Source: Bolinopsis microptera | Taxonomy: Eukaryota > Ctenophora > Tentaculata > Lobata > Bolinopsidae | DNA: 64,000 nucleotides | Direction of reading: 5' to 3' | Assembly (NCBI RefSeq): GCF_026151205.1 | Contig: NC_087072.1 | Location: 15,476,169 to 15,540,168 of the forward strand | In this document: positions 1 through 64,000 of the stretch, in pieces | Position numbering within the stretch: the stretch's first letter is position 1 | Layout of the letters: each line of letters begins with the position of its first letter | Translations under genes and position numbers: made by a program | Notes under the pieces: generated by a model | Seen by the model: the letters and a program-made list of their open reading frames with translations, nothing else | The model's database searches: none | Told to the model about the DNA's origin: nothing

Positions 1-767
1 TTCTATATGCGCGGATCAGAGCAACTCACACAATTGACGTCACAGGTTCAAATTGTTTTGGCTGGATATCTCGGCGCGCGAATGAAATACAACTTTGCGG
101 ATTTCACTAAAGTGGTTTATACGATTAATGTAATAAAAGGATTTGCACGAGAAAAAAACTTTTTCTAAGGTCCCCTCATCCTTTAAAATGCCGAATTTCG
201 AATGTTGAGGCAAAGAATTGATTTCCAGCGTATTTCAGCTCAAATCAGTCTCTAGATCTTGAGCTGAAATGTTTAAAAAATGCTAAGTCTTAATTTCAAT
301 CAACTGCAGTTATGTGTACTATGTAGTGTAAGATAAATATTCTATATGATATGCAATATCGCGTTTCTTATAGGAGTAAGTGCAGCTGTGGTAGGATTTG
401 AGTGGCACCCGACTAGTACTCTAGTACCACCATCAGACTTATGGTAGTCGGGTGGCGCGCACGAGCGGGAGGGAAGTATACGGTTACATAATATGAATTC
501 GAATGAAGCATTTCTAAATAAACTATAACCTAGGGAAAGCAAGGATTTGTAAGGTGCCAAACGTTCATCTACAACTATAGTCTATATAATATAAACAACT
601 ATATACAACTATATATACAACTTATACAAGTGATAGAAAACTATCGATTCGTGACGAGAGTAGTAATTCATTCAATAACATAATAAGAGGAATATTTAAT
701 AACTCCCAGGATTTCTTGGAAATCCTGCACATCCTGCTTGGCGAGCTTTGTGTGGCACAATCTCCGG
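1..767. other. AT-rich flank, nothing recognised
   Basis: I see no convincing coding exon, RNA gene or complete repeat here. Short open frames in this stretch have no recognisable domain. Stretches of TATA-rich sequence near 580-620 are low complexity. Confidence 0.5.
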
Positions 768-3700
768 TCACGAACGAGATTTTGACTTGCTGGACTTGTG
801 TTTCTCTTTTAGAGTTCTCCAATCGTCTGTTGGCTGTGCCAGGATCTTATCCGGGATCCTCAGACATCTCCACGCTTATCCAGCCAGTAATTACAGATAC
901 AGAGATAGAGTATATTGCCGGGTTGTTATTAAATTTCTAGATTATGATTTTCAGGCCGTTTCACACCTAGTACTAGTAGTATGTTGATATTAATGAAAAT
1001 GTACGCTCAAACTTTGAGAACATTTTATATGCGACTTGAAATGTGAGTTTTAAAAAACAGAAATCGTGAAATGATAATATTAATAAGATATCATACTAAA
1101 ATCTACTAGACCATAGACCCTTATTTAAGAATCAGCTTGTACCTCGGAGTTGAATTCTTCGAGTTGCACTTTCAGAACCTCCGGTAGTGCTGTCAGAGGG
1201 GAAACTCCTCCCAAAACCGCTGTCGAGATTTTCTTTAAAGCCGGCTGAACCGCAGGCATCGAGAATATCGAAGACAAGAAAACATCTGACATCTACAAAT
1301 TACAATTATAATACTTGGCCTATACTAGATGTTTTAGTTTATAGTTTATTAACGTTGTCTAGGTAACCACTACTTAGCAACAATGGTGCAACGTGTAGTT
1401 AACAGGTTAACGAGACTGCACGTGAACAAAGACCGATGTCATAACTACAACTTAAACTATAACTACACATTCCGCGGAAGCGTGCCTATACTGATCACAT
1501 GGAAACTTTAACGCCAAAAAGTGTTCCTGCGCTGATCGAATGATCATAAAACTACATGTGATTCACTCAGCACTGCACAATAGATTGGCCAGTCGCAGAC
1601 ATAGCAACGAACTTTCGTAGTGAGATAAAAACTACTGCTTCATAATTCCATGACTTGTTCCTCGCAGTGAGTATGGCAATGTAAGTGGGAACTGCATCAT
1701 AGCTAACTGTAAGTAATTTTAAGGGCCGGGGTCGTTCACATATTACGTAATCAGCCGAGGGGGGAGAGGGTTCCCAAATGATTACGGTTGATTACCGTTA
1801 ATTCAAATTCCACTCAATTTCACTCTGATAGTGATAAAATTTAGGAATGGATCGGGTATCCAGCTCATAATGATTAACCGGTAGCATGAAACGTAGAGGA
1901 AAGTTTTTTTCCAGGGAAAAAAGTCAGGCCATGATTACGTAATTTTGCTGGGGGTGAGTCTTGATTACGGTTGATTACGGTTGATTACGGTTGATTACGG
2001 AGGGAGATACAAATTGCTAAAATATTGATTACGTAATAATATGTGAATAACCCCTAAGTAGGTGTGATGCTTTAAGGTCCACTCCGAGATTATACTATGA
2101 AACCATGCTACTTCGTTCGTTTCACGTACAACGCGGCAAGATAATGTGGCCAGTTCGATGTAATTTACAAGTCAAATCAGATGGGCAAGTATGCATTTGC
2201 TGAAGCTCGTGGGAGGAGAGTGATGGAAATGTACATTAAGCAGCAAAATCAGGGTGCCAAATTGTTTTCGGAAACAATAGTACTGGGTGGCCCAGGTTCC
2301 AGATTTCTTTACCCACACGCAACTCTTGAATAACTCAGAACTTAAGTACTTCTAGGGAAGTTGTACTTCTAAGGAAGATTCGACTTCTTCAACTCGTCTT
2401 GAGATCTGTGTCAGGTAACATTGTCTTTACATTGTCCAACAATTTCCACCAACTCGACATTGTATTTTGCCCCCTTCAATTTTGAACAGGGTCTTTGTTC
2501 GGTTTTGGGTTAGTGTTAGCGGCATAGTTACTGGTTAGGGATATAGTAAGCTAGGTTGGCTCTCAAAAGACTTTCTAGTGGCAACAAGCCTATTTTACTG
2601 ACTGTTTTTGAGTTGTATTCAAGGCATTTCCATGTAATGTGATGTAATGTTATGTGATTTAATGCAATGCAATGTGATGTGACTATAAATAATGAGTGAT
2701 AAGCATTTGAACAGTGGATATTTGTGCTTACTGCTTACCGCATTCTCAGAAGGAGGACAGTTTTTCGGTTTCTTCTTACGCCAACTTCGTTTGACAGATT
2801 TGACAGAGTGCCCCATATTTCAAGAAACGAAGCTATCGAAAACAAAACTCAGAGTTGAGAGAAGGGGAAGTAATAAACAGCCCTGCAACAGGTAATGATA
2901 GGAGACTCGAAACTCAATTATTGAGTCACACAATACCTTATTTCCCAGATAGGTTGGAAAATGTTCAGGTAGTCGCAGTGGGAGAATATTTTATAATCAA
3001 ATTGTTTAGGATTGGGTTTCTTTCATAGCATATGACAAATCTAAAACTCAAACTCATGACAAAAACATAGCAAGATATGTGCATAAATTGTATGGTACTG
3101 ATTGAGTATCATTGCTGGAGGAATAAGCAAAGGATCAACGTCTGTTTTACACCAAGAGAGTTAGTATTTAAACGATTTCAAGAAGTACTAATAATACGTC
3201 GAGTCACAAGTTTGACTTAAATAGATGAAGAAAAAAAAGCCGTCGGACAATGAAACGGGTGAATCAAATATAGGCAATAAGTATTGGAGACAAAATGACC
3301 AGATACACAAATGATGTTGTAAACTATGTAAAGGGAGATACGCTGAACTAATGTAATGCAATTTATAAATTACAGTTCCCATTGTCCAATGGACAATGTC
3401 CATGCCAGAGAACACATAATTTTATGAATAAGATGATCTGTTTATTTCCCAAATGATACAATCACTCTCAGTCTCAAAAGCCTTCTTTTGATCTGAGTTC
3501 TCGCTGTTTTTTATTGAATGATATGCAGCAATGTGGTGTATAATAAGTGATAACTTTATTTGTATTTTATTTGATACGCCTCTTCAGCTTTCCTCTGTGC
3601 TTATGATCTAATTAAAGTTTTATGGATAGTTTTTTCATGGTATACCGCTTGAATTGTTGCGATAAATTGGACCAATTAAAAAAGTGATCTGCCATTCATG

Positions 3701-6216
3701 TAATATTGTACATTCGTGCTTGATATAATTATTATAATTTATAATATCATATACTGCTTGAAGTTTAAAAGCTGCAGTCTGAACTTATGCACATGTTGTA
3801 CGCAATCATGCTCCTGACACACACTCACTCACTCATATCTCGGTATTCACCATCTGACCTAAGACCCTTTCGATGTAAAGGGTTTTATATCACGTCACGC
3901 AAAAAGTAATGGGACGAGAAAATACGAACATTTGATGGACGAAATCAAATCTTGACGGATCTCAGCTCAGCCAAGAACTAAGGAGGACGTCCACGATGTA
4001 ATACTAATAGTGAACTAAGTGAAGATAAGTAAAATGAATAACGAACATAACGTTAAAGTTAAACCTATACAGTAAAACCCCGATGTTTCGAACAGTTGTC
4101 TCACCGATTCCAAAGTGTAGGGCAACTGAAGAGGAGGATTTACCGCTCTTCAACATTTTTATCACTTCTCTCTTCTGTCCGATGGTTAGAGGTTTTCGAT
4201 TAGAGGAAGGAGATTCTCCGGTAGATATAGTGGAATTAGATCGCTTCATGATGTACGGCTGATGTACAGACTAAATATGGATATATTGACTTGGGATAGA
4301 TTGACTTGATACGAGATCCCTTGCTGCAGTGCTTATATAGATGAGCAATACGCAAGCTCGTGCGCCACACTGCTCATTGAATCACGTGACCATGTTCTCG
4401 TATAATGCCTTTGCTGCTGTGATGCTTGACAGTACTCCTATGACAGGGCACCACTGTGTTTGAGAAGGGTCAGTTCGTGCTACAGGGGAAATATGTGATC
4501 TGTTCCGATCTTAACATACAGATTTTGATACTGATAGCTAGTAATTACAGATTTCGATACGATTTGCGATGTACTACAAACTGCAAAGAAAGCAAGAATT
4601 TGATTGAATTTCTAACATGTTGATACTATTAAGTTACTGAGTGCAATCCCAACCTTTTTGGCCAATTTTGAACCCCAACAACCAAAACCCCGATTTACCG
4701 CGGGTTGTTAGCACCCGCAGTAAATCGGGGTTTAACTGTACTTTGAATTATCTCCTCGTCAAGATAACAATGTTTAACTGCCATGAAAAGTGGGTATCTT
4801 TGCATTTTTTACCTTAAACTTCACTAACTGGAGTTTACTCTTGTGTACTTGTTCGAATTTTTCCGGCCCATTGTCCATACTCACAGTTATTAGTCCTGGA
4901 GCCTTTGTGAGAGAGGCAGTCCAATATCGACATGATCACCTCGCACTAAAACCAACTTGAAATCTAGAGTTGCGCTATGATCAAAGTGAATAAAATAAAT
5001 AGTAAAGGGGATATAATGGCTGACAGTGACGGTGGTGCTCGCCGGTACTCATGTGGTACTAATCAAGGTAACAATGACTCGAAACAGTAGACAAATTGTA
5101 CTCGTAGCTTTATTCACACACCAACTCATTAATCATTATAAACCTGAGAAACTCCTGTCTGAGAAACTTCTGTCAAGTTTTTAATTGTTTTATGAGTATG
5201 ACGATTGACCTGACTAGACATGTTTTGTTCTTCTTCTAATTTGATCAATCACAGATAAAAAACTTCCTTCCGGAAGGAAGCTTCTAAAAGAAGCTTCTAA
5301 AAGAAGCTTCCAACAGAACCCATATACAAGGTTCGACCGGGATCCCAGCTTAATCCCGGTCCCGGTAAAAATTGTCCGGGGCCAGTAATCCCGGTTCCGG
5401 TTAAAATGCCGAATTTTGTGATTTTCCGCCAGAACTCCAGGGGATTACGTCTCTGGGGCTTGTCCTTCAAATATCTGGTAATCTCGTTCCTTACCGCGTT
5501 GTTCGGAGATCCGGGCCCGTCTGAAGTACTGCGTAGGAGTTGGTCAGTTGGTTCCAACTCCAAGTCGCTGCATCAACGTCAATCTCTCTGACTGAGTCGT
5601 CAGTATCACTGTTTCTTCCCTTTTCGATATCACTGTCCGCACTGATTCTTGTACTCTTTCTTTGTCGGAAGTCAATCTCTCTCTTAGACAGTTAGACTAA
5701 GAAATCAGAAACTCTTTGGCGGCTTGAGATTTCTCTCTACAATTAGTAAAAACAGTTGCCTTGTAGGTAAAGAGTCGCTCTGATAAACCACAACACGACG
5801 GCTACTCGGACTTTAATAGATACGGATAACCAAATACCAGTAACTTATGTTTTATGCTAAAATCAAATGTAGAATAGTCTAGAAATCCAATACACTGATC
5901 AACCAACTTAATGACATTGACATAGAAAATAAAGCAATAGCAGATTGTTTAAATACTGCACCTATAACGTCATTATACATTATAAGATCAATACAAAGAA
6001 TATTGAAAGTTTGGCGATATTTACCTTTATTTCATTTTCAGAGTTCATCTTGTAAACTAGACTTCTGTCAATCTTCTCAATCTTTTCACTGTTCTTAAAC
6101 TTGTCCACTAACTGGATTTGGCTCTTCTGAACTCGTTCGAACTTGTCCGGCCCATTGTCCATACTCATAGTCCTGGAGCCTTTGTGAGAGAAGCAGTCCA
6201 ATATCGACATGATCAC
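768..6216 (-). CDS. Possible small three-exon gene of unknown function
   Basis: Three exon-like segments lie in order on the minus strand: 6025-6216 (starts ATG, ends in a GT donor), 1143-1292 (AG acceptor and GT donor, 50 codons open) and 768-833 (acceptor, ends TGA). All junctions are phase 0, and together they would encode 135 aa. The first exon is lysine-rich and charged, the middle exon is more hydrophobic, and the last is a basic Lys/Ser tail containing DDWRTLKEKH. I do not recognise the family. Further exons may lie in the 4.7 kb intron, which holds a Tigger-like element, a hAT remnant, a Harbinger-like MITE and a broken duplicate of exon 1. An alternative is that these are chance open segments. 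The duplicated first exon and the phase agreement argue mildly for a real gene. Confidence 0.33.
1728..2054. mobile_element. PIF/Harbinger-like MITE, copy 1
   Basis: Terminal inverted repeats read GGGGTCGTTCACATATTACG at the left and its near complement at the right. The right end is followed by TAA; the left TAA is not adjacent, being separated by a few extra bases. Two relatives occur at 22882-23302 and 52776-52938, both with TAA on each side. A 3-bp TAA/TTA target duplication is characteristic of PIF/Harbinger. No transposase is encoded. The interior holds a short tandem of TTGATTACGG units near 1966-2000. Confidence 0.7.
4070..4738 (-). mobile_element. Deleted pogo/Tigger element retaining the N-terminal DNA-binding region
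   Basis: The element is flanked by TA at 4068-4069 and 4739-4740. Its ends are CAGTTAAACCCCGATTTACT (minus strand, left) and CAGTAAAACCCCGATGTTTC (right, as complement). On the minus strand from 4249 an ORF begins MKRSNS and runs through KPLTIGQKREVIKMLKSG to HFGIGETTVRN. This matches the helix-turn-helix start of CENP-B/Tigger transposases. The reading frame then runs straight into the terminal repeat, so the catalytic DDE domain has been deleted. This is a non-autonomous derivative of about 669 bp. A second hairpin, with arms of 20 bp matching at 19 positions, sits at its left end (about 4686-4738). Confidence 0.8.
4811..4966 (-). pseudogene. Broken duplicate of the first exon at 6025-6216
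   Basis: On the minus strand this stretch repeats the beginning of the exon at 6025-6216: it starts ATGTCGATATTGGACTGC and encodes MSILDC, followed by the Ser-His-Lys-Gly stretch. It carries an extra 7 bases (near 4880) relative to 6025-6216, which shift the frame, and several substitutions, so the product would terminate early. Both copies share the upstream sequence around the start codon. It is therefore a local direct duplication of roughly 150 bp separated by about 1.3 kb, not a transposon end. Confidence 0.65.
5297..5563 (-). pseudogene. hAT transposase C-terminal remnant
   Basis: The minus-strand ORF contains NEITRYLKDKPQRRNPLEFW, which matches the hAT-family dimerisation region near the transposase C-terminus (pattern E..RYL....NPL.WW). 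It then runs into a GC-rich Pro/Gly-coding stretch that looks like terminal non-coding sequence with repeated CCGGGA motifs. No RNase-H-like catalytic core is present upstream, so this is a 5'-truncated relic. A short palindromic run of AAGCTTCTAAAAG units lies at 5270-5310, just beyond its end. Confidence 0.65.
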
Positions 6217-6827
6217 CTCGCACTAAAACCAACTCTGACATGCAATTGCAAACCTCTGTCGAATTTTTCAAGTCAATATAAGAGTAGTTTCAAAAATAGT
6301 AAGGCTGGAAGGAGATAAGAATTTTGTAAAACGAAAAAAATATTCGTTTTTCTTCAGAGACAACAAAGATAGACGCACAGCATACTAATGAACAATGATA
6401 AAACTAACCGATGATCAATAACTTATATAGCTGTGCACCGTGTGAATGGAAGATACAATTCATGCACAGGTATTGTCTGCATGATACGTAATAGATGAAT
6501 ACATTTTATGACAAGGATGACCGACTCTTTTGCTGATAGTGTCCGCCCACTACTGGAAATAATGCAAATATAGCAATGTTTACGACTATATTTTCCGATT
6601 AATAATTCGGCAACTAAACTTTAATATATTCTTCTCCAGACTAAGCATAAACGATATAAACGGTGTTTAATTTACTACTAGTAAAATTCTCGAGCAACTC
6701 CTAAAAATAATTTTCGATACGTTCAACACTACATTTTAAAAATGGTTTAAGACTTTTTAGTGGGTCAGTTTACAATTACTATTAGTTCTTGTTTTACATT
6801 TCCAGAGTCCCTAACTCAAACTGACTA

Positions 6828-7245
6828 CCTTATCGGACCTTATTTTACCGGACATTAAATGAACGGACATAATTATGAACGGACATTAAAATGAACACTC
6901 GAAGGCATTCAAAACCATTAAAAATCCAAATTTGTTCATCTTTTTTTGGCGTTTTTAAAATTTGAGCAGATAATTTGTAAATAAATTTGTCGTACAGTTA
7001 GCAAGAAAAGCAGTCGTTGAGCAGTTATGTGTCAAAATATCTGTCATATATCAGTGTCTATGATTAAGAAAGTTGTGTAAAAAGAACAGATACAAAATAT
7101 GACCAGATTTGATGAGCATATCACAGGTCATCTCTGTCCAATAGGTTTTCGTGCATCAAATATTCCGTGCTTAAACTATAAAGCATCGCCATCAGAAATG
7201 CCCGCTTTTTGAAAACCATTTTGTTTTTATTAGACCACCTCGTTC
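6828..7245 (+). mobile_element. 5' part of a TA-flanked MITE related to 21683-22594
   Basis: The sequence starts after TA with CCTTATCGGACCTTATTTTA, then several GAACGGACATTA subrepeats, and continues with diverged similarity to the element at 21683-22594 (for example CGAAGGCATTCAAAACCAT). I cannot find the matching right terminus, so this copy looks truncated or decayed beyond about 7245. Confidence 0.6.
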
Positions 7246-7509
7246 CTGCATTTCATGTAAGCTTTTACATATGTGTAGGTAGATACTAACTCTGAAGAAG
7301 TGAACGAGGAAGCCGAAGATCAAGAAAATGACAATGCCATAATGTGATACTAAGAATATTTAAATTTTATAATAACTTTTTTCATTGATTCAATGATACA
7401 CTTATAGTTTATTGACTTTATTCCGATGATAGAAATTAAATTTGACAGACATTAAAAAGTTACCATATCCTAGACATGAGTTCGCAGTAGAATAATTTTG
7501 GATCAGACC

Positions 7510-8185
7510 TTAAGGGGAGATACACCAAAAACGTTTTTGCTCCGAACATCGATTTTATTTCATATTATGGTTAAATAGACAAAAAGAATAAGATTGCACA
7601 CCTTCAAAAATTTTTAAAAATATTCCCTCATCGAGAAAAAAGATATTTTTCTTTTTCGAAAATTTTTAAAATTTGGAGAAGTCTGTCATGTTTAGGGCAC
7701 ATTTCATACCTTAAAACTCAAAACTGAGAGAAATCCTGTTCCAAAAAGTTTGATATGATCATCAGCTACACTCACAAGAATTTTAGAAGCGATATCTGAT
7801 GACCTGGGCGAGTGGTAAAATGTACAACTTTGGTGGTAGGCAAAAATCCCAATTTTTCTTTTTTTACCTTGTTCGGTCTGTAACTTGGTCATTTATTGTT
7901 CTATTATATAATCCTCTAAAGGGTTGTCTTGTACGGAGTGTAAGGAATGTTCAGTAAAAAAATCAGCCAAAAAACTTTTAAACTGGCCGAACTATCGGTA
8001 TTACAGTGGTAGACTTCTCCAAATTTTAAAAATTTTCGAAAAAGAAAAATATTTTTTTTCTCGATGAGGGAATATTTTTAAAAAATTTTGAAGGTGTGCA
8101 ATCTTATTTTTTTTGTCTATTTAACCATAATATAAAATAAAATTGATGTTCGGGGCAAAAACGTTTTTGGTGTATCTCCCCTTAA
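7510..8185. mobile_element. TTAA-flanked inverted-repeat element
   Basis: Both ends carry TTAA followed inward by GGGGAGATACACCAAAAACG and its complement. The terminal inverted repeats extend about 175 bp each with few mismatches, leaving a roughly 330-bp centre. TTAA is the target duplication of piggyBac-type transposons, but there is no transposase ORF, so family assignment is tentative. The short minus-strand ORF in the centre (7704-7892) has no recognisable domain. Confidence 0.7.
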
Positions 8186-8369
8186 ACGGAAAGACATAAA
8201 CTGTCCACCCCCAGTTTAACTGTAGTTTTACTGATTTTATTTGCATTGATGCTCATTACTTAAAATGTGTATAAAACAATGAAAATAAATTCATCGCTCA
8301 TTAAATACAGATTGGAGATATATGTATGGACGATCAATGGAAATCGGTGACTCATAAATTACTGGACAG

Positions 8370-8985
8370 CAGGCACGTAGCCAGGGGGGGGGCTAGGGGG
8401 GCGGGAGCCCCCCCCCCCCCCCGGAAAAAATCGAACCCCAGAAAAAAGATAAGCCCCCTAGTCCCCATGGTCGCCTGGTAACTGGGCTGTGTTTATGACT
8501 GCAGTCAGTCAAAGATTTGAACTGTGGTTTAGTAAATATATGTCATTAAATCCAAGCAAACATTCTAGAAGACTTCTATAATTATAGTCAATAGTGTCCC
8601 CTAGACCGTAGGAAATGTAAAAATCTTAAGACGATGAGGCCTGAGTAAGTCGTAAATTCTGATTGGAGAATGCAGATTGCTGTTGTGAAGTTACCAAATT
8701 TACGTGAGTACTTGATTCTTTTCAATCCCAGTTTATTGCTGTCCTACAAATTTCTTTAATGCCAAATGTCGTCTAAAACACCCTGTTTCGCAAAAAATTT
8801 CCGGGGGGCTGCGCCCCCCCTAGCCCCCGCCAAGGGGCTCCGCCCCTGGACCCCGCTGGGGGCTGCGCCCCCAGACCCCTGCCACAGCTTGCTCGCTTCG
8901 CTCGCTGCGCAGCTTGATTGGACGCGTCGGCTCGCTTCGCTCGCCGACAGCCCCCCCTCAAAGAAAAATCCTGGCTACGTCCCTG
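8370..8985. mobile_element. hAT-type non-autonomous element with 8-bp target duplication
   Basis: CTGGACAG occurs directly before (8362-8369) and after (8986-8993) the element. The termini are CAGGCACGTAGCCAGG and CCTGGCTACGTCCCTG, which are complementary inverted repeats. An 8-bp duplication and a CAGG start are hAT hallmarks. The interior has G-runs and C-runs (8383-8422), GC-rich blocks with CTCGCTTCGCTCGC palindromes, and no transposase. The long open frames through it on both strands are a by-product of GC-rich composition. Confidence 0.82.
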
Positions 8986-9176
8986 CTGGACAGCGCCATC
9001 CTCTCCCTCCGGCTCCACCAAATCTTCAATTTTGTAAGACAAGTAAGCCTGAGGTCCCCGAGCAACTCATAAAAAACGGCTTGCAAATTTTTCGATGGAC
9101 ACTTTACGCACGATTGACACACAGTTAAATATATATAAAAATCAGTTCATGTACGATTAATACACAAACACACGCC

Positions 9177-9240
9177 ACACGGTTAATACACGGTTAGTAC
9201 ACGGTTAGTACACGGTTAGTACACGGTTAGTACACGGTTG
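9177..9240. repeat. 11-bp tandem repeat
   Basis: About six copies of CACGGTTAGTA or close variants run head to tail. Related single units (for example ACGGCTGACGTACAG) follow up to about 9290. It is non-coding. Confidence 0.85.
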
Positions 9241-9549
9241 AGTGGACGAGTGGTTTACGTACGGCTGACGTACAGTTAACATACAGACAAAAATTTGACA
9301 GTGATCTTTGACATGATGCGCAAACGTGAGACTTTCTCATTTTATTATTATACACAATTATGTTAAGAGTTAGACACAAAGAGCGGTATGTGTTTGTGGG
9401 ATCGAATTAAAGGGGGACAGGTTAATAATAGCTTTTGTTACTTATATAATATTAATGGGTAGCTATTGTCATTAAATTACCTTCTTTATCTTCAGGCATC
9501 TTTGGATCTTGAAAACACAGCCATTAATAAACACGCCTATATAAATATA

Positions 9550-10319
9550 CAGGGTGGGCCAAAAGTCAGTGGGCCTACGTTGGCCTTAATAGCTCAGTCA
9601 CTGAGTGCCCAATTGAAATAATTGTTTCTGGTATGACTTACTTCCACCACTGGTTCGAGGAATTTGTCAAATCGATAAATATTAGAGTTCATTTTTTTCG
9701 AATGAAGGTTCATTTTTGCATTTATTTGATAGTTTTGATAGTCGAATCGAGCTAAATTTTATTGAATTGTGTTTGGCCATTCGAATTACGTTTGTCCTGA
9801 AAAAATTAGAACTGTAACTTCTCAGATGACAGAGATATGAAGCATAACGAGTTTATTCATTTATACGTGTGATCAAGTGATTGGTTTAGCTAATCACGTG
9901 ATTAGGTGACCCCGTTAACCACCTCGTTAAACATTATGGGAATTGTTAAGGGTGCCCAGTTAAGGTGTCGTGTCACGGTGTCACATAATCACCCAGTCAA
10001 TGTTGTTAACGAGATACAGAAAATGCTTGATAACTTCGTCACTTCTAATCCGTTTTGCCTCATGTTTTCAGATCATATGCAACACTTAATAATCTACCGT
10101 CTCTGAAAAAAATAGGCATTCAGCATGTTCAGAGAAAACAATATAGGTGTTTTAATATTGAATGGGCGTGGTCTAAAATATTCGAATTTTCAAATTTTGA
10201 CGACGAAATCCTCGAACCAGTAAATACAGTATGCCATCTGCAAAGCAACAGCTCTCAAATATAAAACACTGCGGAGCTATTAAGGCCAACGTATGCCCAC
10301 TGACTTTTGGCCCACCCTG
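9550..10319. mobile_element. Mariner-like MITE, copy 1
   Basis: The ends are CAGGGTGGGCCAAAAGTCAG and its complement, bordered by TA at 9548-9549 and 10320-10321. Length is 770 bp. A close relative of 767 bp lies at 33401-34167. Both share interior sequence almost throughout, including the same short decayed open frame near the right end, so they descend from one non-autonomous family. TA duplication and the CAGGGTG start are typical of IS630/Tc1/mariner elements. No D,D(34)D catalytic core is visible. Confidence 0.83.
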
Positions 10320-12598
10320 TACTTTAAAGCAGGTAATTGGTTGGTCGTTTCCACTTAGAATGAAACTTTTACACGAACTAGCATCAAAGTCAAAAACGAA
10401 ACAATAAACAACACACAAGTCCTAGTACTTAATCTACTTTTTACACGGAAACTATGTCAAACTCGATTTCGCAAAACATTTGCCCTACACGTAATGTATT
10501 AGTTTTAGGACGAAATTTATGGAATGTTATAACTTTATCAATTCAGTAAGATTTATAGATAAGGAAACTTAAACTCGTTTATAATGTGAAATGTGAACGT
10601 ATGTAATTAACCGATCGTGAAGTAATAGGAGAAGACAGGGGCCAAATTCCGACTAGTTGGAAGTTACATTTTATTTCGTGAACAGGGGCAACTATATTTA
10701 AAACTTAACACAACATGCAAATCTTATTGTTAGTGGATCAGTGGGAGGAAAAGTTAATTCCTAAACAAATGTGACCGACTGTGAAGTACTACTATTCACA
10801 CACTCTGCAGTATTTAATCAAGAACTTTTCAAAAAAACAAACGCAGGCCCTATCCAATATTAGAAATACTTTCAATCATGCAGCTGTATTACACTGTATC
10901 ATGTATATATTCTGGACCATAATCTTCCAAAACAGGATAGCATAAAAACTGAAATAAACCATGTACTTACGTAAACCATGTAATGTCCAAGAATGTCATT
11001 ATTCCTTCTCATTAACAAGTTAACAAAACGTTAGACAACAATTGTCATTTAATGGAGACAATATTTATGATGTAGATCAGCCAGAGGTTTATTTGATGCC
11101 TTACTCATAAAAGTTATAATAATCGTGGTCAACCGATCTTATTACCAAAATGTTTAAGAAATACAACACCAACGTTTAAATCAAGACCGACAAAACATTT
11201 GAATTTTGAAAATATCGTTTAGTACTGCGACTAATTTATCATTGTAATTGGTAGTAGTTCTTTCAATAGTAGTGCAACTATTAGTAATAGTAGTGACTAG
11301 TGGTATCATTGGAATTTGACGAAGGCAGTACACATGGTATAGAAAATTATTGATAGAACGGTTGGAGAAGTGTTATAAAAGTAAAATAAAATCGACCAAG
11401 TGGATATTCAATATTCAATGTCGTTCGAATTACAATTATTTCACTACTAGATTCATCGATCAGACAATGAGGTTGAAAATAGAAAAGGTGTTGCACAGTA
11501 CATTGGTCTAACATTGTGTAAAATATCATTACAGTATTGGGTATCTATGATTTGACGAAGCGCATGTGATATGGGTGAGTGTTATTGTAGTCATGACTAG
11601 ACGCAGAGTTGAACAAGACATTTGATACAATTACAATTGTGGACATTGGACAGCCTAAATGTGAAATGAATAGCATTGGTACATCTAATAAATACCATAA
11701 TGCTCATTTCTACATGAGCGTTATGCGGAATGACAGGCTGAGTACCGTCCAGCAATTGCAAATTGAAATAGTGAATATGACATCAAACGACAGGCTATGA
11801 TACTGATACTGATAGTGTACTCAATGCTTGTCCGTTATTACCTGGCTGTCCTGGGGACAGCTCAAGCTTTTGCCCTTTCTGTTCATAAACATATTGTAGA
11901 ACTAGATGCAGCTGATTGACAGGCTGAGCGCCGCCCAGTAAGTCCGTTATCGAGAAAAAGTAAATAAAAATGTAATTCAGATTTTAACGTTAAACTTACA
12001 GTGCACAAGTTTCGCATACCAGTTTACTGTTTACGATGGGAATTGTTTTGGCAGCGTCCAGCGAGGTCTGTTAGCCCATTATAATATTGGCAGAATGGCA
12101 GCGGCAGGGATGGACAAAACTGACGGCTTCGTTATGAATATGATGGGTTTCTGCAGCACTGGCTGCATAAATGACGGAGGTCACATTTTTGGGACCCAAA
12201 ACCAAATACCGCGCGTGTCAGTTTGAGTTAATTAAAAAACGAGACATGATCGAGGGTATTAATAATAATAATCGTGGAACTGACAAAATTCCCACACACA
12301 TTGGGACGTCCGCGAAGTTTTTCGATGTAATCCGATCGCGCGATTTATATGACCCTAAATAATACTAATTACTCGGGTAAACATTTTCACCAGTGGGGCA
12401 TTTCTCGGAATCACGCCCTTTTCGACCTGATTGAGATACAGACTTCAAGCATGAACCAAAATGTGACTAAGATAAATGTTTATTTTAGTGCAATAAATAT
12501 ACTTAAGGCCTCTGGCCACATTCAGAATTAGGGATCGTTCAGATTACATAGGTTAGCTTAGAGTTTCAGTTAGACATTATAGTCAGAGACGAAACGTA
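10320..12598. other. Non-coding AT-rich stretch
   Basis: No exon with domain similarity is seen. Two short related motifs (GACAGGCTGAG followed by a GCCCAG-like word) occur at about 11730 and 11920, and again at about 16155 on the far side of the foldback element. They may be part of an older repeat that was split by that element. Confidence 0.5.
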
Positions 12599-15500
12599 AT
12601 CTCGTTAGCTTTTCGTGTTAAAAGCGATTTCTCAACGGTTATCACCTCTCTAGATGATTCTTAAAACATTTGGACACTATTCCATTTTTGAAAAAAATGC
12701 AATAGGGGTGTTTTCGGCCACACCCTTTTTCAGGGTTTCGCGGTAAGTCGAATTTTTGTATTTCAGCCCAGGAAGGTCTTAAAGACTATTCCGATACACC
12801 AAAATGTGCCTAATAGTCATATTTATATACAAATTATGAAGCAACATATACCTTAAAATGCTTCGTTTCGGAAATATGGCCGAAAAACGGATTTTGGCTA
12901 GACGCAGTTCATAATTTCCGTGATTTTTGGCATTTCCGCCTAGGAAGATCGTAGAGACTATTCCGATAACCTAAAATGTACACAATGACCACATTAATAT
13001 ACAACTTATGAAGCAACATATACCCTAAAAGGCTTATTTTCGGAAATGTGGCTGAAAAACGGATTTTTGCCGAGGGAAAAATGACAATATTCACAAATGG
13101 GCTATCGGACTGTTTACTAGAAAAGTCTTAAAGACTCATGAGCAACATAGCATTTGTAACAAGATGTAAGATGACTCACTTTGTGTCCAGAAACACCTGC
13201 AAAAATTGGAGAATGATCTACTTTATTGGGCATATCTCTTAATGGGCCAGGCCAGCAGCATATAATTGTGTCTTACGAAAGGGCAATTTTTCAAAATTAC
13301 GGTTTCTTAAGGTCAAAGGGTCGGCTGCTAACAGCAAATTGTTTGCAATTACCGACTCAAGATTTGTGAAAACTGGACAACAATTAATTTTCATTGGCAC
13401 CAATGTTATAGCCAAAATGTTATGACAAAAGTTCAACTTTTGATTTATTTATTCCTAATTCCATGAAACCATGATATGTACTAAGAATACCGGACCTAAA
13501 ATAATTCGGCACTGGATCCGGGCCAGACTGTCGATTGACCACCATGACCAGTACCCCACTTTATAATTATAATTGACTTCACTGCCTCGACCAATATAAG
13601 TCTGTCTAGTCCATCAACCATTGGTCTATAATCCCTGGATTGAGATCTGTTGGCTGCAGTTTAATTTAGCTCATTTACCATAATAATAATACCGCAGCTG
13701 CAGTGATTTGGTTCGCATAGATTTTCCCATCGTATGATAATGTGTGTCATTCCCTCGTTTTTTTATCAATTGGTTACTGGCTGTCTCTTTTGTTATTGCA
13801 GCTGCCTCGACATCTTATCTAGGGCGCTAATACATTAGTAATAGAACATTAGAACTGTAATTCTAGAACTTCAGATTAAGATTTCTTGGCCGAATGGCAG
13901 GGTTCGAGATTCGACTTTAAAACGCTCAGTTTAGGAGTGATTAGTAGATAACAACTGCATGATATGGGAAAAATCCAACTAGTCAAGGAACTTAAGTCTT
14001 CAAGTAACCTACTGGAGTCTGGGCAACTGAATCGAATACGACCTGGTATTAATTTTAGGATGTCGGGAAATTCATTAAGAATTTAATTCTTTGGTTTTTC
14101 AATTGTGCTACGAATCCGAGTTTGAGTTGATAACACCGTCCTGTTTGACTCTCAAAGAGAGGAACCAAGGCTTAGGTTCTTCTTTTTGGCTCTGAGATCC
14201 AACTTTAAGATCGGACTTCGGAGATCCTCGCGTCGGAAATCATGTAAGTGTAACATCACTATCGGAGATCAGACTTTTTGCTTGATATTGGACCTAGTAT
14301 AAATCTAATTATATATTCGAAACAGCACGGGATGTAACCAAGGTTAATTGAGATAAGATATACCAGCTTTCGGGGTTACAAAACCCCATGAGCAGAGCAT
14401 CCTGAATCCTCATGCTATCCTCACGTTGACCATCTAGGTCCAGACTCCAGCCTCTCATTAAAAACCAGCTATTAAGCCCGAGATCCGTAGTGTCCCGTAA
14501 GTAAGAGATCGTTCAGATATTGGTCATTAAGATCCCCTCCCCGCTCTAAATAAGAGTCCACTTTGCCCAAAGCTGGAAAAATTTCACATGTGTAACCTAA
14601 ATAGCTAAATCAGCATCTCGAGACCTTCTGTTATATATATATAATATATATAGCCCATGCCCCAGAAAAGATCTCGAGGCAGTTCACAGCTGTAATAACA
14701 GAAGAACTAACCACTAAACCAGTCACCATTTGATTAAAAACGAGGGAATGACACGCAATATCATACGATGGGAAAATCTATGCGACTAAAAAAAAGAATA
14801 TGGGGTCATTCTGAAGTGGGAACCAAACCACTGCGGTATTATAGGAAATTAGATAAATTAAACTGCAGCCAACAGATCTCAATCCAGGGATTACAGACCA
14901 ATATTGGTCGAGGCAGCGAAATCAATCATAATTATAAAGTGGGGTACTGGTCAGCGGTCAAGCAACAGTCTGGCCCGGATCCAGTGCCGATTTATTTTGG
15001 TACATATATCATGGTTTCATGGCATGAATAAATAAAAAGTTTGAAGTTGAATTTTGGTCTGGCACACATTCTATTTAAATTGGTGCCAATGAAAATTAAT
15101 TGTTGGAGTTTTCACAAATCATGCAGTAGTACTAGTTAAACTTATTTGCTGATGACTCCTAAAGTGAGCGTTTGTCAGTATAACTATATGATGTGCATGG
15201 GTCGGCAATTGCAAACAATTTGCTGTTAGCAGCCGACCCTTTGACCTTAAGAAACCGTAATTTTGAAAAATTACCCTTTCGTAAGACAAATATGCTGCTG
15301 GCCTGGCCCATTAAGAGAGATGCCCAATAGAGTAGATCATTCTCCAATTTTTGTAGGTGTTTCTGGACACAAAGTGAGTCATCTTACATCTTGTTACAAA
15401 TGCTATGTTGCTCATGAGTCTTTAAGACTTTTCTAGTTAACAGTCCAATAGCCCATTTGTGAATATTGTCATTTTTCCCTCGGCAAAAATCCGTTTTTCA

Positions 15501-15953
15501 GCCACATTTCCGAAAATAAGCCTTTTAGGGTATATGTTGCTTCATAAGTTGTATATTAATGTGGTCATTGTGTACATTTTAGGTTATCGGAATAGTCTCT
15601 ACGATCTTCCTAGGCGGAAATGCCAAAAATCACGGAAATTATGAACTGCGTCTAGCCAAAAACCGTTTTTCGGCCATATTTCCGAAACGAAGCATTTAAA
15701 GGTATATGTTGCTTCATAATTTGTACATAAATGCGGCTATTAGGCACATTTTGGTGTATCAGAACAGTCTTTAAGACCTTCCTGGGCTGAAATACAAAAA
15801 TTCGACTTACCGCGAAACCCTGAAAAAGGGTGTGGCCGAAAACACCCCTATTGCATTTTTTTCAAAAATGCAATAGTGTCCAAATGTTTTAAAAATCATC
15901 TAGAGAGGTGATAGCCGTTGAGAAATCGCTTTTAACACGAAAAGCTAACGAGA
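12599..15953. mobile_element. 3.36 kb foldback (long inverted repeat) element
   Basis: The outer ends read ATCTCGTTAGCTTTTCGTGT (12599) and its complement ending at 15953. Inverted similarity continues inward for about 1.2 kb on each side, to roughly 13830 and 14665, interrupted by small indels. Unpaired sequence of about 0.8 kb forms the centre. The same 61-codon open frame therefore appears on opposite strands at 12909-13094 and 15459-15644. It has no recognisable domain and is probably not a gene. No transposase is encoded, and I could not identify a clear target duplication. The structure resembles foldback-type DNA transposons. Confidence 0.8.
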
Positions 15954-16269
15954 TAGCCTTTTAGAACGGTTGGGATCCGACTATTATATTAATATAAAGA
16001 GGGGATTTGCAAAGCTTGCGATAGCAAAGTTTCTTCACAATAGACATATTCAAAGTGTGACGTGGCTGTTACTGTTAGTGTTACAGACAACAGAGACAGT
16101 TACCTGGGGACCTCAGGCTATTATGTTCATAAACCGAATAGAGATTCGGCGGAATGACAGGCTGAGCGCGGCCCAGTAAGTGTAACAGAGACAGCCGAAA
16201 ATTGACAAAAAATGCTTACGTAATATGTGAACGAACATGTTATTTTGCTAATAGTAATTACTATTAGTA

Positions 16270-16775
16270 ATTTGACCAAAACCCATAATCATGGGTAGAG
16301 TGGACCGCTGCCAGTGTCTCTCTTTCCCAAACAAAAGGAAATGATATTAATTTGATTGACCGTTCTCAAATGCAAAATGATACCGAGAATGAAATCGGTC
16401 GCTCGCTTTTCCCATTCATTCACGGCTTACGAATTGTAATAAGTTTCGATTGATTACATCAATCAGATGCTGTAAAAATCTTTTTGGGTTGCGTTCGGGT
16501 CGATCCCTAGTATTTCGGGGTAGGGGTGGTAGTTATTACTTATTGAATTAGCTGAAGTTTATTGAAACTTTATTGCCGAGTACAGCTGCCTTCGGGTAGT
16601 TCTTTTTAATGTATTACAATTGTAAATGAATGGGAAAAGCGAGCGACCGATTTCATTCTCGGTATCATTTTGCATTTGAGAACGGTCAATCAAATTAATA
16701 TCATTTCCTTTTGTTTGGGAAAGAGAGACACTGGCAGCGGTCCACTCTACCCATGATTATGGGTTTTGGTCAAAT
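16270..16775. repeat. Perfect 151-bp inverted repeat with 204-bp spacer
   Basis: The left arm 16270-16420 begins ATTTGACCAAAACCCATAAT, and the right arm 16625-16775 is its exact reverse complement over all 151 bases compared by eye. The spacer contains a further weaker inverted extension. There is no ORF. It may be a hairpin-type transposon end pair or a recent inverted duplication. Confidence 0.85.
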
Positions 16776-17790
16776 ATCATCTATTTTTGATTATAATGTC
16801 AGGGTACTTTAATTTTATATAGTTGAAATACAAAATATAAACTGATATCTTCAACAATAAGGAAGAAGTTTCAACGATTTCGAAATTTTTCCTTTAAAAA
16901 CATTTTCTTGTGTTTAGGTAAGCATATCAGTCGATCACTGACTGAATATGCCACTTTATACTCATTCAAGTTGGCATTAAATTCATATATAATGACATTA
17001 AACTGTCGTGGCAAAGCAGAATTTGTTGGAAATCACGAATGAGCAAAATTCTCACCTTTCGCACGTGCAAACTTTGAGCGGTCGTTGCGTGCTCATCCAA
17101 TACTGAATCGCCGTAAATTTTTTCATGTTGGTGTTTTATATATATTTTGATAAGCATGCAAAGTTTCAAAGTATTTCAAATAGAACTGTAATCGCAACGG
17201 CATTCTATAGTTGACAGAAAATGACGAAAACAGCAATTTTCAGTGATTTTAGCAATTTTCTATCAATTTGGGCGTGTCCCCACGTGTGCAACTTTTCGAT
17301 TTTCAACTTTAAAACTAGCCTAATGCACAATTTATACCTATAGAAAGCAGAACTGAGCTCCACAACCCAAGGCATCGCCCAACACCAGAGAATACTAAAT
17401 CGCAAAATTGACGTTTTTATAAAATAATTCTTCAAAAAAGCACAAACTTCAATGACGAATATCTTTATGAAGGAGCAAGGTAGAAAAACTTTCCGGTAGA
17501 TTTTCAGAATGCTTAAACAATTATCTAACTTCAATATGTCCACAAATCTTGAATAAAATTAATTCTTAATGGTGTAAAATCGATTTTAAAAGTGATTACT
17601 TTGTCAAAAATCAAGTTTTTAAAACGGTTAACTTGATGACGTCATCAAGGGGTGTTTATGACGTCAAATAATTTTTTTATACAAACGGATTAAAACGGAT
17701 TAAACGTTAATTGGTCAAGAGAAGCCCTAACACTCCTGGCTTGACAATACAAGAATGAAATCATAACCTAGAAATCAGATACGAAAACCG
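16776..17790. other. Non-coding stretch before the decayed LINE
   Basis: An open frame of 112 codons on the minus strand (17205-17543) has composition expected of AT-rich random sequence and no domain. Nothing else is recognised. Confidence 0.45.
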
Positions 17791-17811
17791 TGAAGAAACA
17801 AATATCATAAT

Positions 17812-20800
17812 TTAAGCTAAGTCTCTCGGGAAACGTAGTACATCTATATTAACTAAGAATTTAGCAATCTCTCTTAAAAGCTTTGGTTGAGTGAATATGA
17901 GATCCATTCCCTCGAAGAGGTTGGTTTTAGCTTCAGGGCTAAGGCGGTCCCTGTTGTCTTGGTAGAGGGGGCAGGTTCTAAGCACATGAACCTCATCTTC
18001 AATTATGGGATCAAAGAAGGGTAACTCTGCCATGTACTCCAGAGTGTTCTTGTCCTTAGTGGAACATGTAGGACAGATACGATTTAGGATGTTGTTTCTT
18101 CTGACTTGTCCATGGCGTCCCGTTTCAATATTTAGGCGGTGAGAGCTAGTCCTTATTTGGGCTAGTCTTTTTGACTGGTTATATGGAAGATAGAGAGAGA
18201 GGTATTTTTCACAACCAAAACTTGATTTAATCGAATTGTAAAATCCAAGTTTTCTGTTGAGCTGTCTCTCTTCATCCCATTGCGTTCTAAAGCAAGAACG
18301 GAGAACATCTCGTTTCTGAATGGGTGATAGTTGCCTTTCGTTCGTTTCTGCCAGAAATTGATTCATCGACGTAATGCCGGAGTACCATGATAGGCCCATT
18401 TTCTTTTGTTCTGTGAAAGCATGTCGAACAAGGGCGTCCGATCCGGAAGTTTCCATGCTTTCTAGTCTTCGAACATAGTTAAATACTTGGGGACTGGCCT
18501 CAATAGCAAGAGGGTATCGACCCGTATCGCCCCACACTCCTGCATTGGAGGTTCTTTTGCCGACGCTTATAGTCCACTTTAGGAAGGAGAGGTGAACTTT
18601 CTCGATCTGATCTTCGGCAATTTCCTTGAGTTGAGGGAACTTGTTCCGGGAAGAGAATGCCGTCGTGAATTTGGTCTGGGGTAACCATATCTGACAACCG
18701 TAAGAGGCGATAGGGAGAACTAAGGCGTCGAAAAGCTTAAATATCACAGTTTTCTTAATTGACTGTAGGTCAATCATACTTTTGAGTGAGAAGTAGCTTC
18801 TGATAGCTTTCTGCTTCAATTTCACTTGTGCTAGCTTCAGACTTCCAGTAAGAGTAAATGTTATGCCGAGGTAGGTATATTCTCGGACAGAGGAGATGGA
18901 TATTTGGCCGTAAGTGAAGTTTTTGCTTTCTTTTAGTATCCTCCCAGCACGGTTGAAAACCATGATAGCTGTTTTAGATATGTTAACTGACAAGCCCCAC
19001 TCAAGGCAGTAGGATTCGAGAGCATTTTCTGGAGACTCATCGAATTTAGGGCAAGCAGTATTAGATCATTAGCCCAGAGTAAGTGAGTTACTCGTGTCGA
19101 ATTGATGATAGGCACTTCAACTTCTTCCAGCTCGTTAAGGTCTTCAGAGAGCTGATGGATAAATATCTTAAAGAGTTCAGGAGACATTGGGTGACCCTGT
19201 TCTGTGCCACAAAGAACATCAATCCTTTCTGACAGTTTGTTCAAGAGTTTAATTTTCGCTGATGAGTTAGTATACATGTGTTTCAAACAGCTGAAGAATC
19301 GGCCTTGTATTCCTAAGTGCCAAATCTTGTATAAGAGAGCTTCTCTGCAAACTGTGTCGAAAGCTTTGGCATTATAGTCGACGAAGCACGCGTAGACTCG
19401 CTCTTTCTTCTTTGATATATACTTCTCTACACATGTTGAAAGGGTTAGCATATGGTCAGCAGTTTGTGCTCCTTTGCAGAACCCTAGTTGATTCGAGGTG
19501 TCAGGACAAGGAAGATTTCTGAAACTGATCAGGCGCTGTAGAAGTATACCAGAAAATAGCTTCCCGATATTACTAGCAACAGCAATTGCTCTGTAGTTGT
19601 TTGGGTCGTATATACTACCTTTTTTGTGCAGCGGGGTTACGACTGAGGTGCTCCAGGGGTAGACACCAAAAGAGAGGCACTGATTGAACAAGTGTAAGAT
19701 AGCGGTCTGCATGTTCATGTTCGAAGATTTAAGAAATTCGTTCAGGACACAATCCTCGGAAACCGCTTTGCCTCTTTTAAGGGAGTTGATGCATCTAAGG
19801 AGTTCTTCGTGTGTTATGTTTTGATCGAGAGATTCAGAGAGTTCCGACTGCAAATTACTCCTAGTCATCCCGTTCTGCAGTTGCTCGATTCTAGTTTCAT
19901 CGATTGAAGGTTTGCCATATAGATCTTTAAAGAATTTGCAGAAGTTTAGCATGTCAAAGACGTCAAGTTTGCTACCTTCTGTCTTCAGTTCTTTAAGTTT
20001 CTTGAATCTTGCCCAATTAATATTGTCACCTGATTCAATATCACTACACAGTTCTTTAAAGAAGGATGACTTCTTAAGTTTGATGAGTTTTCTGTGAATA
20101 CGACGTTTCTCATAGTAGCTGTTTCTAAGGTATTGGCTTGCCGGGTTTTTTCCGTATGACTTGGAGAGACGATTCAGTTCTCGCTTGCTATTGATGCACG
20201 CAGCATCAAACCAGGGTGCTTTGGGTTTCATCCGAGCCTTTTTTCCTCGGTATTTTTTGCGCTTTTTCCTATTTTGTTTAGTATTATTATTAGGAGTAAT
20301 TTTGTCGGCAACATCATTTAGAATCTTAACAATACCTTGACTTAGACGTATCACGTCTTCTTTGTTATAACATTCAGTTCCTATTATACTTTCAATTTGG
20401 TCTGCAAACTGAGGGGTATTTTGTACTGCAATATAGCGATACCGGTTCGCTTCATTTTCAGCCCCGTTCCATTTATGTTTTTGGGGTGCATCTTCCAGGG
20501 TTTCTGTTAGCGCTTCCGCGTCGGAGATAACACTTTTACATTTTAGTTTGCAGAAACACGGTTTGTGGTCAGAGAACTTGGTGAGTTCTAGGATTTGGAA
20601 TGAAGATACTCTCTCGCGGGTATTAGGGGTAGCAGCAAAATAATCAACTACACTGCTTCCGTTGTAGTTAACCGAGGTGAAATCTCCGAATATATCTCCA
20701 AGTGTACACCCATTTAGGATTTGTAGATTGTTGCATGCTAAGAAGTCTAGAAAAAGCGCTCCCCTTGACTCTTGAGTTGTGTATTTGGTCCTTACTAATT

Positions 20801-20979
20801 CTCTCGACCGACTCAGGAAAACTTATAGGGTAATTTACTTCCGGTTCATGTTCATCACTGAGCTCTTCTGGTGTGGTGTTTTTACCGGCAGTTCTTGCAT
20901 TCAGATCACCTACCAGGAGTGTTTCTCCTAAATTGGGGGTTTTGGCCCTAAATTCCAATAAGAGATCTAATCTATACAA
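17812..20979 (-). pseudogene. Decayed APE-type LINE (endonuclease plus reverse transcriptase)
   Basis: This reads 3' to 5' across the window. An endonuclease fragment (20979-20668) has VGDLNAR, and a second frame from about 20690 carries SDHKP and then the reverse transcriptase. Within the RT are PLHKKGSIYDPNNYRAI, DYNAKAFDTV and GTEQGHPMSPELFKIF. The catalytic box reads WANDLILLA instead of the usual (Y/F/W)ADD, so one catalytic Asp is Asn. A frameshift near 18960-18993 moves the 3' domain into another frame (393 codons to 17812), which includes a CPTC...CPLY cysteine region. There is at least one more frameshift in the endonuclease, and the 5' end is truncated at about 20985. The element is inactive. 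I do not assign a clade. Confidence 0.85.
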
Positions 20980-21479
20980 TGTAAACTAAAGTGTAAATAA
21001 TTATTCGCAAGACCTGTGGTCGGAAATGGCTATATCTTTTATACTTTTGAATCTATGGACACTTAAATACAGGCTATAATTTACTGGCAAAGCGTCTATC
21101 CCTGAATATATATGTATATCTGTATATGTCCCGACAATCTGTTGTAAAACAGGGGTTCTAGAAAACCCATTTCCCGATGCTCCTGAAACTTGAAACTTTT
21201 TTTACAGTCGATTTGGTCAACGTCTAGACGCCCTGCAAAATTTCAGATCTCTAACACAATTTTAACATGGTTTTTAAAGCACCTGAATATGGCGATTTTG
21301 GGATTTTTACCGAATTTCGTATAACATGCTGGCGCGTATTTTGCGCAAATTTCTCAAAAACCTTCACATAACTATTTCTTATTCCTGTCATATTTAAAAT
21401 TAAATTAGAATGTTTTGAACTTAAATATACCTGCTGAACTACTTTCGATGAGTCTTTATGCTTGAAAAACAATAAAGGG

Positions 21480-21635
21480 GTATACTAGTAAAGGGGGTAT
21501 AAAAGTCAAGGCGGTAAATAGTAAAGGGGGTAAATAGTAAAGGGGTTAAATAGTAAAGGGGGTAAATAGTAAAGGTGGTAAATAGTAAAGGGGGTAAATA
21601 GTAAAGGGGGTAAATAGTAAAGAGGGTAAATAGTA
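21480..21635. repeat. 16-bp tandem repeat
   Basis: About nine units of GGTAAATAGTAAAGGG with small variations lie in tandem. On the minus strand this produces a hydrophobic-looking artificial ORF with repeated Tyr-Pro-Leu, which I do not treat as a gene. Confidence 0.88.
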
Positions 21636-21682
21636 TTGTGAATATAAGAGGCACGGTCATGCTTGCCAGCATTGTGATAATA

Positions 21683-22594
21683 CATTATCGGACCTTATTT
21701 GGACGGACATTACATGAACGGAAATAATTATGAACGGACATTAATATGAACGCTCGAAGGCATTCAAAACCATCAAAAATCCGAATTTTTTTCAATTTTT
21801 TGACGTTTTTTAAAGTTCAGCAAATGATTTTTAAATCCATTTTTTATACAGTAAGTAAGAAAAGCAGTCATTAAGCAGTAAAAATGTTAAAACATGTGTA
21901 CATGATCAGTGTCTAATATCACATATTATCATCTTCATCAAATGAGTTTTCGTGCATGAAATAGTCCAATGCTTAAAAAAGCATCAGTGATTTCTAGCTT
22001 TATGGAAACCTTTTTTTATCAAACTACCCCGGTCCTGCATTTCAGTGTTAACTTTTACAAGCCATTCGGCGTGAAGTGGTTTTATCTTAGACAACTTTAG
22101 GTTAACCTTAACATCACGTGGAGCTTTCCTAGCACTGTTTCATTACCTCCCCTCAGTAATATGAACTATAACAACGTCAGACAATGTCCTTGGCAACACG
22201 ATTTACCGTAATATCTAGAGGCTGGAACAAGTTTGTCATGTTGGCGGGGACTCCGACTAGCTCATGAACTATGTTGTTGAGTGCCATAATTTCGTTGACT
22301 TTTTCCGCCAAGTGCCCAAGTGACCCTTGAAAACATCATATTCTAGTAGAGTTTTCTGTGCCTCCGGCAGACCAAGGAGAACCTTTCCGTCGTTAACTTA
22401 CGGCACAATAAAGTTCTTATAGTTGCATCATATTCTGGACAAAAAGTTCGAAATGGAAAAATTTTTGAAAACATTTCAACGGACATTAACTTGGACGGAC
22501 ATTAATTGAACGGACTTTATTTGAACGGACATTAAGATGAACGCTAGGGCCTCCAGTGTTCAAGTTATGTCCGTCCAAATAAGGTCCGATAAGG
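21683..22594. mobile_element. TA-flanked MITE with TTATCGGACC termini
   Basis: The left end CATTATCGGACCTTATTTGG and right end CCAAATAAGGTCCGATAAGG are complementary, bordered by TA at 21681-21682 and 22595-22596. Subterminal GAACGGACATTA repeats occur at both ends in inverted orientation. No transposase ORF is present. A truncated relative is at 6828-7245. Confidence 0.78.
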
Positions 22595-22881
22595 TATGTC
22601 ATAATCCGACTAGCTACCTTCCGGGATTATAACACAATCATAACATTATAACACAATTAAATTTCAATTCACTCGATCTGTTGAAATGTTATCTAAAACC
22701 CGCCCTAAACCCACCACATAGAAACACCAATTCCAGGAGTTGACCTAGCTCGGAAGTCCCATGTCTGCCCGCTGAAGAGAGAGAGAACATTAACACAATT
22801 CAATTTTAATTTAATCGATCCGTTAAAATGTCCCAAATGTTAACGAAAATTCTTTAAGATAATTGTCTGAATTTCGGGTAA

Positions 22882-23302
22882 GGGGTCGTTCACATATAAT
22901 ATTACGTAACAGCCGAGGGGGAGGGGGTTCCCAAATGATTATGGGGGAGGGGGTCAGGGGGGGGGGGGGGTAGGGTTGGCTGTTGATTAATACGTGAACA
23001 AAATTTTATTTTTACCCTTTAGAATAATAACACTTTGACAATATTTTAATTCAAATATTCAATTTCACTTTGATAGTGATGAAATTTAGGAATGGATCGG
23101 GTATCCGGCTGCTAAAGTAAGTAGTTGGGAAGGTGCTTGGCCGGACATCATAAGTATAACAATGATTTCGGCTCATAATGATTAGGGTAGGCGTAGCATG
23201 AAACGTAGAGAAAAGTTTTTTCCAGGGGAAAACAATCAATAAAGGGAGGGGTTGGGGGTGAAAATTGCTAAAATATTGATTACGTAATATTTGAACGACC
23301 CC
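22882..23302. mobile_element. PIF/Harbinger-like MITE, copy 2
   Basis: GGGGTCGTTCACATATAATA at the left and a matching complement at the right (GAACGACCCC) are flanked by TAA on both sides (22879-22881, 23303-23305). The interior contains G-runs (22965-22972). The minus-strand open frame 23051-23419 runs across the element boundary and is not a gene. Confidence 0.78.
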
Positions 23303-23658
23303 TAAACACTGTTCATGGGAAAGGGAAGAGGGTAAAACTAAAACGCTAGGCTTGTTATCAATACCAATAGAAAACAAAACTATCAATTTCAAATAATATA
23401 ACAAATTCAATGTCACCAAAAAGTCGCATGGTTTAATACAATAATATTATCTTCATCAAAAACCCTGCAAGTGCAATGCGATAAAAATTTCACACAAATT
23501 CTCGGATTACCGAGCAAAATTATTAACACTATATTTGGCTATTATAAACTATAACTGTTCTAACTTTCTGATACACTCCCTTAGTTCTGATAGAGCAACT
23601 CCATACCAGAGATTCCATTTCTCGAGAAATATTCGCAAGAAGAAGTTCCACACGGTGA

Positions 23659-24866
23659 TCAGTTTTTCGTTGTCTTAAATTGCCATTTCAATTCATAAAT
23701 TCCAACTTCTCGATCCTGAAATTATGCATCAATCAATGAAAGTTTGTAAACAGAAGACATATCATTATAAATAGAATTTTTAGTGATAAAACTCTAGAAA
23801 CACTACAAGATAGAAAGCACATAGGCCTAATATAAAGCACAGGACTCACCTCTTTTTCATCGTAATCACACCACTCCTTCTCTCCAAGATCTACATCAGG
23901 GAAGGAGGCCCCGCTATCAGCTGCAGTCGCTATCCATCCTGAAAGGGAATATAGCACGGTGGAATGGTAGAAAGATAACAAATATATTAATGCATTCGTG
24001 TAACCGTGAGCCAAATTGTTATGTAACCAAACTATTACACCAATAACGCTAATTTCGTGAGAGCTAATCAAAATGTCCGTTTTCAAAGCAAGAGACAGAA
24101 AGATGCTCAAATTCCAAAATATTGTACCTGTTCTGGGAGAGAAGTCTACAGGTTCAATACCACGACACTCAAACTTTACAATGGAAGCAAACTGTACACT
24201 GTCGTTAGCATAGCCTTTAACACTGCTCTCTGAGGATAGGAAGCATTTCAAAGACATACGTATAAAAGCAATTAACACGTCATCAATGATCATTATAATT
24301 AGAATGATGTGAATGGTACAGCAGCACTTGAACGGTTTAAAAGCTCATGATCATCGAAGGTCTATAATCTACCAAAACGCGCACCGAGTTCGACTCGTTG
24401 ACGGTCTTGGATTTGGAACAAATATTATAAGAGTGTCACCCGTTAAAAAGCTCACCGACTATACTTAAAGAGTTCTCTCGGTTGCACATCTTGCACTTAG
24501 CAACCAGATTGGCAGACCCTCGTCCTCCTTTAACTTCGGAGGTTTCGTCTTCAGCGACATACACGAAATGATCGGGTACTTCGCCGCAGTTAGAACACTT
24601 TATCTGCGGAGATATCATTGTTTATCTTTCAAATTTAGAGAATAGAGATTCATTTTTAGTATATTTGATAGGGTTGAACGCATATAATCTGGAATACTGA
24701 AACAGGTTGCTGCAGGAAAATAGTTAACCAATCATCATTGTACCACACTTAGTTAATAATAATAGTTTAAATTTATTACCTTCAAATACCATCGGAAGTC
24801 ATCCCCTTCTGCGATAAAACTCTCAATATTTACCAGACTAGCACTGAGTTGCAATTCTACAAACAT
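23659..24866 (-). CDS. CZIB: CXXC zinc-binding protein CZIB (DUF866, C1orf123 family)
   Basis: Five exons: 24780-24866, 24456-24603, 24128-24229, 23850-23938 and 23659-23715. All have GT-AG borders and consistent phases, summing to 483 nt (160 aa plus stop), the same length as human CZIB. The start is the ATG before FVELQLSASL, aligned with the human N-terminus. An upstream in-frame stop lies about 34 nt before it. Two CXXC zinc motifs are present: CSNC in exon 2 and CKMC about 40 residues later, with KGGRGSANLV between them. Downstream are the family signatures FECRGIEPVDF and W.DYDEKE, then a VGIYE C-terminus. The family is a small soluble zinc-binding beta-sandwich protein conserved across eukaryotes; its cellular role is poorly defined. 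The gene is compact (1.2 kb) and looks intact. Confidence 0.96.
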
Positions 24867-25603
24867 ACCTGCTCCTACGATAATTTTAATCTAATTAGTT
24901 AGAAAAGCAGATGGATTCTCTCTGATTGTGAGATCCTTCAAGAAGTATGTATTTTACCCAGATCTTAAGCAAAACATCAGTCGTTTTGGAAAATTTGAAT
25001 GTTGATAAAAGCAGTTTTCTTGATCTTATGATTCAATTTAGGCGTTTGACATATCATGATTAACTTTCCATTGATAAGTTAGTAATGATAAACAGAGCAG
25101 TAATAGACAAATAATTATGTCAAATATTTTCAATTGGTACTGAAACAATAAACTTGATAATAAAAACATTTCCTACCTCACTAAATCTGTACAACGGTCA
25201 GAAATAGTATTTCTTTACCATCAAATCGCAAAAATATATTCGATGTGACACTTTAACATTAAAATCATTCGTCCTTCATTGAAATAGAGGTGTATCCTTG
25301 CAATTATAACAATAATATTGAAAAAAACATGTGAATAAAAATCATTTAATTGAAAATCAAGTGACATCAACAATTTTTCTTAACTCGATCGATAAACCCA
25401 AAAAACTCTTAATCTTGGTTAAACCCTAACTGTTTAAACAAATAACTGGCTGCAATGGGGAAGGGGCAGTGGTCCCATTCCTACCCAAACCAATTTGCTG
25501 GATTCAGAAGAGTGGCAAGCCCACCTCCATAATCCTACTACAACTAACTGTCGTGATCATCACAACAACGGCAGTCAAAAACAGAAAAGTCTCCATGATC
25601 TAA
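24867..25603. other. Intergenic, probable CZIB upstream region
   Basis: AT-rich sequence with no recognised exon. It should contain the CZIB promoter, but no specific element can be identified. Confidence 0.4.
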
Positions 25604-26326
25604 TCAGTCGAGATCGCTATCATCAGAAAACTCTAGGTCTACAATTTGAGCAGTGTTATTCGGACTGGACTCGGATGCAGTGGGTATGCCTGTTTCCTCC
25701 CTAAATTTATTCCAGTCGAATGCAACAACTTCTTTTTGAGGCCTCTCACCTGTTCCTGTTCCAACATGAAGACTATTTGCTCCTCTCTCAACCGCTTGAC
25801 GAAACACATCAGTCTTATACTCATAGTTTTGGTTAATGTGGTTTGGTCTGCTGGAAGGTTTGTTGGCATACGGATTGCTTTGCCGAGCAGATGAGGACAC
25901 GTTTCCTGAGATATTGCCCTGTCTAGCAGCATTATTATAACCGCCTCTATTACCGGCAGCATTACTGTAAACGCCTCTATTACCGGCAGCATTACTGTAA
26001 CTGCCTCTATTACCGGCGGCATTACTGTAACTGCCTCTATTACCGGTAGCATTACTGTAAGTGCCTCTACTGCCTGCAGAGTATCCTCTGTCGTTGAATG
26101 AGTTTCTAGTATCGGGAGCGGGGTGCTGATCAAGTACATTATCAGCCATTAAGTCCTGAATAGAAAAGGTGCTGTATGTTGAACGTGTATCGAAGAATTC
26201 GTCTTCGAATGTAGATTTCTGTTGAGCGTTTACAAAGGAGTTTGTTGGTGTCGTGAGCTCGGGCTGAGGATTTGTTTCAGAAACTACTGACGGTTGACCT
26301 GAAAATTTAGACATAGTCAGTATCAT
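25604..26326 (-). CDS. Hypothetical disordered protein with Gly-Asn-Arg-Gly repeats
   Basis: A single open frame of 240 codons begins with ATG at 26326 (a second ATG follows four codons later). The middle (about residues 85-133) has five or so near-perfect repeats of about 10 residues of the type GNRGSYSNAA, flanked by polar Ser/Asn/Pro-rich sequence. The C-terminus is acidic (EFSDDSDLD). No globular domain is recognised. The sequence TTTTCAG inside the first codons is a good splice acceptor, so this may be a last exon whose coding begins at GQPSVV, rather than a single-exon gene. The repeat region leaves a second frame open on the same strand (25639-26139), a by-product of repeat periodicity. 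A host gene is likely, but a transposon-associated ORF cannot be excluded because an SGNH ORF lies just upstream. Confidence 0.5.
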   Translation of the reverse strand: MILTMSKFSGQPSVVSETNPQPELTTPTNSFVNAQQKSTFEDEFFDTRSTYSTFSIQDLMADNVLDQHPAPDTRNSFNDRGYSAGSRGTYSNATGNRGSYSNAAGNRGSYSNAAGNRGVYSNAAGNRGGYNNAARQGNISGNVSSSARQSNPYANKPSSRPNHINQNYEYKTDVFRQAVERGANSLHVGTGTGERPQKEVVAFDWNKFREETGIPTASESSPNNTAQIVDLEFSDDSDLD

Positions 26327-26680
26327 GCTTCGTTAACCAGCGGTTTCGATGGAATAGCGTGATAAAACATTTTGCATTGTAAGGTGAATAATCGGCTGTT
26401 AGGTGAATTATAATTGGTTATTTTTTTACCCCTTGAGAAACTGTTCATAGATCTTCGTGATTTCATAGGTGAAGAGATAAAAGTTGCCAATTTATCTAAC
26501 TGTGAAACAGAAATGATCTATGAAACTTCAACATCATGGTCAGTGAGAAATAGGGAAATTTATATTTACTGATGTGTAATAAGACACGAAAACGATCATA
26601 TTTGTATATTTATCAAAATATTAGTAAGTGAAAGTCATAGACGCGAGATTGGAGAAGACATTTTAAATAAAGTTTTTAAA

Positions 26681-27503
26681 TCAAAAACTTGGAATCGCAC
26701 CGAAGAATTCTGGCAGAAAACAACGACGGCGTTCAAGAAAGCTTGAACGAAGTGGCCAATCCCATGACTTAAGTTGGATACGGGCCTGATCAAATCGTTC
26801 CAGATCTAAGTTTACAAGTAGCTTAATACCGGAAACAAGTTCATTAGCAATGACCCTGCGGGCCTTATCTGTGATGTGTATGTCATCACGAAAAACGTTC
26901 CGACCAAAATTTGAATGTGTGATGGGGTCCTTCTCAAGCACGTTTTGGGCATCAAAAAAGAACAAATTCGGTACTTGAGCGGCAAATTCAAACATAGCTG
27001 TGTTAAATTCACTTATCCAACTGTTTAGCCAGCCGTGTTTAGTCTCAATAATGGCTGAATACAGGAATATTGTCGTTTTGTATCTCGAACATGTTACCCT
27101 GAGACGCGGTATGACAGAAGCAGCTAATGATTGAGGGGTGTGATCATATCTAGCAAGATCATTTACTCCGCAGGCTATAATCACGTAGTCGAAATGAGGA
27201 AAATCTGAAGTATAACCAAACACTTGAGTCAGTCTATAGTTAACTTTTTTAGTGCACCTTAGTCCTGAACCACAAACATTACTGAGAAAGGATTCAGGAA
27301 TGTGCTTCAGCACTGAGTCAGTTAAGAACAAAACCCCCTTCGGGTTCGGGGTGGTGCCTGGTGAAGGTGAGAGCAAGGTAATTTGGGGTTCAGTGGATGG
27401 AGTCTTCAAGGAGGCGGGTTCAGATGCAGGCAGGTGGTCCGAGCCTGAAACAGGCTTTGTTACTGCACGTGCTCTACAATCTACATTGGTTAATGGTTAT
27501 GAA
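26681..27503 (-). CDS. SGNH/GDSL-hydrolase-like ORF without a clear start
   Basis: The frame is open from a stop near 27503 to the TGA at 26681, with no ATG before the domain. A good acceptor (GTTTCAG) precedes 27444, so it may be an exon. SGNH blocks are visible: LTDSVL (block I, nucleophile Ser in the T-D-S motif), CGVNDLARYD (block III Gly-x-Asn-Asp) and FRDDIHIT (block V Asp-x-x-His). Spacing suits a single hydrolase domain of about 200 residues. Such domains occur as host esterases and also as accessory domains of retroelement proteins (some CR1 ORF1 proteins and some Ngaro-type tyrosine-recombinase elements). No RT or recombinase is adjacent, so the origin is open. It ends with Arg-rich sequence. 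Confidence 0.6.
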
Positions 27504-27884
27504 GATCGGTGCCAAATTGTATAACCTCTACAGTTTACACGAGTTGTATTGGAAGATGTTTGTAAGATACAGTTCTACATTTGGCTGTTGAAATGTCGTG
27601 AGTAATAGAATATGTAGAACAATTGCACTACGGTGTGTAACAAATGTGACATTATCTATTTCAAGCGAAGTTCAGATAAGAATAATTGATAAGAATAATT
27701 GATACTTGATACTTTACGTGGTAATTTGAACGTACGTATTGTAGCAGCTGAGGATACTGAGGATTCAGTAGGTCTTCTAGATCGATCATCCCTGAAAATG
27801 TACCAGCTTATCGTCTATGAAAATCGTAGATTTCAGTAAATAAAATCGATAAGATTTGGGGTTTCGAGGAAACATTACCTTACG

Positions 27885-28362
27885 AGACAATATATTTAAA
27901 AGGTACGAAATGCGGTGGTTTTCCATATTTTCGGACTACCAAAATTTAGGTCACCATAATGTTTCCCCAAAATTATTTTTCACATATTTTCTTTAATTAT
28001 GACTTAGTCGATTTACTATCATTATTATACTAAGCTATCAATATGATTCATCTAACAAATTAACACTAGTATTACACCTGGGACTAAACTTGAGAGAGAA
28101 ACGTCCATGAACCAGAAGATCAAGAAGATCAAGAGGAAATTGACTTGTAATTTTTCAAATTTATATATTTTTTTATTTTTTTTATTGATTTTCTCAAATG
28201 ATGGGTTTTATTTTAGCAAAATATTAAGAAATGAAAAAAATCCCCAAATACCATGATTTAATTTGGGGTACGAAATGAATTGGTTTTCGGCAAAAAATCC
28301 CATATTTTCGGTCCCAAATCATTTAGGTCACCGGAATTTCGCACCTTTTAAATATGTCTTAG
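27885..28362. mobile_element. MITE-like element with TTTAAAAGG(T/C)(A/G)CGAAAT termini
   Basis: The sequence TATTTAAAAGGTACGAAATG at the left is mirrored by the complement of CATTTCGCACC-type sequence at the right. Inside, CATATTTTCGG and ATTTAGGTCACC recur in direct orientation in both halves. It is non-coding, and no target duplication was identified. Confidence 0.55.
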
Positions 28363-28581
28363 CTAAGTGTCATAATTATTGGCGCGTAGACAATTTTGCG
28401 TGAAATTTTAGCTTACCCAAGCTTTTAGGAACGATCATTACAGTTTCCTATGCAGTCTTGATCATTCGAGAGATAATCTTATACTACAGTTCAGTCTAAA
28501 AACGGAGTCCGAAAGAAGTTAAATTTCGTCGATAATCACGATAATTCTGACACCCTGCTGTATAATAAGGACGATAAGGAT

Positions 28582-31500
28582 CTATTGTACTAACAGGTTC
28601 AAAGCGTTTGGTCTATTTCCACCCTCGTCTGCATCTTGGTATCTGATATCGTAGCTGTCGAAGGCTCTGAAAGTAAATGGACATGCTAAATTCTCACTGA
28701 TATGAAAGCTGGAGTGCGAACGCGGACCGATACGAGTTTGATATCGAGTAAGATACGTTTAACGTGGACTGATAAATTCCACGAAAGTTTCAATTAATAA
28801 TACGCGCGTTGTTCGCGCGATTAACATCAATAAAAGAGACGTTGCGCCCTTCGCAAACTACAATTTTTAATAGTGACCGATGGCAACGAGCAGGTTGACT
28901 GTCAACTTTTGAAATCTGATTTATTTTATTGATATCTAATTTATTTTATTCTAATCACGTGTTGAAAGTAAAATATATCTCAACTTACACTTTCTCTGGT
29001 TCAAAATCTGCTCCAGCATCTGATTTTGGAGCTCTGGTCTCAGACACTATCGCACCACGACCTCTACCTCGACCTTTTTTCAAGTTGATATCACCGTCAC
29101 TGTCCATATTTCTTGAACTCCCAATCGAAGAAGCTGCCATTCCTCTTCCTCTTCCACGACCCTTGGATTTACTATTCTTACTGACTGAAGATTGATAATT
29201 TGAGGAGGTGCAGCTGGATACTGAACACTGTTCGTCGTCTGTAGTCGAATTGGGTAAGGGGGACTCTCTTCGATAAAGAGGTTTGTTTACGGGTTGGGGT
29301 CGGAAAATTAAGCTGCAATCAGTATTTGCACTGGAGTTTCGTTCTGATTCACTGATTAAACCAGATTTAACATAAGAAGGAAACACTCTTTTGAAATCCG
29401 TTTCCTTGAATGGGAACTCAGTTTGAGTGTCAGAGTCTACTGTTCTGAGTCGCCTATAGTTGGCAGGTGGGATAGAACCACGCCCATAGCTGTAGCCAGG
29501 GATTAAAGAGGCTTTCTTGTCTGTAATGTGCTTGAAATAGAACAAAATAGGAAAATGGAGAAAGTTTATGGACTCTATGTCGTCTGAAGATGTTTTGTCG
29601 GACTGCATGGTAAGAAAGTTCTCGGTCAGAGTTTTAGAATTAAGTTTAGTGTGAGCAAGTGCTTGTGTAATCTCACGGATAGTATGAGAGCCCCTGGACG
29701 AGTCTAGATCTGGGTTTAAGTCAGATTCTTCCGCTGTAGGTAAGTGTTCTGATTCTGTGTGCATCTTGACTGGGATTGGTTTAACTGGGGTTGGTTGAGC
29801 AGGGAATGTATTCTTAGGAGAAGCTGGCTTTTGGGTGGCAGATTCTCGGGCTTTTTTCTTATAGAATTCCTTCCTTTCGTTCTTCTCCTTTTTCGCTGAA
29901 ATGAAAGATGTTGTTTTTATGAAACTTAAAAACACTTTGTTGAGTGATTTCAAATGCTCAAAAAAATTAAAACTCGTAGCCAAAGTAGAGCTAACATTTG
30001 GTAGACTGCGGTTTGGTGTAGTAAGCTTTGATATCTAAGTCTGGAGCTGTTGCTTCAATCGCTCCATAGATCCTATTCATATCTTCCTTTGTCTGCATAA
30101 ATGTTGCATCAAGTAACCCTTTACAGGCATTCTCTAGATCGTTGAGGTATTTGTCAACAATAACAGCAACATCGAAAGTCTCGTCGACAGGGAGTTCTTT
30201 GCCACTGACAGAAGAGTAAACTAAAGCTACAAATATGTCTAGTGAGGCTGTAGCATCATTAGCCGCGTAGGTCTTTTGGTTTGATTGGAGAACATTACTT
30301 TCCCAGTTATCTGAAAAACAATATTTTTCTTAAAACAATCTTTCTAAGACTTTAAATACCAGGCAGAACCTACTACAATGAATCTTCTGACGGTCAATAA
30401 ATCATGTACGTAATCATTTACAGAACGAGGGTCTGATATTTACCTGACCATCTTGCTGACGTATTTTTGGGTAGTGTTCGGACCATACAGTCAGCTATCA
30501 GGGACTCAAGACCCATTTTGGGGCACCAACAGAGTCGCTTAACGTTCGCTTGCTTTGCACTCTCAGAGTTCTGAAAACAAAAAGTGTAGAATTTCAATTA
30601 TATAACCATTTTAAGAAATGTGCGGTAGTGGGGAACCAAGAATAATTTATAGAAACGTCGTCACAAACAAAAATAATGTAGCTGACAAAAGTTGTGAAAG
30701 TTTAATCCGTTCTAAAAACCCACCTACTCTTACCTGGTCTACTTGGTCGTAATACTGCAGAGTGAACTCTAGATTCTCCACCTGCTCAACAATACACTTG
30801 GCCCATGATTTACTGCGTATTGCCACATGCCGCAGGTCTACCCAACTTTTTATCTTGCAGAAACAATCTTCTCCCAGTTTGTCACTGTCATTCTCTATAT
30901 TCACACCCACCTGAATAAATTAACTATACTTAAATCGCTCACATTTTTATCAATAATAACTTATTGATGATATTAACACAAAGTTTTTGGAACGAACCTA
31001 CCAATATGTGTTGGCTTATTATTTATAATTCTGTTTGTCCAATTAAAACACTGTAAAAGAGTCAAAGAAACACTATGAAGCCATAATAATAAACCTTGTA
31101 AATGGTAGGATCCTCAAGAACTAGCTTGGCGTTTTCAGGAAGTGTAAAGTTAAGCTTACACACCCTTACCAGGAGGACTATGGTAGGGGTGGCGATTTGG
31201 AGTAGTGATACCTGGACAGTGAGCAAGGTAATAGTACTGATACGGTCATGAACCACTAATTAATGTTTGTTTTCAATAAATTGTACTAAGTCTAGCAAGG
31301 CGGAGGATGTTTCAGTAGAGTAAATGAAGTTAAATACGTACCGGCCTGTTTGTGTTCCACTCACAATCTAGTCCAATGAACTGCAGAGCTGGCTTTAGGA
31401 TGTAATCTTCGAAAGCTGAAATAAAAAATTAATATAATGACTGTGTAGGGGTACATTGGAGAGGTCTAATACATCGGAGAAAGGAGTTGTACTATGTGGT

Positions 31501-31767
31501 GCAGGCCACTCCAACGACTAGGAGAAGACCTTTTCAAGTACAAGTAAGTACTGTGTAGTGCGGTAGTGAATTTGTGTAGTATGTAGTAAATTTGTTACAA
31601 GTCTTTCAAAAGCAGATTAATGTCAATTTAACGCAAAATATGTATAAAAGATCATTTAAGTATACAATTTTATTTCGATCCAAATTTGATGATTTTGAGC
31701 GATTACCTCGGTTACAAGTTTCAGAGTCTTCTATGACTATGATCTCTTGTCGACATGTGTATGACAT
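28582..31767 (-). CDS. EXD2-family 3'-5' exonuclease, copy C, with novel RG-rich tail
   Basis: Exons: 31707-31767, 31342-31415, 31095-31211, 30734-30910, 30444-30570, 29996-30310, 28989-29895 and 28582-28666. These total 1863 nt (620 aa). The first six encode the DEDDy exonuclease: GLDCEW (Asp37, Glu39), VSLLQIA, VGVNIENDSDKL, DLRHVA and YAANDATASLDIF (Tyr200, Asp204). The sixth intron uses a weak donor (GTTAGC). If it is not spliced, translation stops at TAG 29991-29993, giving 291 aa. The intron position and phase equal those of copy A at the same place, which supports splicing. The last two exons encode a disordered tail with acidic, Ser/Thr-rich stretches and two KGRGRGRG-type motifs. There is no counterpart of the EXD2 C-terminal Cys/His domain. 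The tail could instead be a separate gene. Confidence 0.78.
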
Positions 31768-33400
31768 ATTCTCGATCGGGTCCCGAATTTCAGCTTTATT
31801 TCAGCTACTCAGAACATATCTAGTTCGGGGTTGTATTTATTAAAGGTTAATGTCTCACTATTATATATTAATAATGTGTTATGCAAGTCATTTATTTTTA
31901 TCACTTTAAAACTTTAAAAACAAAATCTTGTTCTCCAAAAGCTCGAAGTAGCTCGAATCAAATGAAACTTGAAATGTTTTCAAATAAAATTGGATTTTTA
32001 ATATCATGACCGGGTCACGATTAAAAGGGTATCATTAGATCTGTAATATGTATCTTATTTCATAGAAAGAAAACTCCATTTACGGACGTGAGGACAGTTA
32101 GAACTCCTCTAACTACATTAAATCAATTCCGTCTGTAACTTCCTCAATAAATGTAATAGATTTGTAGTGTTGCAATTAGTTTAAAACTAACACTTATACA
32201 AATAATTGTCTTGATTTGAAAACTTTTCATTTTAATTTCATGCAAGTCGTGCATACAATTTTTGCATAGTTAAGAATTTACGAAACGAAACACAGCATTT
32301 AATTTAGTATTTACTAAATTATAAAATATATCTAAATAATTTACACAATACGGTGCCCATGTCGGAGCGGATCTCCTAAAAAACAGTCACTCTCCTCAGA
32401 GGTCAATATCATTAAAAATATGTCGTATATTATTATATTTGGGTGAAATATGTCGTGGTTTTTATATCACCCGATGGGGAATTTTTGGGCCCCACAATGA
32501 TCCAAAGTGGCAGAGCTCGATCCAGGGGGGCAAAGCCCGCTACAGGCGAGTCCTGGGAAAATTTATTGAAAAATTCTGAACTATTTTGATACAATTATTC
32601 TTTTATATGATATTCCCCGTCAGATATGTCAGATATTCGTTCATCTCATCAAATATATGCGGAAACGTTTTTCATGACATGCTTTGCCTAGAAAAGGCAG
32701 GTAAGATGTCATGAAAAAATTGTTTTTAAAGGAATTTTGTAATCAATTATTTTTGAAATTAAATTAGTTCGTAACAACATTTAACAATAATTTGGTTATG
32801 TCGTGGCGTTCCCTCAAAATATGTCGTATATTTATATGCGAAATATGTAATGATATTGACCTGAGTCACAAAATCAAATAGACTGAATATGGTTAAGGGG
32901 ACAATAACAGATTAAAGAGTGAAACAGAATTTAAAATAGTATGCATACAATATAATTGATTTTATTGACACACCAAAAAACGAACCAAAAAATAATAAGT
33001 GGATACTCGAAAAAACAGCACACATCTGGGATGACTAGATTAAACACTGCTGAGTATAAGTTTATCTTAATAGGTGTTATCTAGTGGTGTTATCTAGATT
33101 CTAGTGGTGTTCTTAAACTTCAATTTATTATTATTATTACTAGCTAATACGCCTGCTACTCGCCTTCAGTTTAGAGGTAAAGAGTTCAGATAGTCAAGAA
33201 TCTTCTTAGTTACAATTAATGAACATTTTCGTTCAAAACATAAATCAATAAGAAAAACTGATAGATAAAAAACTGATAGATATGATAACAGCTCAATACA
33301 ATATATACATACAGTTCAAAAGATACAACAGATATATGATAACAGATCAACCTCGTGAATTGTCAAATCATAATATTATTATGTTTAAATATATTATGTA
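31768..33400. other. Intergenic region between copy C and the mariner-like MITE
   Basis: Apart from the inverted-repeat element at 32400-32862 there is only AT-rich sequence. The first part should contain the copy C promoter. No motif is specific enough to name. Confidence 0.4.
32400..32862. mobile_element. Short inverted-repeat element with AGGTCAATATCATTA ends
   Basis: AGGTCAATATCATTA at 32400 is matched by TAATGATATTGACCT ending at 32862. ATATGTCGTATAT occurs near each end. A nested hairpin (TTTTTCATGACAT with ATGTCATGAAAAA) lies at about 32671-32720. It is non-coding, and no clear target duplication was seen. Confidence 0.65.
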
Positions 33401-34167
33401 CAGGGTGGGCCAAAAGTCAGTACCCATACGTTGGACTTTATAGCTGAGTCACTGAGTGCCCAATTTAAATACTTCCTTCTGGTATGACTTAGTACCACCA
33501 CTGGTTTGAGGAATTTGTCAACTCGAAAAATATTCGCGTTCATTTTTTTCAAATGGAAGTTCATTTTCACATTTATTTTATAGTTTGGATAGTCGGATCA
33601 AGCTAAATGTTATTGAATTGTGTTTGGCCATTCGAATTACGTTTGTCCTGAAAGAATTAGAACTGTAGCTTCTCAGATTACCGAGATATGAAGCATAACG
33701 AGTTTATTCATTACGTGTGATCAGGTGATTGGTTTACCTAATCACGTGATAAGGTTACCCCGTTAGCTACCCCGTTAAACATTATGGGAATTGTTAAGGG
33801 TGCCCAATTAAGGTGTCGTGTCACGGTGTCACATAATCACCCAGTCAATTTTGTTAACGAGATACAGAAAATGCTTGATAACTTCGTCATTTCTACTCCG
33901 TTTTGCCTCATGTTTTCAGATCATATGCAACATTTGATAATCTACCGTCTCTGAAAACATTAGGCGTTCAGCATGTTCAGAGAAAACAATATAGGTGTTT
34001 TAATATTGAATGGGCGTGGTCTAAAATATTCGAATTTTCAAATTTTGACGACGGAATCCTCGAACCAGTAAGTACAGTATGCCATCTGCAAAGCAACAGC
34101 TCTCAAATATAAAACACGGCGGAGCTATTAAGGCCAACGTATGGGTACTGACTTTTGGCCCACCCTG
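33401..34167. mobile_element. Mariner-like MITE, copy 2
   Basis: The termini CAGGGTGGGCCAAAAGTCAG and complement are flanked by TA at 33399-33400 and 34168-34169. It closely resembles 9550-10319 over its full length, differing by scattered substitutions and small indels. It lies between EXD2-family copies C and B. Confidence 0.84.
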
Positions 34168-34566
34168 TATATTATCATGTTTCTGGCAGTATAGTAATTT
34201 GCCATTGCATTGAGTCTGACAAACCTTTATACTGTGTTATTAATATCATACACACGAAAACGTTGGAGTATGAACTGTATAATATAAATATGACAAGTTA
34301 TGTAAGTAATCTAAAATAATTCACTTTTTAACTCATTATAAAAACCTGAAAACCATTATATTATTTCAAAATCAAAACATCAACTTTAAATCTTGAAAGA
34401 AAATGAACGTCAGTATATATATAATATATATTAGTATTATACTATGTACTAATTGTTCTATAATGAACGAGAATCTGTAAATAAGATAAAATCATTAATA
34501 ACACTATTTAATGAGCAACTTAAAAAATAGAAAAAATTCTGGCAATTTTTAATCAAAAATGCATAA

Positions 34567-36327
34567 TTATGTCTTCATTTTCTTATTTTGTCCACGGGGA
34601 GGCTGTGTCTTGTAATCAGTCAGATCAAACTCCTCTTCAGTTATCAGTTTGAAGCAACTATTCTTAAGAGACCGATCCTTTAGTGTCTTTCTTTCAATCA
34701 GCCTGATTATTAGTGGAATAAAGTTATTGAATGAAGAAAGTTTAATTCACATCAAAACTTTGGGATGATGTAGATAATAGATTGTAGCCAACGCCGTTAA
34801 TTATCAGCTTTCGTTTACAAATTTTTGCAACAAAATGAAAGTGAGAAGTCATTTAAATAAAATAAGAATGCCATGATAATACATACATGTATGAATCTAA
34901 AGTAACATTATGAAAATAAATTAAATAAATAAATTTGACTACCTTAAGTCAGTAAGCTGTGACTTAATACAATTTTCAGGATCAAGCACAAATTTGTCAG
35001 CACTGAAAGTTCCCAGTTCTTTTTCAGACATCAATGTGTAGAAGATATCAAGGCAAGCAGCGCCATCAGCCGCAGCGTAGCTTATTTGTCTCTCCATTAA
35101 TGTATCAGCTTCCCAATCGTCTGTGGATTTAAGATGAGTTTTACCAAGACGTTTTAAAATATTAAAAAGAAGGTTTAAAGCTGTACCTAGATAGTTCACA
35201 AAAGGATAGCATGAGGATGCTCTGTCTGTCTCTGGGCAATGACAACCCTGAAGGAGGTCGCCCGAGTTATCTATGTGGAGATGAAAAAGGTTATGAATAA
35301 TTGATTTTAAATAATCAGCAAGTAAACATTTCCATTTGACTTTGCCCTTTCGAAGCTGAATTCCAAGGCAATCCTTTGTCAGGCCGGCCAACCCCCACTT
35401 AGTATTCCAACCATATCGTTCAGCTTTCTTTTTGTTTTCATTCTCCTCAGATGCCAGTGTCTCTTCAAATTCTTTTAGTTTTTTCAGTATGACTTTCGCA
35501 TATGCATTCGTGTTAACAGCCAAATTCCTTAAATCCACCCAACTTTTCAAGTTGCACTTGTAATCATCCCTTAACTTCTTAGCATCGTTTTCAATGCCAA
35601 CACCGACCTGAATTGATGAAAGATTGCAAAAATTTAGTTTCTCAACAATTTACTTACTGCAAATAAGATCAGAAGTAAAACCATTTGCCAGGAATGTGCT
35701 GGAAATTAATTGTTGCTAAAATAGAGCCCCCCAATTAGCTAGGCAAGAATAACAGAATGTTATCATGCAAGTGATAATATAAACTCTATCCATACCTTGA
35801 TAATATCGGGATTCTCTAGAATGTCACGTAAGGTCGTTGGGATCTGTTTATCAGCAAACTTGGTGATTCGAAATAGGAAAACATCGTCAACAGTTGCAAC
35901 TTGAATTAAGGCAATCTGAAGTTGTCAGATGTGAATCACTGAGATATTATCTTTTAGAAATTTTCAATCAGTAAATATAGTACATTTTAAGACACGATAA
36001 CAAAATTAAGAATATTAAGTATTAACTTTAAATTGTCGATTGAACTACCTTTGATTTATCATTCCACTCACAGTCCATGCCGAGAACTTGTTGGGCTAAT
36101 ATCGACTCAGCAATGACTGAAAATAATTTTGCTAATAAACTTTATTTTTGAGTATACTCAAGATGGTCTAGGACTAAATAATTGAAATAGATAAATGTGA
36201 CCGAATATCATATAATATGTATTATTACATTGCACATATTTTAGCAAATTAGCAAATTACCTTGGTCACATGTCTGGGTGTCAATGATGACAGTGATCTT
36301 TTGCTGACACGAGTAATTGTTATCCAT
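34567..36327 (-). CDS. EXD2-family 3'-5' exonuclease, copy B (exonuclease only)
   Basis: Exons: 36261-36327, 36049-36116, 35796-35915, 35328-35607, 34943-35120 and 34567-34702. They sum to 849 nt (282 aa plus stop). Motifs: GMDCEW (Asp37, Glu39), ALIQVAT, VGVGIENDAKKL, DLRNLA, GLAGLTKDCLG and YAAADGAACLDIF (Tyr193, Asp197). Compared with copies A and C, the intron between the DLR region and the GL-S-L region is missing, so those two exons are fused. The intron 35121-35327 is open in frame, so a retained-intron product 69 codons longer is possible. The protein ends in a short basic tail (NKKMKT), so it lacks the C-terminal Cys/His domain of copy A. By homology it is a metal-dependent 3'-5' nuclease for single-stranded or resected nucleic acid; the actual substrate is unknown. 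Confidence 0.9.
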
Positions 36328-37844
36328 ACTATTTTAGGTGTGTATTCCGTTCTATCAGATCCTATATCCTATTTCAGTGTTGTGTTCAGAAATGTTGTGT
36401 TCAGAAATTTTACACAAGAAAGTTAGCAAGCTCCTAAATTAATTTCAAGCAGAAAAAAAACAATCGATTCACAGATTTCATTGCTAGTAAAAACTAATAC
36501 ATTTCACAAATAAGTGCAGATCTATTGATCAACTGCCAATACAAAAACATAATATAAACCCAAATACAATTAAATCGACTACTGTTTATAATAAATCTTT
36601 ACATTTCTGTTGTTGTGAAAGAAACATCGGAATAGTTTGATTGATTGTAAACTATCTTAGCAAATATTTAATACAAATAGTAATAATCCCTCACAAAGGC
36701 ACTGCACTCTCAATAGGAAAATGCCACACTGCGTAGATCAGCACTTAACGACGGAATTTAAACCTCATCTGACAAATATTGTGAAAACTTAAAGTTTTGT
36801 ATGCTCTAACGGCCAGAAAGAATAACTCAACAAATAAAATTGTTTATCACAACGGGACAAGTCCCCATCCTCTTACGAACACTACCGTATCGTCCCTAAT
36901 ATAATAGCAAGACATGTATTGAAAAAATGTATTCTAGTAAAAGCAGACATGGGCGCCGCTGTAAAACGCATAGGCGGCGGAGTGGAGCCATATTTGGTCG
37001 GCGGCGGCGGCATTTGACCGGCGTGGAAATATTTTGCCCGAACCATTGCTCAATTTTGTTTATGAAAATTTTGAGCTTAGGGACGAGGACTGGCGTTCAA
37101 AGTAGTTCACTTATGTGTTTCTACAGTAGAAGGCTAACTAATATTAAATATGTTGTTCAGTGCAACATTTATGATATCCATTTTCCAACCAGTAATTACT
37201 GTTAAAAAGACTCAGCATTCAGCTATGTGAAATTTACAGCTTATTGACCACAGGGTATTTGAATTGATGTTAAAATGTGTAACCGTCAGTCGTGCTTGCC
37301 ATCACTTGATGAGTATTGACTGCTGATCGTAGTCGAGTTGTTAGAACAAATCACATAATTCAGCACAATCCACGTCCGAACTGTTGAAAATGCAAATTGC
37401 CTCAGTTCTTGTCAAAGTAATTAAATTTGCAAGTGATGCGCAGAAAATGCGCACGTTTAAATGCTGGCAAACAAGATGTTCATATCCTAAAATACCGGAA
37501 ATGCGGATAAATTTTGACGGCAGTATGCGCAAATCATTTCTGAGGCGCAGCTTGTAGTTGTAGCTAAGATCCTTTCTGCACGACGTAACCTAACTCCAAA
37601 ATATTATCATTTTGTCGACATTCATGTACCTAATTATTGTTTTGTCCTTTACAGTTTCAGCTCAGCAACAACAAGTTCCAATTAGGGGCCATCTACTTAG
37701 GACGTCCGCCAAAATCGCAGATTTTCAGACCACCCCCTCCCCCTGTCCGGGTGTGTCCGAATTTTTGAAACCACCCCTCTCCCCCTGGACGTCCGGATTG
37801 TCGCCAGACTGGTTAATATTCCTTATAGGACACTACTAAATAAC
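36328..37844. other. Intergenic between EXD2-family copies B and A
   Basis: It contains a GC-rich patch with GGCGGCGG runs (36950-37025) that looks like repeat debris, and a CT-rich segment (37685-37800) with repeated GGACGTCCG and CCACCCC words that resembles a decayed MITE end. No exon is supported. Confidence 0.4.
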
Positions 37845-40800
37845 TTATTCGACACTCATTGTTTCAGCTTTCATATGAGAATCATCACTGTTTATATTAT
37901 ATACAGCTTCCTTCGCTGACTCCTCCGGCTTCTCTTCATCTATCTCCCCATCCTCTTTTTCCCTGAAGTTACCAACTACCATTTTTACCTCATCCCCCTC
38001 TTTTTCCAGAATATCTATCTCATTTATCCCTGACTCAGCCTCCTTTAACTTATCCCTTGTCTTGTGGTCAACACTCCACCCCTTGGGGAGATGCTCCGGT
38101 TTCATTGAGGACAAAAAGAAGTTTCTCCACCTTACAATGAAGTCCTCCACTTTGTCCTGCTCGATAACTTTCTTCACCACTTCACTACCATGCTCTGGAG
38201 CATTACCTGAACACTTCATATCATTAATGGATATACATTTCAGTTCCATGACCTCTTCTGCTGACGGCTCATGTCCCAAGTAGTCAGTAATCGTCTGTTT
38301 CAGCACTAGTTTCCTTTCTTCTGGGATGATATTGTTTGTTGCTGTCAGAGCCTTGGCAGCTGCTCGAACACTAGATTTTGTCCTGTTCAAGACCATAAAG
38401 TTGTTTTTGTAATTGATGGGAATCCCATGCTCTGTCGCCAGTTCTTCTCGCATCAGGTTATCAAACATATTGCTAGAACAATGACACTGGACACACAGCA
38501 GCACTACATCATGTGACTGTCTATCTTTAAATTCAACAGGCAGGTGTCTCCTGTATTCTTTAGGAATGACATTCTTTCTAACAAGCTCCTCGGTTCGAGA
38601 ACAACAGCAGCATTCATTTATCTTGTCCTGACAATAGAAGTCTGAACTATCCAACGGTTTTCCAGAGGGTTCAAAGAGTAACTTAGCAGCAATTGGTTCA
38701 CCCTCAGCTTGTTCAATAGGCTCAGCCAAGTTGTTACTAAGATACCAGTTTATCTTTCTTTTGTTACATGTACAGAGGAGTGTCCCGTCAGGAGCATACA
38801 GTTTGCAGTTCTCGTATAGCGGCTTTTTCCGTACAATTTTGTGAACATTAGCTAGCTGCTCATCAAATCCTGAAGATATTCTATGTTAGCTTGTATTGAC
38901 AAAATAATACATTTATAAAAATATACTTCAGATTGTGTTTTGTAAGTTTAGTTAACATAACTTTAACAGCTTCTCTTAGCCTAGTATAGGCGACTGCTAT
39001 TATTTTACCTGCATATAGTTTGGGTCTCTTGGCTGGTTGTCTCATCTTATTTTCTGGTGATAAAAGAAAAACTTACATAATAATTATTTGAGTACAATTA
39101 TTATTAATACAGAAGGTCAGAAGTGTCATAAATAATTTTCCAAACAATCATCATTCATAGTCTACATAATGTTCACAAACTGTCAGTTGCCAGAATTAAA
39201 TGAATGTGAATACAATTTTCATAGGTCCAGAACCCTTCCTCCCAATTAGGCCACACTCAGTGACAAAGGAACATTCCACTTGAGATGTTCCTCCACAAAT
39301 ATAAATACAGGAATTTTAATTTTTCTGGAACTCACTCAGATAGCTTACATGGTCGCTTTCAGGATAGGTCACAGCCCACTAGTTTATTTTCAGAACGTGG
39401 CAAACAACGTCAACTTCGAGACGCAAGATTTTGAACACTTTTCAGGAGAAGCAGAAACATCCCAGCACCTCCTCTGCAAGTGCATCCAGATCATGACGTT
39501 CAGAATGAGGATAATTGGTAAACTCTACCTTAAAAACAGTAAACTACAATCATATCTTCAAATCTGTGGAACAGTCGACAAGACTGGATAGGGAAAACCC
39601 TTTTGGGTAACCTCCTAGGATTCTTCACCAGGAACTTTCGCTAAATCCCATACTAGGAACTCAACCTAGGCCCATCTCCGCATAGAGACATATTTCCCAG
39701 GCTTTGACCTTGCTCGGAAGTCCCTTGTCTGCCCGCAGAAGTACTACAACGGAAGTGGGTTTGCTCTGAGACAGGTAGTGACAGCTTCAAGACTCCAGGG
39801 GTCTGTTGCATTGATATTTATTATTTTATGATTTCGTATATACTTTGGGAGTCCTGGCGTGCAGCTAGCAGGAGTTGCATTCTGTGGGCACGGTGAGAAG
39901 GCCTCCATCTTTTAGTAAGAGGCCAGAAACCGTTGACCAGAACAGAGAGAGAGAGAGAGAGACATTTTACCGGGGAAAAAACAACTTTAAATTAGTTCTA
40001 AATCTGAAAAGTTTCAACTCACTATTTTTCTGAACCGGTTTTGTCATGTAATCAGTAAGATCAAACTCCTTATCAAGAGCTGTTATTTGTGAATAACACT
40101 GGCTCACAAGACTTTTTTGTTTTACATTCAGCCCAATTGCCCTGAAGTTAGGTAGCAAACATTAATATCTTATTTCGCTTAGTTCAGATTAATTATTATG
40201 TAAATGTAATTAAAAGAAATTAAAAGCAGCTAAAATCTGAGACTATCATATTGATCATATTATAATCAAAGATAAACTGGAAACAAATTACCAAGCTGTG
40301 GATATTTAAAGAATATAATATATAATACCTTCCACAAAATTTTGTGAGCTGATCTTTTATATCAGAAGCCCACTCAATCTCTGAAACACTAAAAGGAACT
40401 CCTAGATCTTTCTCCACCATAAGAGCATAGAATATATCAAGAGCAGCAGCCCCGTCAGCAGCTGCATAGTTGACTTGTTCCTGGCTGAGACTGTATGCTT
40501 CCCAATCATCTGAATATCATGATACATATATTATATTGTATTTTATTAATTGTAAAATCAGTGAAAATTACAAATCAAATTAAATGTCATTTAATATTCA
40601 CATTCATGGTGGAAAATAAATATTTTTCGAAAAATGTGATTTTATGTATTTAATAATAAATTGATATTCAACTCAATGCATGCTTTACATATGTAATGAA
40701 AAACATCAATAAAATTATTGAAATAATTCAGATTATGAAGTGAGGATGAGTAGTAGTCAGAAAGGGAAATTTAAGGGGAGAATGGCAGGGAAAATATTTA

Positions 40801-43800
40801 TTGTATGGATAAAAAATTAATATTAAAATGCAAACCTTGCCATCTTGCAGTGCTTTCCTTCTGAAGTCGGACACCAAGGCAATCTTCTGTTAATGAGCCC
40901 AAACCTAATTTGGGACACCAGCTGTATCTTTTAGATTTCTTTCTCCTTTTCGATTCAAGGTTAAGTATTTCCTGGAGTTAGGCTTCAAGTAGGATTCATG
41001 TCTCTTGAATAATTATAAAATTGCAAACTAAAATGAGCAAGAAGACTTAAGAACAGTCCAAATTTAAGAATCTTGGTATGAACATAATATTACGATTTTA
41101 AAAATAGAAATGTTCCTTTACCCCTACATAATATTATGCAGTACAAGTGATTACAACTGTTTCAAACAAGATACCCACTGTTAGAGAAAACGAGAAAAAA
41201 CTTTACATCTTCATTGTCTTCTGGATAAAGAATAGCCAGTTCTTCTTCAAATTTCTGGAGCTTTTTTAGTAATACTTTTCCATATGCTGTCTTGGTTACA
41301 GCAATATTCCTCAAATCTACCAAACCTTCTAAATTGCACTGGTATTGTTTTCTTAACATCTTGGCATCATTTTCGATGTTAACACCAACCTGTGAATGTT
41401 TCAGCTAGCTATTCTTGGGTCTCAAAATTATTGAAACAATTTCAGCAATTCACCTCAGAATGGTATGGAAAAGTTTGTGTTTTTCTTACCTTGATGATAT
41501 CACCATTCTGTAGGATATCATTCAGGCTCTTTGGAATCCGTTTGTCAGGGAACTTGGTGATACGAAATAGAAATACATCATCACAAGTTGCTACTTGAAT
41601 CATGGATATCTGAAGTTATCAGATTGATTATGCTAATGCAAATGATTTTTGATGAGCTAATAGCTAAAAAATAATGTTAAATAATAAATAATAATAATAA
41701 AAGTTGGTAGCTTAAACACAAACTCTAAGCCCAGTGGATAAACCACAAAACTTATGCTCTATTGTGTGAAACAAAGATACTAGATCAAGATAACTATCAA
41801 GGAGTGTATGCATAGGACATAAAAAGTTTTGGAACGAAGATGACATGCTTGTGAAGCGAGCTAACAGTCTAATTGCTAATAAGTTCAAAAAGATCATGAC
41901 ATTAGGTTGCATCCTAAACAGTTTAAGCAAATAACATAAAGTTATTATATTGTCAATTAATCGCTCATGCCATAACTTTTCTTAAACAGGTGAGTTTTTA
42001 ATAATGTTTTGAACAGATCAACATCGGAACAAGTCTTAATTTCAATTGGTAGTTGGTTCCAGATTTTCGGAGCAACAGTCTGAAACGCTCTTGGGTGTGA
42101 TCTTGTAGATCCGACGGGTAGGTGTAAGGATGAAGTTCTTCTGCTACTCGAACTAACAAATGTTACTAGATCACACAGATATGCAGGAGCAACACCATTG
42201 ACTGCTTTGAAAATCAGTAAGCATAACTTAAACTCAATCCTCTCCTTCACCTTGAGCCAATGAAGGGATTTGAGCTTCTCCTCGACTGAGTCTCTCTTCT
42301 TTAATCCAAAAACCAGACGGCATGCTCGGTTCTGAATGTTCTGCAGCTGCGTAATTGAGGCTTGACTACAACCATAGTAAAGTGCATTGCAGTAGTCAAG
42401 CGATGAGATTACAATTGCTTGAGTCAGTGTTCCCATCTGTTTGGTTGTGAGGAATGATTTCATCTTAGCAAGGTCTCTTAGTTTCAGAAAACACGATGTT
42501 TTAAGTTGCTTGATTTGCTCACCGAAGTTTAGTTGAGAGTCGAGACGAAATCCGAGGTTCTTTGCAACAGGTGACAGCCTGACACACGTCTCAGAGTTAA
42601 CAAACACGCCCCCTATAGACAGCTGCTGGAGAACAAGCGGTGTCCCAAAGACAAGAATCTCAGTTTTTCCTGCATTGAGCTGTAGATAATGTTTTTTCAT
42701 CCAGTCATTAATTTCTTGGAAACATTTGGGAACATCGTTGATAAGGACGGTGGGCTCCTCGTTTGGCTTGAAACTCTTATACAGCTGATGATCGTCGGCG
42801 TAACCCTGGATGGAGAAGTTCAAATCATGTGCTGCTGAGTACAAAGAGCGAATGTAGATGTTGAACAGGACCGGACCCAGCACAGAGCCCTGTGGGACTC
42901 CAAACTTAATCACTATCTCATAAGATTCCTCATTTCCAACTTTAATCGTTTGACATCTACCTGTGAGGAAGCTGCTGAACCATTTCCAAGCTGTCCCTGT
43001 TATTCCCAACTCATTTCTGAGGATGTTCAGTAGTTTGCAGTGGTCAACTGTATCAAAAGCTGCGCTGAGATCTAGGAGAAGAACAACAGTTGCCTTGCTT
43101 TCTGTAGATGCAATGAGCAGATCGTTAACAACTCTCACAAGCAGAGTCTCGGTGCTGTGTTTTGATTTGTATCCAGACTGCTGTGGGATGTTCAGGTTGT
43201 TGTTTTCTAGATGTTCATTTAGACGCCTGAGCACTACTCTTTCTATCAACTTGCCTACAAAGCTAAGGTTAGATATTGGTCTGTAATTCTTGAGATTATC
43301 ACTATCCAATCCCTGGCCCTTGATCAGGGGTGTGATATGAGCTAGTTTAGCGCCATCAATACTGCCAGAAGATAATGAAGCATTTACTATGTCAACTAAG
43401 ACGGGTAGTAGAACCTCAAGGTTTTCTTTAAAGATGTTAGCAGGTAGAGGGTCAATTGAAGAAGACTTGATCTCAGATGCCTTGATTATCTCCTCTAGTT
43501 CTTCTAGAGTAGTTGGAGAGAACTCAGCTAGTTTTTCTCCGCAGTAAGAGGGCGTTTGATCGTCAGACTCCACATGATCAAAGTTATTACGTATTGCCTT
43601 TATTTTCTCCTGAAAATATACGTTAAAGTTTTCGACTGTGTCCTTGAGAGACTCCGACGAAGGCAACACAATGCTTTTATCCCGATCAAGAAAGGTGTCC
43701 ACAAATCTAAAAAGACTCTTAGAAGAATAGGAATGCTTTATGAATTCGACTTTGAAAAACTCATGTTTCTTCCTGTCTGAGAGTTCTGTGCACTGCTCTC

Positions 43801-46800
43801 TGACTGATTCATAGTGTTTCTTGTCAGTTAAAGATCCGGAGATTTTCCACTTTGTCTCGGCTTTTCTTCTTTGGCTTCTAAGTGCTTTATATTCACCATC
43901 GAACCAAGGGGCAGACTTACGTTCTTTGATTTCCTTTGTGAGGAGAGGAGCATGGTTATTCAGCACAGTTAGGCACTTAGAGTTGTATAGGCTGATGCGG
44001 CTTTCAAATGACGGCATTTCAGCTTGTGATAGACCCTCAGGATCCATTACAGTAACCAATTCCTCAGCAAGATTATCCGCAAAACAATCTTTGTCAATTT
44101 CTTTGACATTTCTGAATGTGATAACTTTTTTCTTGTTGAGATTGCTTGCAACTGTTTTTGTGAGGCTAAAAGTAACCGGGAAATGGTCACAGTTTGGGAA
44201 CATTTCCGAAGTGTGCGAGTCTACTGTGACACTCTTTGGATTGACTATCTGATGGGAGGAGATTACAACATCCAGAATATGTCCTTTGTTGTGAGTTGGA
44301 TCTCTCACGTATTGATGCAGTCCATAGCTGGCCAATACTTCAGTCAGTTTGGCCGTGTTTCTTGATTTATGTTCATCCAAATGAATATTAAGATCACCAC
44401 AGATTAAAAACTTCTTGTATTTCATGAATATGTTCCCAATAAACTCATCCAAATCTTCAAAAAATACATCAGTCAATGACCCTGGTCGGTAAACACAAGC
44501 ACAGAGGACAGTATCACCCGATGAGTCCCGAAATTTGCCTAAAACTGCTTCAAACGTATCTCCACACTTATCAAACACAGGAGTAAGGTTCAAATCACTT
44601 GAATTATAAATAATTCCAACTCCTCCGCCTCTGCATTTAACGGAGTCTTTCCTGATGTAGTGAATCAAGTTATAGCCGTAAGACTTGATGGTAGCAGTAA
44701 CATCATTCTTCATGCTGGTGAGCCAAGTCTCAGTGACAAAAAGGACAGAGATTCTTTGGTCGATTATAGATTCCATGATTGGTTGAATCTTATTATTGAG
44801 AGATCTCACATTCCAGCAACAGCCAAGAATCTCTGTCGGAGAGGATTTCAGACCACTGCTTACAAGTTTTTTGAACTGTAGTAATTGATAGTTTTGCGGA
44901 GATGCTGCTGTTCAGCAACATAAGCTGGACATGTCCTATCAAATGCCGTGTGTGTGTTTCTTTCATCCCGATACTTGCCTTTAGAGCAGTTAATGCAGCA
45001 TGGGATAGGACTATTGGTTTTCTTTTCTGGACAATCTTCTGACGTATGATTCTTGGAACAATAACCACAAATAGCTTTTTCTGATTCACACTCCGACCTG
45101 TAGTGTCCAAAACCTTGGCATTTGTTGCATCGTTTTACATGAAATTGATCATAAACTTTGCAACTAAACGAACTGATGTATAGCCGATCTCCCTGTTGTT
45201 CTATGATTTTCCTGATATTGTTACTAACTCGTATAGTAGCTTGATGCTTGCTGCTGTTTTTGATCTGAGGTTTAACTTTTAGTACGGAAAATGTTTCACC
45301 CTGGGATTTTAATGCCTTAATGTTGGGGTGAGCTTGAAGGAGCAGGTCTTCTAGATCTTCTTCAGAATAATTATCAGCAAGGTTAGCAACAGAGATTGTG
45401 GGCAAACGTTCTGGTGGCTGGTGCGTTTTTATTTCTGGAAGTTGCTGGGATACTTTCTTGACGAGATTTTCCCTGTCAGCCGTTGTCGGACACACAACCA
45501 CAATTTCCCCTTTCTTGTTGACATACCGTTTGTCAGCATGAATGGCGTTGTCTTTGATGATTTTGTCAACATCTTTGCGATCTTGATCTTGATTTTCTGG
45601 TGTTTTGCTGGACATGATTAATACAGAGCGATATGAAGGGGCAACTGGTGCTGGAGATGAAGGAGAAGAAATTTCAGTTATGTCCGGAGATGTTTTCATA
45701 TTCACAACTTTCATAAGTAAACCCTTCATGTCCTCCATAGATTGGGTCAGATTATCTACTCGCCTGTCAATCAGGTCGACTTTACTTTCGGCATTGACTG
45801 CGGAGTTCTGTTCAGAGTGTGTCTTGCAGACATTACACACAAACGTAAAAGTCCCAAATCTGGAACTGTTAACACCCTTGGTTGCGTTTCTGTCGGAATA
45901 TGCTTTGAAGAAAGTGCGAGGACAGATTACATCAGTATTAATCCTATCTTTATCAGCATCTCGACAAACAGCATGAAATGACGATTTACACAAAAAGCAG
46001 GTAAGAGCAGTGTCATTAGCTTGAGCATCATTACAGGTGTTACAAGTGCCGTCTTTAATGTAGGCAAACTGGTATTGAAGAGTGTTACCTTGTCGCTGTT
46101 GAGTACTTTCAGAGGATGTGGATGAGTTCAGGAAAGGTGTGAAATGTTGCGGGGCCGGGGATAACATATCTTCGCTAACATTCCCGTCATTCTTTTGCAT
46201 AACATCCTGTAACGAGATTGAGGACCTGTTACCCTCATCATCAACACTACCTTCTCCGATCATTGCGCACTTCTTTTACAAAGTGAAACAGTGCAAATCA
46301 GCAAAGTCAGTAGAGAATCAAAATTGAGTTCGGGGTCCTCAAATTATTTGTTATATAGTAGTGTTGAAAGTATTAAAACTTAAATTTAGAAACCACATAA
46401 TAATTAGAAACCACATAATAATTAATATGCAAGGCTTAAATAAGAAAACCGAAATTCTTCAGTTACTTAAATTTCGTCATTGACTGTGTTGACTACCTTT
46501 GATCCTGACGAAGAATTCCATTCACAGTCAACTCCAAGAACATTTTTATTGAATATTGACTCCAAAGAAACTGAAATTTATTTGTATATTGCCACAGCTT
46601 TGTACTATCTAGTTTGTAGGACTTCAAATAGTGGTGATTGGGACAAATTCATCAAATTTTAAACATTTCAAGGACACCAATTATTCACTTTGAGGTACTG
46701 GCATTGACTATAGTGCTTCTAAATAAAAACTAAAGTTTTAAAATTACATACCAAATTCAGCTTGTTTTAAGTCGTCAACGATCGTTATTTTCTGTAAGGT

Positions 46801-46821
46801 CTGATAATCCCTGAGATTCAT
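37845..46821 (-). CDS. EXD2: EXD2, full-length 3'-5' exonuclease domain protein (copy A)
   Basis: Nine exons: 46752-46821, 46497-46570, 41490-41609, 41207-41389, 40836-40971, 40329-40509, 40023-40141, 39009-39053 and 37845-38869. They sum to 1953 nt (650 aa; human EXD2 is 621). The DEDDy exonuclease has GVDCEW (Asp38, Glu40), VGVNIENDAKML, DLRNIA and YAAADGAAALDIF (Tyr209, Asp213). The last exon has the EXD2 C-terminal module: KPLYENCKLYAPDG, LLCTCNKRK, a CCCC cluster, RKNVIPKEYRRHLP, SHDVVLLC and the MKPEHLPKGWSVDH end, all matching human EXD2 in order. Human EXD2 acts in DNA-end processing and at mitochondria. The membrane anchor of human EXD2 is not seen here, but an AG acceptor 10 nt before the ATG suggests an upstream exon. 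Intron 2 holds an entire LINE, and intron 7 holds a LINE fragment. Confidence 0.94.
39300..39600 (+). pseudogene. LINE 3'-end fragment in EXD2 intron 7
   Basis: The frame 39280-39591 contains IGHSPLVYF and EAETSQHLLCKCIQ, typical of the cysteine/histidine segment at the end of RNase-H-bearing non-LTR retrotransposon proteins (TGH-P-L...E-T-HLLC-C). No RT remains. The following sequence to about 39960, ending in a GA dinucleotide run at 39945-39962, shares the word CTCGGAAGTCCC with 22750 and is probably the element's non-coding 3' part. Confidence 0.55.
41957..44884 (-). CDS. LINE ORF2: APE endonuclease and reverse transcriptase
   Basis: Open for more than 950 codons. The endonuclease starts at CWNVRSLNNK, with FVTETWL, CGDLNIHLDE and CDHFPVTFSL. 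The RT contains LSAAFDTVDH, GVPQGSVLGPVLFNIYI and the catalytic YADDHQLY. A conserved C-terminal CR1/L2-type region follows (SLDYCNALYYG, QNRACRLVF, LHWLKVKERIEFKLC). There is no RNase H, as expected for this group. No ATG precedes the endonuclease in this frame near the ORF1 stop; the frame overlaps the end of ORF1, so translation by termination-reinitiation or frameshifting is likely. All catalytic motifs seen are intact. Confidence 0.9.
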   Translation of the reverse strand, partial: LLQFKKLVSSGLKSSPTEILGCCWNVRSLNNKIQPIMESIIDQRISVLFVTETWLTSMKNDVTATIKSYGYNLIHYIRKDSVKCRGGGVGIIYNSSDLNLTPVFDKCGDTFEAVLGKFRDSSGDTVLCACVYRPGSLTDVFFEDLDEFIGNIFMKYKKFLICGDLNIHLDEHKSRNTAKLTEVLASYGLHQYVRDPTHNKGHILDVVISSHQIVNPKSVTVDSHTSEMFPNCDHFPVTFSLTKTVASNLNKKKVITFRNVKEIDKDCFADNLAEELVTVMDPEGLSQAEMPSFESRISLYNSKCLTVLNNHAPLLTKEIKERKSAPWFDGEYKALRSQRRKAETKWKISGSLTDKKHYESVREQCTELSDRKKHEFFKVEFIKHSYSSKSLFRFVDTFLDRDKSIVLPSSESLKDTVENFNVYFQEKIKAIRNNFDHVESDDQTPSYCGEKLAEFSPTTLEELEEIIKASEIKSSSIDPLPANIFKENLEVLLPVLVDIVNASLSSGSIDGAKLAHITPLIKGQGLDSDNLKNYRPISNLSFVGKLIERVVLRRLNEHLENNNLNIPQQSGYKSKHSTETLLVRVVNDLLIASTESKATVVLLLDLSAAFDTVDHCKLLNILRNELGITGTAWKWFSSFLTGRCQTIKVGNEESYEIVIKFGVPQGSVLGPVLFNIYIRSLYSAAHDLNFSIQGYADDHQLYKSFKPNEEPTVLINDVPKCFQEINDWMKKHYLQLNAGKTEILVFGTPLVLQQLSIGGVFVNSETCVRLSPVAKNLGFRLDSQLNFGEQIKQLKTSCFLKLRDLAKMKSFLTTKQMGTLTQAIVISSLDYCNALYYGCSQASITQLQNIQNRACRLVFGLKKRDSVEEKLKSLHWLKVKERIEFKLCLLIFKAVNGVAPAYLCDLVTFVSSSSRRTSSLHLPVGSTRSHPRAFQTVAPKIWNQLPIEIKTCSDVDLFKTLLKTHLFKKSYGMSD
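44860..46263 (-). CDS. LINE ORF1 protein with PHD-like and CCHC zinc fingers
   Basis: 467 codons from ATG. The N-terminal third has a PHD-like Cys/His cluster (CNTCNDAQ ... CFLCKSSFHAVC ... FVCNVC, about residues 75-145). A predicted coiled-coil stretch follows, then a possible RNA-binding fold (about 285-365). Knuckles come near the C-terminus: CNKCQGFGHYRSEC, CGYCSKNHTSEDC and CCINC. PHD plus CCHC architecture is known for ORF1 of CR1-type LINEs. It ends with TAA, and ORF2 overlaps this end in the +1 frame. Likely role: RNA binding and particle formation for the element. Confidence 0.85.
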   Translation of the reverse strand: MIGEGSVDDEGNRSSISLQDVMQKNDGNVSEDMLSPAPQHFTPFLNSSTSSESTQQRQGNTLQYQFAYIKDGTCNTCNDAQANDTALTCFLCKSSFHAVCRDADKDRINTDVICPRTFFKAYSDRNATKGVNSSRFGTFTFVCNVCKTHSEQNSAVNAESKVDLIDRRVDNLTQSMEDMKGLLMKVVNMKTSPDITEISSPSSPAPVAPSYRSVLIMSSKTPENQDQDRKDVDKIIKDNAIHADKRYVNKKGEIVVVCPTTADRENLVKKVSQQLPEIKTHQPPERLPTISVANLADNYSEEDLEDLLLQAHPNIKALKSQGETFSVLKVKPQIKNSSKHQATIRVSNNIRKIIEQQGDRLYISSFSCKVYDQFHVKRCNKCQGFGHYRSECESEKAICGYCSKNHTSEDCPEKKTNSPIPCCINCSKGKYRDERNTHTAFDRTCPAYVAEQQHLRKTINYYSSKNL

Positions 46822-46879
46822 AGATTTGCTGCAACATAAAATTAGACTAACATTCTATATAATAATAATAATAATAATG

Positions 46880-48958
46880 AGTTGGAGGACGAGGGCTATA
46901 AGTATCTGGGAATACTAGAAGCCAATGATATACTGCACAAAGAGATGAAAGCACTGGTTACAAAGGAGTATATCAGAAGAGTTAAAAAGGTTTTAAAATC
47001 CCAGCTTCATGGCAGGAATAGTATACAAGCAATTAACACCTGGGCCGTACCTGTGATAAGATATGGAGCTGGAATTCTCTCATGGAATGCTGGAGAGACC
47101 AAAGCCTTAGATGTCAAGACCCGGAAACTGATGAGGATAAATGGAGCTCACCACCCCCAAGGAGATGTTGATCGGTTATACGTAAGCCGTCAACTGGGTG
47201 GCCGTGGGCTACATAGTATAGAGGAAGTCGTAAAGAGAGAGGAGAATGCACTCACCACTTATGTGGTGAGAAGTAGAGACCCAGAACTGATTGCTCTGAA
47301 GGACTACTTTGTCAAAGACAAGATACTCTTGGGTGAAGAGATAGAGAAAGATATCGACCGAACACAACGCGAGGAAATCCGCAAGGAGAAGTGGACTGCT
47401 AAAGTGATGCACGGACAGTTCCCAAGGCAGATGATGGGTATAGCGGACCCGTTAACCTCTTGGAACTGGCTCACTCAACAAGACTTGAAGAAGGAGACAG
47501 AAGGATTGTTGATAGCAGCCCAAGACCAAGCACTTAGGACGAATTATGTGAAGCACAGGATTGACAAAACACCTGGCTCTTCTCCCCTCTGCAGACTCTG
47601 CAGAAATCATTACGAGACAATAGACCACATACTGAATGGGTGCCCAAAACTTTCACAGACAGAATATAAGTGTCGGCATGACAAAGTAGCTGCCGCATTG
47701 CACTGGAGTCTGTGCAAGGAATACGGCTTCCCACGCAGTAAAAGGTGGTACGAACACCGGGCAGAGAAGGTGCTGGAGAACGAAAAAGTCAAGATATTGT
47801 GGGACTTCCATGTCCAGTCGGACCACGTTATCGAACACTGCAGACCGGATCTCCTCCTGGTAGACAAGGTAACCAACGCAGCAACCATCATTGACGTTGC
47901 AGTCCCAGGAGATACCCGGATCCTGGATAGAGAACAAGAAAAGATACTGAAATATCAAGACCTAAAAAGAGAAATTAAGAAGAACTGGAATTTACGAAAG
48001 GTCACAATCGTCCCTGTGGTGATAGGCGCATTAGGAACTATCACCATTAACTTTCGTAAACACCTCGACGCAGTCCACTGCAATCTGAGCATCTCTAATC
48101 TCCAGAAGACAGCTCTGCTAGGATCAGCCAGAATTCTCAGGATGGTCTTAGACATATGATATTATTGAGAGTATAATACACTGTAGATACTCTATATTTA
48201 GTTTATTCTTCACTGGATACTGTAATAAACACTTTTTACCTGGTCCTCTTATTTCTCTTCCCTTGCTATGCAAGCCCTGTCTCTTGTTTATACAATTTTT
48301 AACCCGTATATTGGGTAGACTGTGTAATTGTTATGTATTTTATATTAAATACAGTTTTGTGTACAAGTAATTATTGTTATTTAATGGACTAAGGGGTATA
48401 CATGTGTTGGAGTTTTTCTCTTATTCTTCTTCTCTTGCTCTGCATGCCCTGATTCTTGTATAAACATGATGTTTGTTTAAATATTGTATATTCTTGTATT
48501 GATTGTGGTATTTTGTGGGTCAGATTCAGCAATACCCAATGGGTACTTGCTGAATCACTGTTTTATACACTCTGTAGCCAGTCCCTGTGTTCCGTCCCTT
48601 GCCCTGCAAGCCCTGTTTCTTGATTATATAGCATTGATTTATCGTGTATTACATTGTAGTATGTAATAAACATTTGTAGTAGTATAGGATTGTTTGAATT
48701 TCTTTTTGCTAGGTTTTATAATATTTATTTGTATAATTTGTGATTGTTTCTCCCGGTTTTCTTCCCTTGCGTAGCAAGCCCTGTCTCTTGTAAAAACAAC
48801 CTCGAAAGATTTGTAGATACACATAGTCTCTACACCTTTACCCTCTGGTCCCTAGGGTCAGCTGATCCCGGGCCAGAGGGAAACTACCGACTGCCAAGGT
48901 TTGACGCCTAGGCAGTCGAGACCTCTTATTGAGACCCTTTATAATAATAATAAATTAA
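46880..48958 (+). mobile_element. 5'-truncated R2/R4-type LINE inserted in a TAA microsatellite
   Basis: The element starts right after a (TAA)n run (46861-46878) and ends in CCTTTATAATAATAATAA at 48958. Its protein is the 3' part of an RLE-type LINE. The 3' end is structured: complementary CCCTCTGG and CCAGAGGG words (48840-48880), then ACTGCC and GGCAGT, before the TAA tail. The 3' UTR (48245-48800) has four diverged units spaced about 170 bp apart, each containing CCCTTGC..TGCAAGCCCTG or a close variant. The R4-clade element Dong is known to target TAA repeats; this arrangement fits that. It lies about 40-60 bp upstream of the EXD2 start codon, antisense to EXD2. Confidence 0.8.
46882..48159 (+). 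CDS. C-terminal part of an RLE-type LINE polyprotein
   Basis: About 425 codons are open with no true start because the 5' end is lost. It opens in the RT thumb region (GYKYLGILEAND), followed by WAVPVIRYGAGILSW and the HHPQGDVDRLYV(S)R block typical of R2/R4-like proteins. A CCHC motif CRLCRNHYETIDHILNGC precedes the restriction-like endonuclease, whose RPDLLLVDK ... IIDVAVPGD gives the PD..D core. The RT catalytic domain is absent, so it is not autonomous, but the remaining frame has no stops. That implies a recent insertion. Confidence 0.87.
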   Translation: MEDEGYKYLGILEANDILHKEMKALVTKEYIRRVKKVLKSQLHGRNSIQAINTWAVPVIRYGAGILSWNAGETKALDVKTRKLMRINGAHHPQGDVDRLYVSRQLGGRGLHSIEEVVKREENALTTYVVRSRDPELIALKDYFVKDKILLGEEIEKDIDRTQREEIRKEKWTAKVMHGQFPRQMMGIADPLTSWNWLTQQDLKKETEGLLIAAQDQALRTNYVKHRIDKTPGSSPLCRLCRNHYETIDHILNGCPKLSQTEYKCRHDKVAAALHWSLCKEYGFPRSKRWYEHRAEKVLENEKVKILWDFHVQSDHVIEHCRPDLLLVDKVTNAATIIDVAVPGDTRILDREQEKILKYQDLKREIKKNWNLRKVTIVPVVIGALGTITINFRKHLDAVHCNLSISNLQKTALLGSARILRMVLDI

Positions 48959-49837
48959 TGTTATTTTGATACAGCACCAAAAGGTTAAATAATTTAATAT
49001 TAATATAATTAATTTAAATTTAACCCTTATACTCAGCTGTAAATGATACCTAAATGACAGTAGAGATCGTGCATCTCGCCTTGGACTGGAGTAAAAACGG
49101 AAGTTTATAGCTGCAAGTTAAATCCTAACTAAATAAGGCAGAAACACCTTTCACAAGAAGATATCCAAGAAAGGTTAGCAGGTTTTCTAACAAAACATAT
49201 GACAAATAGATGATGACCACAAGAAATCTATGTATGAGACTCATGAGACTAACAAAAAGATATACAAGATAATAAAGATGAAAAATCATAAAATATTAAA
49301 ATTTCTGTAAGAATCTATAGAACTCCAAATATACAGTCAATCTGAATACTTCAATATACAATACAAAATTATTAAAAAAAGCTTACTGCAGAACAGTAAC
49401 TGATGTTACAGAAAATCCATTCCTATGTGCTCTTTGCAGAATTAAAAGAGCACATAGGAAAAATGCAGATAGACCCCGTATTATATTCAAATAATATACA
49501 CAGATAAGTTCAGAAATAGTTACTGTCTACAGTCTAATCATAGTAACTGTATATAGCATAGTTAGGCAACTTCTAAAGCATAATTCAGTCAATAACAATT
49601 ATAAACAGTAAATAAAGGACAAAGGTACCCACTGCAACGAGCAGTTCACCCAACAAATTAAACACCCTTTTATTGAAACACTTATGATCATATGATATAA
49701 TACAAGGTTCAGGTCCAAATCACAAAAGTTGCACATAACAGCAAGTTGCATATAACAGCAAGTTGCATATAACAGCAAGTTTTTTTCTATATAATTTAAT
49801 TTCTCCTTTGTATTTCTGTACTAGACTGCATGACTTA
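48959..49837. other. Non-coding AT-rich stretch with a strong hairpin
   Basis: Beyond a 15-bp perfect stem at 49421-49435 and 49445-49459 (TCCTATGTGCTCTTT with a 9-nt loop) and three copies of GCATATAACAGCAAGTT (about 49735-49783), nothing is recognised. Confidence 0.5.
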
Positions 49838-50460
49838 ATGTCGCTCCAAGTATACCGGACAGACCTACAGACCCCTGATCCACCACATGAAAGAACACGA
49901 ACGATGTTACAGACTCAACAATGTCTTCGACGAAACCACAGACAGGATCAAATCCGCCCCCGCCCACCATGCCCTGACCACTTGACGGATGTTACTCGTC
50001 TAAATTTCTTCGAAGTAGCGCGCGCCGGGCCAGATCATTAACAATGGTCAACCTGACCACTGGACATCTCCTGGGACCTAGAACAACATAGAAGTCCTCA
50101 CAACACGATCTCAACTTGACTTGACAGAACACGCCGCTATTCAGATAAGACAACCCTTCATGAACAGAACTGAATGTGCCCCCAAATGTAGCTCACTATG
50201 GGAACCATCCTTCCCAAGATTGCTTCATCTCTAAAGACCAGGCCATCTGGCATTTCCGGATGGCCTCAGAAGCCTAGTTTTTTAATTTGAATATTATTTT
50301 AATGCAAATTTTAAAAATTTGTCGCCCTGGCCCTCTCCACTCCACCCTTGCACGTCACACACCACTCATCATTGACACCACGCCATCATATATAATCATC
50401 CCTTCACAACATCATCCCCAGCTGAAGACTCATGTATTTTGAAAGCTCCTGCTAAAACAA
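49838..50460 (+). pseudogene. Penelope-like element GIY-YIG endonuclease fragment
   Basis: Translation from about 49838 gives KYTGQTYRPLIHHMKEHERC and then KSAPAHHALT, matching the GIY-YIG nuclease of Penelope-like elements (Y-GQT-R-L--H--EH ... S--H). The frame is then broken by a 69-bp insertion (49983-50051). Coding similarity resumes in another frame with NNIEVLTTRSQLDLTEHAA and PFMNRTE. The 3' part ends with GCTGAAGACTCATGTATTTT, a typical Penelope 3' region. The RT domain is missing, so this is a 5'-truncated dead copy. Confidence 0.75.
49983..50051 (+). mobile_element. 69-bp GC-rich insertion flanked by a 10-bp direct repeat
   Basis: CCTGACCACT occurs immediately before (49973-49982) and after (50052-50061) this segment, which interrupts the Penelope coding sequence. 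The insert begins TGACGGATGTTACTCGTC and ends ACAATGGTCAA. An inverted copy lies at 52143-52209, and a longer, diverged relative lies at about 51263-51410. It encodes nothing. Confidence 0.75.
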
Positions 50461-50479
50461 ACTTTTCGTATCACTTTTG

Positions 50480-52209
50480 ATTGGCGAAGTCAACCCTTCC
50501 AGATCGTTGCTAGCTCTGTAAAGCAACGATATAGTCTTTGATGCGAAGCAAGAATGCTAGTTTGCGCGGCGCATCAAAGCGGCGAAGTCCTCCAAGTATA
50601 TCACTTATAGGTTTTAAATAATCCCCTCTAGGTGCATGACTTAATCATTAATGCATATTCAGATCAGCAAATCTTCATTTGATGAAAGCCATGATTGCAT
50701 CAAAGTATCGTCGACTTTTTAAACTGATTGACGATGTCAACCTTCGACTGTCGACGCGCCGCGCGAATTATCATTTTTGGCAAAAAATAATATAATAGTT
50801 CGCGCGGCGCGTCGAAGCGGCAACGTTCTTCAACTTTTTTAATGGCTTATACTTTTTGTTATTGCTATACATGCTAGACATACTAGGCCGTGCTTTAAAA
50901 AATGAAATACCTCTGGTGCCATGGCCATTCTTCGTTTTATTATTATTGATAAATATTATAATATTTATATTGTGGTGTAATATGTAAATAGCTTTTCACC
51001 ATGTGCCATTGTCGAAATATATCACTTTGGATCGAGGCCGACTTCGCTGCTTCGACGCGCCGCGCAAACTAGCATTCTTGCGTCGCATTCTTGCTTCGCA
51101 TTCTTGCTTTGCATCGAAATTGTTGCTTCATGCTTTGTTTGATCGCAGAGCAATGATCTGGAAGTTCACATAGCCATGTGTATACGCGTACTATACTGCG
51201 GTCGCGCGCTACAGCAAGCGAGAGGGCTCTGATTAGAGCAAATCTGGAAGGGTTGACAACGTCAATTAATATGTTACTCGTCTAAATTTAAGCGCGCGCC
51301 GCTAATTTCTTTTCGAAATGTTAGCCCGAGGCAAGCTTGCTACAAAGTAGTGCGTACCGGGCTAGTTCACGTTCATTAACAATAGACAATTTGTTCGCCG
51401 CGTGTGCAGTGTTGTGTAAGCTTTGTTTGTGCAAATTTGTAGTTCTTGCATGGTATATATATAAAATATAACATAACTTCCACAGTTTCAGTTATTTAAT
51501 TGAAATAATTGTTATGGTCAATGCCAATGGTCATGGAGTCGTAATACTAATCGATCAGCGCACCAAGACAAAACTTTTGGTACCTGCAGTATTTTAAAAC
51601 TTAAAGGAACATTATTTTTAATTTGTTAACAAAAACTGAACCTGTGCACTTAACTGTGAATTTTTGAAAATCTTTTGGTCCCTCCGATATTATAATCTTG
51701 GCACCAAAAGTTGCGTCTGATCAAGCTAATTAAATTATGATCCTGTAGAATTTATTTCAAAATTTAAGCAAGAACAAAGAAATTACCCATTTTTCGTCTT
51801 TTTTGCAATGCACAGGAGGCCTACAAGTACATACAACTCGAGCTTATCGTGCTGCATTGTTGATTGTGAATTTGCATTATTCATACTTAAAGGTAACTAC
51901 CAAATTTGTCAAAATCGGACACGAAAAATTCTGTGCCAACTCATGACGCTAACTACATAGACTATAACAATAACATCTAAGTACTAGCAGGAACCCGTCT
52001 AAAGTGGTGTCAAGACTCAAGAGACTAAAATAATTATTACCCATTTAATTCGCGTTTTTGACACCACTTGGGGGTACAAATTTTGGGCACTAAAATTCTT
52101 ATTCCTTGGCAAATTTTTTATTTTTTCATGCTGATTTGAAGGTTGACCATTGTTAATGGTCTGGCCCGGCGCGCGCTACTTCGAAGAAATTTAGACGAGT
52201 AACATCCGT
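50480..52209. repeat. Cluster of GC-rich inverted and direct short repeats
   Basis: Words such as TGCGCGGCGC(A/G)TC(A/G)AAGCGG, CGAAGCAAGAATGCTAG and TCCAGATC appear near 50490-50600 and in inverted form near 51040-51260. The outer pair is the 67-69-bp repeat at 49983-50051 and 52143-52209. The sequence between is otherwise AT-rich and non-coding. It could be a decayed non-autonomous transposon with nested ends. Confidence 0.5.
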
Positions 52210-52775
52210 TGAAGGCCATTAGACTTAGAGCATTTGAAACAACCAAAAAGGTTTAACTTGTATATCTTTTACGGTTTTTGCGGAAAGTCGTGTTATAGTT
52301 GATGTCGTGGTGTCGTAAAATGGTACGGATACATATATATATCAACACCGACTTTTAAAGTGTAGGAGTACAGCAACGAAATATATATATATATATATAT
52401 CGTCTCGCTTTATATATAGTAAGATAGTGCCGCGGCCGCCATATGACGGCAAATATCCGTTTGGATATTTACGCTAGATTAATTTCTACTCACAGTTTGA
52501 GAGTTATATAACCTTTTTTATAGACAATTAAATTAAATCGAAACGTAGGACTCGGTAATAATACACTGGTTCATTGTAATGGACATTCGCTATCCAACTA
52601 TAAAGCAATTGCAGCTGGAAATATTATAGTTATACAATAACAATATGCAATACACAATAGTTATCTTTTCTGTTGACTTTTGTATTTCATCCTAATTGCT
52701 AATACTGATTATTAACTAAAATATAAATTTCTACAATTACAATTATTTCTTTTATGAGGGTCACATAATGATTAA

Positions 52776-52938
52776 GGGGTCGTCCACATATTATGTAATC
52801 ATTTTTTGGAAATATTTACCCCCCCCCCCCCCCCTCCGTAATCAGTTTTACACATAGCTATTGTGTCAAAATTACACTTCCGTAATCATTTGGAAACCCC
52901 CTCCCCCGCGGCTGATAAAGTAATATGCGAACGACCCC
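52776..52938. mobile_element. PIF/Harbinger-like MITE, copy 3 (163 bp)
   Basis: GGGGTCGTCCACATATTATG at the left and GCGAACGACCCC at the right are flanked by TAA on both sides (52773-52775, 52939-52941). A run of about 15 C lies inside. This is the shortest of the three family members in the window. Confidence 0.8.
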
Positions 52939-52941
52939 TAA

Positions 52942-54194
52942 GTGTAAAGGAGGCATACTACAAATATAATACAACATAGTTCTTTGTACAACACAGTTCT
53001 TATACAATCAATCATATATTCTACCTCAATCAAATTCAGAATCTAAAATTACCATCGTAACAATGAATTACTTTATACTTCTATTATATATGATACAGAT
53101 TGCAGTCCTGACTGCAGGTTAGCTTTTGTTTAAGTTGATGAGAGATGTTTCAACTTTTGTTAAAAAGCGAAGGAAATAATGTTACCGATCGACTAAATAA
53201 ATAATCAACAGCATTTATAATATCTGATTAAACATTCTCATAATCATAATTCATACCTTATTTTCACATATATGTTAAACCATACGATCAAGTTTTGTCG
53301 ATTTGAAATGAAAAATATGGCCTACAAGAGTTATGATTATTTAATAAGCAAACTTCGGCCTATAATGTGCGTTATGGCGGTGGATCATAATTACGTCATC
53401 ATATATAATATTTATGGTATGTTAGTTATCGATCTATATAAAAACCGAAATTGCCGCCTCAATTTATTTGATCAAAATTTTTTAACACATAATGTTTTAA
53501 ATATAATCACATGTATTGACATAAACTAAAAATCACGAAACAAAATTAAGAATGATTAGTTACTAAAATATTTCTACATATCTGCTATTAATTAATATTA
53601 GTCTTGTTACGAGCTTCTTCGCCATTAATGAAACACTCGACTGCATTGTTTAATATTTAATGTTTGTGAAGACATAAAATACAGTCAACATTTAAAAGAT
53701 TCTGATGTTTTCTGAATATATAATTAAACATGCTATAAATCTCTGGCAAAATCATAAATCAACAGAAAGTTATACGTCGCTATCGAATATGATAACTGAT
53801 AAAACCATCGACAAACTTCACAAATCACGACACACGCACCTGCTTGTTCTAGGGTAAATTTATCAAACAATTATTTTACCTGACCAGAATTTATTTGATG
53901 TGAACACTTTCAGAGGGATATAGAACACGAAAAGTTATAAAATACAGCTTTTTCACGAATCAAAAATGACGAGTTCATTGTTTAAGAAAAATGTACGTCA
54001 ACTTCTAACCAGTACTGCCACTTAGTTAAACTGCACCGCTACTAACATTTCTATACAGATGAAAAAAGTAAAAAATTTCTGAGAGTCAATACTACAAACA
54101 GGTGCACAATCTTATCTAAAAACTGAACAAAAACAACAACATCTGACATCACGATCACCAATACGTATGGTAATGGCGACCTCCGCTCCAAATA
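52942..54194. other. AT-rich region downstream of the ABCA gene
   Basis: No exon is supported. The region probably includes the ABCA 3' UTR at its right side. Open frames here have no recognisable domain. Confidence 0.4.
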
Positions 54195-57100
54195 TCACAC
54201 CCTGACTTTAGCGTTACTTGCGATACTGGCTCTTCTGTTCATGGACACTCGGCTGAGGCGTCTGCCCTCTGCGGAGGAATCCTCAACTTGAGATTCCTTC
54301 TTACCCCCGTAACAACATGAACAACATCCTCTCTTCACGACTGTTTCGTCCTCTGATCGCTGGTCTTTAGCGAAGTTCAGGAACACCTGCAAAGAGTTAT
54401 CTCCAATATCTTTTGACTTGCTATATTCTTTAGTTGAGCAATGAGCTGATCAAGAGTTTCTTAAGCTACAAATTCCGATCTCTGTGCAAACAGTTGGATT
54501 AAGAAAACGATAATAATGCGATCATGACCTTTGATATCTTATAAATCATGGTTGTGAAAGTACATCGGAATAGTTAAATTTAGTTAAATTTAGTTAAATC
54601 TAAAACGTACCTGTTCTAAAGATGTCTGGTTGACTGCGTAGTCCGTAATATAGAGAGGTTTCCTATTCTTTTCCATCTCATCAAAGATAGTACTCCACGC
54701 AATTCCGGCACTCAACTCGTAATGTAAATACCCTGGCAATTATCTGTTTTATTTCTTGTTAATTTAAAAAGCGTACAAACATTGTAAAGCAAAGGGATGG
54801 TTAGTTGTGTATTTTGTTTGTGCAAAAATACAGTTTCATAAAACATACCCATATGTTCTTCCTTAAGAATTGCATCAGGGAAGATTTTCTTCATGAAAAG
54901 GATACAGTTTTCCTGTTTCTCCTCGGACATGGTCATCGTTAACGTATACCCATCACCATACCTGCAAAAAGAGTTTCAGCTGTAATCACCGGCTAGATAC
55001 TTGCAGCAAACAAGCTTTCAGAACAACAGCTCAAGTTACATAATCTAGATAGAACACGAGTAGATATATTAGACAATAACGTATAAGATAAGAGGATAAG
55101 AGATAATTAATTTTAACAAACCAGTTGGGAGGAGATCTCATTAGTAACTGGCATGTTAGTGACCTTTACTCCAACTCTGACCATCGCTATATTATGTTCG
55201 ATATAACTACAGGGCCAAAGAAGGAACCCAAACAGATCCGACTAGTCAAAAACACTGACTGGGACAGATTTGATGAGATCCTATCGAATAACCCCAATCT
55301 TAACAACACACAAATCAACACTACGACTGAAATTGATCACAAAATAGACATAATCAATACTGCAATAAAGGAAGCCTTCGAGGAGGCATGCCGCATTACT
55401 TACATCTCAAGTTCCGTCCGCAAACCCCCCTGGCTAACTCGAGAAGTAGAGGAAGCACAGAGGGGAATAAGACAAAAACTGATTACTGCCCGCAAAAAGA
55501 AGACTGATGCCCTGTGGCTCGCTCTTAGAGAGAGCAACAAACAATACAACAGACTTATAACCAACTCCAAGCGTAATGCCTGGAGAACTTTTTGTCAGGA
55601 AACAGAGTCTGTTAAGGAATCCGGAAGGATGAATAAGATTCTGAAATCCTGTAACGACAACAAACATACACTAGAAGCCGTTTACAAACCAAACGGAGAC
55701 ATCACCAAAAATGCAGAGGAGACATTGGAGGTCATGACACGAACCCACTTCAAGGATAGTGTCACTGATCCGCTAGTGCCTCCACCTGGTCCTCTACCAA
55801 TCACCACCACCTTACTCAATACAATCTACAGCCCAGACAGAATCGAGGAGGCTCTTAAATCCTTCGATCCGTTGAAAGCTGCTGGACCCGACACCCTCAA
55901 ACCTATCATCATACAGAAAGCTTGGACACACATCAAAGACATCACCAGAACCATTATGACAAAAAATCATGAAACCCAACACATTCCAACTTTGTGGAAA
56001 GAATCCCTTGGAATCTTTCTCCCAAAGCCTGGAAAAACTGACTACAACCAACCGAAGTCATTTCGCACTATCACCCTTTCTCCAGTGATGTTAAAACTAC
56101 AGGAGAAGGTGATACTGTGGCATATGCAACACGACCTAAATATCGCTAATGACATCAGCAAACGACAATTTGGCTTTAAGAAGGGATGTTCAACCGAAGC
56201 AGCCCTTCATAAAGTTACTCACACCATCGAGCGCAGGATAGCTAAGAAGGGATATGTCCTAGGCGTCTTTCTAGATATAGAGGGAGCTTTTGATAATGTC
56301 TCTTTCAAGGCTATTTCTGACGCTATCAAGACCACGAAAGTGGATCTGGCCACAGCACAATGGATTATCAACATGGTAACTAACAGATTCATCACATTAA
56401 ATCATAAGGATAAGTCGGCAAGGGTTCGGATCCGGAGAGGGTGCCCCCAAGGTGGCATCCTTTCCCCATTCCTCTGGAACCTGGTAGTCGATGACCTCCT
56501 GGCCTACACCGCAAGAGACAATTAGAGACATACCAGGTTATCTGCAAGCTTTTGCAGACGATCTGCTCTCTCTAGCGGAGGGGAATGATTTAGATATCAT
56601 CTGGAACAGAACACGCAAAACCATCAACACAATAGAAAAATGGTGCCAAACCAAAGATCTATCCATAAGCGCACTCAAAACACAAATAGTCATGTTTACC
56701 TGGAATAAGAAATGGACACAAAGACCTGTGGTGGTGGGTAACACCACTATAGGTCTATCCAAATCTGCCAAATTCCTAGGAGTGACCCTCGACAGCAAGC
56801 TCAATTTCAATGAACATATCACCAATACCACCAAAAAAGCTACGGCATCCCTTATGCAATGTAGAAGAGCTGTCGGCCCCACTTGGGGTATGAGCCCTAA
56901 AACATGCAAATGGATGTACACCGCTGTCATCAGACCTATTCTATCGTACTGCTGTAGTATATGGATTAGGGCAACCCAAACAGACACCAACGCGAGGAAG
57001 TTCAAACGAGTTCAGGCATTGGCATTAAGAATGATGTCTGGTGCCATGCCTAGTACTCCCTTCATCGCACTGAACCACCTCACTAACACTCCAGATATCA

Positions 57101-60100
57101 TACTTTTCCTGAGAGGTGAAGCAGCAAAGGGCACAGCCAGGCTTCAAGCCTATGGAAGCCTAACCCTCGAAACTATCGCCCCCAGAAAAGGTACCATCAC
57201 AACTCACACCACTATCAACAAACAATTCATGGTAGATCTCAACATACCACCCAAAGCAGAGAGAGACCTATCTATACCAACCATGATGCTTGAACGACGC
57301 TTCACGGTCACCACTCCTGGAGCTGACAACATTGGATATAGAGGCTCACTCCAAAACACCATCGACAACATCCCCAGTGAAACCATCACCTGCTACACAG
57401 ACGGGTCACGCACAGACTCAGGTAGCGGGGCTGGTTATATTATCACCACAGACAACAACAACACTACACTAGATGAAAGATCATTCAAGCTTCCCGATTA
57501 TTGCACCGTTTATCAAACAGAACTCACTGCCATCATCGAAGCTTGTAAATATCTATCAACTTATGCAAACACACACATCATCATATGGTCAGACAGTCTC
57601 TCCTCTATTCAAGCCATATCCTCACCTTCAACGAGGAGTAGGACTACTAGAGACTGTTACGACACCCTCAATACACTCGGATCCACTAACACCTTAGAGA
57701 TCAGATGGATAGCTGCACACATCGGATTGTGGGGTAATGAAAAAGCAGACGAGCTGGCCAAAAATGGTACAACCAGTGAATCCACTTTGAATTGCCCAAT
57801 TCCACAATCTTTCATCAAACGCCTGATCAACGACAAAGTCACAAAACTTAATCAAGAATCATGGATTACTGATGGTCCCAGACACACTAAACTGACACTT
57901 AGACATAAAAACATCAACATCATCAAAAATCTCAACACTACACTCAGTAACAACAGACAAAATTACAGAACTGCAGTGCACCTCATCACGGGACATTGTG
58001 GCCTCAACAAACACCTACACACCATTCGCAAATCAGACACAAGTGCTTGTCCTAAATTCGGCGACGGAGAGGAGACTGTCTCACACTTTCTCGGACAGTG
58101 CCCGGCTATTGCCCAAATAAGAGGTCAATATTTCCGGGACTACTACCTCTCTGTCAATGACATATTCGACAACCAACACATCTCCACCATTGTCAACTTT
58201 ACAAACCACACTAAACGCTTAGTGGTGCCAGAGGAGTTGGACCAGACAGGTGTAACATAGCGACTACTTTAACGCCGTCTTATTTCGCCTCTCTCTTCCA
58301 CACTCAAACACCACTTAAGCGTTCATCTATGACACACCCCACAACACTTACCATCATCCTTGATTACACATCTTGATTCCACTGGCATCCTCCCACAGGA
58401 CTGCCATACCCCAGAGGTAGGCAAAGCATTCATATGCTATCCTCTCGTGGGCCAACCAGGCCCAGCCTCTCTTTAAAAAATTTAAAAAAAAAGAAAAAAA
58501 AAAGAGATAATTCCCCTGAGTAAGATTAAATAAGGGTGATATTACTAATAAGCGTGGTCTTATTAACTTACTTTCCCTTGAGATGCTGAATGCCTCCCAA
58601 ACACCTAAAGGCCCCGTTAACCATGATAACTAATCTGTTGCACAGTGCCTCACACTCCTCCATGGAGTGAGTAGTTAGCACAATACTTGTACCTGATAAA
58701 AGTGATGCAGTAAGAGGAAGGTAAACACGTGACTAAGAGGAAGGTAGTCACGCGACTAACTATTTACTCACGGTTTTGTGACAAATCAAAAATGGACTCT
58801 AATGTAAATTCGAACATCAAAGTGTGAGTATTAATGATATTCAATAAATACCAATGTTAGCAGCGATGAGATCGGCGAGAACAGTCCACAAGAATCGTCT
58901 AGCATTGGGGTCCATTCCTGCAGTGGGTTCATCCAGGAACAGGACTTCAGGGTTACCTACCAGGGCTATAGCAGTGGACAACTTCCTCTTGTTTCCTGAA
59001 CATGAACTATTCTTGACAACTAATACACAATGAGAAAAACTTCGACGTTGACATTATTTACAGGTTAAGTATCAACGTGGACATATAAGGGCAATCACGA
59101 TATATCACTCATAGAATTAAATAACACCGAACTAAAAAACTACAACAAATTCACGGAACTAAAGAGTCCTCACCTCCGCTGTAACTTCCACACAGTTTGT
59201 CAGCATACTCGTCTAAGTTCAAGTTCTTGATTGCCTCGTTAACTGTTTGTTCGATCTCTTGTCTGGGAATACCTCTACAGTTAGCAAACATGCTGAGCAG
59301 CTCTCTTCCGGTCATCACACCTGAGGAGGAGGGGGAGGGGAGTAAGAATATCATCTAACAGACCCTTTCTTTGAGCGGTCATGGTACAAATAACTAAATA
59401 AGATGGAAACAAGGGTTTTAATAAAAACTACGACACTGAAACCAGCCACTGTGCTTTCAGATAGCAGAAACATTGAGATTACTCCAGAACATTTAAATAA
59501 ACCTATTAGGGCGTCAAATTGAGGGCAGTATCCGATACGTTGCTGTATTTTTCTGATGTCCTTCTTCAAATCATACCCAGCGATAAAAGCCTCTCCTCCG
59601 GTCAAGGGTACGTCTCCAGTCAGCATGGAGAATGTTGTAGTCTTACCTGCTCCGTTAACTCCCAGTAAACCAAAACACTGGTTTTTGGGAATACCTGAAG
59701 TTGTAATGGGAGGAATTAAAGACGGTACATAATCTACTAAAAAAGAAAACTACATGTTAGATGAAAAGTTAATCAGTATAATGAATCAAAAACAGGAAAC
59801 ACCACCCGCAGATCTCACCTAAAGTAAGGTTTTGGACAGCAATAGTGTCTCCATAACACTTCCTGAGATTAGTCATGACAACGGCACTCTCCTTCGTGAG
59901 TTTCTGAACCTCGCAAGAGACACGTGTCCTCTCCGCCTTCACGTCGTCGTCCTCGCCGTGAGGGATCGGAGATTTTACACCAGTTTTACCCATCAGTGAG
60001 ATAGTTTTACCGAGCATCTGAGCGGGGAAATTAGTTGCATTTTGGTTGAACAGTAGTTTTGCGTACTTAGAGAGGTGTTTTATACCCTAAATCACAAATC

Positions 60101-63100
60101 AGCTGTTTGAAATAGTTTGAACAGATTAACTACGGATAATGATTAATAAATTACCTCGTTGGAAAGAACAATGATCATGGCTGCAGTGCCAACAGCGAAC
60201 ATTGCAAGAAGTTCCTCCCCGATACTAAGATTAGGTCCATCCACTGCGAAAACGGATGAAGTTGTAAACCCTTGCTTCTTGCATTGAATTTCACCAAATG
60301 CTCCAACGCACGTGTCGTAAACGAATCTCTGGATCCCATTTCCATAGATATCTGTCAGTCCTTGGATAAAACTGAAAAGATTTTTATGATGGTTATTCTG
60401 GGTTATACTTATTCTCCGTCGTAAGCTCACAAATGTTCTGTATTTTAAGCTCGTAATTCAAGTTACAAAGACGGTTCTTATGAACAATAATAATTGTGAA
60501 AAGCTCTCAGTCTTCAATGTGAGATATCCATATCAATTCAGATTAATTGATAGTTGTAAGACGGAATAACATTTATCATATAACTGCAGTCTTGTGTGAG
60601 ATAGTGGATTAGGATGGAGATGAAGGATGGAATAATGGTTTTTATCCCTGTATCATATTACTGCAGTAGTCCTGTAGTCATTGGTGGGCCCGGGATGAAA
60701 TTTCAAATTGAGACGATGCCCATCAGCCCTCATAGATTTGGAAATTTTGAATAAAGGAAATTAATATTATAAAGAGTGTCGTAATTTGCTTTTTGAGATT
60801 TTGCCTTTGGGCCGTCTCTGTTTCTTTTTCCGGATGAGAAACACGGACGATGGGATTCATCCACCTTTTGAGGATGTCTTCATGTTCGTTGTCCCGATCA
60901 ACATCCCTCTGTGTATCCTAGTGCTAGCTATCTGTTCCATAGTCCTGACCTACTACTGGAGAAACCGCGGAACCCTCACAAACACACTGTTTCTCCTGAT
61001 AACAGCTGCTGACTTGATCACGTGTGTAGGTCACCTGATCCTGATGATATGTTGTGTACTAATGTCACGTCACATTATACCACTACATATCTCTGCTACG
61101 GTATGTGTAGTGATACACACCCTTCTGTCACTACTCGGCTACGCCTCATCGATTCTCTTGAACATGATACTTGCTGTTTTGAGGACTGTTAAAATATCCT
61201 TCCCTTTCCACCAAGTCAAAGTTGGAACTCTGATGTTAGCAGTAACTCTTCTCGCGTGTATTTTAGTGGTATTGTCTGTGATTGATGTATGGTTTACTAT
61301 TAATTATTCACTGCATATTAAATTTTTCCTTTGGGGTTTTCTCTGGAGTAATGTAGAGATTTCTTTTGTTGGCCATAATCTATGGAATTTCATTAATTTT
61401 GTTTTACACGATTATATCAGCTGGAAAAGTCAGTTCATGATAAAAAATCTGCTGGCAGGATGGATATACTTAGCACCGATCGGGGTCGTCATGATCTGCC
61501 TCGTGACCCAATTCATTGTCACGTGGCACAGAGCACGTGCACGTGACCCTGACTTTCCAGTGGTCACTGATTGGTCACGTGTCAATACAACAGTTTCCAT
61601 CATCTCAGCTGTTTTCTTGGTCTGTAACTCCGGAATAGCAGTCCTACAGATCTACTACCAAGTGAGCAGCCAAGATGATTTCCCTGATTCCTTTGCCTGG
61701 TCAGTTTGCAAGCTGATGATAAGCACGACATTGCCGCTAATGAACGCACTTCTGACACCGCTTATAATATTAGCTAGAAGTAGGGAACTACGAAGGAATG
61801 TCATAATGATGATCAAACGAGCTTTAAGATTCCCAGCACCAGCAGCGAACTAAAACACTGGAAACCTCGGACTAGGTTACTCTCAGGGACACGCGATAAA
61901 AATAATATCCATGCGAACTTTATTATTGATTCACATTCAGTGAAACAAGTTTCAAAACCAAATGTTAATAAAAGCAAACAATTTATGATTTGTGTTTTTT
62001 GTTTATACTTATTTTGATTGTTTTTCATCAAACGGTTTCAAGTTATGTCTTGGCATTTGACAAAGTTTACTATTTTAGAAAACTTTAAGAGACGGATGAT
62101 CTCGCATATTACAGAAGAAATCTTCCCAAAAATTGAACACACGAATCAACTATACTTAAAACACTATTTTTTCCTGAATTTACCTACTTTAGTCGAACCC
62201 GATATGTGAAGGATAAAAATAGCAACTAAGTCGGAGTAAATTGTGTTTTCTTACCAGAAGTTGGGAAGAATGAGCAGTATTTTCTGTAGAGTGGGTTGGA
62301 AATCATCATTTTGAATAGTCAGAATGAGGTTAGCTATGTAGCCCGCCTGAAAAGAGCGAAAATTAAAATGTTAATCTATGTCAATAACACCACTATTATT
62401 TATATTCCAGACAGATTATCGCTGTTTTGATGAGATGTTACAAGTTTCATGCATCTTTGAACAGTTCTGAGCCCGTGAACGCGGGTCACTTCTAACAAAC
62501 TGTAAGGGGAGGACCTACCAGCCCAGAGATAAAGGTGAAGACAGCAATGATAGCGTACGCAGACACCGGAGAGTTGAAGGGAAGTGAACACAGATATACA
62601 AATGGAATACTTGCATAACCATATATCAGCTGAAATGGAAAAATATCATGGTAGTCATCGAATAGTTGAAGATCTTACGTCAAGTATTGCAACACTTGAT
62701 TGCTGTACTACGTTGTATAACAGAAGTCAATACGATCTTGAAAATAAAAAATCTAGCGAGCTTATAATATCTAAAAATAAATATCACACAAAACTTACCA
62801 GATGAACAAAGACAGCTCCAATGGCCTGGCCTCGCAGTCCCTCCAGGTTGAAGATGAGGAAGACGATGGTGACGATCAAGATACAGACGGTATAGTTCAA
62901 CATGTCCCACATGAAGGTGCCCGCCCAGTAGACAATTCCGTTAACTCCACTTATTTGTTGCAAATGTTTACTCTGGGGTTGGGAAAATATATCAGATATG
63001 TGTTCACAAGCTGACTATCAGACTTTGAAAACCAGAACCAAAGTTCAGAGTGAGAGTTCCAGAAAAAATATCTACATGAAAAATAGTTGGCTGTTCAGAG

Positions 63101-63939
63101 ATCTTAGGAAAAATTGCTTTCTTTTAAACAAACTTAATAAAGCAATAGTGAAAAGAGGTAAATATTCGACTGTACTAACCTTGTTCTCACGCTCCTCCAC
63201 TACGAACAGTACGAATGAGGTGGTGAGAAAAGAGAACCCAAGCAACATCATGATCGATAAGCTACCAGCTTGAAGACTAGCTCCTGCGTCCATAAACTGA
63301 AAAACAGAGTGTGAATGGTTGAGAAATCACAATCAATGTTCGTCACTACAGAATATGAACTAAGTAAAACTTATAATTAATAATTCAACAAAACATACCC
63401 TATCAATAAGAGATTTAGGTAGCGGTCTGTTCATCACGTTTATCCTTTTACTCTTTCCCCCAGAAACTAGCTGCATGTTACTCATCGCATTCTGAACCCC
63501 TGGTGCAAGATGAATGCCCTCATGAGAAAACCAGCCAGTGAGAACTATCTGTTTCTCGGCGTCAAGATTTGTGGTACCCAGGACAAAGTCTGCCGACGAT
63601 TCATCATAATCATCGAGGGCCTTGCCGTCAGTAGATTTCAGCTGGTGGATATGAGATTGTTAGTACGATATATTACAGAAATGGTTACTGGGTGTTCGTT
63701 ACCAAATGTGGTTAACACCAAGATATGATATAAGGTAAATAATGGATTGAGTCCGGGGGGGGGGGGGGGGGGGGGGGGGGGAGGGGGGGGGGGCGGGGGG
63801 GGGGTCTTACCAGTCTAACAACTTCTTTGGAAACATAAGATCTGGTGTAAGCGACTTGTTTCTTCCGGTAAAACTTCACATCACCCTCTATTTGGCCGAG
63901 GAACACGTTGTTGAAGTAACTCAAATCATCATCCAGATA
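54195..63939 (-). CDS. ABC transporter subfamily A, C-terminal half (partial at right edge)
   Basis: Fifteen exons found: 63811-63939, 63399-63641, 63180-63296, 62799-62972, 62519-62629, 62255-62346, 60155-60371, 59819-60086, 59503-59694, 59174-59320, 58852-58995, 58572-58692, 54849-54961, 54611-54732 and 54195-54386. They total 2382 nt (793 aa plus stop), and phases agree throughout. Order: extracellular domain end, transmembrane helices including [16 protein letters not shown] and [13 protein letters not shown], then the nucleotide-binding domain with GVNGAGKTT (Walker A), [10 protein letters not shown] (Q-loop), SYSGGNKRKLS (signature), [13 protein letters not shown] (Walker B) and TTHSMEECE (H-loop). 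The C-terminal region has VFLNFA, the ABCA1-like motif, a GCCSCC cysteine cluster and a VRV end. This fits the second half of an ABCA1/ABCA4-type lipid exporter. The 5' exons lie beyond 64000. Confidence 0.95.
55109..58501 (+). mobile_element. 5'-truncated APE LINE with RNase H, with target-site duplication
   Basis: AAGAGATAATT occurs at 55098-55108 and again at 58502-58512, right after an A-rich tail (58474-58501). This gives a clear target-site duplication. The body starts inside the endonuclease domain, so the 5' end is truncated. It sits in the ABCA intron between exons ending at 58572 and 54961, antisense to the host gene. The 3' UTR spans about 58261-58473. Confidence 0.9.
55125..58260 (+). 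pseudogene. LINE pol fragment: endonuclease end, RT, RNase H, with frameshift
   Basis: The first frame (to 56525) has the endonuclease end [10 protein letters not shown], then the RT with [30 protein letters not shown] and [23 protein letters not shown]. Between about 56490 and 56525 the reading frame shifts. The second frame continues with [15 protein letters not shown] (catalytic ADD), [11 protein letters not shown] and an RNase H domain ([52 protein letters not shown]). It ends with a Cys/His segment ([16 protein letters not shown]). RNase H places it in the I/Jockey-related superfamily. A single frameshift just before the active site is the only obvious lesion besides the 5' loss. Confidence 0.88.
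60834..61853 (+). CDS. Intronless class A-like G-protein-coupled receptor nested in an ABCA intron
   Basis: 339 codons from ATG 60834 (MRNTDDG) to TAA. Seven hydrophobic segments are visible: about residues 14-40, 47-71, 80-108, 119-145, 200-228, 244-270 and 283-308. TM2 holds the conserved Asp in LLITAADL. The DRY position at the end of TM3 reads as LRT in AVLRTVKIS, and the NPxxY of TM7 is replaced by NALLTPLII, so both activation motifs are divergent. A basic C-terminal tail follows ([17 protein letters not shown]). The third intracellular loop is short, with RARARD. Lineage-specific intronless receptors of this sort are common in cnidarian and other invertebrate genomes; ligand unknown. 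It lies in the 1.9 kb intron 60372-62254 of the ABCA gene, on the opposite strand. Confidence 0.83.
   Translation: MRNTDDGIHPPFEDVFMFVVPINIPLCILVLAICSIVLTYYWRNRGTLTNTLFLLITAADLITCVGHLILMICCVLMSRHIIPLHISATVCVVIHTLLSLLGYASSILLNMILAVLRTVKISFPFHQVKVGTLMLAVTLLACILVVLSVIDVWFTINYSLHIKFFLWGFLWSNVEISFVGHNLWNFINFVLHDYISWKSQFMIKNLLAGWIYLAPIGVVMICLVTQFIVTWHRARARDPDFPVVTDWSRVNTTVSIISAVFLVCNSGIAVLQIYYQVSSQDDFPDSFAWSVCKLMISTTLPLMNALLTPLIILARSRELRRNVIMMIKRALRFPAPAAN
63755..63804 (+). repeat. Near-continuous 50-base G-run next to an ABCA splice donor
   Basis: Almost every base is G, with a single A and a single C interrupting. On the ABCA sense strand it is a C-run starting within a few bases of the donor of the exon ending at 63811. 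G-quadruplex formation on the plus strand is expected from composition. Run length may be affected by sequencing or assembly. Confidence 0.85.
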
Positions 63940-64000
63940 CTGAAACAGAAACATGATTAAGAGAAAAAACAAAAACATGGTTAATAAAGGTCCCCCTCTA

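Follow-up and report, generated by a model that had tools for sequence, protein, structure and literature searches.

A tandem trio of EXD2-type exonuclease genes with different C-terminal ends in the ctenophore Bolinopsis microptera

Three exonuclease genes, A, B, and C, lie head to tail on the minus strand of a 64,000-nucleotide stretch of the Bolinopsis microptera genome (contig NC_087072.1, positions 15,476,169 to 15,540,168 of the forward strand; hereafter the window). Why should one locus carry three genes for the same type of nuclease, each with a different C-terminal end? The explanation we favor, and consider reasonably probable, is that A is the ctenophore EXD2 and that B and C are old tandem paralogs of its exonuclease part, in which the core has stayed the same and the tails set the location and the partners of each protein.

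Gene models and the exonuclease core

Models for the three genes were rebuilt from the sequence (Table 1). A sequence-only reading of the locus had described three exonuclease genes on one strand, encoding 650, 282, and 620 amino acids, and the rebuilt models give exactly these sizes. Every intron in the models begins with GT and ends with AG. The last exon of C is optional, in that a protein of 593 amino acids results if translation ends at the stop at 28985 and the GTAAGT donor at 28988 is not used. An in-frame stop lies immediately 5′ of the ATG of B, and another is located 11 codons 5′ of the ATG of A. An acceptor-like TTTATGTTGCAG 7 bases upstream of the A start codon would allow for a spliced leader or an additional exon on the 5′ side. 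In positions 46829-55000, a strict scan found no upstream exon of A that would encode an anchor, but it likewise found none in three control stretches, one of them overlapping the scanned interval. Apart from the nuclease genes, two frames in the window match reverse transcriptase in Pfam. In keeping with a ctenophore source, an ionotropic glutamate receptor (iGluR) frame has Mnemiopsis ML032222a as its best match, and another iGluR frame (L022) has 90 of 120 residues in common with it; a PDB search with a second iGluR gave nothing at 1e-50.

Table 1. Features of the tandem trio, with coordinates in the window
Feature	Coordinates	Strand	Remarks
Gene A	46821..37845	-	9 exons, 650 aa
A exon 1	46752..46821	-	start codon at 46821
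A exon 2	46497..46570	-	DCEW motif (Exo I)
A exon 3	41490..41609	-	
A exon 4	41207..41389	-	IEND motif (Exo II)
A exon 5	40836..40971	-	linker
A exon 6	40329..40509	-	YAAAD motif (Exo III)
A exon 7	40023..40141	-	exonuclease part ends
A exon 8	39009..39053	-	QPAKRPKL stretch, basic
A exon 9	37845..38869	-	Cys/His module (C-terminal) and acidic tail
Gene B	36327..34567	-	6 exons, 282 aa; exonuclease only
B exons 1-3	36327-36261, 36116-36049, 35915-35796	-	
B exons 4-6	35607-35328, 35120-34943, 34702-34567	-	
Gene C	31767..28582	-	8 exons, 620 aa; exonuclease and RG tail
C exons 1-4	31767-31707, 31415-31342, 31211-31095, 30910-30734	-	
C exons 5-8	30570-30444, 30310-29996, 29895-28989, 28666-28582	-	
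C tail exon	28989..29895	-	two GRGRGRG runs, behind phase-1 intron in common with A
Non-LTR retrotransposon	41960..46275	-	inside A intron 2
Retrotransposon PHD-like finger frame	44863-46275	-	Pfam match below cut-off
Retrotransposon endonuclease and reverse transcriptase frame	41960-44911	-	

Each of the three proteins contains a DnaQ-like 3′-5′ exonuclease domain. Pfam searches placed DNA_pol_A_exo1 above its cut-off in 3 of 3, with E-values of 8.9e-16 (A), 4.1e-17 (B), and 4.2e-10 (C). The five DEDDy columns (D, E, D, Y, D), which we take to be the catalytic residues, are intact in the aligned A, B, and C sequences, in agreement with the earlier observation that the acidic and tyrosine active-site residues are kept. 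When A and C were searched against solved structures, human EXD2 (6k17) ranked first for both (9.1e-16 and 3.1e-14, respectively), followed by WRN (5.7e-9 and 8.7e-9); B is linked to A by 58% identity. The exonuclease domain is the only Pfam domain to exceed its cut-off in any of the three proteins; Pfam found neither a RecQ helicase part nor a Mut7-C domain in them.

Introns, divergence, and constraint

The exonuclease part appears to have kept most of its exon structure across the three genes. Four introns occupy matching positions with identical phases (1, 0, 0, 1) in A, B, and C. One additional intron, of phase 2, is common to A and B only, and A and C have in common a phase-1 intron that closes the exonuclease part, where the tails start. 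The linker introns of A and C (phase 0) are three columns apart in a poorly aligned region. B is without one linker intron and without the phase-1 tail intron, at which point the protein ends. By eye, the former donor of this intron is no longer GT, and the reading frame meets a stop a few codons further on. The claim that the copies have intron positions and phases in common is correct for the four found in all three genes, and the others are limited to pairs. The module behind the phase-1 intron would be retained in A, where it is rich in Cys and His, different in C, where it is an RG tail, and missing in B.

Sequence identity is 58% for A-B, 35% for A-C, and 40% for B-C, and each of the three is 36% identical to human EXD2. 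For A and B, dN is 0.32 and dS is 2.15, giving a ratio of 0.15. Silent sites are near saturation for A-B and saturated for A-C and B-C. The high dS indicates that the A-B split is old, and when it is considered together with the dN/dS of about 0.15, the comparison indicates that B has been maintained. The proposal that B is a pseudogene was rejected, given its five intact DEDDy residues and this ratio.

The missing tail exon and linker intron of B could also be taken as signs that B and C are functionless copies undergoing decay. However, the frames are open, the introns retain GT..AG ends, and the five catalytic residues are kept despite near or full saturation of silent sites, which makes such decay very improbable. 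Because the active sites are complete and appear to have been maintained for a long time, A, B, and C most likely make active, metal-dependent DEDDy 3′-5′ exonucleases.

The wider family and the origin of the trio

The tandem trio makes up a minor share of its family, to which at least one further spliced gene and 12 loci without introns also belong. The fourth spliced paralog, D, is located on C6, outside the window, and the 12 intronless relatives are found on C7 along with one fused remnant. The C7 blocks show local duplication. A hydrophobic C-terminal segment is present in 8 of the 12 intronless copies, and two C7 copies are without catalytic residues. The idea that three copies constitute the whole family was rejected, as B, C, and C7-type queries matched further genes. 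All 16 EXD2-like rows score 177-343 bits against an EXD2-type profile that was built with 7 of them. Known in humans as one protein, the enzyme appears as a diversified family in this ctenophore, and among open-licence papers we found no title on EXD2 copies in ctenophores.

The copy number and local block duplication on C7 would fit a scenario in which the whole family, including the trio, expanded as a defense against retroelements or viruses and not for DNA-end repair. Compatible with this scenario are the dN/dS values of 0.24-0.57 in eight of nine C7 comparisons, which are above the A/B value (the ninth, c7_1/c7_6, is 0.15 and equals it), the two copies that have lost catalytic residues, and the two reverse-transcriptase frames in the window. 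We nevertheless judge it quite unlikely, as dN/dS stays below 1 in all nine comparisons and A and B appear constrained.

Because the copies have introns in common and stand in tandem order, we favor an origin of the trio by local duplication. These two features lean toward what had been proposed for the locus, although C is about as similar to A (35%) as to human EXD2 (36%), and the trees do not settle the matter. The first tree left out three EXD1-like rows (two from L017 and one from L018). Both later trees were made without D and the EXD3-like row, the first of these also without human EXD2, and sequence from L007, L009, L016, and L025 is absent from all trees. A, B, and C fall on one side, with support of 95/97, in the tree from which human EXD2, D, and the EXD3-like row are absent. 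With human EXD2 included, C adjoins it with weak support (62/17). A clade of A, B, and C in the presence of human EXD2 received p-AU values of 0.067 and 0.24 in two analyses, and thus is neither shown nor rejected. Grouping A with human EXD2, the sole EXD2 from another animal in the trees, gave p-AU values of 0.147 and 0.276 and is likewise neither shown nor rejected.

These data bear on a different history, in which C, possibly along with B, is an ancient paralog that predates the ctenophore split and was lost elsewhere, leaving the tandem as the relic of an old array. The identities of C to A (35%), B (40%), and human EXD2 (36%), the saturated silent sites in A-C and B-C, and the weak junction of C with human EXD2 would fit this history. 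In contrast, same-phase introns and a tandem location are most simply explained by local duplication, and A, B, and C fall together in the tree that omits human EXD2, D, and the EXD3-like row. The introns would be uninformative on the origin of C if human EXD2 has the same ones. On balance, we regard an ancient origin of C as somewhat unlikely. Neither of the two human rows has the Exo II-Exo III linker found in A, B, C, D, and the C7 copies. Its use as a mark of single origin was dropped, as the ctenophore's own EXD3-like row fills much of the linker.

C-terminal tails and comparison with known exonucleases

The Cys/His exon of A, which presumably resembles the C-terminus of human EXD2, has a single match in the genome, which is itself. 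Pfam yielded only a weak RPA43_OB match (E 0.032; 15.1 bits versus a cut-off of 27.6), the PDB gave no match under E 1 (best E 1.4), and a scan of viral contigs found no relative of the module. Among the trio, A alone has this Cys-rich exon, and it may be the EXD2 module that the sequence-only reading proposed. As the sequence-only reading stated, B stops after the nuclease. The tail of C is 330 residues long and has 8 RG dipeptides, 6 of which fall within the two GRGRGRG runs. Two such clusters appeared in 0 of 10,000 shuffles, and so they are not expected from composition. A genome search with the tail matched its own two exons only, and Pfam held no relative, consistent with the description of this RG-rich tail as unrelated.

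The same lack of relatives would be expected if the tail of C, or its last exon, belonged to another transcript and C were a bare exonuclease like B. The last exonuclease exon does run into a stop no more than 2 codons past the donor used, and the final exon is optional (593 or 620 amino acids). However, a frame of ∼300 codons remains open in a stretch with 38% GC, and the preceding intron equals A intron 7 in phase and position. We consider a separate tail decidedly unlikely.

A 19-residue hydropathy analysis found no N-terminal hydrophobic anchor in the A, B, or C models. The best values were 1.06 for A, 1.19 for B, and 1.68 for C, whose peak lies inside the nuclease core. Since no anchor is present in its model and an unseen 5′ exon, perhaps one encoding an anchor, is possible, we call A a probable EXD2 without an N-terminal anchor, and B and C EXD2-type exonucleases.

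If A is the ctenophore EXD2 and B and C are its old paralogs, then the same core chemistry would operate in all three proteins, and the tails would decide partners and location. A could be a soluble EXD2, possibly nuclear, given the lack of a detectable hydrophobic anchor and its KRPK stretch. B would be a nuclease core alone, and it might pair with A, given that human EXD2 is dimeric. The RG clusters might hold C on RNA or RNA-protein assemblies. Division of labor among the trio can be envisioned, including a germ-granule role for C; EXD1 and EXD2 are reportedly linked to intermitochondrial cement in mouse. The trio is part of the larger set, whose intronless members mostly end in an anchor-like hydrophobic segment.

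Several known exonucleases resemble the trio in part. EXD3/Mut-7 has the Pfam exonuclease domain in common with the 16 EXD2-like rows at 18%-26% identity but differs in its C-terminal domain, and a homolog with a Mut7-C domain is encoded on C8 (L015). Single-frame homologs on C9 and C2 (L017 and L018), which we presume to be EXD1/Egalitarian-like, belong to the same exonuclease superfamily and score 26.7-42.7 bits against the EXD2-type profile. The WRN exonuclease has the fold family and motifs in common with these proteins (28%-34% identity between human WRN and the 16 EXD2-like rows), whereas its helicase part was not found by Pfam in A, B, or C.

The DCEW, ED, and YAARD motifs of human EXD2 (PDB 6k17 and relatives) align with those of the trio, although its Exo II-Exo III linker is shorter. 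Human EXD2 is one protein, whereas here there are several gene copies, and B and C are without its C-terminal module. The human protein has a single N-terminal transmembrane domain (PMC5876329), which has no counterpart in the A, B, and C models; C-terminal anchoring of the C7 copies would reverse this arrangement. The same source describes a dispute over the site of action of mammalian EXD2, which is either DNA breaks in the nucleus or the outer membrane of mitochondria (PMC5876329). It is conceivable, but in our view unlikely, that these contested roles, a membrane-anchored enzyme as against a soluble one in nucleus or cytosol, are split in the ctenophore between soluble A, B, and C with differing modules and C7 copies that are mostly membrane-anchored at the C-terminus. 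If the homology of the module holds, this would suggest that ctenophores and other animals inherited an EXD2 with a Cys/His module from their common ancestor. A genome that presents one nuclease core both as soluble proteins with three different tails and as proteins ending in a hydrophobic segment might offer a natural separation of the roles disputed for EXD2.

Gene models and shared introns

The three EXD2-type exonuclease genes A, B and C form a real, old and diversified array that belongs to a wider expansion within this genome. The sequence-only reading had described three spliced genes on the same strand, encoding 650, 282 and 620 amino acids, respectively, and the rebuilt models give exactly these lengths. 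The last coding exon of C requires a GTAAGT donor at 28988; the read-through alternative is 593 amino acids long. An in-frame stop lies immediately before the ATG in B and 11 codons before it in A and C. In A, an acceptor-like TTTATGTTGCAG falls between this stop and the ATG, so a spliced leader, or another exon farther 5′, is possible at the start of the gene.

When intron positions in the trio were compared in one alignment, the earlier claim of shared positions and phases held for four introns common to all three genes (phases 1, 0, 0 and 1), though not for every intron. A phase-2 intron is common to A and B and missing from C. B lacks both a phase-0 intron that is present in the linker of A and C, three columns apart, and a phase-1 intron that A and C have in common where the exonuclease part ends, so the differing modules sit behind a shared intron. 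At a roughly equivalent site, judged by eye, B reads ACAAAATA-AGAAAA, whereas A reads AGAAAAATA-GTGAGT; B has no GT donor there and reaches a stop codon a few codons on. We infer an order of events in which this splice site failed and B lost its tail, and in which the tail of C was swapped in behind the same phase-1 intron.

A and B are 57% identical in amino acids over 273 codons, with dN 0.32, dS 2.15 and a ratio of 0.15. B has accordingly been kept open and constrained over a long time. Silent sites are saturated for A/C and B/C.

Among the other elements in the window, the retrotransposon within A has one frame with a PHD-like finger (below the Pfam cut-off) and one encoding endonuclease and reverse transcriptase. 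The element between B and C is presumably a mariner-type MITE. Pfam searches at 0.001 gave no match for the 437-codon or the 362-codon frame.

Locations of the exonuclease genes, related loci and other elements
Feature	Location	Strand	Description
Gene A	within 28.6-46.8 kb of window	minus	9 exons; introns all GT..AG
Gene B	within 28.6-46.8 kb of window	minus	6 exons; introns all GT..AG
Gene C	within 28.6-46.8 kb of window	minus	8 exons; introns all GT..AG
Gene D	L008 1270-2872, contig C6	minus	314 aa, spliced, three introns, catalytic residues 5/5
C7 cluster 1	C7:8.860-8.872 Mb		five intronless EXD2-like loci
C7 cluster 2	C7:9.427-9.449 Mb		seven intronless EXD2-like loci
Fused remnant	C7:8702 kb; L025 (C7:8701000-8704500) 987-1529	plus	kinase frame continues into EXD2-like frame
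Non-LTR retrotransposon	window 41960-46275	minus	in intron 2 of A, same strand; two long open frames
~780-bp element	window 33393-34175		between B and C; bounded by terminal inverted repeats of 53 nt (92% complementary); contains CAGGGTGGGCCAAAA
437-codon frame	window 46846-48156	plus	directly upstream of A; resembles retroelement C-terminal part (by eye)
Repeat frame	window 25607-26332	minus	repeated SNAAGNRG units
362-codon frame	window 60765-61850	plus	single exon; seven-helix receptor-like (by eye)

Exonuclease cores and C-terminal tails

The Pfam domain DNA_pol_A_exo1 is recognized in A (E 8.9e-16), B (4.1e-17) and C (4.2e-10), and no other domain in these proteins scored above its cut-off. 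All five catalytic DEDDy positions are intact in each protein, as had been read from the sequence. Cys and His are abundant in the C-terminal exon of A, which presumably resembles the C-terminus of human EXD2. Its single match in the genome is itself, in agreement with the proposal that, of the three copies, only A keeps the Cys/His module. The RG-clustered tail of C had genome matches only to its own two exons. This tail has 330 residues, 71% of which are P, E, S, K, Q, R, D, N, G, T or H, and six of its eight RG dipeptides lie inside two GRGRGRG runs. Among 10,000 shuffles of the tail, four contained at least six RG dipeptides and none contained two clusters.

A hydropathy scan (19 residues) found no segment above 1.6 in A, B or D, a fourth spliced EXD2-like gene, and the segment in C (1.68) lies inside the nuclease core. 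The scan revealed no anchor like the single N-terminal transmembrane domain of human EXD2 (PMC5876329) in any model of the trio.

The exonuclease cores and their residues, the exon structure and the missing parts are established here. A, B and C would be expected to carry out two-metal 3′-5′ hydrolysis, with their tails directing targeting, and copies might pair with one another. A KRPK stretch in A, which we take to be a motif of the nuclear-entry type, would be compatible with entry into the nucleus. RG clusters are usually RNA-binding or arginine-methylation sites, so by analogy C may reasonably act on RNA assemblies through them. A germ-granule role for C is a guess.

Related loci elsewhere in the genome

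A genome-wide Pfam search, which also picks up EXD3-like, EXD1-like and other families, yielded 25 exon matches. None of the 25 lies inside the window, probably because the short exons of spliced genes score below threshold. Queries with B, C and an EXD2-like copy from contig C7 gave 32 (E up to 10), 25 (E up to 1) and 22 (E up to 1) matches, each total including exons of the query itself; all candidate numbers for this genome are minimum values. These queries revealed gene D on C6, the 12 intronless loci in two C7 clusters and the fused remnant. None of the three introns of D shares both position and phase with those of A–C.

Frames are uninterrupted in nine of the 12 C7 loci; of the other three, c7_3 is divided over two frames, c7_7 carries a single TGA, and c7_4 has its initial 37 residues in a separate match. 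Ten loci retain all five catalytic residues, and the Glu of Exo I and the Asp of Exo II have been lost in c7_1 and c7_6. A hydrophobic 19-residue segment ends at most 23 residues from the C-terminus in eight loci (means 2.47-3.2) and lies 85 and 75 residues from the end in c7_2 and c7_8 (1.87 and 2.21); c7_4 and c7_10 have no such segment and have Pro-rich tails. The dN/dS values of nine C7 comparisons, which c7_3 entered as two pieces, range from 0.15 to 0.57.

Both C7 clusters are copies of one block, because matching members occur in the same order, a PfkB-type kinase frame lies on one flank of each (the L011 copy being recognized by near-identical sequence), and genes plus flanks form long alignments (78-95%). 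An ATP12-family frame stands beside cluster 1, and its cluster 2 counterpart was matched as DNA only. The C7 count could be too high if the assembly still contains residual haplotype copies, and there could then be ~7 distinct genes rather than 12. Genuine duplication is favored by C7 pairs with dS near 0.5 and by the fused remnant on L025, a third, decayed version of the block, the remainder of which is scattered over several frames.

The absence of introns is not unusual in this genome, since iGluR-like frames of at least 900 codons also lack them. The ionotropic glutamate receptor ligand-binding family has at least 32 genome matches on many chromosomes, 10 of the 32 in uninterrupted frames of at least 900 codons. 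One iGluR-like frame has as its best solved-structure match ML032222a (presumably a Mnemiopsis gene name), to which the frame on segment L022 is identical at 90 of 120 first-lobe positions.

Phylogeny and comparison with known exonucleases

One tree comprised 19 rows: the 16 EXD2-like rows of this genome, human EXD2, WRN and an EXD3-like row. The 12 C7 copies fall on one side (94/97) and are thus a clade. The trio groups with D and human EXD2 (81/63), with the internal order not fixed and A+B alone at 41/7. Constraining A+B+C costs 6.8 log units (p-AU 0.067). A grouping of A+B+C with human EXD2 that excludes D is marginally rejected (0.0325), and the long branches of D and human EXD2 call for caution with this value. 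Neither shown nor rejected are a clade of this genome's 16 rows versus the other three (p-AU 0.307) and a grouping of C with the C7 set (p-AU 0.198).

A tree without the D, EXD3-like and human EXD2 rows set A+B+C against the C7 copies at 95/97 and gave A+B 87/98. Human EXD2, once restored, pairs weakly with C (62/17), and A+B+C is not rejected (p-AU 0.238). Of the proposal that the trio are local duplicates, the closeness of A and B stands; the trees are compatible with a younger or an older origin of C, and with or without descent of all copies from a single ctenophore gene.

The Exo II-Exo III linker, whose columns stayed in the trees, is longer in the four spliced genes A–D and in the C7 copies (c7_5 has a shortened version) than in the human EXD2 and WRN rows, which show a gap of 28-30 columns there. 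Since residues of the EXD3-like row occupy much of this linker too, it is given little weight as a mark of kinship. For A and C, the queries of the solved-structure search, the closest structure is human EXD2 (6k17), followed by WRN.
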